DNA of 64,000 nucleotides from Petrosia ficiformis (Eukaryota > Porifera > Demospongiae > Haplosclerida > Petrosiidae), in contig OX345636.1 in NCBI GenBank assembly GCA_947044365.1, forward strand, positions 1,528,501-1,592,500, given 5' to 3'. The position numbers and the translations under genes were made by a program. Of this stretch, positions 1 to 64,000 are shown in pieces. Position 1 is the stretch's first letter. Every line of letters starts with the position of its first letter. The notes beneath the pieces were generated by a model, which ran no database searches, had not been told where the DNA came from, and was given only the letters and a program-made list of their open reading frames with translations.

Positions 1-516
1 GTGAAGTAACATGGAAATGTATTTTGAATGTATTGAAAGAATTGAAGTACATTGCCCTCTTAAACCTGGTTCAAAAGCACTTATGCCAGGAGGATGTCAT
101 CAAGAAATACTGCAAAACTGCAGATTTTAAATTCACTGGTGAGAGACTAATGAAAGTACTGTTTATTTTTATTCTGTATAGATGTATGAACTTACTATAA
201 TTATTCATCACCTTAAAATATATGTTCTGTTTAATTTCATTTTGAGAAAAAGTGAGTAGCTGAAATAATCACTGCAATCTAATCTGAATTACATAATCAA
301 TTGAACATTTTGGTAGGAATATTATGTATGCGGTAGTCCTGAATAAGTGAATACAAAAAAATGTTGCATGCAGAGCATACTTGAACAATCAGCAAGGGGC
401 AATGAGGTTTGGATGACTGGTTTTCTCCCCTAACCACAATTCATATATGAAATCCAGAGATATATTAAGTTTGTATTTGTGTTTCATTTTGTTTTGCAGT
501 TATTGAGGAAGTTTAA
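1..516 (+). CDS. 3' end of a Death-fold domain gene (5' part outside the window)
   Basis: Two terminal exons are visible. Exon A runs from the window edge to about 138 and reads openly from base 3 (E-V-T-W-K-C-I-L-N-V-L-K-E-L...). A GT donor (gtgaga) follows. The last exon starts at 500 after a T-rich acceptor and adds V-I-E-E-V before TAA at 514-516; the phase is kept across the intron. The motif T-W-x-x-I-L-x-V-L-x-x-L-K-x-I-x-L matches the last helices of Death-like domains in sponge immune-type and adaptor proteins. It closely resembles the end of the gene at 59404-60896 (TWQIIIHVLEELKFIELA). Family assignment is inferred from this helix pattern only. Partner domains lie outside the window. 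Confidence 0.5.
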
Positions 517-1261
517 TTTCATGACAAGAAACCAAGATATAGACGATGTTGCTGTTATTATTATGTATTACCCCTTTATCCTTTAACATAATCCTTGCTT
601 TATAGGTAGAAATGTTTTTTTTTTGGCTTTTAATTTGTTAGAAATGATAGTTGTACTGTTGTTATTAATCTTGATAGAAAGAAAAAAGCTTCTTTTATAA
701 GTGATAATTATACATTATCTATACCATAATTATATATACTGATACAGCAAAACTTCAAATGAAAACTAGTCTGGAATCTGGTGTAGTAACATGTTTTATA
801 AGTCTGTTATATAAGCTGTTATCATCCACAGCAACACAAACTACAACACTATAAGGAGCACCAAAAATTATATAGGAGATGCTGTATACAAAGTAGTTCA
901 ATTCATAATAACATGCATACTCTTGCTATGGGATATTTATAATCACTTCAGTGATAGTACGTATGTTACTCACCATACTCAAATATAATTATCAATGGTA
1001 TACTTAGTATATCATCCTCTGTGTGCATGGTTTAAACCATACAAAGGACATTCATCATAAACTACATAGTGCTTTCAGTACTATAATTATAGTAATTATC
1101 ATTACTAACAATTGACCTGGTTTTCAATTATATAAAGGTAGCATAGGTCCATCATATAGTCTCTAACAGTACATGTACAGGTAATAATAATTGCAGTATT
1201 ACATTTTCGTAATCAATAACAGTCCTCCCAAATATATTCATGAGTGATTAGTATTTTTTTA
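517..1261. other. intergenic, nothing recognised
   Basis: AT-rich sequence with short homopolymers and no open frame of convincing codon structure on either strand. Confidence 0.5.
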
Positions 1262-1520
1262 CGCTAGGGGACTCTGGTTCGATACACCATGGGCTATCTT
1301 TTTTTTTTCTTTTTGTTCATTTGGAGCTTGGAACTCTGGTTCGACACACAATGGTTGTCTTTTTTTTTCTTTTTGTTCATTAGTCAATCTTGAACTGTGA
1401 GACCCTGGTTCGATTCCCGCTTGGTTAACATTCATTTGAGCTAGACTCTGGAGCTTGGTTGTCCTTCTGTCAATTTCGAGTTTTTCTCTTTTTGTTCATT
1501 TGAAGCTGGAGGACTCTGGT
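1262..1520 (+). repeat. imperfect tandem repeat with tRNA-like B-box core
   Basis: Four or more degenerate units of about 60-70 bases are seen. Each has a gactctggttcgatac-like core, a T-rich tract and ttgttcatttggagct. The unit at about 1400-1417 contains ggttcgattcc, a perfect pol III B-box. No cloverleaf, A-box or CCA-proximal stem could be drawn, so this is a tRNA/SINE-derived repeat and not a tRNA gene. A related copy lies at 2135-2285. Confidence 0.5.
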
Positions 1521-1534
1521 TCAATACATGTATA

Positions 1535-1625
1535 GGTTATTCACACAGGTAAAGGTTTCTACTGGATTTATCAAACCGAGGGCCGAAGGCACGATGTTTG
1601 ATGAATCAGTAGAAACCGTACTGAG
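1535..1625. repeat. short foldback element
   Basis: ggtttctactggatttatc at about 1554 pairs with gattcatcagtagaaacc-type sequence near 1600-1617 around a loop containing gagggccgaaggc. A foldback with a similar gccgaaggcga loop occurs at 51395-51475. Confidence 0.5.
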
Positions 1626-2134
1626 GTGTATTTTTACCATTTTACCTTTTACCATGAAACGAGCGTGAAATATAGTAGCTAAGCAAATCTTTTCGAGTGG
1701 CAACTGTATGCATAATTTTACTAACCTAGCATGGATTTCTGTGATTCCTTAGACAAGTAACAACAGTTCAATTGCAAACAACAGAAAGAGCTCCTACTAT
1801 CATGCATATGTGGCAGACTTCCAGCCCAACCATTAGCTATCTATCCACCAGTAGCAATATTACACTCAATTATAACTGCAATCACTGAACAGTACAACTA
1901 CTTAGAGTAACACATGTAATGCTATAATCACATAATTTATAATTGTTGTATAATAAAATATCATAGAAAATAATAATAAGAAATAACAGAAAACGATATT
2001 TCCTATCTTCCAGCAATGAGTGGGAATTTCTGTAAAAGTGACTAATCAAATTGATTAAAATCAGCCTTTTGAAGCGGTTGATAATACATTTATCAACCCC
2101 GCAATCTGATTGGTGAGTTTACTATAGGCATGGT

Positions 2135-2285
2135 AGAACTAGAAGTTTGGTTATCTCTTTTTGTTCATTTGGAGATGTGGGACCCTGGTTCAATTGCCGC
2201 TTGGTTATCTCTTTTTTTTGTTCATTTGGAGCTGGAGGACTCTGGTTCAATTGCCACTTGGTTATCTTTTTATTTTTTATAACAA
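2135..2285 (+). repeat. second copy of the B-box-core repeat
   Basis: Two to three units share the ctctttttgttcatttgg and gaccctggttcaattgccgc segments with the repeat at 1262-1520. The B-box is decayed here (ggttcaattgcc). Confidence 0.5.
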
Positions 2286-2772
2286 CATGATGACATTTTA
2301 GCATCTTTCAAAGTGCTATTCCAGCCACACAGTAAACCTGAGGTTAATTACCTAATGCAATAACAATTTTAATTACAGCTTTTGTACTGACAACTGCAAT
2401 GTGTTCATACATAATAATTATAGTCAGTAAACATTTTTTTGCCTCAGTAATTATTCATGAGGGGTGTATTCAGCCTACCGTGCTATGTGCAATAATAGAT
2501 CTTCTGCATCCAAATTTTAGATGCAGAATTATGGTTCCATTCAGTGAGTAAACTGATTGACCAGTTGTAATATATAGTTACCTAGCTCCACTCTTCATGT
2601 CATTTATGTATGAGTGTATCGCTAAACTGAACAGGGGTAATGGCACTGAGGGACAAGCCTATGCAGCTGGATAAGCATGCAGCCACCTGGGGCATGTTGT
2701 GGTAGCAGGATGTGTCACCTTCCTTGCAAAAGCACAAAGCTGAAAAGGAGAATAATAGCATTATTTCTAGTA

Positions 2773-2916
2773 AAGCTTTTATGCAAATCCAACCATGCAT
2801 GCATACACAAATTATATATTATTATTATTAATAATACACTAGAATAATTATAACATTGTTTATTTCATGTATTATTAATAATAATAATATATAAGGTTGG
2901 ATTTGTATAAAAGCTG
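2773..2916. repeat. foldback/MITE-like palindrome
   Basis: The outer arm aaagcttttatgcaaatcc and its inverted partner ggatttgtataaaagct enclose a second AT-rich palindrome (ttattattattaataataca / tgtattattaataataataa). The whole unit of about 145 bp can form one long hairpin. Confidence 0.55.
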
Positions 2917-4760
2917 AGAATTGTTATTAGTCATCATCGGCCATTATTTCTATTGTAGCAATGGTGATTTTATCATATATTCACTTTAATGATAGTCCTA
3001 ACTATTGTCAAACATTAATTTTCGGTGAAATAATTAAAAACCCCAAAGTAGATTATTATAATATTCATGCATTCGATCCATATTGGTTATCGATACATAA
3101 CTAAATCCTTTGATAAAATCTTTTATCAGTGCATCACAATTACATTCTGGTATATTTACTTAGTGCATGCAGCTTATGCTATATAATTTATTATATACGT
3201 ACAATGCATACAACTGCAATTTAACTATAAATATAAAGTATTCTATTCCTTTTATGATTTATCACTAAACATACAGGTAGTGATAAAAGGGCAGCTTTAA
3301 AATAAGTATAACTCGTTAGTTGTTTAGTGCTACACACAAAACACGAACCATGGGGAATGATAATTAACTTCTTCATCTCTATACTAGAGTTGTTATGACA
3401 GTAAATGCTATATTAAATAAACAAATTTTGTTTATAAAACAAAAGGTTTTGATAGAAACCCAACATTTTATAAGCTGGCTTCCTCAGATCTTATTTCCCC
3501 ATTTTTGTTGTTTGCATCTACACAATTTATACGCAAGTACCAAATAAAGCGAGAAGTTTCTTCCAGGTACAGCGTAAGCTATAACTTGTTATAATTATTG
3601 CCAACAGACAAGTCAGGACAAACATTCATAATTTTGGGCATCGACCGTCTCCTACTTCGAGTGTATCTGCTTCACGGAAGATGGTAGTTTAAACTGTGTA
3701 GGTACTATACTTATTTATAAGGCAGACTATCACACATTCTTAAAGTCATTTATGGCTACCGCATTAAAAATAGCCGCTGTACTTACAACTACATTCAGCA
3801 TCTGAAGATGTATATACATCAATAACAATAATTATGTAATTGTAATATGTCTCTTAAATAATTGATCCCAGGTCTGATTGATATGTAAATGTATAACTAA
3901 ATTACATGATAGTGTAAACTTTATAATTGGAATTTTTTTAGGCTCTCGTCAAGTGTCCAGTCCCTCAGATTTGTCTTCAGTCTCATCATATCTACATTCT
4001 TAATTCTCCACTCTCCAGTATCGTCAAGTCTTCAGATGATAGCCTTGCGTAATTATTATCTCAACAATCAAACAAATTATAAGAAACAATTAAATAAACA
4101 GTGGCATTATGATCAATGCCAATGGAAATAGAATCTCCAGATTGATAAACATCCTGTCTGTTTTTTGCTCCAATGTGATGCTAACTTTCACTTTTCTTTC
4201 ATAACCTTTTAGAGAATAAGTGGATGAAGATGATTATCTATCTGACATGATGCCCCCATAAGATACTGTAGATACATTTGCGAATTCCACACTGCACAAA
4301 TGTATGTACAGTATTAATTTCCAAGTCCTTATAACACACATATACTATACTGTACTGTACTGTACTGTAATGTACTATACTACGTTAACATATAATTCAC
4401 AAATATGCAGGTTTATACCAAGGTGTGTGGGCGATCACCATGGTAACCTTAGGTGTTGGGGGAGATATATGCCCATAACATGCCTGTAGACAGGGAGATT
4501 AAGTGTCTAGCCACTAATTGTATTTTCACAGTTTTTACAGTAAATGCTAATTGTATAGTACTATGGTTTCTACTTGACAACAGCCATATCAAATGTGATT
4601 TAATTGCATACTTTTGTGTTACCATGGTGTAAAATACATATAGCCCTAGTTGGAGGCAGTTATGGGCATATAACACCCTTGAGATAATTGTCTCATCACT
4701 TTAAATGTATTTCTTTCCATACCACCCTACATACAGAGTACTACCATACTATATGATAAA
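2917..4760. other. intergenic, nothing recognised
   Basis: AT-rich. A loose inverted pair (gagatatatgcccataac near 4464, gttatgggcatataacacc near 4658) may mark an old foldback. No coding signal was found. Confidence 0.4.
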
Positions 4761-4761
4761 T

Positions 4762-4895
4762 AGTAATTAGGTATAAAACACATGATATTTGTTATTATAA
4801 ATGCATAAATTTATATATACTAATCACTATGGAATGTAATTATAATAACAATATTATGTAATAATATATCACATGTTATACCTAATTACTATAAT
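4762..4895. repeat. AT-rich foldback element
   Basis: gtaattaggtataaaacaca (about 4762) is inverted at about 4873-4893 (atgttatacctaattac), with further pairing of ttgttattataa and ttataataaca. It has no coding content. Confidence 0.5.
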
Positions 4896-6150
4896 ACATT
4901 ATATTATTACTATACTTTATTATATGACATGTACTTTATATACTATTCAAGAGAAGTCAGTAGTACATCATGAATATGCAAATTATGGGGATAACATGGG
5001 CATCACATTTCTTGAGAACTAGCGAATTTCTGGACAAAACTTCACAAATAGCTGTATAAACACTTGTTAGGACAATAGACAAAGCTCAAGAAACAAAGCT
5101 TCAAAGAGACAAAAGTTAGTGTTTCAGTGTTTTCTGCTGACATCAGCAAAAACGATAAAATTTCAAGATGGCGACACATCGATGAGAATTTACACAGCTG
5201 TTTCACTGTAACAAGACGAGTTCAGAACAAATCGCTTTTATTTCTTACCTGTCACTATATCAGTATTCTGCAGATATGCTCAGAATACAGTAAGACCTTG
5301 CAGTTGTGGAGATCAAGCGGTAACACACTGACATACAGACACACACACACACAAGAAGACTACTATAACCCTCTACCTACACGCTTGGGTTAATTATAAG
5401 GCTCTGAATTAACTAATGATTACATAAGCACTATTGTTATGTATCACACAATACAATATAATATATTATCTAGTTTATAAATATATAGTCACTCAGTACA
5501 TGTAAACTACAAATCAGTAATCATGTCAGTAATCATGTCAGGTATAATTATATACTGGATATTATATAGAAATCATCAATGGATGTAGAGTACATATACT
5601 ACAGGAGATAAGAATAGTAAGTCATTGATCATTGATTATTAAACTATAGGCTAATTATAATAATACAAACATCATTATAAAAGAGGTGTGTCTTACACTT
5701 ATACACATGATGTACAAATGTACATGTATGGACTATATGTATGTACCGCTGGGATGAATATTCAATATCAAATTCAATGCTTTGTTAAGAAAAGCTTTGA
5801 AGGCTTCGAATTTTCACACACAAATTTTAATAATCTTTTTATCAAAATTAATGTTGCTCTCACCTTCTTTGGCTTTAGAAAGCCTCCAAAACTTAAACTA
5901 GTCTTGATCCTGTCACTGTTTCCACTTGGATTAAGTATCACTGAGGAAAGATGCAGAAGCAGCTAGTAACACAGCTTCAACTTTTTGCAACATGCCCACA
6001 TTATTAGCCACATGTTTAGAGTGTACAAGTACCCATATACAAACATTACAGTGAATGTGGCACCAAACCTGCAAAGGGAGCATTAACATTTAAATGGGTT
6101 GGAAATGAACAAAGGTTCTAACATTCAAGCCTTTTTTCCTAACAGCTGAG
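4896..6150. other. intergenic, nothing recognised
   Basis: Short open frames at 5127-5393 and 5688-5966 have no family features or flanking splice logic. I do not call them genes. Confidence 0.4.
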
Positions 6151-6154
6151 CTCT

Positions 6155-7080
6155 ACTATGTACATGTGTATACACAGTACCTGCATGTACACGTATGAGT
6201 ATATGTATGTACTAGGGATGGGCAATTATGAAAATATGAGTCAACGATTATTGTTTTTGCAAGTATCACGATTATTGCGATTATTGGCTACCTTACATAT
6301 GTATGTAGATTTTATTCAACAATCAAATTGATACCTTTTATTTGTCGAGTAAACAATGTTGAAAAACTGATTTAAATGTCATAGTACTGAAAACCTGAAG
6401 TTATGGCACAATAATAGTTATTTTTGTGACCACGATATGGGAATATTTAGACGATATGATTATCACAGGAAATTTTAATCACGATTATCACGATAATCAA
6501 AATATTGCCCATCCCTAGTATGTACATGTGTATACTACACATACACAGTAACTCCATGTACATGTACATGTATGAGTATACAGTGTATGTATGTACATGT
6601 GTATACTATACATACACAGTACCTGCATGTACATGTATGAGTATATGTATGTACATGTGTAATACACATGTACATAAATATACTCATACATGTACATGTA
6701 GGTACTGTGTATGTATAGTATACACATTGTGTACACTATACATACACAGTACCTGCATGTACATGCATGAGTATATGTATGTACATGTATACTATACATA
6801 CACAGTAACTGCGTGTACATGTACATGTAGTACTTTACATATGTACATGGCTTTTATGTACCTGTGTATGCAATACATACACTGTATGTGCATGTACATG
6901 TATGAGTATATGTACATGTATGTACATGTGTATACTATACATACACAGTAACTGCATGTAAATGTATGACTATATGTATGTACATGCCTGCATGTACATG
7001 TGTGAGTATATGTATGTACATGTGTATACTATATATACATGTACACAGTAAATGCGTGTAAATGTATGAGTATATGTATA
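6155..7080. repeat. minisatellite of TACATGTA type, interrupted by a MITE
   Basis: Units of about 55-60 bp (tgtatactatacatacacag, cctgcatgtacatgtatgag, tatatgtatgtacatg) are repeated about ten times. The first unit lies left of 6213 and the rest right of 6517, so the MITE at 6213-6517 landed inside an existing array. Confidence 0.75.
6213..6517. mobile_element. hAT-type MITE, 305 bp
   Basis: It begins tagggatgggcaat and ends with the inverse attgcccatcccta, with further inner inverted cgattat/ataatcg motifs. The 8 bases on each side are identical (gtatgtac at 6205-6212 and 6518-6525), as expected for a hAT target duplication. The flank is itself repetitive, so the 8-base match is weaker evidence than usual. 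It has no coding capacity. Confidence 0.7.
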
Positions 7081-7081
7081 G

Positions 7082-7750
7082 TAGAAACCAAAAAAGTTCA
7101 CGTTCTGTATTTGTAGTACGACCGTAGTACAGAACGATAAACGGTGAAAACACTGTATAAATGCCGTCTAAACACTACGTTGAGATTGCGTTCAATAAAA
7201 ACGGAACGATGAAAAGAGACGCTAATTGTGGGCGTTGCCAATGACTACTACACTTTCAAACACTCGCCTTGCTGCTTTCCTGTAGCTAACAAAGTATGTT
7301 TTTGGTATCAACAGCTTTCTTAGATAGTCTTCTGTCTCACTAAGTCAGTTAAAAGTCACTGCTATTTAAAATGCAGAAGTTATGCAGGCGGGTATAGGGG
7401 TGGGCGTTGCCCATGGAAGTACTAAATTTTCAAGCACTCGTCTTACTCTCTTTCTGGTGATAACAAAGCATAAATTTACTTAACAACTCTTCCTTACAGC
7501 AAAGTAAGTTAGAATCTTGAGTCTTATAAAATGTGAGAGTTACAACTCTTACAATTACAACTACACATGCGCAATTACGTCAAAGTAAAAGAGTGTGCTG
7601 TCAAAACGTAGTTTACACGCTAAAATTAGCATCGTAGAAACGTTGTTTACACGCTACGTAGCTAAAACGATACGTGTTAACTACAGAACGGAGCGTTTCG
7701 TACTACGGTCGTAGAACAAAGACGGAACGTGAACTTTATTTTGGTTTCTA
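7082..7750. mobile_element. non-autonomous TIR element, ~670 bp
   Basis: Left end tagaaaccaaaaaagttcac and right end gtgaactttattttggtttcta are inverted copies. The homology continues inward over about 55 bases (acgttctg, acgaccgtagtac). The interior is GC-richer than the flanks and has no open frame of note. No clear target duplication could be read because the flanks are TATGTA repeats. It forms the left border of the large GT-rich array. Confidence 0.65.
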
Positions 7751-8780
7751 TTGTATATGTGTGTATAGGTGTATGTGTGTATGTGTGTTTAGGTGTATGT
7801 GTATGTATATGTGAGTACACATGTGTGTGTATATGTGTGTATAGGTGTATGTGTATGTATATGAGAGTACACATGTGTGTGTATACATGTAGGTGTATGT
7901 GTATATACTATATACATATATATGGATATAGACGTATGTGTGTATGTATATGTGTGTATAGGTGTATGTACAGGTGTATGTATATACATGTATGTATATG
8001 TGTGTATAGGTGCGTGTGTATATGTGTGTATAGGTGTATGTGTGTATGTGTGTTTAGGTGTATGTGTACATGTATGTATATGTGTGTATGTGTATGTATA
8101 TGTGTGTATGTGTGTTTAGGTGTATGTGTATGTATATGTGAGTACACATGTGTGTATATGTGTGTATAGGTGTATGTGTGTGTACAGGTATGTGTATGTA
8201 TATGTGTGAATAGGTGTATGTGTGTATGTACAGGTGTGTATTGTATGTGTATATGTATATGTGTGTACACCTGTGTGTGTATATGTGTGTATAGGTGTAT
8301 AAATGTGCGTATGTGTGTTTGCTGTATGTGTATGTATATGTGTGTGTATATGTGTGTATAGGTGTATACATGTGTGTATGTGTGTTTAGCTGTATGTGTA
8401 TATACATGTATATATGTGTGTGTATATGTGTGTATAGGTGTATACATGTGTGTATGTGTGTTTAGCTGTATGTGTATGTATAGGTGTGTGTATATGTGTG
8501 TATAGGTGTATACACGTGTGTATGTGTGTTTAGCTGTAAGTGTACATGTATGTATATGTGTGTATAGGTGTATGTGTATGTATAATATTATGTGTGTATA
8601 TGTGTGTATAGGTGTATGTGTACGTATATGTGTGTATAGGTGTGTGTGTATATGTGTGTATAGGTGTATGTGTATGTATATGTGTGTATAGGTGTGTGTG
8701 TATATGTGTGTATAGGTGTCTGTGTATATACTATATATATATGCATATAGATGTATGTGTGTATGTATATGTGTGTATAG

Positions 8781-8995
8781 CAGTGTTCTGCCCACACTGG
8801 TAGGCACTGGTCGGGAATAACCACCTCTCAGATGAATTAACCACTTCTTAGATAAATTAACCACCTCTTAAATGAATTGTAACCACTTCTCAGATGTATA
8901 GGCTACTGAGACAGAATTAAGTATAAACTGAATAAACAGCACTAAATGCAATGTAGAATCGAACCACCACTCTAAATATCCTTGGCAGAACACTG
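8781..8995. mobile_element. MITE with perfect 12 bp TIRs
   Basis: It starts cagtgttctgcc and ends ggcagaacactg. The interior has repeated ttaaccacctctcagatgaa-like segments. The CAGTG terminus suggests a hAT-related family. The flanking array sequence (gtgtatag / gtataggt) gives no exact 8 bp duplication. Confidence 0.65.
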
Positions 8996-9877
8996 GTATA
9001 GGTGTATGTGTATGTATACGTGAGTACACATGTGTATGTATATGTGTGTATGTGTATGTATATGTGTGTATAAGTATATGTGTATGTATGTGTGTGAATA
9101 GGTGTATGTGTGTATGTACAGGTGTGTATTGTATGTGTAAATGTATATGTGTGTACACCTGTGTGTGTATATGTGTGTATAGGTGTATACATGTTTGTAT
9201 GTGTGTTTAGCTGTATGTGTATGCATATGTGTGTGTATATGTGTGTATAGGTGTATACACGTGTGTATGTGTGTTTAGCTGTAAGTGTATGTATATGTGT
9301 GTATAGGTGTATGTGTATGTATATGTGTGTATACATACACAATGTAGGTGTATGTGTGCGTATATGTGTGTATAGGTGTATACACGTGTGTATGTGTGTT
9401 TAGCTGTAAGTGTACATGTATGTATATGTGTGTATAGGTGTATGTGTATGTGTATGTGTGTATAGTATACATAGGTGTATGTGTGCGTATATGTGTGTAT
9501 AGGTGTATACACGTGTGTATGTGTGTTTAGCTGTAGGTGTACATGTATGTATATGTGTGTATAGGTGTATGTGTATGTATAATATTATGTGTGTATATGT
9601 GTGTATACGTGTATGTGTACGTATATGTGTGTGTAGGTGTTTGTATGTATATGTGTGTATAGGTGTATACACGTGTATGTGTGTTTAGCTGTAAGTGTAT
9701 GTATATGTGTGTATAGGTGTATACACGTGTGTATGTGTGTTTAGGTGTATGTACATGTGTGTATAGGTATATTTGTATGTATGCGTGTGTACAGGTATGT
9801 GGGTGTATAGGTGTATGTGTATATACTACACATGTATATACTATATATATTATGCGTATAGATGTTTGTGTATGTAT

Positions 9878-9990
9878 ACTTAATTCTGTCTCATTAGCCT
9901 ATATACATGTATGTATTTTTGAGAAGTGGTTAATTTATCTAAGAGGTGGTTATTCCCGACCAGTGCCGACCAGTGTGGGCAGAACAATGT
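9878..9990. mobile_element. partial, inverted copy of the 8781 MITE
   Basis: gaagtggttaatttatcta, gaggtggttattcccgacc and cagtgtgggcagaaca match the reverse complement of 8781-8890. Only one terminus (ending gggcagaaca) is present. Confidence 0.65.
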
Positions 9991-10459
9991 ATATGTGTGT
10001 GTACATAGGCGTATATCATTATATGTGTGTGTACATAGGTGTATGCGATGTATAGATAGGTGTATGCATGTGTATAGGTGCATGTGTGTGTGTATATGTG
10101 TATATACATGTAGGTGTATGTGTGTGTTTATGTGTGTATAGATGTATAATGAATAATCTAATAAATTTATAATAATTATACATATACAATTTATTGTTTT
10201 ATTTGCATAGACTGGATACATGTACATGTGGTCAACTATTACTACAACATGTACATATACATGTAATGTACATACCCTATACATTACAATTTACAATCTA
10301 CATGTACATGTATAGTAAGTACAGGGTTATGTATATAGATCACTTTGAGTGGTAATTTAATCAAAAAATAAATCAATGGTTTTTCCTTCATCTACATAGT
10401 TACACATAATTGTTTTTATACATGTGTATAATAATTATAATACTATGTGGTAACAGTGA

Positions 10460-10868
10460 GTATAAACATGTACGTGTATAATACATGTACAAGTATTAGT
10501 GTTGTACTGATGAGTATTAACATGTACATGTATAACACATGTACAACACATGTACAAGTATTAGTGTTGTACTGATGAGTATTAACATGTACATGTATAA
10601 TACATGTACAAGTATTAGTGTTGTACTGATGAGTATTAACATGTACATGTATAATACATGTACAAGTATTAGTGTTGTACTGATGAGTATTAACATGTAC
10701 AAGTATTAGTGTTGTACTGATGAGTATTAACATGTACATGTATTAGTGTTGTACTGATGAGTATTAACATGTACATGTAAAATACATGTACAAGTATTAG
10801 CTGATGAGTATTAACATGTACATGTATAATACATGTACATGTATTAGTGTTGTACTGATAATGAGACA
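10460..10868. repeat. ~57 bp minisatellite containing a hAT-like terminus
   Basis: About seven units of ttagtgttgtactgatgagt followed by attaacatgtacatgtataa. The first block equals the left end of the adjoining element at 10842 (ttagtgttgtactgataatg), so the array may have expanded from that terminus. Confidence 0.75.
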
Positions 10869-11350
10869 AATATTGGCCAATACCAATAGCTGATCCTATA
10901 GTTCAATGTATTATTATTAACTTTAATTTTGTATTTAACTATTTATTTATCTTCTGAATTAAAGCAGTATAAAATTACAATAAGAAATACTTCACTGATT
11001 ATTATTAATTAGTCATTTACTTAATATTCATAGATATCACTAATAAGAGTGTAGTTACTCTTGATAAAGAGGAGGACTGTCACAATGGCTTGTTCATTAG
11101 CTTGCTTCTCTTCATATTCATTATATTGATTGATGTGATTGCTCTTCAAGTGAGCTACTAAGTTTGATGTGTGGAACATTTTAATGGTTTTTTTCTGTTT
11201 ACAAGTACTACACTTAGCATATTTTGAGGCTTCGCACACAACAAAGTAACTCCGAATAACAGATAGTCAGCTAGGTTTAAACCAATACTAATACAGCTTA
11301 TTAGCCCAAATATCAGCGTGATACCAATAGCTGATATGATTATTAGTGTA
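10842..11350. mobile_element. degenerate hAT-like element with BED-finger remnant
   Basis: The left end ttagtgttgtactgataat is matched imperfectly by the inverse of the right end near 11330-11350 (attattagtgtaacactaac). An inner pair ccaataccaatagctgat / ataccaatagctgatatgat also occurs at both ends. A BED zinc-finger exon lies between (minus strand 11021-11239). No catalytic transposase domain remains. Confidence 0.5.
11021..11239 (-). pseudogene. BED zinc-finger fragment of a hAT (ZBED-type) transposase
   Basis: 72 codons read in one frame. KYAKCSTCKQKKT is followed by HTSNLVAHLKSNH, giving C-x2-C ... H-x4-H with the SNL.xHL signature of BED fingers, which bind DNA at the N terminus of hAT transposases. 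The aromatic residues expected before the first Cys are only partly kept. No hAT dimerisation or RNase-H region follows within the element. It is therefore a leftover DNA-binding exon, unlikely to be a working gene. Confidence 0.6.
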
Positions 11351-11399
11351 ACACTAACAAGGTATACATGTATACTCTATTATGTAATTATCTATTGTA

Positions 11400-12779
11400 C
11401 ATGTACATGTACTTACTTACATTTCTTCATAACAGAACAATGAAATATTAAGTGAAGGTTACAATATTCTTGACTCCATCTTCTTTTGTGTCTTCAATAT
11501 CAGTGACTTCAAACTGAGTAGAATCTGGAATGTATATTTATACTGTTATATATTCAGTCACAGGAAACAGTGTTACAGCATACCATCATCAGCTATGCAT
11601 TAGCCAAATCTGAAGTACACAAATATTGGATTGTTTCACTCATTACAAGAGCTACATTCACAGACTCACATTCAAAAAATATTCGTTTGCGGATACCTGT
11701 CGTACAGACCCCTCCTATAGGAGTGGCTGTGCAATCTCACTATTGATTTCTCCTCGTAAGCAAAACATTTTCATAATAAATATTGTAATTTTTAAACTAT
11801 TGTATATAGGACTGATAATAATAATAATAAGATTATTAATATACATTAAGCATTGGAATGCCGAGTGTTTGACACAGTGACTGACGCAATTTATGTGACT
11901 ACAGACAATGGGACTGCAGACAATACTCATCATCTGTAACAGATAGAGAATGATCATCAACTTATAAATAATTGATATACACAAAAGACTATCCTTCAAT
12001 GATGAACAAGCCTTGTAATTGCACCTATGTATATAATTATTGTGGTGCCAACATTAAAGAATATAAGTACAGCTCTTTGTATTTTGCTTTGTAGCGGTTT
12101 AAGTACTTATGTGGTGTTATATGGAAGTGGTTTGTTTCATTTTGGGTCCTATGTTAGCTTCTCAACCTTGTTCACATGCTTTTTTGGGTTCTGATGTCCC
12201 TACATCTTCTCTCATTTATATTGAAAATGTTTTTTGTATGATATTTGTTTACTCCTCAGAAATTTGATTAGCAATAATGAAAATTAAAATTATATTCTTG
12301 TCTTCAATTATTTTATTCTTAGTATCAGGCTACTTCATGTTGCTGCTATAAACACATGATGGCTTCATCTTTAACAAAGGATGAAAAGGAAGAACTAGTA
12401 AGTGAATTACATAATATAATTCTGGTCTAGTTATTAATAAGTTATTATTATTATTATTTTTTTTGTTATAATAACGATAATATGTGAAGTGTTCATAATC
12501 TTATAGTAGTAACAACATGTACATTCATGAATATCAATTTAGTTTCATCCTCAAAACTCTTAACTTACAAATTATCGTCTATGTGAAAATGAGGCAGTGA
12601 CAAATATGGAAAATCGAGTTTTGATATTCTTGGGATCTATATTGTATCATCTACAATGTATCTAGGCGTAGAATTATTTTAGCAATCACATCTTCCTTCA
12701 CTGAGATACAAGTATCCATACAGTCAAAATGCTAGTTTAGAGAAAAGGAGGCAATTTTAAAGGGAAATTGTTTTTAAAT
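11400..12779. other. intergenic; possible orphan first exon at 12356
   Basis: Mostly AT-rich non-coding DNA. At 12356 atgatggcttc opens 14 codons (M-M-A-S-S-L-T-K-D-E-K-E-E-L) and stops at a good donor (gtaagt). No following exon could be joined to it. Confidence 0.3.
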
Positions 12780-13210
12780 TCTTTATGGCCCGTATTCTTT
12801 ATGATTACTTTCCCACGGGTTCGAACTATATATATATATATATATTTATATTCTTGTATCCACTTGCGTCAGTATGTGTTGTGTACAGAGTTAAGGAAGT
12901 TGCGTCATCCCGAGGCTCGGTCAATTAATGGGCACAGTGCATAATAGAACACGTGCTCTAGCTGTGTGGCAGCAGCCAGGAAGAAATGAAGAAAGCTGCT
13001 ACGTAGAAACTGGAACTAATGGCAGTCTATTCTACCTGAAATATATTCCTAAAGTTCTAGATACTTTAAAAGGTAAGGAGAGTAGGTAATCAAAATAATA
13101 ACTATAATAGGCTGTTGTGTTTCAGGCTTGATAAAGTCAGCCGAGATTACTGAATACTGAACACCACAAAACAGTCATAGGGATACTTTTTTCTCTATAT
13201 ATTTCCGTAT
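12780..13210 (+). repeat. interspersed repeat A, copy 1
   Basis: Shares aaggaagttgcgtcat, ggtcaattaatgggc, gaaactggaactaat, gaaatatattcctaaagttc and gataaagtcagcc with the reverse complement of 57030-57480. Its right part is shared with 19860-19990. An open stretch of about 49 codons from the atgggc at about 12927 ends at a donor (gtaagg near 13072), but the 57 kb copy has a stop early in the corresponding frame. The family may be a promoter/first-exon region of a transposon. Confidence 0.55.
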
Positions 13211-13329
13211 TTGCTTGTTTTTGTTGAACCTTGTTTCCATACAACAGCAAAGAATGTGTGTGGATAGCAATCTTACTGTTTGCAGCCACTCCTTCATCGA
13301 GGCAGACAGCTGGTGAAGTGAAGTCCTGT

Positions 13330-13690
13330 TTTTACCGTGCATGTAGTCTGACAGACCCTCGCAGTAAGAGGCGGAGGGTCAGGGCACACACATTCACTAG
13401 TTGTGTAATCTGCAGAAATATTGTTTAGCAACAAGAGTTTCGATGTCACCAATTGTGTAATAAAGATGAAGCACAACTACCTCTAAGCACAGTGAGAACA
13501 GCAGAATGACTGGAATACAAGAAATTGTAGGTGCAAATGTTTAAAGTAGTGAAAATCTTTTTGAAGGGAAGAGATGTATTTTCCATCCTTTCCACTGGAT
13601 TTGGCAAATCACTGTGGTATGTGCCTTTGACAATTACCTAGTTAGGAAAGATTGTTGTTGTGATCATTCCTCTGACTGCCAAAATGAATC
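13330..13690 (+). pseudogene. RecQ-type helicase 5' relic
   Basis: The segment matches the reverse complement of the RecQ gene start at 38610-39010. A gacagaccctcgcagtaaga hairpin is followed by ttcactagttgtg, then gtgagaacagcag. From about 13555 the frame L-K-G-R-D-V-F-S-I-L-S-T-G-F-G-K-S-L-W-Y shows helicase motif I (Walker A), with P changed to S in the usual L-P-T-G. Motif Ia-like I-V-V-V-I-I-P-L-T-A-K-M follows at about 13651. Stops and frameshifts precede and follow, so it cannot encode a helicase. Confidence 0.7.
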
Positions 13691-13729
13691 TTATAATTAT
13701 AATATTATAATTAATTAGTATGCAATGAC

Positions 13730-13823
13730 CATGTGTTCTCTGGCATGGAACGCAAACTTTACATTCATTTGCGTGTTCCCAGTTCAGTTCTCATTCTCTC
13801 ATGTACGAGTATCATAATGTGTA

Positions 13824-13866
<43 letters not shown>

Positions 13867-14300
13867 TTCGCGTTCATTTCCTGTTGCAGCATATGATGAC
13901 TCTCAAAAAAAGTCAGTAAGCCACTTGATTTGCCTGTACAAGCACCTAGGAACAGAGGTCCTCTTACAAGATTTCAGGCACAAAGTCTCCCACCATCTGT
14001 TCCAAATCCAATTTCTCTCCAGTCTGAGTTGCTGTCTGAGTCCTCTCTTGTAGAACCTGATGGATCTGTTATGATTGAACAACCTGTTTCGATGCCTGAG
14101 GACATCTTCCTCAGTAAGTCAACCTCACCTGATGAATGCCAGCTTATCACACACTGTGCTGAGGGTGAGCATCAGGTTTTAGTTCATTCCGATGCTCGGC
14201 AGTATGCCAATAATGATTATACTGATCTTCGGCGCTTACCTAAGCTCCTTTTCCCTCCTGCTAATAGTAAGGAGTGGCTTAAGATAGATAATGAATTAAG
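13730..14300 (+). pseudogene. retroelement N-terminal ORF relic (copy of 50450-51000)
   Basis: About 150 codons in two frames match the minus-strand sequence at 50400-51030. Shared motifs are P-V-Q-A-P-R-N-R-G-P-L, S-L-V-E-P-D-G-S-V-M-I-E-Q-P, D-E-C-Q-L-I-T-H and N-D-Y-T-D-L-R-R-L-P-K-L-L-F-P. A (CT)n tract at 13823-13868 sits in both copies. At 50-51 kb the same segment leads into a non-LTR retrotransposon ORF, so this is taken as its 5' part. Here it ends in unrelated coding sequence at about 14300. Confidence 0.6.
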
Positions 14301-14490
14301 AGATGACAGATTCTGTGTGGCATTCAGTGTTATCTGCGGGAGGAGGCCATTGATTTTTTCTCTGATCGTGAGTTCTTTTTTCTGAAGAATGTGTTAGATA
14401 GTGAAATGAAGCAGTTACTTTCACAAAGAGTTGGTACAAAGAAGAAGCAGGCTGAACCCATTCTAGCCAGTGATGAGGAACTGTATTTTG
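14300..14490 (+). pseudogene. tyrosine-recombinase-type (Crypton/ZMYM-like) fragment
   Basis: The frame at about 14336-14485 reads E-A-I-D-F-F-S-D-R-E-F, then F-L-K-N-V-L-D-S-E-M-K-Q-L, then G-T-K-K-K-Q-A-E-P-I and S-D-E-E-L. This is the conserved block (LDsemKrL, kkkQAepi, dEe.LW) of Crypton-derived tyrosine-recombinase-like proteins (ZMYM/KIAA1958 type). The catalytic part does not follow, and AT-rich DNA begins near 14495. The join to the retroelement relic at 14300 has no visible splice signal. Confidence 0.5.
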
Positions 14491-14499
14491 TATATTATT

Positions 14500-15450
14500 G
14501 TATTCAGCTTTCTTGTATTTGATTTCGTGTTAATGTATTTATTCTCTCATTAACAAAATTGTTTCCTTGAGCTTTGGACCTAGGTATCTATTAGATTTAG
14601 ATACCTGCTAGCAGGTATCTATCTGATTGAGACACCTCATTTACAATGAAAACTTCAAAGGAATTATTCATTAATAGGTCTAAAAAAAAATATATATGTC
14701 AGTCGATACCATTCTAACACTAAAACTAAGATTACCAACTACCTCTGTGATACTGAAATTAGGTAATTATATAGTTGTTGAATAAACTCATTACTAAATG
14801 GTGACATCATTTCACGTTATCAAATTATTGGTTAAAAAAACCAAACTATTTTTTGCAGTGATATGCCAGGATACACACATAGCAAAATTGTGAGCAGTTC
14901 CTTGTTGCAGAAGAATTCAAATTTGAATAAACTGCTACAATATCAATGTAAATAGTTAAAATAAGTTATAATGTATTGTTTAATTAGTACAGCTGCAAAG
15001 TGACATCTTATACATTGCCTAATAGGTGTACACAGAAACAAAATAAATGTTTTAATTAAATCATTGTATGTTTTCCAAACCTTTCTTGTGCATCTAATTA
15101 GATGATAATTGGTACATAGAAACCTGTATGACTGACAAATTAAATTATAATTTACATCCTTGCAACTGTGCTAACTCATACATTTGTTATTTTAACAATT
15201 GTATTTTTCAGTGTGAGAGATTGCTATATATAAAATCAATGGAAATTACTTTGTTTTCAGTTATAATGAATTGAGCTAGTTTAGTCTACAAAATAGTGAA
15301 ATAGTGAATGAAATGAAGACATTCCTTCTCAACTTTTAAAACCCCAATTACAGTATGAATCAAAACAGTATAATGCTTTGCTAATGCTTTGCTGACCTCG
15401 CCTCATATTCAAGTACTCCACTCATGCAGTACATAGAGGTTATTCAAGTG
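14500..15450. other. intergenic, nothing recognised
   Basis: AT-rich, with small inverted repeats such as ggtatctattagatttagatacc around 14582. No coding signal. Confidence 0.45.
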
Positions 15451-15454
15451 CTGG

Positions 15455-15545
15455 TGGTTGTCATAGCGTAGTGGTAAGAGCACTTGTGGCTGAAGTCAGA
15501 AGCCCTGTGATAGATTCTCAGTGACTACTGGCGTTTTTTTTTCCA
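15455..15545 (+). repeat. tRNA-derived SINE head
   Basis: catagcgtagtggtaagagc (15467-15486) fits a pol III A-box (TAGCGTAGTGG). It is followed at tRNA-like spacing by a degenerate B-box (gatagattctc near 15512) and then by a T-rich tract at 15534. The anticodon arm does not fold well, so this is a SINE and not a tRNA gene. Confidence 0.55.
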
Positions 15546-16850
15546 TTTCCTCTGTCATCATTATTGAAAGAATTTAGCGTTCAATAATTCACACAGCTCT
15601 ACCTTGTTGAACAATAAAGAACCTGATACGAACTTTTGATGATAAACACAAGTTAAGTCCTACCTAGCAGACAAGTTCCTTCACTAATTAATCTATAATT
15701 ATGCATCTCTCATTATCAATAATCATCACAAGTTATGCTGTTCCTATCTGTCTATTATTAATCACCACATTGCTATTGCAATTTGTGCATCTCTCAATCT
15801 TCAAGCATCTCTCAATCTTCAATATTGATCAATAAGCTGTCATCCAAATCCATATGTTTTAAGAAGTAATCATTCATTAAACGTTACTGTATTATTGAAC
15901 ACGTTATTGACAAAAGCATCAACTGCATCATATCAATAGGTGTGTTGCTTTTATTTAAGGGTTCAGGAACTCTTAAGCTAATTCTAACAGTCCCAGATTT
16001 ACTATAGTGAACTGGAAATGAAACTTTCAGTAGCAATAGTAATAGGTAGTGCTAGTTTCAATAACATTCTAGCTGCTTTGAAATTTCCTTTTTGAATAGC
16101 AACCATTCTCAGTGTTAGTCAATTTGTTTTCATTTGCCGATGCTTTAGAAGCTATTGCACAATTTCCTCCTGACCCATTCATCAATCCATCCATCAGTCA
16201 TGCATGTAAACTCTCTTCAACCTCATAGTCAGACACAACTCCTCCATCCATCCATCTATCCACCTATCCATCCATCAATCTGTCAATTTTGTCTATCCAT
16301 CAATATGTTTATAGTTCGTACAGAGATTCTCTGACATAGAGGGCAATGGAAGGTATGACAATCCAGGTACTATTAGCTTTACAATATATAGTATACATGA
16401 ATATTCTGAAACAAATGGTAAGAGGAGCAGACACTCAAGAGATGATCTAGAGGTTTTAGAGCTATTGTAGTGTGTGGAGAAAGACTGCCATTCATAGACA
16501 TCTTTGGTACTATGCATGGTAGGATTGGCCAACCACTGCCCCACAGGTGCATTTAGCAGCTCACAATGTGGAATTTGCAACTCAAAATATGAAGAAATGC
16601 AACAAGATATGAAAATTCTTAATGGCCTGCTTGGAATGAGACTGATGACAATCATATCGATTAACTTCACCTATACATATAACTAGCAAACACAATTAAG
16701 GCTATTTTTTTTCTATTCTATTCCATTTTATACTTATCCTTTTAGAATTCATTTATGGTTTGAAGGACTAGAGGTTTTCTCTACTCGATTATAATAACCA
16801 CAAACACGAACATTAATTCAGTATTATGATTGCACAATGACAGTAATAAT
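15546..16850. other. intergenic, nothing recognised
   Basis: Contains simple ccatccatcaatc repeats near 16180-16300. Overlapping open frames at 16293-16686 on both strands carry no family motifs. Confidence 0.4.
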
Positions 16851-16909
16851 TACCCTCGCCGCGTAGCGTAGGCGGAAGGGTACGGTAATCGTTTTGTCTG
16901 TGTGTCTGT

Positions 16910-16951
<42 letters not shown>

Positions 16952-16955
16952 GCAA
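16851..16955. repeat. GC-rich hairpin end plus (TG)n tract
   Basis: attaccctcgcc at 16850 pairs with ggcggaagggtacggtaat at 16871-16889 around gcgtagcgta. A tgtctgtgtg/(TG)n run follows. A partly similar sequence (ttaccttgccacgtaggcga at 17708) lies 850 bp downstream, so the two may be ends of one non-autonomous element. The interior open frame (17164-17400) is not recognised. Confidence 0.4.
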
Positions 16956-18559
16956 TTTTTCTGGAAAAATAAAAACATTGACATTTCAAAAGAGGTACTG
17001 GTAGACTTCAAATTATACAAGGAAAAAAAATAACGTAGGAATTCTTCTTAAACCTTTCGGTTATAAAGTTATCACAATGTTTATAACTCACGATTACTGT
17101 TTCCAGACTTGAGAAGACTCGTGGAGGCATCTGGACACATCAAAACATAACTACTCCTGTATCATGACTATCGCTAGCAAAGCACTACATAAAAGCAAAC
17201 AAAATTTGGGTAGTGGTTGCTACAACATCGAGTACTGGCTCCAAGCATTCTCCATTACTTTCAAACTCCGCCTATTTCAATTTCAAGTCATGTGCTGTGC
17301 ACGTTACTCGAACGTCAGCAGTTTTGAGGACCTGTCTATGCTGTCTTTGTGGAATATTTCACAAGACGAATTGAGGATCTTTCTTTCTTCTTTCAGATAA
17401 TACAGAGACTAAAATGTAAGACTTATAGTATAGACAAGGAAGAGACTAGTATAATCATACTAAGTAATAAGTAGTGACATGTTAGTTTATATAATTTATA
17501 TATATATATATATTATATATATATATCTATATCTATTATAATATTATTATAAAAACTAACATGCCAGTACGGTTTTATAACTTAATATGTTTTATACACA
17601 AACTAAACAATCTGAAGTAAACATTCTCATTATTATATGACCATACAAACGAGCAATGATAATTATAATCTTTTGGCATATTATATTTCGAAATTATAGT
17701 TTGTATTACCTTGCCACGTAGGCGAGGGTCCCGTCCCGACGGTATTCATTACTAAATGTATTCTGCTATAATTATTTGTAAGAAGAATATCAAAATATTT
17801 TCAACAATCAACTTGGAATGAGTACCTTCCTGGTATGACTTCATGTGATGCCATGAAAGTACCTGTGTCAGGGAAGTACTTGTTCCAAGTCTATCAAATG
17901 TGCAAGTACAAAATAATTACTGTAACTCGACAAGCAAGAATTGTTGTTGACAGCTCCATGTTTAATTGATTATTCAACTAGTTAGAGTAGATCATCTGTG
18001 TATTGTATTGACCCCACAAAAAAGATTCATTATATGGGTTAATCTATCTACCAGGTCTAATTATAATAACTTAACATTTGCAACATACAGTAATGTGACC
18101 ATCTATGTGAAAACAAGCCAAAACATGCAAAAGTGACATATTAACTGTTTGCAGTAGAAGCCAAAACGTACAAAAATATGTCAGTCTTTACTTTTGGAGT
18201 TTTATATTTTTTGGATAAATATTATCTACGAAATCTTGACTAAGAATACAAGACGTTTCAACACTCATATGCAAGCAGTGTCTCCAAGATGAGTAATTAC
18301 ACATACAGGATTTGTATTCAGAGATAAGACAGTAATAATGCAAAAATATGAACGGATCCTATGTTCCACCCATTGCAATATTTATTGGACTGAAGCAAAA
18401 TAATTCTACAGGAGAAAACACTTTTTTTAAAAAGCTCACTAGCCAGAAAACACAAAGACGTATTGTGAAACATGTTGATAGATCATTTGTTGATGAAGCA
18501 ACAATGGTTTAATTGCATGTTTAATTACATTCATTAAAGTAAACAATGAAAATCATTAA

Positions 18560-19014
18560 TCCATGTCACATCATCTAATTAAAATAGACTTTTGTGGAGA
18601 TGAGCTTGAGATAGATGATGAAGACTCTGATTCAGATCTAAATGAAGAAGAAACAAGAGATATTGGAATTGAATGCCCATGGATAATATATACTTGAGAT
18701 GGAAACAGGTGACAAAAATGGCAATGAAGAAAGAATTGAATGTACAGTAATTAGCAAATGTATGTGATGTCATTGAGATGGAAGGATGTATAGAAACAGA
18801 TAAAGATGACGAGGTGAATGGACTAGTGAGTGATGAGGGATGTGAAGTATTAGTACAATGTGATTTAAATGAACTTCAAAGAATTGAAAACGAAACATTT
18901 AAGATGTTTTTGGAAAATGGGTGTGGATGTAGCTTAAATAAAGGCAAACCTTGCTTTAATCACTTTCTTGAGACACACTATCATGAGATGCATAATAATT
19001 TGGCCATTAATTAA
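18560..19014 (+). pseudogene. Cys-rich exon of an unnamed transposon protein
   Basis: An acidic stretch at 18596-18697 (D-E-D-S-D-S-D-L-N-E-E-E) is followed by an open frame from 18778 ending at 19014. It contains E-N-G-C-G-C-S-L-N-K-G-K-P-C-F and N-H-F-L-E-T-H-Y-H. The C-x-C-(x7)-P-C spacing recalls the N-terminal Cys cluster of transposon-associated proteins common in sponge and coral genomes, but I cannot name the family. The two parts are in different frames or exons and no downstream domain is present. Confidence 0.35.
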
Positions 19015-19859
19015 GTCACAAATCTTTATTTAGGTGTGTAGACAGATTTTCCTTTACTTGCATGGAATAGCAAAATAGATGTCGTGAAAGATGGGCTTAT
19101 ACCTCAGTGATTAAACACTTGTGTGGTGTTCATTACAAGATATACACATAAACTACCTCATAATGCCTTCATGGTAAACAATGTCCAGCATCTCAAATTC
19201 TTTATCGCCAGCTACACTAAGGAGAATCTCTCTACCAGGATGAATACCTACATGTAGGAATAATCCTCTTACAAACATCTGATAAATCCTATACATCATA
19301 AATAACAGGTTGCTACTGCTCCCACCTTCTGCTTCATATAATAGCACATTTTGTGAACATATAATACTTGTATACATATTGTAGGTACATGTCATTAAAT
19401 TTGATGAAATAGTTGACTGTTGAAAAGTGCTAATTAGGTAAGACCTAGAATCAACTATGAAAATGTATAGAAAGTTTTTTTTTAGTGTAAGTGAAGTACA
19501 CTTACATGCAGCCAAAATAAAAACCATTATGTAATTCAGGATTGTTTAATTTCATTAATAATAACAATAATAAGTACCATCATTTTCATATCTGAAGTGG
19601 AGAATTCAGAATGGCCTTCACCACTTTCATCTCATATTTATTTCTCTACCTGTGGGCCACACAATTTCCGCCTCATTGGTGCTTTAGCTGGCTTTAATAA
19701 AAGCCGTGTAGAGCTGAAGTGAATTGTTTCAAAAGCACTGTTGACAACGTAATTAAATCTGCAAATGTAAATTTTGCCCAAAATGTGGTAAATCAGATGG
19801 GAAAGTATTGTATCTACTTATAATACATAGGGTCTTTTCTCACCAACTTTAACAATATA

Positions 19860-19990
19860 ATATATAGAAAAAGTATCCTTATGATTGCTTTGTGGTGTCC
19901 AATGTTCAGTAATCATGGCTGACTTTATCATGCTTGAAACACAACAGTCTATTATAGTTGATTATCTACCTTTTCAAAGAAATATACAGT
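19860..19990 (-). repeat. interspersed repeat A, copy 2 (partial)
   Basis: Shares tgattgctttgtggtgt, ttcagtaatcatggctga, ctttatcatgcttgaaa and the acaacag/ttatagttgattatctac segment with copies 1 and 3. Only the end corresponding to 13080-13210 is present. Confidence 0.55.
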
Positions 19991-20754
19991 AAAGGACATA
20001 AAAAGTTGATGTTTTGTAATCGTTCTATTGATTCGAATTGTTTTACAATTAAGAATCGACGATTAAAACTGTTAAAGCAATCCTTGCAAAGACCATCCCC
20101 CATTTCGCCCTATCCCTTTCTTTGAAAGATACCACACACAATAGCCTACATAAGCTCCCATATCATATATAAGTGAATCTGTAGTTACTAAACTGTATAT
20201 TTGCTTTATTTCTTGGTTTAATGTTTAAAATTAACAAATACACAATGAATTACAACAATACTATGTATTTTTCGGGTCAACCGGAATACACAAAAACCTT
20301 ATTAAAAATCATAGACACACCCCTCGATCCTAGGGTCTCTTATCGAATGCCACCGCTACAAGGAACCGACAACTAAGGAACCGTTAATTTGCAGGCGTGG
20401 TGTTACAGTTACTTTACAGGGGCAGTAACAATTCTACTCCTACACAATTGGGACACTACCATATTCGTATACTCCCCTAGGATATCATTCAGTTTATATA
20501 CCATCTCCCAGAATCTACATAAAATCTGTTAGGAATCTATTAACATCACAGAAAATCTGTTTCAATAAAACTGCAGGTGTACTCAGCCTGTGAGGAATCT
20601 CATATGGAAGGAACTACATAGTTTTAATTAAGGAACTGTGTGCTGGCTCTCTAAACTAAGGGTAATGATTTTAACCAATATATATATATTATTATTATTA
20701 TATATTATATATTTACAATATAATTACAATATATATATATAGTATGCTAATATG

Positions 20755-20965
20755 TCCATTATACAAAATATAGGACCTGAGTTTGTGTTCAAGGATGTGA
20801 TATAGCCTGAGCCTGTGAGGGCTATATCACATCCGAGGACACAGAACGAGGGTTCTACATGTATATACAAAATATAGGACCTGAGTTTGTGTTCAAGGAT
20901 GTGATATAGCCCGAGCCTGCGAGGGCTATATTGCATCCGAGGACACAAAACAAGGGTCCTATATG
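20755..20965. repeat. two tandem ~115 bp hairpin units
   Basis: Each unit starts tacaaaatataggacctga and contains the perfect stem gatgtgatatagcc / ggctatatcacatc (second unit gatgtgatatagcc / ggctatattgcatc), ending cgagggttctacat. Such units are foldback-type repeats. Confidence 0.65.
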
Positions 20966-20989
20966 CAGTATATAGGATCTATTACCATA

Positions 20990-21098
20990 CTATATACAAT
21001 ATATTGTATGATGGTGACATCTCCTGCATGGTGTGCACATGGAAGGTCTACATACAATATATAGAACTCACCACACCAAAGGGATGATGTCACCATCA

Positions 21099-21155
<57 letters not shown>

Positions 21156-21170
21156 TATATATGTATATAT
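20990..21170. repeat. foldback (tatgatggtgacatc) and (TA)n
   Basis: tgtatgatggtgacatc at 21006 is inverted as gatgtcaccatcatac at 21087-21102, followed by about 60 bases of (TA)n. It lies just outside the giant transposon and may be a target-site neighbour or a separate MITE. Confidence 0.5.
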
Positions 21171-21329
21171 AATTATTATGTGTGTATGTAAATATAATAA
21201 TAATAATAATATATCTATGTTTATTTCAACGGGTAAACAATTCCAACAGAAGCAAGCATGGTTATTGACACAGATTAAAACCCTACTAATTATTCAACAA
21301 ACTCTAGGCCCTAAAACACTATACTGATT

Positions 21330-23400
21330 ATACCTATTTCCGGTGCCAATTCTTCAGGAACTTTCATGTCTTTACATGTTTCACTCCTTTCTTCCATCAG
21401 AAGTTAGAACAAATTAATGTATTAGTCATATCTACATGTATAGTATATTAGTCTGTTATGAGTGATCTTCATTCATTAGATACATGTACAGTATGTATAC
21501 CCATGCATATAATCTAAGGAAGTGGTTAAGGAACTGCTTTAAATGTGCCACTCCTTACTTCCCTTAGAAGTTAGAATATATTACTCTTATCTATAAGTAT
21601 AGTTTATATAGTCTGTTATGAATTACATGTATCTTCATTCAATAGATACATGTACAGTATGTGCATATAATCTAAGGAACTGGTTAAGGAACTGCCTACT
21701 GCTTCCCTTAACAAATTACTCTAGGCCCTAAAACACTATACTACAGATCACTGATTATACCTATTTCCGATGCAACTCTTAAGGAACTGCTTTACATGTT
21801 TCGCTCCTTTCTTCACTTAGAGGTTAGAACAGATTAATATATTGCTCATATCTACATGTACATGTATAGTATATTAGTCTGTTATGAATGATCTTCATTC
21901 AATAGATGCATGTACGTGTACACGTACAGTATGTATAATCTCTGCGTATAATCTATGGAACTGGTTAAGGAACTGCTTTAAATGAGCCACTCCTCTCTTC
22001 CCTTAGAAGTTAGAACAGATAGTCATATCTAGTATATTAGAGTTGTCTTCAATCAATAGATATAGGTATGTGTATGTATAACCTATGCATATAATCTAAG
22101 GAATTGGTTAAGGAACTGCTTTAAATGTGCCACTCCTTTCTTCCCTTAGAAGTTAGAATAGATTAATATATTACTCTTATCTATAAGTATAGTGTGTTAT
22201 GAATTACATGTATCTTCATTCAATAGATACATCCACATGTACAGTATGTATACCCTATGCATATAGTCTAAGGAACTGGTTAAGGAACTGGTTTAAATGT
22301 GCCACTCCTTTCTTCCCTTAGAAGTTAGAATGGGTTAATATATTACTCTTATCTATAAGTACAGTGTGTTATGAATTACATGTATCTTCATTCAATAGAT
22401 ACATCCACATGTACAGTATGTATACCCTATGCATATAATCTAAGGAACTGGTTAAGGAACTGCTTTAAATGTGCCACTCCTTTCTTCCCTTAGAAGTTAG
22501 AATAGGTTAATATATTACTCTTATCTATAAGTACAGTGTGTTATGAATTACATGTATCTTCATTCAATAGATACATCCACATGTACAGTATGTATACCCT
22601 ATGCATATAATCTAAGGAACTGGTTAAGGAACTGCTTTAAATGTGCCACTACTTTCTTCCCTTAGAAGTTAGTAATATATTATTCTTATTTATAGGTATA
22701 GTATATACAGTATGTTATGAATTACATGTATCTTCATTCAATAGATACATCCACATGTACAGTATGTATACCCTATGCATATAGTCTAAGGAACTGGTTT
22801 TAAGGAACTGCTTTAAATGTGCCACTCCTTTCTTCCCTTAGAAGTTAGAATAGATTAATATATTACTCTTATCTATAAGTATAGTGTGTTATGAATTACA
22901 TGTATCTTCATTCAATAGATACATCCACATGTACAGTATGTATACCCTATGCATATAGTCTAAGGAACTGGTTAAGGAACTGCTTTAAATGTGCCACTCC
23001 TTTCTTCCCTTAGAAGTTAGAATAGATTAATATATTATTCTTATCTATAGATATAGTATATATAGTCTGTTATGAATTACATGTATCTTCATTCAATAGA
23101 TACATCTACATGTTTGTATAACCTATGCATATAATATAAGGAACTTGTTGAGGAAATGTTCCACTCCTCTCTTCGTTAGAACAGATTAATATAATTCTCT
23201 TATCTACAAGTATAGTATATGTAATGTGTTATGAATTATCCTCATTCAGTAGATGCATGTACATGTATCTGATTATCCTATGCGTATAATCTAAGGAACT
23301 AGTTAAGGAACTGCTTTAAATGTGCCACTCCTTTCTTCCCTTAGAAGTTGGAATAGATTATTATATTAGTCATATCTACATATATAGTATATTCGTCTCT
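21330..23400 (+). repeat. left subterminal satellite array, ~174 bp unit
   Basis: A repeated unit contains ctaaggaactggttaaggaa, ctgctttaaatgtgccactc, ttcccttagaagttagaat, cttatctataagta, gtgttatgaattacatgta and tcattcaatagatacat. Near-identical units recur at about 22268, 22441, 22615, 22791 and 22965. More diverged, irregular units lie on both sides. The outer part contains actctaggccctaaaacact twice, also found once in the right array. Confidence 0.85.
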
Positions 23401-23439
23401 TAGGAATGTATGTGTTAGACATAGCAATACACTCCATTA

Positions 23440-24565
23440 TAAATTAATGTATTTAGGATGCAACTATATAATATACATACATGTTAAATCTTCTGGAGTG
23501 TACCATGTAAGTGTAGTTACAGTCTTAATTGTTTTTTTAAAGTGTTTATTTCGGCGTATGCAAACTTTCTAATGGTACATTACAATGCAGTAATTGTCTC
23601 AAGTTTAAAATATTTTAGTATATGTGTGAATGTGTGTGTCTGTCTGTCTGTTAAGTGAGTAGCTAAAAGATTCCTAGCAAAGTCTACTTACAATTCATTT
23701 CCAATCTTGAATTTATAGAAGAAGACTAGTTACATGTAGTTAAACACATGATAAAGGTTTAGAACCGAAATCACTGTTATAGTAGTCTAGCACACCTTAC
23801 TTAACTCGTCTGTCTGTTTGTTTGTCTGTCTGTTTTTTTTTGTCTATTTATGTCTATTTGCTATTACTTTGTGTCTGTATACACTTTTTGTGGTGTTTTA
23901 TTAAGCCACAACACTATGTACTGAAGACTCTTTGGTAATGATCATACTTTGACCTAATAATTATCTACTTCACTTCATTTTTTCATTCAATATAGGTGAG
24001 TACAACTGTGGGAAATCTACTTTGTAGAATTTTTTGTTAAAGAGAAAGAGTGGAGGAACCAGTTATAGAACTATTTAAAGGCACTGCCACTGCTTCTCTC
24101 CAACTAAACTAGTCATGAATTGTTTTTGCTTTGTATATTACTTAAAAACACATCTTACACTGTCTTTTCACTTTTTTATGAGGAAAATAATAATTTTATG
24201 GCAATTATTACTTCTTAATTTCCTGTGGTTGCATACTATTTATAATAAAGTTGATTGGTATAGTGTGTTTTAAGTCAACATGAGTAAGAGGAAGAATATC
24301 CTTCCCACTTGTGACCATCTTGAAACTAAACCAAAGGCTACTAAATGTGATGAAGATGATGTTGGTATGGTGAAGTATGCAGTATGCTCAATATCTTTTA
24401 GTATATACAATCATATTAGATTGCAGTGTCCAAACTGTTAGTATGGTAGAACCAAATAAATCTATAGCTGTTGGAAGAGATGTGGTGTGTTCCCTTATAT
24501 TTATTGTATGATTTTGGATTTATATTACACTTGATTTAGTTCCATACCATGCCAATGTACTCACA
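23440..24565 (+). repeat. left inverted arm of the giant transposon
   Basis: About 1.1 kb matches 34200-33028 in reverse. Shared landmarks are the tgtctgtctg tract, the ggtgtatt-type taataaagccacaaca segment, the first two coding exons and their intron. Homology fades just after 24560 (gccaatgtactcac / ccaatgtactcatag). Differences are mostly single-base changes and small indels. Confidence 0.85.
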
Positions 24566-27500
24566 GTTGTGCTAAACATATTTATTTATTATGTATTCAC
24601 AATAATGCAGATAAAAAGGATGAATGCTATTAATAGTAGATGTTATACTTCTATAGCACAAAAGGTGTAATTAAGTTGCAGTGCATTTACTTATGCTAAT
24701 ATTTTGACTTTCTTATGTATTGCAGTGTAATCATTGGCTTGGTTCTACATCACCTTGTGAGTCTAGTTTTTGTTTTCTATACTGGAAGAGTACTAGTAAG
24801 GGTGGTCAACATATAGTTTGGGTAGGTCAGGTATAATCTTGATAACTTATAACAATAATATAAATATCTTTTCTAATTATGTATTTAAGAGCAAACAACA
24901 TAATTATAAATTATATAATTACACTCCATGTAATAACTGATAGGTCCAGATCACATGCGTGACTTTGCTGAACATCAGCATGTTATAGAATTATTCAAAG
25001 AGTCAGCACTAAAACGTAATATTTTCACTGAAGAATGTAAGTCTCTAGTCATAAACTCATAATTGAATTCAAATTTTTAATTATAGCTTCCAAATCAGCT
25101 AAGAATGAGGAAATGGATCCTTTGATGAAAGAGCCCATGCTCTTAAAATTTAAAAATCCAACAAATTACACAAATGATATTTTGGCAAAAATTATTCCAC
25201 GAATTCTAAATCCATATGGTAACGTGTAGCTTAATGTTATAATATTACTTTTTTGCTGTTATTTAATTATTTGTTGTCAGGAAAAAGGAATTTCTATGTT
25301 TCTAAGAATTGCCCTGAGTGGTTCCCAAATGATATTACATTTAGACGTCCAAACCATCCAAAAGGTAATTATATTAGCTGAAACTTAATTTGGTTCCATG
25401 TTTTATTGCAGAAAACGAAAAGAGAATGACTGCAAATGAAATGCAGAAGATTTTGAAGGCATTTATGATTAAATGTCCTCATTCCTATAAAATGTATAAT
25501 GACTAATCTACTGCTACTATGCCATGTTACTATCAATATTCATTCATTATTGGTGAATATGACAGTGAACCTGAAATTGATACAGATTGTTCAGAAAACA
25601 AGTCACAAATAAAGGTAACTGTACTTTTGCACATACATGCAGTGTATTATTAATGCTTAATTTTGCAGGAAGTAACACCTGAAGATGCATTGAACTGGTG
25701 CCATAGTGTTGACCAATGGCAAGCCTTTACAGAAAGAGTTACTGAGTCAATGACGAAGGTAAATGTATCAAATCTCTCAACATCCACAGTAACCACCAGT
25801 GAATCTGTTAATGTTATTGATTGGAGGTATGTTTAATTTGCTCAATGTACAAATGATAATAATGTAAAAATACATAGACGAAAACGCTTACTACAAAACA
25901 AGCTACCTGAAGGCTTCTCACCAGCATTAACAACATCAACTGGGGATTGCTTGTTTGGTTCCGTCAGTTTGTGCCTATTTGCTCTTAAGGTTCTCTGCAG
26001 TTGTGCAAGGAGTTACTCATTTTGATCATTATATAGAGCTAGTCAGTTGACTTTGTTTGCTGTCATTACTGTGTTATAGCTTATTCATTAAAAATAGATT
26101 TTATCCAAGATAACATCAGTGTCAGATGCAATACAATTTCTATCAACTGTGGTTTCATCTGATACCACTTTGCATCATCTTCCAGAATCTATGGACGTCA
26201 ATGAAATTGCAAAATATGCATTAGTTAATGAAATAATGTCAACATCCAAGATTGGCTCATACTCAGGTGATAAAATAAAACTGCCTGTACTTGTGTAAAC
26301 TCACTTTGAATGTTTTATGCAAGTCTTCTCCAAATACTCTTCCTAGCTGGAGCAACTGGATATTCAATCCAGCAGCACTGTGAAGTATATAGAGACGGAT
26401 ATGACACAATTGTATATCCATGTCCATGTTCCACTAGTGCTCCCAAATCAAATATTCATATAATGTGGGTGATGTCCATTGACAAGATGTCTAGTAGTTG
26501 TTCGATGAATCACATCATACCACTACTTCCCAACACCACAGAGTATAGTAGTAAGTCAACCCATTATTGACTGCCTATAACATGAATAATATTTCACTGA
26601 AGGGGATAACATTCAGAGTGATCCAACTTATTTCATTAAGGACACTGTCTTATATGACAAGATTTGTAAATTTTGTGCTCCTGTGGGTAGGGAAAGGGAT
26701 GATATGGTCCAATGTGACCAGTGCTGTGCTTGGTACACTGCGCATGCATTGGTATATCAAGTATTCACTTCCAGGATACCAACATTCCTTTCTTTTGTTG
26801 TCAGCCTCCAAGTGATCATTTTAACTGCATGTGAGTTTTTGAACATGACATACTAAGTTATGTTCATTTAGAAATGTTAGTGGTCAATTTCTTTTGAGTA
26901 ATCAAGGCTCAGAGGAAAAAACGGACAATTCATTTGAGGGTTATACAGATGTTCAATCTGTGTATCCTGATAATGGAATTTGTGATTTAATTGTTGATTT
27001 CTATGTGAGGTGAACCTAGCAGATTTATGTGAAAATATACACTGTTATACATGTCTTGACAGTTAATAATTTTCATGTAGAATTGTGTCTCCTATAAGTA
27101 TATGCCACTATACTGCCGGAGCACTGGCATACACTGCTATAGCCAGCATAGGACCAGAAACATCTCAAAAAGAATTAAAGAAGAAGTTTAATATCACAAA
27201 TGGAGCCTTTGATGTAACACATCCAATTCTGCTTTTTCCCTGCCATCCACTGTATACAATATTCAACTAAAGATTACCTATCTTTATTAACATTAATTAT
27301 ATTAATTATGCAGGAATACCTGGCACTGGATTCTTGTTGCTGTTTATACAAAAGAAAATTTGTTAGTGCTTTCATCATGCATGAAATATTGTAGCAATAC
27401 CAGAGCTCACTCTATGCTTGTCCTTTATGTATGAATATTTCAGTGCTGTAGTTTTGGACTCAACATCACCAGATGCTGTACTTCCATACAGCATTGCAGT

Positions 27501-28552
27501 AGTTAATAGAATCAACTCTCTACTTCAATGTTGGCCATCATTAAGAGACTTGCAGTTAAAAGCAGTACCTTACCCTGTAAGTACACATCAGTATTTGTAT
27601 GTGCAACATTATTATACATGATTTTAATTACATAATTATAGGTTCCAATGCAAAAAGGAGGAACTGACTGTGGGATTCATGTAATCCACAATATAATAAC
27701 TATAGCAAATGTAAGCCAATGATTTTCAATTGATGGTTTTATAAATTATTATGTGCATGTATAGCATGATCCTTATGATCTTCTAAATGGTGAAATTGAT
27801 GCAAAAAAATTTGAAGTTAATCCAGCATCATTTCGCAAATCCATTTTGAAAGAATGTGAAATTAGATCCCACAAAGTTACCAGGTACATAAGTATTTGTA
27901 ATTTTCAAATTTTAATTAAATCCACAATGTTGATATTGCAATGTATGACAAATTAATCAATTCACTTTCTAGGTTGAAGAAATTTCAAGAAATGAAGGCA
28001 AGCTATAGATTATTTTATTATGCTTAATTTATTGATCTTTTTTAGTATGACTCAGATGTGAATAAAGTTTTGCGTAAATCAGAAGATGGTAGTAGACATC
28101 AAAGGTAAAGGTAGAGGTGTAGTGTCAACAAGAATATTCAAGAAAGATGACTTCCTTTGTGTGTATGCTGGAGAGTGTATATCATTCAAAGAAGCCAAGA
28201 GTAGAGAGAATGAGTATCTTAAATGTCCTGATGTTGGGTCCTATATGTATTACTTCACATTTGACAACAAGAAATTATGGTACTGATTATATAATAACTA
28301 TATACCTTAACATTTAATGGGTGTTATATTTGCTATAGTGTTGATGCCACTAAGGATGATGGCCGCCTAGGACGACTATTTAACCATTCAAAGAAACATG
28401 CCAATGTTTATACTAAGGTTGTTTCAGTTGATAACAACCCACACATTTGCTTGATGGCTGGAAGTGATATCAATGAAGGTGATGAACTAGTGTATGACTA
28501 TGGAGAACAAAGCAAGGAAGCAACAACTGTGTACCCCTGGCTAAAAGAATGA
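24280..28552 (+). pseudogene. OTU-like / PHD-like / Ulp1 / SET8-like fusion gene (22 exons, damaged)
   Basis: About 920 residues can be followed through 22 phase-matched exons. Residues 1-50 (MSKRKNILPTC...) come from the inverted arm. An OTU-like cysteine protease follows (~305-470) with nucleophile motif T-G-D-C-L-F at ~25938 and His motif N-H-I-I-P-L-L-P at ~26508. Next is a PHD-like finger (~485-537; ICKFC, VQCDQCCAWY, FFCC) lacking the usual W-Y-H. A Ulp1/C48 SUMO-type protease (~585-765) has W-H-W-I-L-V, V-L-D-S and M-Q-K-G-G-T-D-C-G, i.e. His, Asp, Gln and Cys all present. A SET8/KMT5A-like methyltransferase (~790-920) has G-K-G-R-G-V, Y-A-G-E, F-N-H-S and Y-D-Y-G, ending P-W-L-K-E-stop. 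Damage: TAA at 25504-25506 and a frameshift near 28086 just before SET. The likely role is an accessory chromatin/ubiquitin-like modifier for the transposon; this is inference. Confidence 0.75.
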
Positions 28553-29082
28553 AAACTGTACATCATTATGCTAAACATTTCCTTGTAATCACTGTATCAG
28601 TATTGATTGTTTAAAATATTATATTAATACAGTCATAGTTAATACTGATCAGAATCATGTGAGAAGAGAGTTCTGGGTATGAAGTATATTTACATATAAT
28701 GCTAAACCTTATGTAAACCCGAAACCTAAGTTTAAACCCAAGAGCCGAATGATCAAAAGTGGTTGTAACTTGAAAATGAAGCAACGAATGTTACAAGTTT
28801 TGACAAAAATGAACTCAGCACATTAAAATACATCATATAAGAAAGTGTGGCAATTGTCAGAGATTTACTTTCCAATTTCATGCTTTTCACCGATATTCAG
28901 TAACAAACCTTCTTCAGTCACTATGTATTTCAACTCATTTTTTCCACAATGTCATTCAAAACAATTTTCATGTGCTGGGTTTATTATATAATTAATTTTT
29001 TGAGATTATAAGTGTGGGTCAAAATTAGATTCTTTCAAATATTTACCAAGTGAATTTAGCAGATAATAACTAATTTGAATTA

Positions 29083-32000
29083 TTAAGAATTCGCTAGTTT
29101 TTTGCATCTATTTCTGTACTATAAATAAAGTTTGCAATGTCTCATAAAATTCTTTGCATTCATGTATGATAGAGATGACTTTATCCTTGAGAGAGTGGAA
29201 TTTGCTTGCTCTACAACTTGAGTATTTATGCATGAGAACTGTGGATAAGTTGCAAGATTATATCCACAACTGCAACCTGTATATTTATAGTAATTCAAGG
29301 ATTCAATATAAATATTTTATATACTTATTATATGTACCTATATGATTAGACCAATGGAAACGATCAACAAGAAACTGAGAATTTCTGAAAAAATCAGGTT
29401 CTCTATTTAAACATTAGTTGTGTGAGTTGCAACAGTTGTCATAAACAATTGTTTCAGGAGCTATGTATAATAGAGTAGAAAAAACCATTCTGTATAATTT
29501 ATATCCAATACAATAATTATAATGTTGCTAACCTTTTATACATCGTTCATATAGGAGAGTGAATGGTGTATCTGGTGACTCACGTACACGCATGGCTTGA
29601 AATCCATAGCATATACCTACAGAATAGTAGAGACGAATGTTAAGTTTGTGATAATTAAAGCCAATAATTTACCATGGTGACAGAAAAGAGTAAAAACTCC
29701 TGGAAGAAGAGATGGGTGACCAGCATTTTGTTTTGTACAGACAATGGTTCATTTACTACTATCTGCTTCATAGTTTCTTCTTCTGCGAATTAAAGGAAGA
29801 GTTGGGAAATAGCATAAGTTTTTGATTTCATCATCATATAGTACTCCAGATTCACTGAGATTGATGTCATCATCAGTAGATGGCACAACACTAAATGGCA
29901 CTTGGGACTTGATGATCATTTCCTTCAATAGCGGTGTAATAATTGAAGGATAATGACCCAAGACGAAGATTAAGTCAAATAGTACTGGGGTTGTCTCCTG
30001 GAGTTGTTTCATTCTCTGTAAATTAAAGAAGTTTGCATTCGTGTTTGCTATCTTTAATACAGCAATTTTAATAATAATAAACCATGATGAAGGTATTATG
30101 ATGTGTATTTTATGTGAGTGTGTCTAAAATTAGTATTCATAATGCAAATAAGTGTGAGTACTTAGCAATACCTCAGGGTTTGTTAATATATCTTCATCAC
30201 ATAATTGATTTATTAGTGCAATAGATTTTTCATTTGGAGGTATGAGGGCACCCACAGCAGAGGAGCTTTCCTATGGAATGGATGAAATTTCACCAATGTG
30301 ATGGACACTGGTGTAATTTTGAAGTCAACCGTTGAGGTGTGGAAAGAGATTCTAATTATTACCTTCCCTTTGGAATAATTACTTCATCAATTTCTTGATA
30401 TCTTGTAAAGATATTGCTCCAAAAGTCAAACTGCCTCCTAAATGAAAGAGCTGTGGCATCCATGACTACTAAACTAGGATAAGGACCACAATTGCTGCAT
30501 TGGAACCCACATGAATAGTCTATATCCAAAAGCTCCAAATAAGCATACCATGCAGAGCAAAAATGAATGTAATGTACAACATCTTTGAAATTGCTGTTTC
30601 CAGCATCTATGTATGACTGGTTAAGTACAGTATATTCAGTATATATAGTTGTCCTGCAACAGTAATATTTTATGTCATAACAAGTAACAAAGACTATTAT
30701 AATCTTACCTTTCCATTAAGAAATGAAACATAAATTGCCGCAGCACCTCATATGTAAACAATAGAGTCTTCATATTAAGTAAACACATTTTTGTCCATCA
30801 TAATGAAGGCATCCTTCACAATCCTCAGTGTTGCATTTCAAGTAAAAAACTGAAATAATAATAAATCGTGATGAATGTGTGGCCATATTTACATGCATTA
30901 AGTGTTAAACAAAGACCTTTAGTTTGAACAAAGCAGTTCATAGTAACTATGTGAGCACCGGTGAATAAGCAAAGATCTTCACTCCAATTTATCAGTCCAC
31001 ATCTATTGCACACTGCAGTAGTCTCAGGTATAAGCATTGATAAACCATCCACAATGTTGAATCTACTACTTGAAGGCATTAATAGAATGCTGGAGAGGGT
31101 AGTTGTTAGATCAAACAGAATTTTGTCTTTAGACATACACGATAAACTAGGTGCACTCTGCCTGGGAAGAATCTTATCTTCATTATGCTGGCAATATACT
31201 TGAAAAATTGGCAGTAAAGCTTTAGGAATGTCTTCATGATCTGTCACATTCGACAAAATTTGGAATAGACTAATTATATGTTTACATGATGTTTTGCTGT
31301 ATCTGCATGTTGCACAAGTAATGATTGTGCTTCCAGAAATGTATACAACCCCAAAGGTGTCTTCTACTTTCAGGCAAATAGCACCACAATTACCAACTTG
31401 TACGATTGAATCAGTAACCTGGATTACAAAGTGCAACTTAGTAAAAATCATTCTCGGATAATTATACAGTATAGCTTACATGCATAACTGAATCAATATT
31501 CATTGATGCATAGCTGTGATCTATATTATGGAGAGTACAATTTTGTCATATCACAGTACAATTATTAGCATAATAATACTTTACCTTCAAATTCCAAATC
31601 AGGCGTGATACAATGCACAGCGTCGACTTCCATCAGTATGTGAGTAACAGCAATGATATGAATGCAATGTGGAAAATCCTCAGAAAACTTGGCATAGTCA
31701 CAATTGATCTTTGCACTGAGACTATTTAACAATCGTGAGTTATCAGAGTTACATGTGCAAGTATATAACCAATGCTTCCTATCTTCAAATTGTCTTCCAG
31801 AACGTGTTACAAATACATAAGAGTAGGGCTAAATGAAGTAGTTAGTGAAAAGAATAATGACTTAATTGAGCCATTAGGTTGCTAGAGTCCAAATTTTAAC
31901 TTTTAACTTACTGATTAATACTATATTATAATAATTATTGTCTTTAGCATGCACTATACTAACTTTTAGTGATAAAGTTGTGTGTGAGAACTCCTGTACA

Positions 32001-33317
32001 ACAAATTCCTTAAATGAATGATCACATGGGACTATTTCGTGATTGGTTATCAGCAAATGTATATACATGTCCATATCAGACAGTGATGAAACAATACCAT
32101 TTTCACTATTGCTAGTTGAGACCTGCTAATGTAAAATAGTTATAAGATAATACATTTCATTCCATGAACTAATGTGTGTACTGTGTAGCATAATATATCT
32201 TTACTTTGCTACTTTCTATAGATGGTTGATCATCTGGTGAGCCAAGCAAATTTTCCAGGTGGCAGTCTGTGGTCATAGAAATATCACACATTACATGCAT
32301 TCTATAATTTCTGTTCTGAAATGAAATAATATTATGATGCTAGCTCTATATTGGTTTGTAATGAATGTAGGATTAATGTATAGTATGCCATGCTGTATAA
32401 ATTCTATGCACGAATTGTATGTATATCTAATTAATAATTATATATATTACCACTTATGATCATCTTGCATACACTTTAAAGACTTGCTGCTTTCATCTAT
32501 AAAATTGATGATTTGCCAATAAAAGTGCATACATAGTCTAGCTGATTAAATTTAAAAATGGGTTGTGCTATCAAAAACTGTTTACTTTTTACTACAGGAG
32601 TAGTTGCAGATAATCGAAGCTTATTTCTTTTCAAGATACCATCAGCAGCAAAATTAAACCTGTGATTTCAAACATATATAGACCTATAATATTAATGTTA
32701 TTATGAAAAAAATTAATGATATATTATATTAAATACAATGTGAAAAAATTAATTTGCATAGTATCACAAGCCTGTCATCTGAGCCTTTTCGACAATCCTT
32801 TCTAAGAGCATCTCTAGTCAATATTTCACCTTTTCTCATCTAATGACATAATTATTGCAAATATCTACTACTTTCCACATTACATAAACTAATTACCATT
32901 CTAGCAGAAGAAATATGAACAGGTTTCTTGAAGATGAAAGTAGAAGTAGAAATTTTTTTATTGTCTGGTTTGCACTAAGAGTAAAAGTTTAGATTAACAT
33001 CCTATGCAATAATAATTGTATAACTATGAGTACATTGGATTTCTGCATGCATGGAACTAATTCAAGTTTAATGTAAATCCAAAACCATACAATAATGAAT
33101 ATAAGGGAACACACCACATCTCTTCCAACAGCTACAGATTTATTTGGTTCTACCACACTAACAGTTTGGACACTGCAATCTAATATGATTGTATATATAA
33201 TCATTATAAAAGATATTGAGCATACACCATACCAACATCATCTTCATCACATTTAGTAACCTTTGGTTTAGTTTCAAGATGGTCACAAGTGGGAAGGATA
33301 TTCTTCCTCTTACTCAT
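29083..33317 (-). pseudogene. KDZ-superfamily DDE transposase (multi-exon, damaged)
   Basis: About 17 exons, mostly phase-consistent. The N terminus (33317-33115) is the arm-encoded MSKRKNILPTC segment. K-K-P-V-H-I-S-S-A-R-M and M-R-K-G-E-I-L-T-R-D-A-L exons follow. A Cys/His cluster at 31585-31828 reads Y-T-C-T-C-N ... I-N-C-D-Y ... H-C-I-H-I. A SWIM-like finger C-A-T-C-R-Y-S-K-T-S-C-K-H lies near 31300. The RNase-H core has D1 in C-S-N-C-G-P-Y-P-S-L-V-V-M-D-A-T (~30480), the linker H-H-G-I-C-Y-G-F, D2 in T-I-V-Y-D-N-C-C (~29440), and E in N-T-Q-V-V-E-Q-A-N-S (~29210), all typical of KDZ enzymes that cut and insert the element. Lesions: a frameshift near 30775, one phase mismatch near 30270/30363, TGA at 29749, TAA at 29414 and TAG at ~29119 (likely ancestral Trp). 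Confidence 0.8.
32557..32662 (+). pseudogene. possible THAP-finger first exon, antisense in a transposase intron
   Basis: 35 codons open with M-G-C-A-I-K-N-C and continue to S-L-F-L-F-K-I-P-S before a stop. The C-x4-C start and F-x-F-K-x-P spacing resemble the N-terminal half of a THAP zinc finger. The second half (W, C-x2-H) was not found downstream. The antisense frame here does not fit the phases of the neighbouring transposase exons, whereas joining those exons directly does, so this lies in an intron. It could be chance. Confidence 0.25.
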
Positions 33318-34200
33318 GTTGACTTAAAACACACTATACCAATCAACTTTATTATAATAGTATGCAACCACAGGAAATTAAGAAGTAATAATTGCCATAA
33401 AATTACTATTTTCCTCATAAAAAAGTGAAAAAGTCAAAAGACAGTGTAAGATGTGTTTTTAAGTAATATACAAAGCAAAACAATTCATGACTAGTTTAGT
33501 TGGAGAGAAGCAGTGGCAGTTCCTTTAAATAGTTCCATAACTGGTTCCTCTACTCTTTCTCTTTAACTCTATAAAGTAGATTTCCCACAGTTGTACTCAC
33601 CTATATTGAATGAAATGAAGTGAAATAGATAATTATTAGGTCAAAGTATGATCATCACCAAAGAGTCTTCAGTACATAATGTTGTGGCTTAATAAAACGC
33701 CACAAAAAGTGTATACAGACACAAAGTAATAGCAAATAGACATAAATATACAAAAAAAAACAGACAGACAAACAAACAGACAGACGAGTTAAGTAAGGTG
33801 ATTTAAACTGCTAGACTACTATAACAGTGATTTCGGTTCTAAACGTTTATCATGTGTTTAACTACATGTAACTAGTCTTCTTCTATAAATCCAAGATTGG
33901 AAATGAATTGTAAGTAGACTTTGCTAGGAATCTTTTAGCTACTCACTTAACAGACAGACAGACACACACATTCACACATATACTAAAATATTTTAAACTT
34001 GAGACAATTACTGCATTGTAATGTACCATTAGAAAGTTTGCATACGCCGAAGTAAACACTTAAAAAAAAAAACACTTAAGACTGTAACTACACCTACATG
34101 GTACACTTCAGAAAGATTTAACATGTATGTATATTATATAGTTGCATCCTAAATACATTAATTTATAATGGAGTGTATTGCTATGTCTATAACACATACA
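33028..34200 (-). repeat. right inverted arm of the giant transposon
   Basis: Reverse-complement partner of 23440-24565, containing the transposase promoter region and its first two exons. Both arms keep the ATG, the intron and the reading frame. Confidence 0.85.
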
Positions 34201-34229
34201 TTCCTAAGAGACGAATATACTATACATGT

Positions 34230-35625
34230 AGATATGACTAATATATTAATCTATTCTAACTTCTAAGGGAAGAGAGGAGTGGCACATTTAAAGCAGTTCC
34301 TTAACTACTTCCTTAGATTGTATGCATAGGATAATCAGATACATGTACATGCATCTACTGAATAACACATTATATATACTATACTTGTAGATAAGAGAAT
34401 TATATTAATCTGTTCTAACGAAGAGAGGAGTGAAACATTTCCTCAACAAGTTCCTTATATTATATGCATAGGTTATACAAACATGTACATGTATCTATTG
34501 AATGAAGACAACTCATAACAGACTAATATATACATGTAGATATGACTAATATATTAATTTGTTCTAACTTCTAAGTGAAGAAAGTAGTGAAACATGTAAA
34601 GCAGTTCCTTAAGAATTGCACTGGAAATATGCATAATCAGTGATCTGTAGTACAGTGTTTTAGGGCCTAGAGTAATTTGTTCTAAGGGAAGAGAGCAGTA
34701 GGCAGTTCTTTAACCAGTTCCTTAGATTATATGCATAGGGTATACATACAGTACATGTACATGTAGATGTATCTATTGAATGAAGATACATGTAATTCAT
34801 AACACACTATACTTATAGATAAGAGTAATATATTAATCTATTCTAACTTCTAAGAGAAGAAAGCAGTGGCACATTTAAAGCAGTTCCTTAACCAGTTCCT
34901 TAGATTATATGCATAGGGTATACATACTGTACATGTAGATGAATGAAGATACATGTAATTTATAACAGACTATATATACTATACTTTTAGATAAGAGTAA
35001 TATATTAATTTGTTCTAACTTCTAAGGGAAGAAAGGAGTGGCACATTTAAAGCAGTTCCTTAACCAGTTCCTTAGATTATATGCATAGGGTATACATACT
35101 GTACATGTAGATGTATCTATTGAATGAAGATACATGTAATTCATAACACACTATACTTATAGATAAGAGTAATATATTAATCTATTCCAACTTCTAAGGG
35201 AAGAAAGGAGTGGCACATTTAAAACAGTTCCTTAGATTATACACATAGGATAATCGGATACATGTACATGCATGTACTGAATGAGGATCATTCATAACAC
35301 ATTATATATACTATACATGTACTTGTAGATAAGAGAATTTCCTCAACAAGTTCCTTAGATTATATGCATAGTGTATACATACTGTACATGTAGATGTATC
35401 TATTGAATGAAGATACATGTAATTCATAACAGACTATATATACTATACCTATAGATAAGAGTAATATATTAATTTGTTCTAACTTCTAAGGGAAGAAAGG
35501 AGTGGCACATTTAAAGCAGTTCCTTAACCAGTTCCTTAGATTATATGCATAGGGTATACATACTGTACATGTAGATGTATCTATTGAATGAAGATACATG
35601 TAATTCATAACACACTATACTTATA
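34230..35625 (-). repeat. right subterminal satellite array
   Basis: The same ~174 bp unit as the left array but inverted (gtggcacatttaaagcagtt, ccttaaccagttccttagat, tatgcatagggtatacat). About eight partly rearranged units. The array stops within a unit at about 35625, where a tandem-duplicated flank begins. Confidence 0.8.
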
Positions 35626-36116
35626 TGATGTCACATGCAATAATAATTCTTATTCATTCATTTATTTGACGTTCCTCTATCTATCTATCTATCTATCTAT
35701 CTCTCTATCTAGCTGTCTATCTATCAGTCTTGCTTAAGGATAATCGAAGGTTTATAGAGCCTTCAGTCTTTCTTGGTGCCAATTTAGAACAAGGGAACAA
35801 GGGTAAGTATCAGCTGTTTGCATGTGTACTTTGTTATAATTTACATGTATTATTATACTGCTTAACTGTGTGCATATAGTTCCTATTAAAGCCCAGCCAT
35901 CCCCACTTAACCATGGACGGACAACTTGGTATTCATATATACATAACTGTGTGAACTGTGTGCATTCCCGTTGTGTTTGCATATAGTTCCTATTAAAGCC
36001 CAGCCATTGCCACTTAACCTTGTGTCCTGTTATATGTGTAATTTGTAATAATCATCTGGATGTGATTGATGTCACATGCAATAATAATTCTTATTCATTC
36101 ATTTATTTGACGTTCC

Positions 36117-36147
<31 letters not shown>

Positions 36148-36266
36148 CTCTATCTAGCTGTCTATCTATCAGTCTTGCTTAAGGATAATCGAAGGTTTAT
36201 AGAGCCTTCAGTCTTTCTTGGTGCCAATTTAGAACAAGGGTAAGGATCAGCTGTTTGCATGTGTAA
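35626..36266 (+). repeat. ~200 bp direct duplication with (CTAT)n core
   Basis: 35626-35829 and 36067-36266 are nearly identical (gatgtcacatgcaataataa, ttcatttatttgacgttcct, (ctat)n, aaggataatcgaaggtttat, cagctgtttgcatgtgta). Between them a 45 bp piece (catatagttcctattaaagc) is also present twice. The second copy runs straight into the DUF6589 open frame. Confidence 0.75.
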
Positions 36267-37158
36267 CGTCAGAATGCATCCGGGAAAGGACTTCAATGCT
36301 AGTGAAGATTTTTTAACTGTAGTTGTGAAGTCCATGATCATTACTGCAGCTTGTAATGTTCTTGGAATGTCAAGTACTTCTGATAATCCCCAAGAAAGCG
36401 TAGTTCCATACTCAACTTGGCTTGAAGCAACTGATGCTGAAAGGAAAGCATTACTGATTTCAGTGTCAAAAAAGATAGTTAGCGATTCTGTATTTTTCTG
36501 CTTTACAACACCTTGTTTAAGATCTCAAGATAAAGTAATGGAATATTCAAAATTCTTATTGGGATTAGGATGTTTCTACATGGAATTTAGTGATGGCATA
36601 CGACAAGGTGATGGCACACGTGTGTTAAGATGTTGGCGATATATGCTTCCAATATTTCATAGCTCCCAACGTACTAATTATCGAAATGAGGCCATCCTGC
36701 TGCTCTATCAGCATGACTTCTTGCTTTCTCCAGCAGATGCAGAAACATTGATATGGAATAGATTTATTAATGTGCATGGGAAACCTGGGTGCAACATCCC
36801 ACAAGATTTGCATATGGAGCATTTAAATAGGATTGTTAAAGAAGCAGTGAAGGGATTAGGTTCTAACAAGACAGCTGAGGCTATATGCAGAGTTGCTAGA
36901 GCACTAGGAACAATTGCTCCAGTGTTAGACAATTTTTATACAGTTAACAATACAGCTCATCAACATAGTAGTCATTCTGTTGTATCAGCAGAAAGAGATA
37001 TACAAGTTGTAGTGAAAGATCTTTTAAAGTACAATATCTTTGAGTGTGTTGAACCTCGATCACATACCACATACTCAAACCCTAAAGATGTTCTTAGCTG
37101 CATGAATCTTCATGATTGGATCAAATCAAAAATACCCAAACTTCATCATACACATTAA
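36259..37158 (+). CDS. DUF6589-type protein, 5'-truncated
   Basis: A 299-codon intronless frame. The conserved block Y-M-L-P-I-F ... R-T-N-Y-R-N-E-A-I-L-L-L-Y is followed by L-S-P-A-D-A-E-T-L-I-W-N-R-F-I-N, then G-C-N-I-P-Q-D-L-H-M-E-H-L-N-R and K-E-A-V-K-G-L-G. This is the signature region of DUF6589, a domain of unknown role in proteins multiplied in sponge and cnidarian genomes, probably transposon-borne. Residues 1-25 are fused to the duplicated flank, so the ATG at 36259 is likely not the original start; the family normally has several hundred more N-terminal residues. It ends 77 bp from the convergent RecQ gene, which suggests the two were one unit. The frame is intact. Function is unknown. 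Confidence 0.65.
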   Translation: MCNVRMHPGKDFNASEDFLTVVVKSMIITAACNVLGMSSTSDNPQESVVPYSTWLEATDAERKALLISVSKKIVSDSVFFCFTTPCLRSQDKVMEYSKFLLGLGCFYMEFSDGIRQGDGTRVLRCWRYMLPIFHSSQRTNYRNEAILLLYQHDFLLSPADAETLIWNRFINVHGKPGCNIPQDLHMEHLNRIVKEAVKGLGSNKTAEAICRVARALGTIAPVLDNFYTVNNTAHQHSSHSVVSAERDIQVVVKDLLKYNIFECVEPRSHTTYSNPKDVLSCMNLHDWIKSKIPKLHHTH

Positions 37159-37234
37159 AAATACTTTGTTATATATTATGTTTAATGAAATGATTATCCT
37201 CAAACAATTATATATACTATTAATATAACAATAA

Positions 37235-38856
37235 TTAAACAAAAACAAACCTACTTTGATTAATGGAACATTTTTGACATACACATCTACTCATACAAAT
37301 GTCACAGCACAGGCACAATCTCTGTAGAATGATGTGTTCAAAACCAGCAAATCCTTCGAATAATACTTTACGACGACATACACTTGTATTTTCCATGTAC
37401 TGCAGCATTGCATTATCTACATATCGTTTGCACCCTTTCGTTTTCAGTAAAACTGCACAAGTAGGTTGCTCATCCCTCCCTCCTCTCCCAGTTTCTTGTA
37501 TGTATGATTCTGCATCATCAGAAGGTCCTACATGGATTATCTGCCGTACATCATCACAGTTTATCCCCATACCAAATGCAATTGTTGCACATACAATACG
37601 AAGAGGAGAGTTCTCAGTAAATGACTTAATAATCTGTTCTTTCACAGATTCATCAGTTGCACTGGTGAACATTTCCACAAGTCTGAACTTTGACAAGTCT
37701 GGTGCACCTGGTGGTTCTGTGAATTCCTTTCCCATATGGCTTCTGAAATGCAGGTAAATATCAGCACATTCTTCATACCGCCTACAGTATATAATTGTAC
37801 GTGGGAAATTTACTCGGTTTCTCCAAAACAGGGGCAAAGGTTACATCAATAGATACAAAAGACGCCACGCATAACATTAAATTCTGTTTACAGGGTGACA
37901 GAATTACTCTCACTGGATCTTTCATTGACAAAAGGCGTTCCACTGACATTCTCACATCACAACTGACAGTTGCAGTTAAAGCCATTACTCTGACTCCTTC
38001 ACGTAAAATACTACGAACCTCCCCGACACGTAACAAACTCTCTCGAAAGGTATCTCCCTTGTTAATATGAGAATATAATTTAAAACAATTACTATATTAC
38101 AACTGTTGTAACTATAATATACTGCATACCATTTTTTCACACAGTGAGCCTCATCGATAACAAATGCACATAGTCTCTTTTGGTATGTATCTCCACCAAG
38201 AAGATGCCGCCAATGTCTACTGAGTAGTAGTTCTGGTGTAAAATACACAAGCTGAAAATATCCTTCAGTGACTTTAGATTTGATCTCTTTATCATCCATA
38301 TCACCACATATGCATACACATCTTAAGCCTCTCAATCGCCATCCTTCAACCTGAAGATCATAAATATTTCTGATTATGAAACTTTACTATAATTTATAAT
38401 TATATAATAATTGTTTATAATATAATAATATATAATTATCATATATAATTATATCTAACTGTTATAATTATGTGATGAAAAGATACTTGTTTTACATTGT
38501 ATCTTGTAGTAGTCTCATAGTGTTTTTGTATTATGTAACCTATTATTTAGTCTTGTCATTGTTCTGTAACAATATTATCTATTACTATTATATCAGATCA
38601 TTAATTAGCATACCTGATCTTTCATTATAGCTGTGAGAGGAGTGATCACAACAACAACAGAATCTTTCCTACCCAGCAAACTATCAAAGGCAAATGGCAA
38701 ACAAGCGTAGCATAGTGATTTGCCAAATCCTGTAGGAAGGATTGCAAATACATCTCTTCCCTTCAAAAAACTCGTCACTACTTCCAACTGTTTTGCTCTC
38801 AATTTCTTATATCCCAATCGTTCTACTGCTGTTCTCACTGCCAACTCGTACTCCAT
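37235..38856 (-). pseudogene. RecQ-type DNA helicase of mobile type, frameshifted
   Basis: Three to four exons run from ATG at 38856. Exon 1 (38856-38614) has A-I-L-P-T-G-F-G-K-S-L-C-Y (motif I) and V-I-T-P-L-T-A-I-M-K-D-Q (Ia). Exon 2 (~38350-38130) has Y-F-T-P-E-L-L and V-I-D-E-A-H-C-V (motif II, DEAH). Exon 3 (~38062 on) has M-A-L-T-A-T-V (III), T-I-I-Y-C-R-R-Y-E-E (IV), A-F-G-M-G-I-N (V) and Q-E-T-G-R-G-G-R-D (VI), then a short Cys cluster C-D-I-C ... C-V-C-Q-K-C as in the RecQ zinc-binding region. There is no HRDC domain. About 440 residues, shorter than cellular RecQ. A one-base frameshift near 37830 breaks exon 3 between motifs III and IV. Relics of the same gene occur at 13330 and 48064, so it belongs to a dispersed family. 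Confidence 0.75.
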
Positions 38857-38964
38857 CTTTATTCCGCTATCTGTGACGTTAAATACTTGTGGTTGAACAA
38901 CTTAATCTGATTGGCCTGCAATATTTCTGCAGAGTCCACAACTAGTGAATATGCGTGTCCCCAG

Positions 38965-39015
38965 ACCCTCCGCCTCTTACCGCGAGGGTCTGGCTTGTCA
39001 GACTACCCTTTCCTT
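38965..39015. promoter_or_regulatory. GC-rich hairpin upstream of the RecQ gene
   Basis: cagaccctccgcctcttacc / gcgagggtctgg can fold into a strong stem. The same hairpin lies at the equivalent place in the copies at 13340-13380 and 51228-51265. Its conservation across three copies suggests a functional element (terminus or promoter), not chance. Confidence 0.5.
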
Positions 39016-39166
39016 GGATTAACTCTCCATAAAGGGTGGTTATTAAAATTAAATTATTAACATTATTAATTATTTTTATTATTTTCGCGGACGGCGGGAG
39101 ACCGTTCAGTCGATCTTTTGTGTGGGCGTCCCATAGACGGACAACGTGCTTGATTCTATCAGTCTA

Positions 39167-41308
39167 CTATCCGTTATGACGAGTAATGTCAGAACCGTCC
39201 ACAGGGAGCTGTTTCCTGTGTGATGCACGTGAGAGGAATTGCGACTGAAATGAATTCCTCACACTGACATCGAAATAACCTGGCTTGCCAAAACTGAAAT
39301 CAGGATGAAACACATCGCCAGGACGATTATTGTTATTTGTACCACACTGTTGTTCCCTTAACGCACCTTTGTTGTCCATCAACAAAGTGTGCCAGACCAC
39401 TTCACTCAGAGCATCGTGATGTTTGATTCTAAATGGGCCGTATCCGAGGACATTGTCACCATAATTATCAATGGTCTGCAGACAAACACATCTAACTGGG
39501 TGAGGAAAATGTGACACCCAAGCCACACTGACACATTCATATTGAAGAGCTCCCTCTAAGATGTCATGTATAACATCTGGAACTAGGCATTGACAAACAT
39601 GAAAGTACTGCAAATCCATCAGAATACTTCGACCATTGACACCATACTCTGTTGACTTGGAGCCATCATCATTATGTAGCCCCTCTAAATGAGTTAGGTG
39701 ACTTTCAAGAGTGCGTAAGTGAAGATTTTCTTCAATAAACTGGAGCAACAGTCAAAAATAATAGTTCAGCAAGAAATACAAATGTTTAACTCACAATACT
39801 CTTAGTTTCATAAACAGTAGCGAAACACTGCTGACAGTACCGATATGCAGTACTGCCTTTTTTTGAAACCACTGCAGGCACTACTAGCAGGATTACCTGC
39901 CGATATGTGCAATGGTTCCAAAAATCATTGATTCGACACCTTGTATATTCATCATAATACCAGACTCCTATTATAAATATAAACGGTTACACCAGCACAA
40001 ATCATCACAATAATAAACAAGTGTACATGTACCTACCAATTTCTTAACATCCTTGATGAATGATTCCAGCACCTTACTAATTGAATACTTCTTAATTAAT
40101 TTATGCCGACATATTGCCACTAAATAATATTCCTTAGTTTTGATTGGTACTTAGGGTGAAGATTTCCAAGAGTGAAATAAAACAGTCCTACAGGTATGTA
40201 TGTACATTGTACAGTAATTACAAATAGTATAAATACTACCTCAAAAATGTACACTACCTTGCTTATGTTTTGTTCTACTAGAACCCAGTAGGTTGCACAT
40301 CTCAACATCGTCATAGTAGAAAAGAAGTTGGAGTGCTTTGTGGTTAACAGAAAAAATTTCATGACTTATATAATAGTCGCCATCACAAAAATCACTCAAA
40401 ATTCCAAGATGGCGTTTTTTATGGCCCCTTTCAATCTAAATTACATTTGCAATAGCACATAAAATTAATTTTTTAATGACTTACTGTACCTCAGTGATAA
40501 CTGTATCATTATTAAGCAGAACTTCCAATGTTTGAAGAAGTGGAATATAAACCATGGTTTTGTTCTTTTCTACTATTCGTCTCTTTGATCCATAGCATCA
40601 AGGAGTCACCTTTGTACCCAAAACAACTTAAATAGGTTCCTGGGAGTGTTAGAATTACATATCATAGTACAAATGAAATTTATAGAACAAGTGAATTACC
40701 ACGAGTCCAAAATTTGAACGAAAATACTGCATTTGCTCTGCTTGTGAGGATAGACTCTTGAAAATATTACTACATGGACTAGAATCGCTAAATGCTGACA
40801 AAACTGCTTCAGTTGTGGAATCGTCAATTCCAGCCTGTTGCAGATGGAACTTACACGATTACCAACATGTAACAGAGAAACATTAAAGAGGGACTGAATA
40901 TCTGTGATAAGACTATCCATGACAGCTAAAGGAAGGTGGTGATGTTCTCTGTTTTTAAAAATCCAAATAGCAGCTGCTATTTGAAGATCATCTAAACTTA
41001 ATAGTGGATATAAACAATCTTCGTTATCTTTCAAGACACTGCTAATGTCATTTTCTCCCAGATCATAGGTAAAGTTTGTTGTTGTTGATACTGCACTTTC
41101 ACCGCTTTCTTCCAGTTTACCAATATCATGGAAATTATAAATATGATTTCGATAAGTTGAAAACTTTTTAAAAGTTCATTTACATTTCTGTATATAGGGA
41201 ACACTGTATCTGAATGTTTTCAGCATCAGCATGGGCAATTCTAATATGACTTAACAACTTTGATACTGTCTTGAATTGGCTGGAAGAACAAAGAGGACAA
41301 TTCACCAT
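39167..41308 (-). pseudogene. C2H2-finger DDE transposase, CACTA/EnSpm-like (DxxH type)
   Basis: The gene starts at 41308 with M-V-N-C-P-L-C-S-S-S-Q-F and S-H-I-R-I-A-H, a C2H2 finger. 41034-40696 reads A-A-A-I-W-I-F-K-N-R-E-H-H-H-L-P. 40345-40265 gives Y-Y-D-D-V-E-M-C-N and L-G-S-S-R-T-K-H-K. 40190-40020 gives F-Y-F-T-L-G-N-L-H-P-K-Y and Y-L-V-A-I-C-R-H-K-L. 39960-39795 has Y-R-Y-C-Q-Q-C-F. 39748-39167 has Y-G-V-N-G-R-S-I-L-M and P-D-V-I-H-D-I-L-E-G-A-L-Q-Y-E. The D-x-x-H-D-x-L-E-G core and CxxC recall the DDE region of CACTA-like transposases; the exact superfamily is inferred. A frameshift near 40125 and the missing C-terminal part mark it as defective. Its start lies 140 bp from a divergent SAM gene. 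Confidence 0.6.
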
Positions 41309-41449
41309 TACTATATACCCCCAAACACCTATTTTTTTCTCCTACTTCAGTGCACGTTTATTTGCGCATGCGCAGTAAGTCTGAGTGCGATTCTTCACAC
41401 TTCAGTACTGGCAACCAGGCGCAAGATAGTGAAGTAAAAAGTTGTAGTT
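41309..41449. promoter_or_regulatory. divergent intergenic promoter region
   Basis: 141 bp between the start codons of the DDE transposase (minus) and the SAM gene (plus). It contains a palindromic tgcgcatgcgca at about 41365, a typical initiator-proximal CpG-bearing motif. A shared bidirectional promoter is inferred. Confidence 0.4.
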
Positions 41450-42986
41450 ATGTCCAGTAGAGCTGAAGTCGAGAGCTTTTCCAATGATGAGACTTGTGAT
41501 TTCCTGAGTCAGCAGATAAAAGAGATAGACCCAACAACTGTTTCTTCATTTTGGTTGAGTAAAATCAATGGAAAGGTATTTCTGTCACTTTCTGAGGAGG
41601 ATATCAAAGAGATTGGCTGTACACTTGGCGAGCGAAAGAGTATATTGCTGCTTGTTAACTCGTATGAATCAAAAGAAGTAAATGCTGTACATTTTATACA
41701 TCACATATAGTTGTTCTTGTTCTCCATTTAGATAGGTTCTTACTTGAAATCACCAGTAGTTACTCACATTGTGGGTGAAAGTGACTGGTTAAGAAGCTTC
41801 AGTATTCCTCAATTTTCTCGACACTGTATGGAAGACATCCAATCGAAGGAAGTTAAGAAGTCTACTAGAACTATTCATACAATTGCCCAGTTGGTATGGA
41901 TGCAAACCAATTTCCCAACATCAACTGAATACACTGAAGTGTGTAGGAAACTAGTTTCTTGTCACCCTGTTTTAAAGGATGCAATTGGCTATGGGATTGT
42001 AAGTTTTGTGTGTGAAAAAAAAAGTGCTATGTATGTCTGACAATTTTATACCATTTTAATAACTTTTACATTGATATTTTTGTAATGTAAGTGTATATCC
42101 AATCAAATAATTATCATGTATTGTTCATTAATTTACTGGTGCAGCTGTCTTGATATGAGATAAAATATAAATGCAGGTGCAGCTGCCCAGAATCTGTGTG
42201 TATGCACCTATCTTTAGTTCATTGATATTCACTCTCCTGTAATTGACTACTTACATTATGTTTAATGATTATCTTGTGTAGGGTTCTTGGAAGACACAAT
42301 TGAGGCAAAGGTTCTCAAACATGAGACGTTCATCGGATCAAAGAAGAAGTTGTTAGAACCAAGTGATGAAAACACGGTATGTCAATTGATTAAAATGATA
42401 CTTTTAAATGATCTGTGTTCAGTCCCAAAAGAGTACACATGAAGAGGAAGACTACGATACTTTTCTATTGAAACTACAAAGTCATTTAGTGCATGAGAGT
42501 CCTCACAAGAAAGTGACCAAAAATTTAATGAAGAAAACATTTTTGGGATGGTTTAAATGGATAGCTGAAGACTTGCCAACAGTCTATGATGTCTTGGATG
42601 TCTTTCCGCCCTTAAAAGAGATTAAATATGTAAGATTTAAATTGGTAATAAATAATAAAATAATATTACTTTTTGATTTCAATGTCATAGCTGATCTATG
42701 AGATCAAAAGGATAGTAGTCAATGACACAACAATAGAAGTGATGGACACAAACTTTTTGGCGAAAGCAAGGCATTTATGGGAGGAGCTCCAGCCAAAGAT
42801 CCTTAAGTTTTCAGAAATACAGGCAAAAACATCGTCAGTCCTGCAAAAGATCATTGACAAGCATGAAATTGAATTGTCCATGGTTGAAGGTATTGTAATA
42901 ATAGTATACTTATTATTTGACATAGGGATAGTGGACAAACAATCTGTACCCGCTCTGATAACAATCTGTACCCACTCTGATAACAA
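41450..42986 (+). CDS. SAM-domain protein, SAMD3-like (possibly damaged)
   Basis: Exon 1 (41450-~41680) encodes a sterile alpha motif: V-S-S-F-W-L-S-K-I-N-G-K-V-F-L-S-L-S-E-E ... I-G-C-T-L-G-E-R-K. Exon 2 (~41733-41999) has M-Q-T-N-F-P-T-S-T-E-Y and R-K-L-V-S-C-H-P-V-L. Exon 3 (~42282) continues G-S-W-K-T-Q-L-R-Q-R-F-S-N-M-R-R. Exon 4 (42423-42627) has L-M-K-K-T-F-L-G-W-F-K-W-I and V-L-D-V-F-P-P-L. Exon 5 (42691-42889) is helical and unrecognised. The order SAM then the yP.L/kFrNmRR/W(I) region is that of SAMD3-like proteins, of unknown role. In exon 3 the QLRQRF frame meets a TAG near 42354 while another frame stays open to a donor, suggesting a frameshift. SAM domains usually bind protein or RNA. 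Confidence 0.6.
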
Positions 42987-42999
42987 GAGTCTATAGTTC

Positions 43000-44990
43000 T
43001 ATAACAAAGACAGAATGAATAAATAGAGAGACTTATTACTGGTACTGTCAATATAGTTTCATTATGTATTTTATAGGTTTTATTCCTTTTTAAAGTCATT
43101 CATTCAGTTCTATAGTGTTTAAAAAAAATTGTATATTGTTCCTCTTTTGTAAATAGAAACAACTTTCCAGTCATTATAAGTGATGGTCTTTTGTTCCACC
43201 AACAACCCCATGGTTGTTTATGTTTACAACAGAAACAACTTATGGATTAACAATGTTGTATTGTTCCTCCAACAATTCCAAGGTTGTTAACTTCAATAAC
43301 CCTCAAGTTGTTAAATTTAAACTATTGTACGAACAACCCTAATGTTGTTACGACAACAACCCAAATTTTACAGTGTGGTATGTATCATATTCATGTATTA
43401 GAATTGCTTCATCAATACTTTAATCAACTGTAATAATTATGGTTGATCAATACTTTATCAATAATAGTAATATCCATCAGCAAAAATGTATGAAACGTAA
43501 TAACTGGAGTAGTGTAAGATGGTTGACACCACCAATCCCAGGGTTGCCTTCTGGACTTTCTTAAACAATCTATTATCTGTTCTAGACTTTTGAAAGAACA
43601 GAAGTGTTTCGTCATTACTTTTTATCTCTTCAACAATGTAGTAAAAGTTTTGTTCAGAGTCCTATACTACAAAGTGTGCAACACTATTCTGCTTTCTGAT
43701 ACTGACTTGAGACTTGTCGTTGTTGTTTCTTGTTTGTGGGTAATTGAGCATCCAAGTGACTTCTAGTGATCCAGGTTGAATTTCACCTTAGGGGTTGGTG
43801 CTGTGTAGTAATTTATTCATTTGCGTAATGTTAAAATTTTGGTTAGAAAACTTGTTTGTGGGGACTTTGAATATTTGCTACTTTTGTACATTGGTAAGGC
43901 ATAGTACAGCTATTTACATTGTAGTTGTATACAATACATTATCACTAGTGAATAGTCTTTTTTTGCTTTCAGGCTCATTGTAATTGAGACCATTATCTGA
44001 GTGTACCTCTCGCTTCCTGCTAGTTTCTCTTCTCTTTCTTGAATACATATCGGTGAATAATTTGTTTGAGGCAACGTTACAACAATTATATAACAAAGAA
44101 ATTTGTACTTCTTCAACATGATGACGACAGATCTTCCTGCAAAACTGGTTGTTCATGCATTAATAATTACCAATATTTCAAAAATATCGATAAATTGAAA
44201 TTCTAAATCCAACAGTTAGTTTTTTAAATGTATAAATCAAACTAAGTCAAAATTGGGTTCTTCCGCTATATACATTTCATTATATTGCCTTTATTACTAA
44301 CTGCAGAATACTTCTCCAGCTTCTCAACTTTCCCTTTTTTTGGTGGTGGAGAAGTTCCACTGTTTCCCTCTGCCATGTTAAAGAAATTATATTTGTAACT
44401 TTAGATATTTATAAAGAGACCATTTTAATGAATCCGTAGAACACTGATGTTGCATATATGTTACATTTGGATTATTTTGGATGCTGGTTGTTAGAAATGG
44501 CCAAAATTGAAAAAGATTTGCTCTGTGCTCTAAGGGATAAAGATGTTCTACCAAGCATCTCAACTTTTATTGGTATGTCACACAAACGGATTCTACTACA
44601 CAAAATGAAAAGTGCAATCACAAAACAAATGAGGGAGAGAGAGAGCGAGAGAGAAAAGATAATCAGCAAGACTTGCTGAAAAAGAGCTAATAACTCTGTG
44701 ACGCCCCATGGCCATGTGCAGTTTAATAGTTATTAGCTCAGAAACAAACAAAACATATATTGTACATTACACAAACACTCATACATGTACACACAAAGAT
44801 TAGTTGGCCAGTCATCAGCAGGATACCTAATGTCATCCTTACATAGAAAATTGTTTCGACCACTGACCTGGACAATTTAAAATGCTAGGCAAAAAAATAG
44901 CAGACCTGGCATAAGAATTAAGTTCAAAAAAAATAAAATGAAATAACAATAATAATAATAATTAATATATATATATATAACATACAAAAA
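43000..44990. other. intergenic with foldback and simple repeats
   Basis: 43180-43375 holds several imperfect inverted gttgtt/aacaac blocks (aacaaccccatggttgttt, aacaattccaaggttgttaa). 44633-44658 is (GAGA)n. gagctaataact at 44685 is inverted at 44728 (agttattagctc). (AAT)n and (AT)n at 44945-44982 may be the 3' tail of the retrotransposon that follows on the minus strand. No gene is recognised. Confidence 0.45.
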
Positions 44991-44999
44991 TAATTATAG

Positions 45000-47667
45000 T
45001 GATCCAATAAATCACTGCAGTCTGGATATATAAGGCATGGTATGCCACACTGCTTTATTTCTATTTAAATAAATTACATAGCTGCAGCGCAATGCCACTT
45101 GGCTACAGCTCTTAAGAGTGGAACGACACTCCGCCCTAGACAAACCCAACTGCTCAAGTACACGTAAAACATTATTATTTATATAGCCTCTACAGCCTAT
45201 TTCTAAGGTTAAAAGAATAGCTTTCCATTCATTAGATTGGCACTCTCGTATAAGACTATCGTATCTTTTGAATTTTATAAATTTTGCCATTATAACATGA
45301 TCTTCGATAGGGACTGTAAGCTCAAGAAGTGTGACAATTTTAAGCTTATACGTGAATATCACTCCATCTGGTCTTAAGGTCGTGAAAGCAAACTCTGAAG
45401 GAAATATTAAACTTTCTTCAAGATCAAACAGAAAAACCCAGTCCAGTTATCCTGATAGAAGAGAGCCCAATAGTTGCTTGTGAGGATGTCCTTTAGATGG
45501 CTTGAGCCCAGGTTTAACAAACTCAATGTATGGTAAACTTAATGTATTAGCATAAACATCTTTCTGTGCATTCCAAGATTTTATTATTGATTGTTGAATG
45601 ACGGAAAGTACTGAGTTGTGCCGCAAAGTGTACCTCCCCTGATGCAATGCCACAGGACAACCAGTCGGAATATGGCTCAAAGTGGAAACCCTGTGACACA
45701 AAGCACAGGAAAGCTCAACTCTAGACACACCCCAACATCAAAGATTATCAAGTGTTGGCAAAGTATTTGTGGTTGAATTAAGCAGAAATCTAAGTACGCC
45801 ATCTGAAGTGCCATAAATTAATTTGTTCCATGAGAAATCGGTGTTCATTATATTATTCCAGCAACCCTGCATTTGTAGACTAGATAGGTGGGTGAGTTGC
45901 TGAGTCACGTCAACATCATGAATGTATCTGGAGATGTGGGATTTTCTCACAGACTCCAGGTTATATGTACTAACATGCATCACATTATATCCTAGACAAG
46001 CTAAATGAGGTCACAGAGTGTGGTACTGAAGCCTCAGCACATTCAAGCTCAATACAACGAGCACACTTATTATTCCAGGAAGGCACTTTTCCTCAACTTT
46101 CAGTTTTCCTTTGAAAACTGAACGTACTCTGGTATCCCTAGAGTATTTCAGCAACTGCCACATTGATGCCTGAGATTGCTTCCAGACTGTAGGGATTCTC
46201 TTCAGTCTCAAATCTGGCCTGGATTTACTACCACAGAAAAGAATAGAGGGATTTGCAGCCCTAGGAAGGCCACACCATTTTGTAACTAATAGTAGGACCA
46301 AACTATGAAGATGCTTAGCAAAAGATAAAGACAGTTCTAAAGTGGTAAACCACCATGACAGATGAGCAACAATATGATGGCTATATAACCACAGTTTGGC
46401 TGTATTGGCTACATGAGTACTATTAACTAAGTTTATTAAATTAATAAGAATCTCTTTGATTCTGCCACGTGATTGCTTCTCGTGTAATGTCCATTCGATA
46501 CTGACACCTAGATATTTAAACTCCTCGTCAGTAATAGGTGTGATACGTTCACCTGATAGAAAAAGATTTGGATCATAGTGAGAATATCCATCATTACTGA
46601 GTGGAGTTAAAGTTTTATTTATATAACGATGATCAAATTTCTTCATTGCTAAGGTGCAGCACTTTGAAGGCTTTGCCTCCATAGTCCTGGAACAGTTCAG
46701 GAATTTGTCAACATAATTTAATAATTTTTGATTATATTCAGGCTTAGATGTAGTGATTTGTATATCATCAGCATATGCTGAAGTTAAAAGAGAAATAGCA
46801 TTGTTTGCATTAAAAGTATAAGATAAAGGATGAAATTTTGTTTGATTTATATAATCTAAAAGTAGCTGTATTGTAACATTGAAAAGAGTGGGAGACATAG
46901 TACACCCTTGGAAAATGCCAATACTGTAATGGAAAGGCTTCGAGATAAAAAATTTAGTTATGATGCGAGCAGTAAGAGATTCATAATAGTTAAAAATTAA
47001 TTCTTTAAATTTAAAAAGTAGGTGGTATTAAGTAAGAGCGAATTGTAGCAGAGACAGATAGAGTTAGATTGGAGTGCTCAACATAACCAGCAACGTTAGG
47101 TAGAAAGCCCTTCTGCACCTGAGTACACATATAATTATTTGATATGAGAAATTCAAGTAATCATTTGGAGAGCAGTGTGAAAAACACTTTACCATCACAA
47201 TTACCCAAAGCTAAGCCTAAATTGAGATGGATCATTTAAAACATCAGACTTTGGGATGACAGTAATAATGGCTTGTTGCATGATGATGGTACTTTGCCAG
47301 AAGACCAAACCCTACATACAAGGGTATATAACATGAGTGCCAAAGAAGGGCAACACTTCCATACCAAGTATGTGATACCATTATGGCCTGGAGAAGGGCC
47401 GTTTCTATATTTCCTAAGTACTAAACTAAATTCCTTAAACGAAGGGATTTCAAGATGCAAACATTTTTGTGGGAGAGAAGTTTCAGGAAAGTCAAGATCA
47501 TCTGTGTAGCTATAGCTTCTGTTAGAGTCAAAGTAGGTCTTAGCAAAAGAAGGATTACCACTTTCAGGTGGATTAAATAAATGCTTGGCAAACTTATGAG
47601 GGTCAGCACGAAAATTTTTATTGTTAACATATTCGCATTATTCTCAAGTCTTCTAACTTACGCTGTC
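45000..47667 (-). pseudogene. RLE-type non-LTR retrotransposon: RT and endonuclease part
   Basis: Read from the right: 47600-47237 gives F-A-K-H-L-F-N-P-P and R-N-G-P-S-P-G-H-N-G-I-T-Y (RT fingers). 46898-46011 begins M-S-P-T-L-F-N-V-T-I-Q and has the catalytic A-Y-A-D-D-I-Q, then F-K-Y-L-G-V-S and thumb-like sequence. 45728-45447 has C-A-L-C-H-R-V ... G-R-Y-T-L-R-H-N, the Cys/His knuckle. 45362-45012 has L-E-L-T-V-P-I-E-D-H and E-I-G-C-R-G-Y, the restriction-like endonuclease that nicks target DNA. The order RT - zinc knuckle - RLE is that of R2/NeSL-like non-LTR elements; the clade is not resolved. Multiple frameshifts and stops make it a fossil. It continues at 50110 beyond a nested transposon. 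Confidence 0.7.
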
Positions 47668-47899
47668 TTAAAGGGAGGCTCCAGTAAAAATTAAACATGA
47701 TATTTTTTGTTGGTTTGCATCATTTTCATCACTGTTTCGCATCTCAATGAGACATATAATCAAAGGAATTTTAGTAAAAACTATTTTGAATAACTTTCCT
47801 GAACCCAAAAAAATTTACTTCCTGTTATGGGCGGAGTTACGAATGACGTACAAGGGGGACATGAAAAAACGTGCAAAGCATGGGAAAGACGGCTGGATG

Positions 47900-48454
47900 T
47901 AGTCTCGCGGGCCACGACCTAATCCGAACGAGGAAACGGTCTGGTGACTCTCGTTGAAAGGTCGTTGGCTACAACCGATTTTGGTTGTGACCAATCAGAT
48001 TTAGTGATTGCTATTTACCGCATTTCACGCTTCGGTGTTAGTTTTCACACTTCTGTATGGAAAATGTCGTCAAAGAAGTTTGGTATAAAGAAATCTATTG
48101 AAATAGCAGTAAGGAAGCTAGGTTATAGTGAAGTTCGCCCTATCCAGGTGACCGTGATACAGAGGTTCATGGAAGGCCATTATATTTTTGTAAGTCTGCC
48201 GACAGGGAGTGGAAAGTCTCTTTGTTACTGGTCTCTGCCAGGAGCCTTTGATTATATCGCTCGCTTCTCCACACTCACTGAGCAACACAAACAAATATCT
48301 CCATCCATATTTTCACAGCTATACTATTAACCACTAATAATTGAAAGTGTTAAACTAACTGCGGATGTAATTATCATTCCATTGTGTAACGACCTTTCAA
48401 CGAGAGTCACCAGACCGTTTCCTTTTTCGGATTAGGTCGTGGCCCGCGAGACTA
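47900..48454. mobile_element. Pack-MULE-like element, 555 bp, carrying a RecQ exon
   Basis: Starts tagtctcgcgggccacgacc and ends with the inverse ggtcgtggcccgcgagacta. The terminal repeats are about 67 bp with only two visible mismatches. The 9 bp ggctggatg occurs immediately on both sides (47891-47899 and 48455-48463), the length typical of Mutator-like elements. Between the TIRs sits a captured helicase exon (48064-48330) and no transposase. The near-identical TIRs imply a recent insertion. Confidence 0.85.
48064..48330 (+). pseudogene. captured RecQ helicase N-terminal exon
   Basis: Starts M-S-S-K-K-F-G-I-K-K-S-I-E and reads A-V-R-K-L-G-Y-S-E-V-R-P-I-Q, V-I-Q-R-F-M-E-G-H, then S-L-P-T-G-S-G-K-S-L-C-Y, which is helicase motif I, ending G-A-F-D. 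After that the frame has no helicase features (no DEAH or later motifs), so it cannot work alone. Compared with the RecQ at 38856 the sequence is clearly diverged (V-R-K-L-G-Y versus V-E-R-L-G-Y), so it was copied from another family member. Confidence 0.75.
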
Positions 48455-49284
48455 GGCTGGATGCAGTTAGTTTGTTCCTTTTTCCAACTGATCATCACAT
48501 TCCTGAAATATAAAAAGGTGGTCATGTTGTTAAAAAGGTTGTAGAGCAAACTTTCAGTAAGTTGTTGCAGTGTGCTGTGGAAATATAATAATAATTTTTA
48601 AACACACAATGTTTATGAAGAGTTCAGAGCCAGTGTCCATGCATAGTGCATCAAACTTATATGTACAAAGAAATGATTGTCAATTTAATAGCTGAAGAAA
48701 GAAGGCACTTTGGCTGAAATGCTTTGTTTCCAAAACGTAATTTTACACTTCAAAAAAATCCCACCAATAATGTAAATTATTATCAATAAAATAATTAAAT
48801 AAAAAGAACTTTACTATATAGAATGATCAAAATAAATATGCTGCTGTTAATTAAATCTTGTTAAAACTTCTGCTGGTCTTTACACCGTTGAATGACTGTT
48901 TAAAATTGAATCCAATGTTGTTACAAAGTTACTATGAACTTTATCCAATATGTGTATAATTCACTAACAGATTACGTAGCTGAATTAATGAAGGTAACAT
49001 TACAACTCTGTGAAAGTGAAGGGAACATTGTGGAATTACTGCTCTAGCCACCTCCACTGTCAATTTCATGTGAAAGACCAGAGAAAGCAGAAGCAATCCT
49101 ACAACACACTAGCAGATTTAACATGTAAATATAATACTAATTAAATAAAAAATTTTCTGTGTCACCACTTCAATTTCACAGCAGCACAAACACTCTTTGA
49201 CTGTCAGCATAATCACACAATTACCACATGAGCACCTGTATTATGTACAATGATCAATAAACATTTACTGTATAACAAAAAAAG

Positions 49285-49655
49285 GATCAAGTGTAAAGAA
49301 CGGCACCAGCGTAGAATTGAAATGGGAGTGACCATTAACTTCTCTATTGCACTGATAGGGACCCTACCGATACAAAGCTAACCCTAGGATGTACGACCAA
49401 GGGACCCTATTTCCTGGGTTTTACATTAAACGGGAGGCGAATATTACAGTTGATCTGTCGAGGAGAAATGTAAAACACAGGAAATAGGGTCCCTTGGTCG
49501 TACATCCTAGGGTTAGCTTTGTATCGGTAGGGTCCCCATCAGTTTAATAGAGAAGTTGGATGCGGTACAGAACACACAGGTCAATTTTCCCAAATCGTAT
49601 TGTGTACGCGCCGTAATGGGTGTGTTCTTCGCTGGTGCCATTCTTTACACTTGAT
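49285..49655. repeat. ~370 bp perfect-arm palindrome
   Basis: Outer arms ggatcaagtgtaaagaacgg and its inverse ccattctttacacttgatcc; middle arms aacttctctattgcactgat; inner arms of ~75 bp (gggaccctaccgatacaaag, ctaaccctaggatgtacgac, caagggaccctatttcctg). The arms pair almost fully around a ~45 bp loop, which suggests a foldback MITE within the TTAA element. Confidence 0.75.
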
Positions 49656-49801
49656 CCCAAAAAAATATACCAGTTCAAGTTCGACAGCCTCTCCAGATTC
49701 TCTACATCACTACTGCAACTCTCTTGTGTATCAATTGTATCTTGCAATGATTCATAAAGGTATGGTTCTAAGCCACCGTTCATGATTATTATCACCTTCA
49801 A
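49544..49801 (-). pseudogene. exon-like fragment resembling a P2X7-intracellular-type transposon protein
   Basis: At 49790-49665 the frame reads G-G-L-E-P-Y-L-Y-E-S-L, a Ser/Asp stretch, and E-R-L-S-N-L-N-W. It recalls the P-Y-x-x-E-P ... R-L-x-N-x-x-W-C lead-in of transposon proteins with the P2X7 intracellular-type Cys-rich domain. The expected W-C-x-C-G continuation is replaced by palindrome sequence. The assignment is weak. Confidence 0.3.
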
Positions 49802-50109
49802 ACTCGGAAGAGGAATATGGCAAGTCTAAACAGGAAGTTTCTGACTCTGAAGAAGGAGTTCCAATTTCAGTCATTTTAGCTAGCTGATTTTAACACTTCT
49901 GCATGCAAGCCCCTATGTGCGTCATTGCGTGACCGCGCCCACAACAGGAAGTAAATTTTTCAGTAAAACAAAAATCAGTTTCAGTAAATTACAGTTCAAT
50001 AATGCATAATATTTGAAAACAAGACGTTACATATCATTATTAAAGGTGTAAACATTGGAATAAAAATGAAAAACAAGATTGTTTAACTTTCACTGGAGCC
50101 TCCCTTTAA

Positions 50110-50845
50110 GAAATGCTTCCTAGTGTTATGATATTCATGAGGAAGAGGTTTTGTGATTTCCAAAGATTCCTGAGCATTCTTTCTAAGTTGCTTTCTTACT
50201 TCCCTCATTTTATATAGATTTAAGGTTGTTGAAACCACCTTTACCAGAATGCTTATTAGTATGCTTATAATTAAGCTTACTTGTAGGCTTATAAAAAAAT
50301 GGGATTGTCAGGCTGATTTCTTTCAAAGTACCAATATACATATGAAGTGATTTTCATCAGTATAAAGTCAACAGGTTTATTATGTAGATCGTGTTGTGTG
50401 ATATGCTGTCTAAGTTCATTTCTTAATTCATTATCTATCTTAAGCCACTCCTCACTATTAGCATGAGGGAAAAGGAGCTTAGGTAAGCGCCGAAGATCGG
50501 TATAATCATTATTGGCATACTGCCGAGCATTGCATGGAATTAACTAAAACCTGATGCTCACCCTCAGCACTGTGCGTGATAAGCTGGCATTCATCAGGTG
50601 AGGTTGACTTACTGAGGTAGATGTCCTCAGGCATCGAAACAGGTTGTTCAATCATAACAGATCCATCAGGTTCTACAAGAGAGGACTCAGACAGCAACTC
50701 AGACTGGAGTGAAATTGGATTTGTGGGAGACTTTGTGCCTGAGATGTTGTAAGAGGACCTCTGTTCCTAGGTGCTTGTACAGGCAAATCAAGTGGTTTAC
50801 TGACTCCTTTTTGAGTGTCATCATATGCTGCAACAGGACATGAAC

Positions 50846-50932
<87 letters not shown>

Positions 50933-51030
50933 TATGATACTCATGCATGAGAGAATGAGAAAACTGAACTGGGAGCACGCAGATGAATGTAAAGTTTGCT
51001 GTCCATGCCAGAGAACACATGGTCATTGCA
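50110..51030 (-). pseudogene. 5' part of the same non-LTR retrotransposon
   Basis: The minus strand encodes S-L-V-E-P-D-G-S-V-M-I-E-Q-P (~50650), D-L-R-R-L-P-K-L-L-F-P and W-L-K-I-D-N-E-L-R (~50450), then M-R-E-V-R-K-Q-L-R-K-N-A-Q (~50210) and N-T-R-K-H-F at the TTAA junction. Removing 47672-50109 joins K-H-F to L-R-Q-R-K-L-E-D-L-R in frame, so both halves belong to one ORF. A ~90 bp (AG)n tract at 50847-50930 splits its beginning. A related copy lies at 13730-14300. Confidence 0.65.
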
Positions 51031-51049
51031 TACTAATTAATTATAATAT

Positions 51050-51280
51050 TACAATTATACACTTCAATTTCTTGTATCCCAATCATTCTGCTGTTCTCAC
51101 AGTGCTTACAGGTAGTTGTGCTTCATCTTTATTACACAATTGGTGACATTGAAACTCTTGTGGATAAACAACTTAATCTGATTGGTCTGCAATTTTTCTG
51201 CAGATTCCACAACTAGTGAATGTGTGTGCCCAGACCCTCCGCCTATTACTGCGAGGGTCTGTCAGACTACATGCATGGTA
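51050..51280 (-). pseudogene. RecQ 5' flank relic (third copy)
   Basis: The reverse strand repeats gtagtctgacagaccctcgc, the hairpin, ttcactagttgtggaatctg and gtgagaacagcag of the RecQ upstream region, but jumps from ttgggatacaagaaattgaa straight to a tataattgtaatattataa segment. Helicase motif I, still present at 13555, has been lost by deletion. Confidence 0.65.
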
Positions 51281-51389
51281 TAAACAGGAAATAACAATGC
51301 TTCTAAATTTTGAAAAAGAATTCATAATTTTTATCAAAAATTAAGTAATAGTTAGAACACACTTTACCGTGATTACGTGTTTTAATGTA

Positions 51390-51485
51390 GCATGAGGGCG
51401 GGTCAATAAAGGTTGAGTTTACATAATGCACGAGCCGAAGGCGAGTGCGTTATGTTAACGAGACCTTTATTGACCGCCCAAGTGC
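51390..51485. repeat. foldback element with gccgaaggcga loop
   Basis: gggcgggtcaataaaggtt at 51397 is inverted as acctttattgaccgccc at 51462-51478. Inner arms cataatgcac/gtgcgttatg surround gagccgaaggcga. Confidence 0.6.
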
Positions 51486-51499
51486 TGCATTGAAACACA

Positions 51500-51778
51500 C
51501 AATGCACTGTCAAGTGTGTTCTAAGTGATTTATTGACGATCTGGTAAACTACCACTGTTGTTGGAGCTGCTTCGTTAGTAGAGGTGAGCAAAGTGTGCAA
51601 TAACTAACTTATTGCACGCAAAAGTGTGCAATAAGTGATTTAATGTTCAATCACGTGACGCATTGTCCGCACTCTGATTGGGCACAGGTCACATGATCAG
51701 CAATATTATGACTCCAAATTAGCACCAATAATTAACTTTTTTTATTTTCTGTTTTTATATGATATACATGTATCTTGC

Positions 51779-51817
<39 letters not shown>

Positions 51818-53470
51818 TTAAAATTTGTTGCTACTTTTGTATTGGTATGTACAATGCTACATACTCATTGCCTTATTTGCATTTGTTTGTCAATATGTAC
51901 ACCAATGTAGCCCTGTACGTCGCCCCCTCAAATTCTTTCAAAACTAAGTTTTGCCCCTCTTTAACAAAATTTAATTTTGTACATGAAATCTGTTTTCTAT
52001 TGACATCTGGTTGAAGAATGTACAAATGTATATTGAGTCTACTATACACACCATATTGACATAAAGTTGTAGCTAAAAGTCAGCTGGAAGTCTGTTGGTG
52101 ATCTTATAATCTCATCTTATAACAAGTGTCTATGTTGTGTGTCCATATCAGTGTGACTTTAATAAGCATGTTTGTTTCATTTAGCTTTTTAGCAAATTAT
52201 AACATATTTCTTGTGATTTTGTTAGGGCAACTGTGGACAATCTGAATACACATGTACACTGATCAGATTGTTTCGACCTATTGGGTCTCATCAGCACAGT
52301 GTAGCCCTAATTCACAATAACTTGTTACATGATACAGAATAATGTAAAATGTACATCATATAATAATTATTATCAAAATAGACAACATACATACATGCAG
52401 GGTTTATACAGAAGGGAGGGAGGAGGGGACCCCTCCCCCTACATATATGTGCAATGTATAAAAATGTATAGGAGGAGCTTGAGACAATCTCAGGAAATCT
52501 AAGCCCATAAGGTTTCCTCATTTTGAGTGGGATACATCACATCCTCCTCAACACCCAGTTATCCCCTGAGGCTATCTTACGCAGCCACACCTATTGTCTC
52601 ACTCTACCATACCCCCTCCACCATCCACACCACCCCAGCTGCTCCTTTACTTGTCATACACATGGCAGTCTAGTTTGGTTTTTGTTTAATTGTATAATTG
52701 CCAGCTTGCATTGTTACCATTGCTCTTTGACTAATATAACATTTGAAGATACAATGATTACTGATGGTTGTTATACATGTAGACACTTTCCATTTAGAAT
52801 TTATGCTAGCCAGTTAGCAGTATTGCTGTAATTATATTGTAATTATAAACAACTGTATATGTAATTATATTTGACAAGTGGTTGCCACAAATACAAGAAT
52901 TGATATTGTAATTGCAATTGGCCTTTTCTAATTGAACCCAGGGCTGTATACACAAATACAATACACTGTATATGTACACACACACATACACATACATACA
53001 TACATATGTACACACATACATACATACATAGATACATAATTTGGTTTGATTTGCCAATTGGCTGTGTAATAGCATCCTCATGTTGAGTTCTATGAGGTAT
53101 GCCATTTCTGAACCTTATCTATTTGCAGACGTTTTGAAATTCAAAGGTATAATTGGCTTGACAGATTTATGCTCAATTTATATTAAAGGTTTGCTACTAT
53201 GCCCTAAACTTTGTAATCATGCTTGGTATAATTCATCAGACATTCCCTAAATTACGTAACTAACATTCAGAATGAAATTTCACATTATTATTACAAGTGT
53301 TTACATATAATAGTCACAGAGTTTCATACAGTGACTTCATATTTGTTCATTATAGATGTTTCTCATTTCTATGACTCTAGTCCTCAAGACTATTTATGGC
53401 TATTACATAAAAATAATGTCATATTTAGTATTTTGGTATATGAAGTACAATGTACATGATAGATAGGCAT
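51500..53470. other. intergenic, nothing recognised
   Basis: Contains (AAT)n at 51784-51817 and (ACAT)n at 52978-53030. Open frames here overlap the repeats and show no family motifs. Confidence 0.4.
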
Positions 53471-53480
53471 TGATAGGGTT

Positions 53481-53816
53481 TAGGGATGTGCGATACAACT
53501 AAATAATAGTATTGCGTATCGCTGCATAAAATATCACGATACGATACAGTATCACAACTTATGAAATATTATTGAAACACTTATAAAATGTAAATAAATG
53601 TCCATTTGAATGTATTTGTCATGATATGGTGAAAGCAATCAGTTGAAGTTATGCACACTAGCTTGTTATAATTACTTTAGGTATAAAATTAGACAAATTA
53701 GAAAAACCATGTTTACTAAACTATCCATTCCAGTGTATCGATACACCCAAAAGCTAATATTGCATCCTGATATTGAATGAAAATATCGATATATCGATAC
53801 GTATCGCACATCACTA
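53481..53816. mobile_element. hAT-type MITE, 336 bp
   Basis: Left end tagggatgtgcgatac and right end gtatcgcacatcacta are inverted, with further inner cgatac/gtatcg repeats. The 8 flanking bases are atagggtt (left) and atggggtt (right), 7 of 8 identical, as expected for an ageing hAT duplication. Related to but distinct from the MITE at 6213. Confidence 0.75.
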
Positions 53817-53829
53817 ATGGGGTTATATA

Positions 53830-55180
53830 TTTTTTCTCACTCAAGCATGTATTCTGTGGTTTGTAGAAGTATTTTGAATGAAAGAGAAAGTATTTGTTCG
53901 AATATACACATGTAGGCTCTGAGTCTGACTCCATTGTTAGTCCAGAGTGACCCCACCCAATAATTATTTATTAAAGTGTGTGCCGAAAATTACAACCAAA
54001 ATAGACTCAGAATGAAATGGTTATTGGAATTTCCAAACATCTTTGGTTTGATTATGAAATCAACAAAAAATCTTGCATTAAGAATAAACAAAAGACAGGT
54101 TTATAATTGTAAACCTATACATATTATTATCAGTCACCTAACCTTGTACCTCATGAGAAAGTCCACCTCCAGTCTCTGATGATGGATTTGAGGCAAAACA
54201 AACCACCTAGGCCACAAATTGTTTTTAGCAAGTTTCCACTCTCACATACATGTAATTATTGGCTTCCTTGGAAATGCAATATCTAAATAATGAAGTGGTA
54301 TTTAATTAATGAGGCTATTTTCCTTTTGGATAACTGAACATTGGAAGAAACATAACAGAACAAACAAACAAACAAACAAACAAACAAAAAATAAAGGTAA
54401 GAAAAGAAATTCATTACTACAATTTGGATACAAAAAAGCAAGCAATGTAAATATGATTATCACAGGAAATAGGAATTAAGTATTATATTGCCATGTAAAT
54501 ATGTACATATTGGATATAAAATTAATCATGATTATTTATACAAGGAAAAAGGATTACTTGATGCAAGAGGAACATGCTATGGACCTCATGTTTAGTGTTA
54601 TCACTCATTATCAGCCATTATTTTTAGTATTGTATTATATTTCTGAAAGATGTAACTGATATTGTAAAAAGTGTATCAATAATGTCATTTCTAGTGATTA
54701 TAACATCATTGATTGCTTTCATGATAATCATAATTTTGAGAAAATGTTCATTTTTCATTAAAGAATCATAAACCAGAAGGTAGATATAATATGAGATCAG
54801 TATCGATACATATCTAAAGTAATTATCAGTTTATTGGAATATCAGTAAAATGTCATATCAGTACATCACTACTCAGGTTATATACACACAGTAATTGTTC
54901 TTGTTTCCCAATCACACTTGTGGTGAGGGTTCTGTACTACAAGTGCATTCATTTTTAAAGCACTTAAGTACATGTACTCATCTATGATAAACAACAAGTA
55001 CTACACAAATTAGAAGTTGATAAAAATACTATATACATGCATCTCCATATTGAAATGAAAATTGTGATCATGTTTACAAGACAGCAGTATTGTGATTGAT
55101 TATACAATAGTAGTGTAATTAATTGCTTAATGCCACTGTATGAGATCCAGTAGAATTATATTATCAGTTAATATGAGTTA
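53830..55180. other. intergenic, degenerate repeats only
   Basis: A gatcagtatcgatacat / ggaatatcagtaaaatgtca segment near 54797-54870 may be a worn MITE end. (CAAA)n lies at 54361-54388. No coding signal. Confidence 0.35.
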
Positions 55181-55189
55181 TCAACAATG

Positions 55190-55599
55190 AGAAGAGGTTG
55201 AAGTGGTACACAGAGATGAAACATAGACAGGATAAATTTCTGGATGTTATATGGATGGATGAGTACAGGGTTCAGATACAAAGACATAGCATACATGTAT
55301 GATGCTATAGGAAGAAAGGCCAACCCAAAAGATTTAAGCCATATCCAAAGCACCCACTTAAAATACATATATGGGCAGGTATTTTATGCCATGGTGCTTC
55401 ATCATTTACTGGTACACTGGTCGCCACGAAACTTACTGAAATATTTGAAGCATCACTGATTCCTTTCATAAGGAAAGTTTATCTAAAAAAGCACCCATTA
55501 ATGAAGAACAATGTTCCAAAACATGCGAGGAAAGTTGCGACAGAATATTTAGAAGATAATGGCATCATTTGGTGGAAACCCCATGACACTATCCCATGA
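55190..55599 (+). pseudogene. Tc1/mariner transposase fragment
   Basis: One frame reads F-L-D-V-I-W-M-D-E-Y-R-V-Q-I (first catalytic Asp, W-x-D-E), R-K-K-G-Q-P-K-R-F-K-P, P-L-K-I-H-I-W-A-G-I-L, H-G-A-S-S-F-T-G-T-L, then L-I-P-F-I-R-K, M-K-N-N-V-P-K-H-A and N-G-I-I-W-W-K-P, the classic Tc1 order. There is a TGA inside (near 55300), the second catalytic Asp (normally D-N-x-P-K-H) is Asn, and the S-P-D-L-N-P-I-E block with the third acidic residue is lost. It is about 135 of the usual ~340 residues and inactive. Confidence 0.8.
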
Positions 55600-55828
55600 C
55601 ACTTGTGTACACAAGAAGTGGACTTGCGTTCAACACACTTGTGCCTCTTGAGTTGCATTTTATATATCTACATATATATATATGTATATATCTACATATA
55701 TATATGTACATATACATGTTAACATCCTCAATACTAATAGAGAAGACCTTCTAAAGACAATTCTTAATTAGTAATTAAGCAATGGCAACCTGAGACAGCT
55801 TGAGTGCGGCTTCCTATGAGGACAATAT

Positions 55829-56690
55829 ACTATGTACATGTACATGTATAGTAAGTATAGTAACATATTCACTAGTATGGATTAATACAATATACTATGT
55901 ACATGTACATGTATAGTAAGTATAGTAACATATTCACTAGTATGGATTAATACAATATACTATGTACATGTACATGTGTAGTAAGTATAGTAACATATTC
56001 ACTAGTATGGATTAATACAATATACTATGTACATGTACATGTATAGTAAGTATAGTAACATATTCACTAGTATGGATTGATACAATATACTATATACATG
56101 TACATGTATAGTAAGTATAGTAACATATTCACTAGTATGGATTGATATAATATACTATGTACATGTACATGTATAGTAAGTATAGTAACATATTCACTAG
56201 TATGGATTAATACAATATACTATGTACATGTACATGTATAGTAAGTATAGTAACATATTCACTAGTATGGATTGATATAATATACTATGTACATGTACAT
56301 GTAGTCATGTATAGTAACATATTCACTAGTATGGATTGATATAATATACTATGTACATGTACATGTATAGTAAGTATAGTAACATATTCACTAGTATGGA
56401 TTGATATAATATACTATGTACATGTACATGTATAGTAAGTATAGTAACATATTCACTAGTATGGATTGATACAATATACTATGTACATGTACATGTATAG
56501 TAAGTATAGTAACATATTCACTAGTATGGATTAATACAATATACTATGTACATGTACATGTATAGTAAGTATAGTGACATATTCACTAGTATGGATTGAT
56601 ACAATATACTATGTACATGTACATGTATAGTAAGTATAGTAACATATTCACTAGTATGGATTGATACAATATACTATGTACATGTAGTGC
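55829..56690 (+). repeat. ~62 bp minisatellite, ~14 units
   Basis: Unit: tactatgtacatgtacatgt, atagtaagtatagtaacata, ttcactagtatggattaata. Units differ by one or two bases (tacaata versus tataata), pointing to recent homogenisation. One unit near 56290-56340 is altered (gtagtcatgtatag). Confidence 0.9.
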
Positions 56691-57029
56691 TGGAGAATAT
56701 ATTCATATTTAGTTAAAACTACGATATTCATTCCTACATCTCGGTATGAAATCACAAATTGATGCTTTCCGAATATCGAAATACATGGATAATCAAATGT
56801 TTTATGTTCCACACCTATAGGTTTGAGCTTATGGTCAACTGAAATAGTGTAGTGTTTAGTTTTACAGATAGATGTAGTAGTCTGAACTAGTTGGTAGTGG
56901 TGTGTCAGACACAGTTTGATGAGTATACAATGTTTGTGGGCGTGACCAATTGTGAAACATGTTTAGTTGATATTTAGTTATATCGTGATAAATTTTTCAT
57001 GTAATAATTGATATAACAAGTGTATATAG

Positions 57030-57480
57030 AGAAAAAAACATCCCTATGATTGCTTTACAAATTTAAGTGAAGATATGACTGCTTTGTGGTGTGCAGAATT
57101 CAGTAATCATGGCTGACTTTATCAAGCATGAAAGACAACAGCTTATTATAGTTATTATTTTGATTATCTACTCTCCTGACCTTTCAAAGGACCTTGTAGA
57201 ACTTTAGGAATATATTTCAGGCAGAATAGCTAGCTATTAGTTCCAGTTTCTACGTAAGTTCAACAGCTTTCTTTCTGCTGGTGTGTAGAGCTTGATCGCG
57301 CGTTCGTTTACGCGCCATGCCCATTAATTGACCGAGCCCCCGGGAATGACGCAACTTCCTTAACTACGTATACAACGCATAGTCGCGCAAGTGACACAAA
57401 CATATATATATATATATATACATTGTATATATATATATATATACATTAAACCCCGTGGAAAGCAATTATAGGGATGGCCC
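57030..57480 (-). repeat. interspersed repeat A, copy 3
   Basis: Reverse complement of copy 1 (12780-13210) with an added (TA)n pair around 57403-57444. It contains two outward-facing ATGs with open starts: atggctgactttatcaagca on the plus strand (57110) and M-G-M-A-R-K-R-T-R-D on the minus strand (~57320). Confidence 0.6.
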
Positions 57481-57707
57481 TAAAAATAGCCAGTATCACC
57501 GAACCCTATGTACATGTACATGTATAGTAATTGCACATGTATGTTACTTGTCAAATTACATGTATAAATACACGTAATTTGACAAGTACAGGTGTATGAT
57601 GCAGTCACTATATTTACATGTACATGTAACTAAGTGTCTATTGTTGATCAACAGATATTGCAGTTTATATTTGTGATTTATTTATAGTTCAATTAATGCC
57701 TTATTAA

Positions 57708-57916
57708 GGGGGCATCTCCAAGATGAAATTTGTACACTTCAACATCACAGTGATGCTAAGGGGGTGGGGGGTTGTGTGCGTGACGCTAAACACAAGTTAG
57801 TATGATACACTGGAGTATTCATTCATGACATTAAGAGGAGGGAGGGGGTTGGGGAGTCTTGTAGTAGTGTTACTGTGACTTTATAAGTGTACAAGCTTCA
57901 GTTTTGAGATGCCCCC
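57708..57916. mobile_element. MITE with gggggcatctc ends, 209 bp
   Basis: Left gggggcatctccaagatga and right gttttgagatgccccc are inverted, and the aagtgtaca motif is also inverted inside. The interior is unusually G-rich (gggggtggggggttg, gggagggggttgggg), so it could form quadruplexes on the plus strand. Confidence 0.65.
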
Positions 57917-57919
57917 TAA

Positions 57920-59400
57920 AAGGAACGTTAGTTACAGATAACTTAAAACAACCTGCTAAACAAAATTTTCAAAACAGAGACACTTTTTTTTCCTGGAATA
58001 CAATGGTGAAGCAATTGTCCAGTTAATAGATACATAACTTTAATATCTCACCTTGTAGGGTACCATGACTAGTAGCAGATCTAGCCCTCTTCATTGAGAA
58101 CACTTATCAGTTTCAACTCCATACAGGTAGAGGAGCAAACACTGTTCAATAAGCACTGTGTGTCTGAGGCTCTACTAGAAAGGTAGTTGATAACTACAAA
58201 CAGAAGGGAGTTATATTGCTAAGTAAAGATTTATACACACAATTTGGCAAATTATTACTAGATAGGATTAGCTATATAGTCTCGACTACATGATTTAGTA
58301 TCTCACCTCAACACTGATATAACGGGTAGAGCACTTCCACAGATAGCTTCTGAGCCTTGACTTTAACGGAAAATGGACACCAGTACTCGTAATGATGTGT
58401 ATAACTGAGCATGCGTATATAAACACGTGGATAGATAATTATAATTATTATAGAGAGAGAACATCCCCACGCCGAGTATTGTTACTTTAAGCCCCACCCA
58501 GAATCAATTTACGATATATAGCTGTCCTATGATATTGTCAGTCAGAGTGTGAAATCTCTCGTTGTATTGTAGAAATGACACTATATTGATCAAATACTGA
58601 TTTGTTTGTGTATTTGAGCTTTATCTCTTAGGAACAACAATTAATTTTTATGATTATTGTGAAAGTTTTTATGCTCCCAGAAATTAACATTTATATTTGT
58701 TGATAATGGCATAGACTTGTACTTTAATGGTATACATTACTAGCTATAGATAGGGGAATATAGTCTCTATATCCTGTGTTTTGTAAGATACCTACATATA
58801 TATATATATATATATAATTATATATATATGTATATATATATACGATTATTTATTTGAAATATGTAATTCTACTTGTGTTTTAGTTTATAATTAATAATAT
58901 TACTTGAAATCCTGAGAACATTGTCACCATATTGGTTCCTTCCTTTTATTAAGACAATTATACACCGCGAAGAAATTAATCTATAATGATGTAAAATGTA
59001 TTCTACATTATTCCAGATTTGTCAAACATTCAGTTTATGCATCATGATGTGTAAATAGCACTGTTAATAAACCAGTTTTTCTTTGTGGGAAACTAGGTCT
59101 AGCACATAATTCATGCTTACACTATGTATGCATAGCTCAATCTGTCCAGTTATATTTATTTGTCTTATTGTTGTAAAATGTTATGATCTTCAATCCATGT
59201 ATTACTATAGTCTTTTCACTCTCCTGTTTTTGTAAATGGAACACTTAAAAATAATTTTTATGATTTATAGTAAAAAAATTCATTTCATGAATAACTCAAT
59301 GACTACAGTACTTTTATCAGTGCATCATAATTTGAGGTAAGGTTCTTCTGTGAATTTTTCTTTTTGCATTTGTGAGCTGATTTAATTTTCCTGTAAAATG
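57920..59400. other. intergenic, nothing recognised
   Basis: AT-rich with a TA-rich palindrome at 58794-58840. Possibly upstream DNA of the Death-fold gene. Confidence 0.4.
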
Positions 59401-59403
59401 TAG

Positions 59404-60896
59404 ATAATCAAAATGAGAAGTATAACAAGCCTCTTCAAATGTTATGCGGCACAAATTCGGAGGTTATAGGTGAAGCAGTTGTCATTGGAATATTGGGTCC
59501 AGAAGAAGTTAAACATGATGTTGAAAATATGATGACAAGATTCTTAAATGTGGTCGCCATATATTTCAACAGTTGCATCTTGCTCACCTCAAGTCAGCTT
59601 TTGTCATTGTTGGATGTCGCTTCTACATTTGTCTATCAGCTTGGCTATAAGTTTATAGTGTGGTATTCATGGTGGTGTGGATCCAGATAATGGACTGGGC
59701 TCATGTCTTACCATTACAACTTCATGAAACAGACAATCATGAAAATGTTTATATTGAAGCGGCTTTTGCTTCTCAAATTTCTACAGATATTTCACCATCA
59801 CTTAAGTATTGCTTTCATTTAATACTTTTTGATTGTTGTTTGAGCTCTGAATTAACCAGAAATAATCCTAAAGATCATTCAACGAACCATCCAAAATTTG
59901 ATTTCAAAGCTCGCGGTGGATGCCTGGTTGCATATGCAATATCCAGAAGCTACAAATCAAGGGATGACAGCTACAGAGGACAATTATGAAATCTACATCA
60001 GAATTTGAAACTTCCTCTGCCGATTAGCGTTGTTCTTGACCAAACATATGATACTGTAATGAAAGAAACTATGTCTTCAGGAAGAATACAAGAAAGTAAC
60101 TATCACTGCTGCATTGGTGAAGTGTATTTGAAAGGTAGAGAATTTTGCTTTAAACATAACAATGAGTGAAGTACTATAGAATTATTACAATTATCCCAAT
60201 CTAATACATGTAATATATACATGTAATACATGTATTTCATGTGATACATGTAATACATATATTACATGAGTTAATTGTAATCCATTCTATTTTAAAAATT
60301 GCAGTAGCTCCTTATTGCAAGTATAATAATAGTTGCATAATCATTAATATGGAATGGCATATACATAAAACTATGTACATAATGTTTAGTATATCTAATA
60401 CAGAAACCGAGAGTGTTGTTAATCTTCAACATCTAGTGTGCAGTAAGGTGCAAAAGGTGAGTAATATCTTCACTTAGTATTATTGGTCCCCTCATAACAT
60501 AACTCCTATTGTTGTAACAGGAAAACTGATATACATACATAATTATTATATCATGTAAATTAATCATTTATAAAAAATAAGTTTCTTTGTACTTGTTCAA
60601 GGGTGACTGCTAAAACACTTCCCTCTATAATGAAGAAATCTCTCGAGAGGTCTGAAGTTTTCAACCTACTCAAAAAGAAATCAGCTTATTTGGAGGACTT
60701 TGAGAGATAAATATTGATGCTAACTGGCGCCAAGAGATTGCAATTGAAGGCAATGTTACTACCACTAAAAGGAAGCTGGAAAAAGTACTCATAAACTGGA
60801 TAAACTCAGAGACATCTGCAGTAACATGGCAAATTATCATTCATGTATTAGAAGAGCTCAAATTTATAGAATTAGCAAGAGATGTGAAAGAATAAC
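59404..60896 (+). CDS. Death-fold domain gene, fragmentary
   Basis: Several exon-like stretches on the plus strand: 59404-59565 (E-V-I-G-E-A-V-V-I-G-I-L-G-P-E-E), 59666-59880, 60000-60170 (P-L-P-I-S-V-V-L-D-Q-T-Y), 60299-60456 bounded by a cag acceptor and a gtgagt donor, and a last piece near 60718-60896. The last piece reads N-W-R-Q-E-I-A-I-E-G-N and then L-I-N-W-I-N-S-E-T-S-A-V-T-W-Q-I-I-I-H-V-L-E-E-L, ending V-K-E before TAA. This helical pattern (W..ia, vL..W, TW..ii.vL) fits a C-terminal Death domain as in sponge innate-immune-type proteins. The middle part is unrecognised and the exons could not all be joined in phase, so it may be damaged. Confidence 0.45.
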
Positions 60897-60899
60897 AAG

Positions 60900-62350
60900 A
60901 TGTAGTGAAGAACTATAGTAAAAAAAACTGGATTTTGAAGTTATAAGTAATCACTTCTGGATATTGTTATCCATGCACACACACATACATAATTATAATT
61001 ATAATTATTACAGCACTTTATATGTACTCAATACACATCAAACAATTTTTAGCTTCAATCAGTTAACTGGTTTACTTACAATTTCTTTTCCACAGACTAT
61101 TGAAATAAACACAGCTGCAAGTAATAGCAATTTCTAAACGATAAAGTGGTGTTGCAGTAAACATTTTTGCATACTGTAATAAATTTATTATCATGCATGA
61201 ATTTTGTAATATTTTGTAGTAAGTTGATTGGCTTATCTTTTCACATTTTGTGTTGAGTGTGTGGTATGGTTTAGTCAAGTATATTGTGTCTATTTTTAGT
61301 CTTATTTTATTATTATAATTATTATTCAATTTGTATGGTTTCATTGGGATTGTTTGTATCTATTGAATTTTATCTATTTACAACTTTATATCTTTGGGAT
61401 TTTCCCTCATAATAATTGTGAAGCATGGGTGGTATGAGGATATGGGAGAGCTAGCTGCAACTGGAATACCCATATAATTTAAAGTTGAGGAACAATGCTA
61501 ACTGTCATCATGATGAAAATATTTTTGTAGCACATTTGTGTTGTACATGTGAGGTTACTGATGTAATAGCCATATTTAATGATAGTTTATGAACTTCTGA
61601 AAGAACAGGAACAACACAAGAAACTATTTAAATTATTTTGTTGAATTACTATAAGCCTTGCTTCTACATAATTCTACAGCAGAAATGTTCTAAATTGTGT
61701 TGGAGCCCTAATGTTTTCAAGTACGTTCTCTGGTATCTATATAAATACAAAACCTTTTAAATAAGGACATATCATAGACAAAACTATGGTAATGTTAACA
61801 AGCATAATTACTGTGGAGAAATTATGAGCAAATGTGAGAAACAAGTGGGAAAATGAAACATGTGAGGTTTGAATATATAATTATGTTAGTCGACTAAAAT
61901 TGCTTGTTTCAGTCTGAGGGTGTAATTGGCATTTTGGTACATATTTGTATGGGAAGTGCAGAATATTTCCTTGTAAAAATTTCCATTTCAGGACAAAAAT
62001 TAATTTTCTCTCCATATACAAGTTACTGTTCATCGTTATAAACAAATGAATTTGTTACAAGTAAGCTCCCCATTCCAGATAAATCACTACCAGAAAATAG
62101 AGATCCAGCAATAACTAAATAACTATCATGATAAATGTCATAATTATTATATTTGATCTATTATGGTGATTGAAAATAAAAAATTAGATTTATGAATGTA
62201 GTTCTAATAAGATGAAGTACGACTTGACTGATACGTTTGAATGGCTTTCAAATTGTATTATGACTTTCGCGTTTCAATGATTGATGATTATATAATTTGT
62301 ATATTTCCACTTCTGAGTATAATAATTAGTTGAAAGCAAATCATAATTAC
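60900..62350. other. intergenic, nothing recognised
   Basis: AT-rich. No coding or repeat structure that I can support. Confidence 0.45.
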
Positions 62351-62354
62351 AAGT

Positions 62355-63504
62355 ATATGTGACCGAGTCTGAGAAAAAGGCGATTCTACCGCAACTATTG
62401 ATTTTGAGTTATAAGCCAAAATAGCTAATTTAGCGATCACTCGTCGAAGTCGAGATTTTACTTGGTTTATGATTATAGGTAACTTACCCTTCCTCTGAGA
62501 TAGTCTAAAGTCTTCCAGCTAGGTTTACTGCATTTGTAGGAGACGTTTTATGTGACCGTGCATCAGCCATTACTGAATACCCGGAGTAGAAACAACGGAA
62601 TGTAACGCGGACGCTAACGGACGAGTCCATAGCAACGCATAGCAACATACTTTCTTTATTAATCTTACTATCATAAACAATAAATAAACAACATTTAAAC
62701 TGATTTTCATAATGAAGATTGTCTCAGTGATGATGAAGAAGGTATTGGTGATGATGAGAAAGGTCTCAGTAGTGATATACCTCCAGTGATTTTTATACTC
62801 TAAAGAAAAGCCTAAATAAAAGATTAATTTGTTCACATACGTTTTATTGTTTCATTATTAATACTACTTGCCACTATTATTTATAATTATCACAATAATT
62901 TTACACTTTAGTCTATTAATAAATATAATATGGATAGCTTTAAAAACAGTGACAATTAATCAAGCTTATAAATGATCTTAATCGTCACACTTAACATAGG
63001 TAAGTATATATATATATCACATCTGTTTTCAACAGTCTGATGGTATATAATATTTTATACATACTTCAGTTAAACATCAATAATGACAACAGCATTTAAT
63101 TAATGTTACTCACTGTTTCTATCTGTCCATTTTGGCCGTCATTGCTGAAGAATACTCTCTAATCTGGAAGTGAACTACAATATTTCAACTATTTAGTTGT
63201 CCAAAAAACGATTACAAACTATCTAAATGCTAAAATAAACCTTTAAACCATCTCTTTCTGTACCACATGCTTACGTAAACGGAATATAACACGGAAAACG
63301 TGTAAAAATTTAGAAATGCTTTTTTAGGCATTTTAATTATTTTAGCTGTCAAACTTTGAGGGCGTGTAAGTTGTCAACGGAGCGTGCAATTGCAAAATCG
63401 AAACCCCCAGGATGTAGGTAAGAAAATGGAGATTCCAATGATAACAATAACTCAATTATCAATTTTTGCGGTAGAATCGCCTTTTTCTCAGACTCGGTCA
63501 CATA
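62355..63504. mobile_element. 1.15 kb non-autonomous TIR element
   Basis: Left tatatgtgaccgagtctgag continues aaaaaggcgattctaccgca. The right end is its exact inverse (tgcggtagaatcgccttttt, ctcagactcggtcacatata), giving TIRs of about 42 bp with no visible mismatch. A short acidic frame inside (62703-62800, S-D-D-E-E-G-I-G-D-D-E-K) may be a remnant transposase N terminus. The TATA flanks hint at a TA target (Tc1/mariner type), unproven. Confidence 0.75.
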
Positions 63505-63509
63505 TACAT

Positions 63510-64000
63510 AACATTTTAGTAATTTAATTCCATTGTTTATTGGATTTCATATTTGTGATGGAATGAAATCCTGTAAGCAAATAGATAACAGACAATAATA
63601 GTACTAGAAATTATCCCTCGATATAAAACTACTAAGTTATCAACACCATGCATGTCAACTGGTTGACTTAGTAATATAAAATGGCAATTCTACATTCAGC
63701 AGTGGTAATTCAAACTTTATTTTCCAGATACTATTTTTAGTATTATATTATGCCATGATTTTTAACATGCTTTAATGTCCGCCCTTTCTATGATTTTTGA
63801 TTGAGGCTTGCACTGATAGAATAAGTATTGTTTCTCTTTTTGTAGGCTCCAGGTGATAGTATTGGTAATCAAAAATAATTATCTCAATAACAACATAATT
63901 TTGAAAAAATAATAATTATTAAAGAATACAATTTTACAAAATTAATAATTGTATGTTTCTGATTACTAATTATCAATGATATATTTCTGAACAAAGCAAT
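63510..64000. other. intergenic, nothing recognised
   Basis: AT-rich to the window edge with no coding signal. Confidence 0.45.

What the first reader, a model, noticed from the sequence alone, without database searches (positions are those of the whole stretch)
21300..35625. Giant two-gene KDZ transposon with epigenetic cargo
One ~14.3 kb unit is bounded by multi-kilobase inverted arms. It carries a KDZ-type DDE transposase convergent with a gene fusing OTU-like, PHD-like, Ulp1 and SET8-like domains. KDZ elements with proteases or zinc modules are known as a class; a separate SET8-type methyltransferase gene inside the same arms is not an arrangement I recognise. It suggests an element that edits ubiquitin/SUMO marks and H4K20-type methylation around its own chromatin.
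Basis: partly seen in the sequence, partly recalled or inferred. Interest (0 to 1): 0.92.

Follow-up and report, generated by a model that had tools for sequence, protein, structure and literature searches.

The report
Sponge transposon carrying histone-methylating fusion gene
A large jumping DNA element in a sponge genome carries, beside its own transposase, a gene that looks like a histone-marking enzyme fused to protease-like domains that may remove ubiquitin and SUMO, and many older relatives in the same genome keep the same pair, so the element may shape the chromatin it lives in.

Summary
The element runs from about 20,345 (not 21,300) to 35,625; its right arm is truncated against a subtelomeric satellite. 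Of 13 loci with these arms, 8 hold both genes in the same order. Gene 2 is a KDZ transposase (PF18758 above cut-off; DDE triad). Gene 1 is ONE phase-consistent 24-exon gene: OTU-like, PHD-like, Ulp1 and a KMT5A/SET8-class SET domain, not a separate SET8 gene. Both genes start in the arms with the same two exons. The pair is old: 13 of 17 diverged SET8-like loci have KDZ within 4 kb, 13 of 13 convergent. Cargo dN/dS (SET not covered) is 0.26-0.32 against one diverged locus. Against: no copy of 8 is intact in either gene, no target-site duplication was shown, OTU and PHD miss Pfam cut-offs, several copies spread by segmental duplication, the transposase shows no significant constraint, and function is untested. 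SET, OTU, Ulp1 and PHD are each known in other transposons. A KMT5A-class fusion beside KDZ was not found in the searches named. New variant of a known kind.

The parts
20345..24579 (.). Left inverted arm (about 4.2 kb) with terminal motif CRCTACAAGGAACC; holds exons 1-2 of gene 1 and (inferred) its promoter
   Evidence: homology borders and shared terminal motif in loci B,C,E,F,G,H,L,M; inner border
22072..23378 (.). 172-bp tandem repeats in left arm, 7.7 copies
   Evidence: TRF
24280..28552 (+). Gene 1 (cargo), 24 exons, one phase-consistent reading of about 915 aa apart from two frame breaks (20-bp loss in exon 11, 8-bp loss in exon 23)
   Evidence: splice sites AG/GT shared by most copies, one GC donor
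24280..24484 (+). Gene 1 exons 1-2 (MSKRKNILPTCDHL.../VQTVSMVEPNKS...), same as gene 2 exons 1-2
25878..26550 (+). OTU-like region (Cys motif GDCLFGS, His motif NHIIPLL), exons 11-13; broken in the window copy
   Evidence: no Pfam match; 3 of 3 PDB hits are OTU proteins, E 0.15-1.3 (sister-copy reading); motif reading recalled
26603..26830 (+). PHD-like Cys/His finger, exons 14-15
   Evidence: PF00628 E 0.013, below cut-off
26872..27710 (+). Ulp1 (C48) protease domain, exons 16-20, with HW / LDS / GGTDCG motifs
   Evidence: PF02902 26.5 bits, cut-off 20.7; yeast Ulp1 E 0.003
28046..28552 (+). SET domain of KMT5A/SET8 class, exons 23-24, to the C-terminus ...YDYGEQSKEATTVYPWLKE
   Evidence: PF00856 1.2e-18; KMT5A/SETD8 fill the 14 best PDB rows, E 9e-42 to 1e-36 (sister-copy reading)
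29083..33317 (-). Gene 2, KDZ transposase, 16 exons in the model (the stretch 32316-32532 may hold a further exon), convergent with gene 1
   Evidence: PF18758 29.9 bits, cut-off 26.6; 28 homologues, best E 1e-102
33115..33317 (-). Gene 2 exons 1-2, the same leader as gene 1
30917..31828 (-). Cys/His-rich (SWIM-like / CxC-like) region of the transposase
   Evidence: motif reading (recalled); no Pfam match to this stretch, and PF18717 below cut-off in the next one; PF18717 listed for 12 of 28 homologues
29083..30653 (-). DDE core: VVMDAT, IVYDNCC, VVEQANS
   Evidence: alignment with six homologues
33022..35625 (.). Right inverted arm, truncated on its outer side
34702..35234 (.). 172-bp tandem repeats in right arm, 3.1 copies
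   Evidence: TRF
35626..36265 (.). About 1.5 units of a 440-bp satellite that forms arrays on C6, C8, C15, C16 (C8 and C15 arrays within 15 kb of the contig end); truncates the element
   Evidence: repeat D10
18500..20344 (.). Host flank shared with copies B,C,E,F,G,L in the same orientation (segmental duplication), not part of the element

Best explanation
A decayed copy of a large cut-and-paste DNA transposon of the KDZ class in a sponge; assembly size and chromosome lengths match Petrosia ficiformis odPetFici3.1. SHOWN by sequence: long inverted arms; two convergent multi-exon genes; both gene models begin with the same two exons, one set in each arm, so both proteins would share a 51-aa leader; gene 2 is a KDZ transposase with the DDE residues; gene 1 is one fusion gene ending in a KMT5A-class SET domain after OTU-like, PHD-like and Ulp1 domains; a SET8-KDZ pair recurs at 13 diverged loci. 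INFERRED: both genes are transcribed inward from promoters in the arms; the transposase acts on the arms; the cargo protein goes to chromatin at the element (leader, PHD-like finger), monomethylates H4K20 and strips ubiquitin and SUMO, from silencing or repair factors or from itself. The likeliest benefit is a chromatin state that keeps the element expressible, or that steers repair of the excision break. Probability: identity and architecture about 0.93; cargo kept by selection for the element's sake about 0.65 (lowered from 0.7, since the constraint test does not cover SET); H4K20-type methylation as the activity about 0.5; the anti-silencing or repair role about 0.35.
For: Eight loci with both genes in order. 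KDZ domain and triad. One reading frame through OTU-PHD-Ulp1-SET with matching intron phases. SET of copies B/E: KMT5A/SETD8 9e-42 to 1e-36, then one SET protein (4ldg) 1e-26, then KMT2A 5e-13. Shared leader exons in both arms. 13 of 17 diverged SET8-like loci beside KDZ, 13 of 13 convergent; random placement mean 0.04, at most 2 in 20,000 trials. OTU-like matches at five diverged KDZ loci, four of them upstream of SET8. N-region, PHD-like, Ulp1 and SET in the same order at locus K. Cargo exons w25087-27009 (N-region to start of Ulp1) of locus I versus B, D, E, H: dN/dS 0.32, 0.26, 0.28, 0.31; Fisher p 8e-5 to 6e-6 (the four share locus I and are not independent).
Against: No intact gene 1 or gene 2 among 8 copies. 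No target-site duplication. Copies at the ends of C1 share flanks, so much of their spread is segmental duplication. OTU and PHD below cut-offs. KDZ exons against locus N: dN/dS 0.42, 1.02, 1.22, 1.19 (B, D, E, H), none significant (p 0.053, 0.59, 0.72, 0.71). No constraint test covers SET or most of Ulp1. No relatives of the OTU-Ulp1 part or of the SET part in proteins of similar length in the protein collection, by searches of limited sensitivity. One PHD/Ulp1-part match (C1:18.857 Mb) and 4 of 17 SET8-like loci lie without KDZ. No RNA, protein or chromatin data.
Confidence: 0.6

Rival explanations
1. Passive passenger: a KDZ element once captured a host KMT5A-like gene fusion and carries it without benefit.
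For: All 8 copies are broken in the cargo; DNA transposons often capture genes (general knowledge); a SET8-like gene with both exons open and no KDZ lies at C14:4.298 Mb, 60% identical, possibly the host gene.
Against: The pair persists at 13 diverged loci with SET identity 38-56%, always convergent; cargo dN/dS 0.26-0.32 against locus I.
Confidence: 0.2
2. Not a live transposon family here: a dead block multiplied by subtelomeric segmental duplication.
For: Seven loci (A,B,C,E,F,G,L) share the left flank at 92-99%; E and F share 1.6 kb of right flank, D and G 155 bp, A and C the satellite; A,C,D,E,G share one nonsense codon in transposase exon 13 and one in exon 15; no TSD.
Against: H (C12) shows no long flank shared with the others in the stretches fetched; M, J, K and N lie elsewhere; arms are terminal inverted repeats with a shared end motif; diverged pairs are dispersed over five contigs. 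True for much of the recent spread, not for the origin.
Confidence: 0.3
3. The cargo mainly steers DNA repair at excision sites (H4K20 methylation and repair-pathway choice) rather than counteracting silencing.
For: KMT5A and H4K20 methylation act in double-strand-break repair (recalled); Ginger authors propose that OTU and Ulp1 may act in repair during or after transposition (PMC2836005, passages).
Against: No data on repair footprints here.
Confidence: 0.3

Closest known systems
Zisupton/KDZ DNA transposons (fish, nematodes, fungi)
   Same: KDZ transposase domain, multi-exon transposase, inverted ends (PMC9297572 passages; PMC12730594)
   Different: Here a second convergent gene with SET8 and proteases, very long arms with 172-bp repeats and shared first exons
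Fungal KDZ elements with TET/JBP dioxygenase (Kojima 2025)
   Same: KDZ elements that encode an epigenetic enzyme besides the transposase; proposed anti-silencing role
   Different: DNA-modifying dioxygenase in fungi versus histone-methyltransferase fusion in an animal
Oomycete SET-carrying elements (proto-Helentron-Pi; HarbingerS and MuDR)
   Same: SET gene inside a transposon; Helentron SET compared with Clr4 (PMC4067079, passages; PMC12730594)
   Different: Other transposase classes; Clr4-like rather than KMT5A-like; in the passages seen the SET is its own open frame, not fused to OTU-PHD-Ulp1
Ginger1 and Mutator transposons with OTU, Ulp1 or PHD domains
   Same: Same accessory domains (PMC2836005, passages)
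   Different: In Ginger1 they are C-terminal parts of the transposase, and no SET domain is mentioned in the passages seen
Maize MuDR (recalled)
   Same: Two convergent genes driven from the inverted ends
   Different: Different transposase; arms there do not carry shared coding exons, as far as recalled

Membership tests
KDZ (Kyakuja-Dileera-Zisupton) transposon | KDZ transposase domain PF18758 | tested here: met
   29.9 bits, cut-off 26.6, when the C-terminal 375 aa are scanned; no hit with the whole 905 aa
KDZ (Kyakuja-Dileera-Zisupton) transposon | DDE triad | tested here: met
   D65, D278 invariant in 7 rows; E in query and 5 of 6 homologues; which residues are catalytic is recalled
KDZ (Kyakuja-Dileera-Zisupton) transposon | terminal inverted repeats | tested here: met
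KDZ (Kyakuja-Dileera-Zisupton) transposon | 8-bp target-site duplication | tested here: inconclusive
   no copy found with two original ends and matching flanks
KMT5A/SET8 methyltransferase | SET domain closest to KMT5A | tested here: met
   14 best PDB rows are KMT5A/SETD8
KMT5A/SET8 methyltransferase | SET signature NHSK and YDYG | tested here: met
   both in the last exon of 7 of 8 copies (F lacks NHSK; D lacks four residues between them), though the exon before is frame-broken in A,C,D,F,G; role of residues recalled
KMT5A/SET8 methyltransferase | monomethylation of H4K20 | not testable with these tools
   needs enzyme assay
Ulp1 (C48) protease | Peptidase_C48 domain with His-Asp-Cys | tested here: met
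   PF02902 above cut-off; HW, LDS, DCG in window copy
OTU deubiquitinase | OTU domain | tested here: inconclusive
   no Pfam match; 3 weak PDB hits, all OTU
PHD finger | PHD domain PF00628 | tested here: inconclusive
   E 0.013, 15.9 bits, cut-off 24

The most novel reading that the evidence does not exclude
A long-lived lineage of animal KDZ transposons carries its own chromatin-editing enzyme, an OTU-PHD-Ulp1-SET8 fusion. The leader encoded in the arms is shared with the transposase, so both proteins are co-expressed and sent to the same place. The enzyme writes H4K20 methylation at the element while its own protease domains shield it from ubiquitin- and SUMO-dependent removal.
Probability: 0.3. 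Interest if true: 0.87.

Novelty: new variant of a known kind. Interest (0 to 1): 0.72.

Why it matters
Transposons with their own TET/JBP dioxygenases are known in fungi, and SET genes in oomycete elements. A KMT5A-class writer kept beside a KDZ transposase at many diverged loci of one sponge would extend the idea to histone marks in an early-branching animal, and would give a natural system to ask whether mobile elements write their own chromatin. The shared leader exons in both arms would be an unusual way to co-regulate two transposon genes.

Tried and rejected
Chance adjacency of two loci: rejected. Separate SET8 gene: rejected by intron phases and by the open reading into SET in copies B, E, H. 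My first reading that all eight copies share the transposase stop in exon 13 was wrong: A, C, D, E, G have it; B, F, H and N have an Arg codon there. My first model read a stop in gene 1 exon 8 of all copies; an intron with matching phase removes it. The dN/dS (with Fisher tests) wrongly counted that intron and some short chance matches; one search repeats it without them: cargo 0.26-0.32 (was 0.29-0.33), KDZ 0.42-1.22 (was 0.52-0.90, one of three p 0.04). TSD search: none convincing. Telomere repeat in window: 0 matches. Protein search with the OTU-Ulp1 part: 0 hits of 6,580 candidates; with the SET part: 0 of 49 candidates at E 1e-12, which is insensitive. Structure prediction was not tried, since the domains lie across many short exons.

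That KDZ plus SET8 is not in print rests on searches of an open-access library; five of these showed only part of their papers (25 of 70, 15 of 28, 20 of 460, 15 of 1,445, 10 of 12). Of the 4 papers holding 'zisupton' and 'set domain' and the 5 holding 'zisupton' and 'histone methyltransferase' I read parts of one (PMC12730594). The founding KDZ (2014) and Zisupton (2012) papers were not read (recalled).
Full report
What is there. The window is C1:1,528,501-1,592,500 of a 191.2 Mb genome. Assembly span and the lengths of chromosomes 1, 2, 3, 8 and 12 match Petrosia ficiformis odPetFici3.1 (PMC12648040, passages with part of Table 3; the paper counts 35 scaffolds, the held genome 29 contigs); the species name is an inference from that match. 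Inverted arms enclose two convergent genes. The left arm starts near 20,345, where nine other ends in eight loci show the same terminal motif, and reaches 24,579. The right arm runs from 33,022 to 35,625, where a satellite begins that elsewhere forms arrays, two of them within 15 kb of a contig end. Both arms hold 172-bp tandem repeats.

Copies. Probes from the arm, gene 1 and gene 2 coincide at eight loci: A (window), B, C, D, E, F, G on C1 and H on C12. Seven of the eight keep both arms; C has lost the right one. Five more arm-bearing loci do not hold both genes: J none, K a diverged cargo plus the last KDZ exon, L gene 1 exons 1-4, M part of a diverged KDZ, N KDZ only; locus I (C1:24.24 Mb) has gene parts without a found arm. 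Core identity among A-H is 93.8-99.1%. Seven loci (A, B, C, E, F, G, L) share the left host flank at 92-99%, E and F share 1.6 kb of right flank and D and G 155 bp. So recent spread near the ends of C1 was largely segmental duplication. H, J, K, M and N lie elsewhere.

Gene 1. The reading is open from the start codon to exon 10 and through exons 12-22 in the window copy; exon 11 (20-bp loss) and exon 23 (8-bp loss) are broken there, but exon 11 is open in B, C, D, E, H and exon 23 in B, E, H. Domains: OTU-like, PHD-like, Ulp1, SET. In the PDB the SET domain of copies B/E matches KMT5A/SETD8 at 9e-42, then one SET protein (4ldg) at 1e-26 and KMT2A at 5e-13. SET8 is therefore the C-terminus of one fusion protein.

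Gene 2. Sixteen exons on the minus strand, with one unresolved stretch. KDZ domain above its cut-off in the C-terminal part. Homologues, 28 at E<=0.001 of 6,202 candidates, the named ones from molluscs, an echinoderm, a cnidarian, lancelets and hemichordates, conserve the DDE residues (six aligned).

Shared leader. Exons 1 and 2 of both genes are the same sequence, one set in each arm, with phases that fit both third exons. No RNA supports this yet.

Lesions. No copy of eight is intact in either gene. A, C, D, E, G share two nonsense codons in the transposase.

The arrangement is old. Searching the genome with SET8 (74 matches) and KDZ (113 matches) and leaving out the eight copies and, for SET, all matches of 27-32% identity, I listed 17 SET8-like and 22 KDZ loci, N among the latter. 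Thirteen of 17 SET8-like loci have KDZ within 63-3,946 bp, all 13 convergent; random placement gave mean 0.04, maximum 2. Four have none: C14:4.298 Mb and three on C2. Nine KDZ loci have no SET8 match. OTU-like matches lie at C3:4.926, C1:12.97, C6:4.993, C1:16.515 and C1:33.202 Mb, the first four upstream of SET8 and all beside KDZ; one match to the PHD/Ulp1 part, C1:18.857 Mb, has no KDZ. Locus K keeps N-region, PHD-like, Ulp1 and SET in order. Cargo exons (w25087-27009) of locus I against copies B, D, E and H give dN/dS 0.26-0.32 at dS about 0.1; this does not cover SET. KDZ exons of locus N against the same copies give 0.42-1.22, none significant. Within the young copies dN/dS was 0.34-1.05 for gene 1 exon sets where it could be computed and 0.34-3.06 for gene 2, with few changes.

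Function. The domains point to methylation of H4K20 or a similar lysine and to removal of ubiquitin and SUMO. Whether this fights silencing, steers repair or protects the enzyme itself is inference.

Known relatives. Kojima 2025 (PMC12730594: outline, sections 4 and 26, passages) reports TET/JBP genes in fungal KDZ and other transposons, and cites SET genes in HarbingerS and MuDR of Phytophthora. PMC4067079 (passages) reports SET and OTU in Helentrons. PMC2836005 (passages) reports OTU or Ulp1 (and PHD) in Ginger1, and Ulp1 in Mutator, OTU in Helitron elements. The combination here was not found in the searches listed.

Noticed in passing
window 35626-36265: Interstitial units of a 440-bp satellite that otherwise forms arrays on C6, C8, C15 and C16; abuts the truncated arms of copies A and C.
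   Followed up: partly
G000 near ends of C4, C5, C6, C7, C10, C11, C14 and others: A second SET-domain family (about 30% identical, 162-aa open frame) sits near many contig ends, in places spaced by 8,218 bp, as if a subtelomeric tandem unit encodes a SET protein.
   Followed up: no
window 36244-37840: Another repeated element: DUF6589 (PF20231) on + and a Helicase_C (RecQ-like) frame on -; w36264-37200 recurs at 97-99% in six other places on C1.
   Followed up: partly
window 7750-10140: Long strand-asymmetric TG-rich tandem region (GC skew about 0.6) with a 319-aa probably spurious open frame on the minus strand.
   Followed up: no
window 46011-47027: Reverse transcriptase fragment (RVT_1).
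   Followed up: no
window 16844-17760: Repeat also found at 93-99% in the fetched D and H loci and, over 69 bases, in M; looks like a MITE with inverted ends.
   Followed up: no
G000:C2:2868001-2886000 (locus K, L031+L032): Recombinant: genes of a diverged element (SET 32%) with an inner arm 87-88% like the window family.
   Followed up: partly
G000:C14:4298301-4299400 (L041): SET8-like gene with both exons open and no KDZ match on C14; may be the host KMT5A or a freed relative; its intron lies at the same place as in the element's SET.
   Followed up: partly
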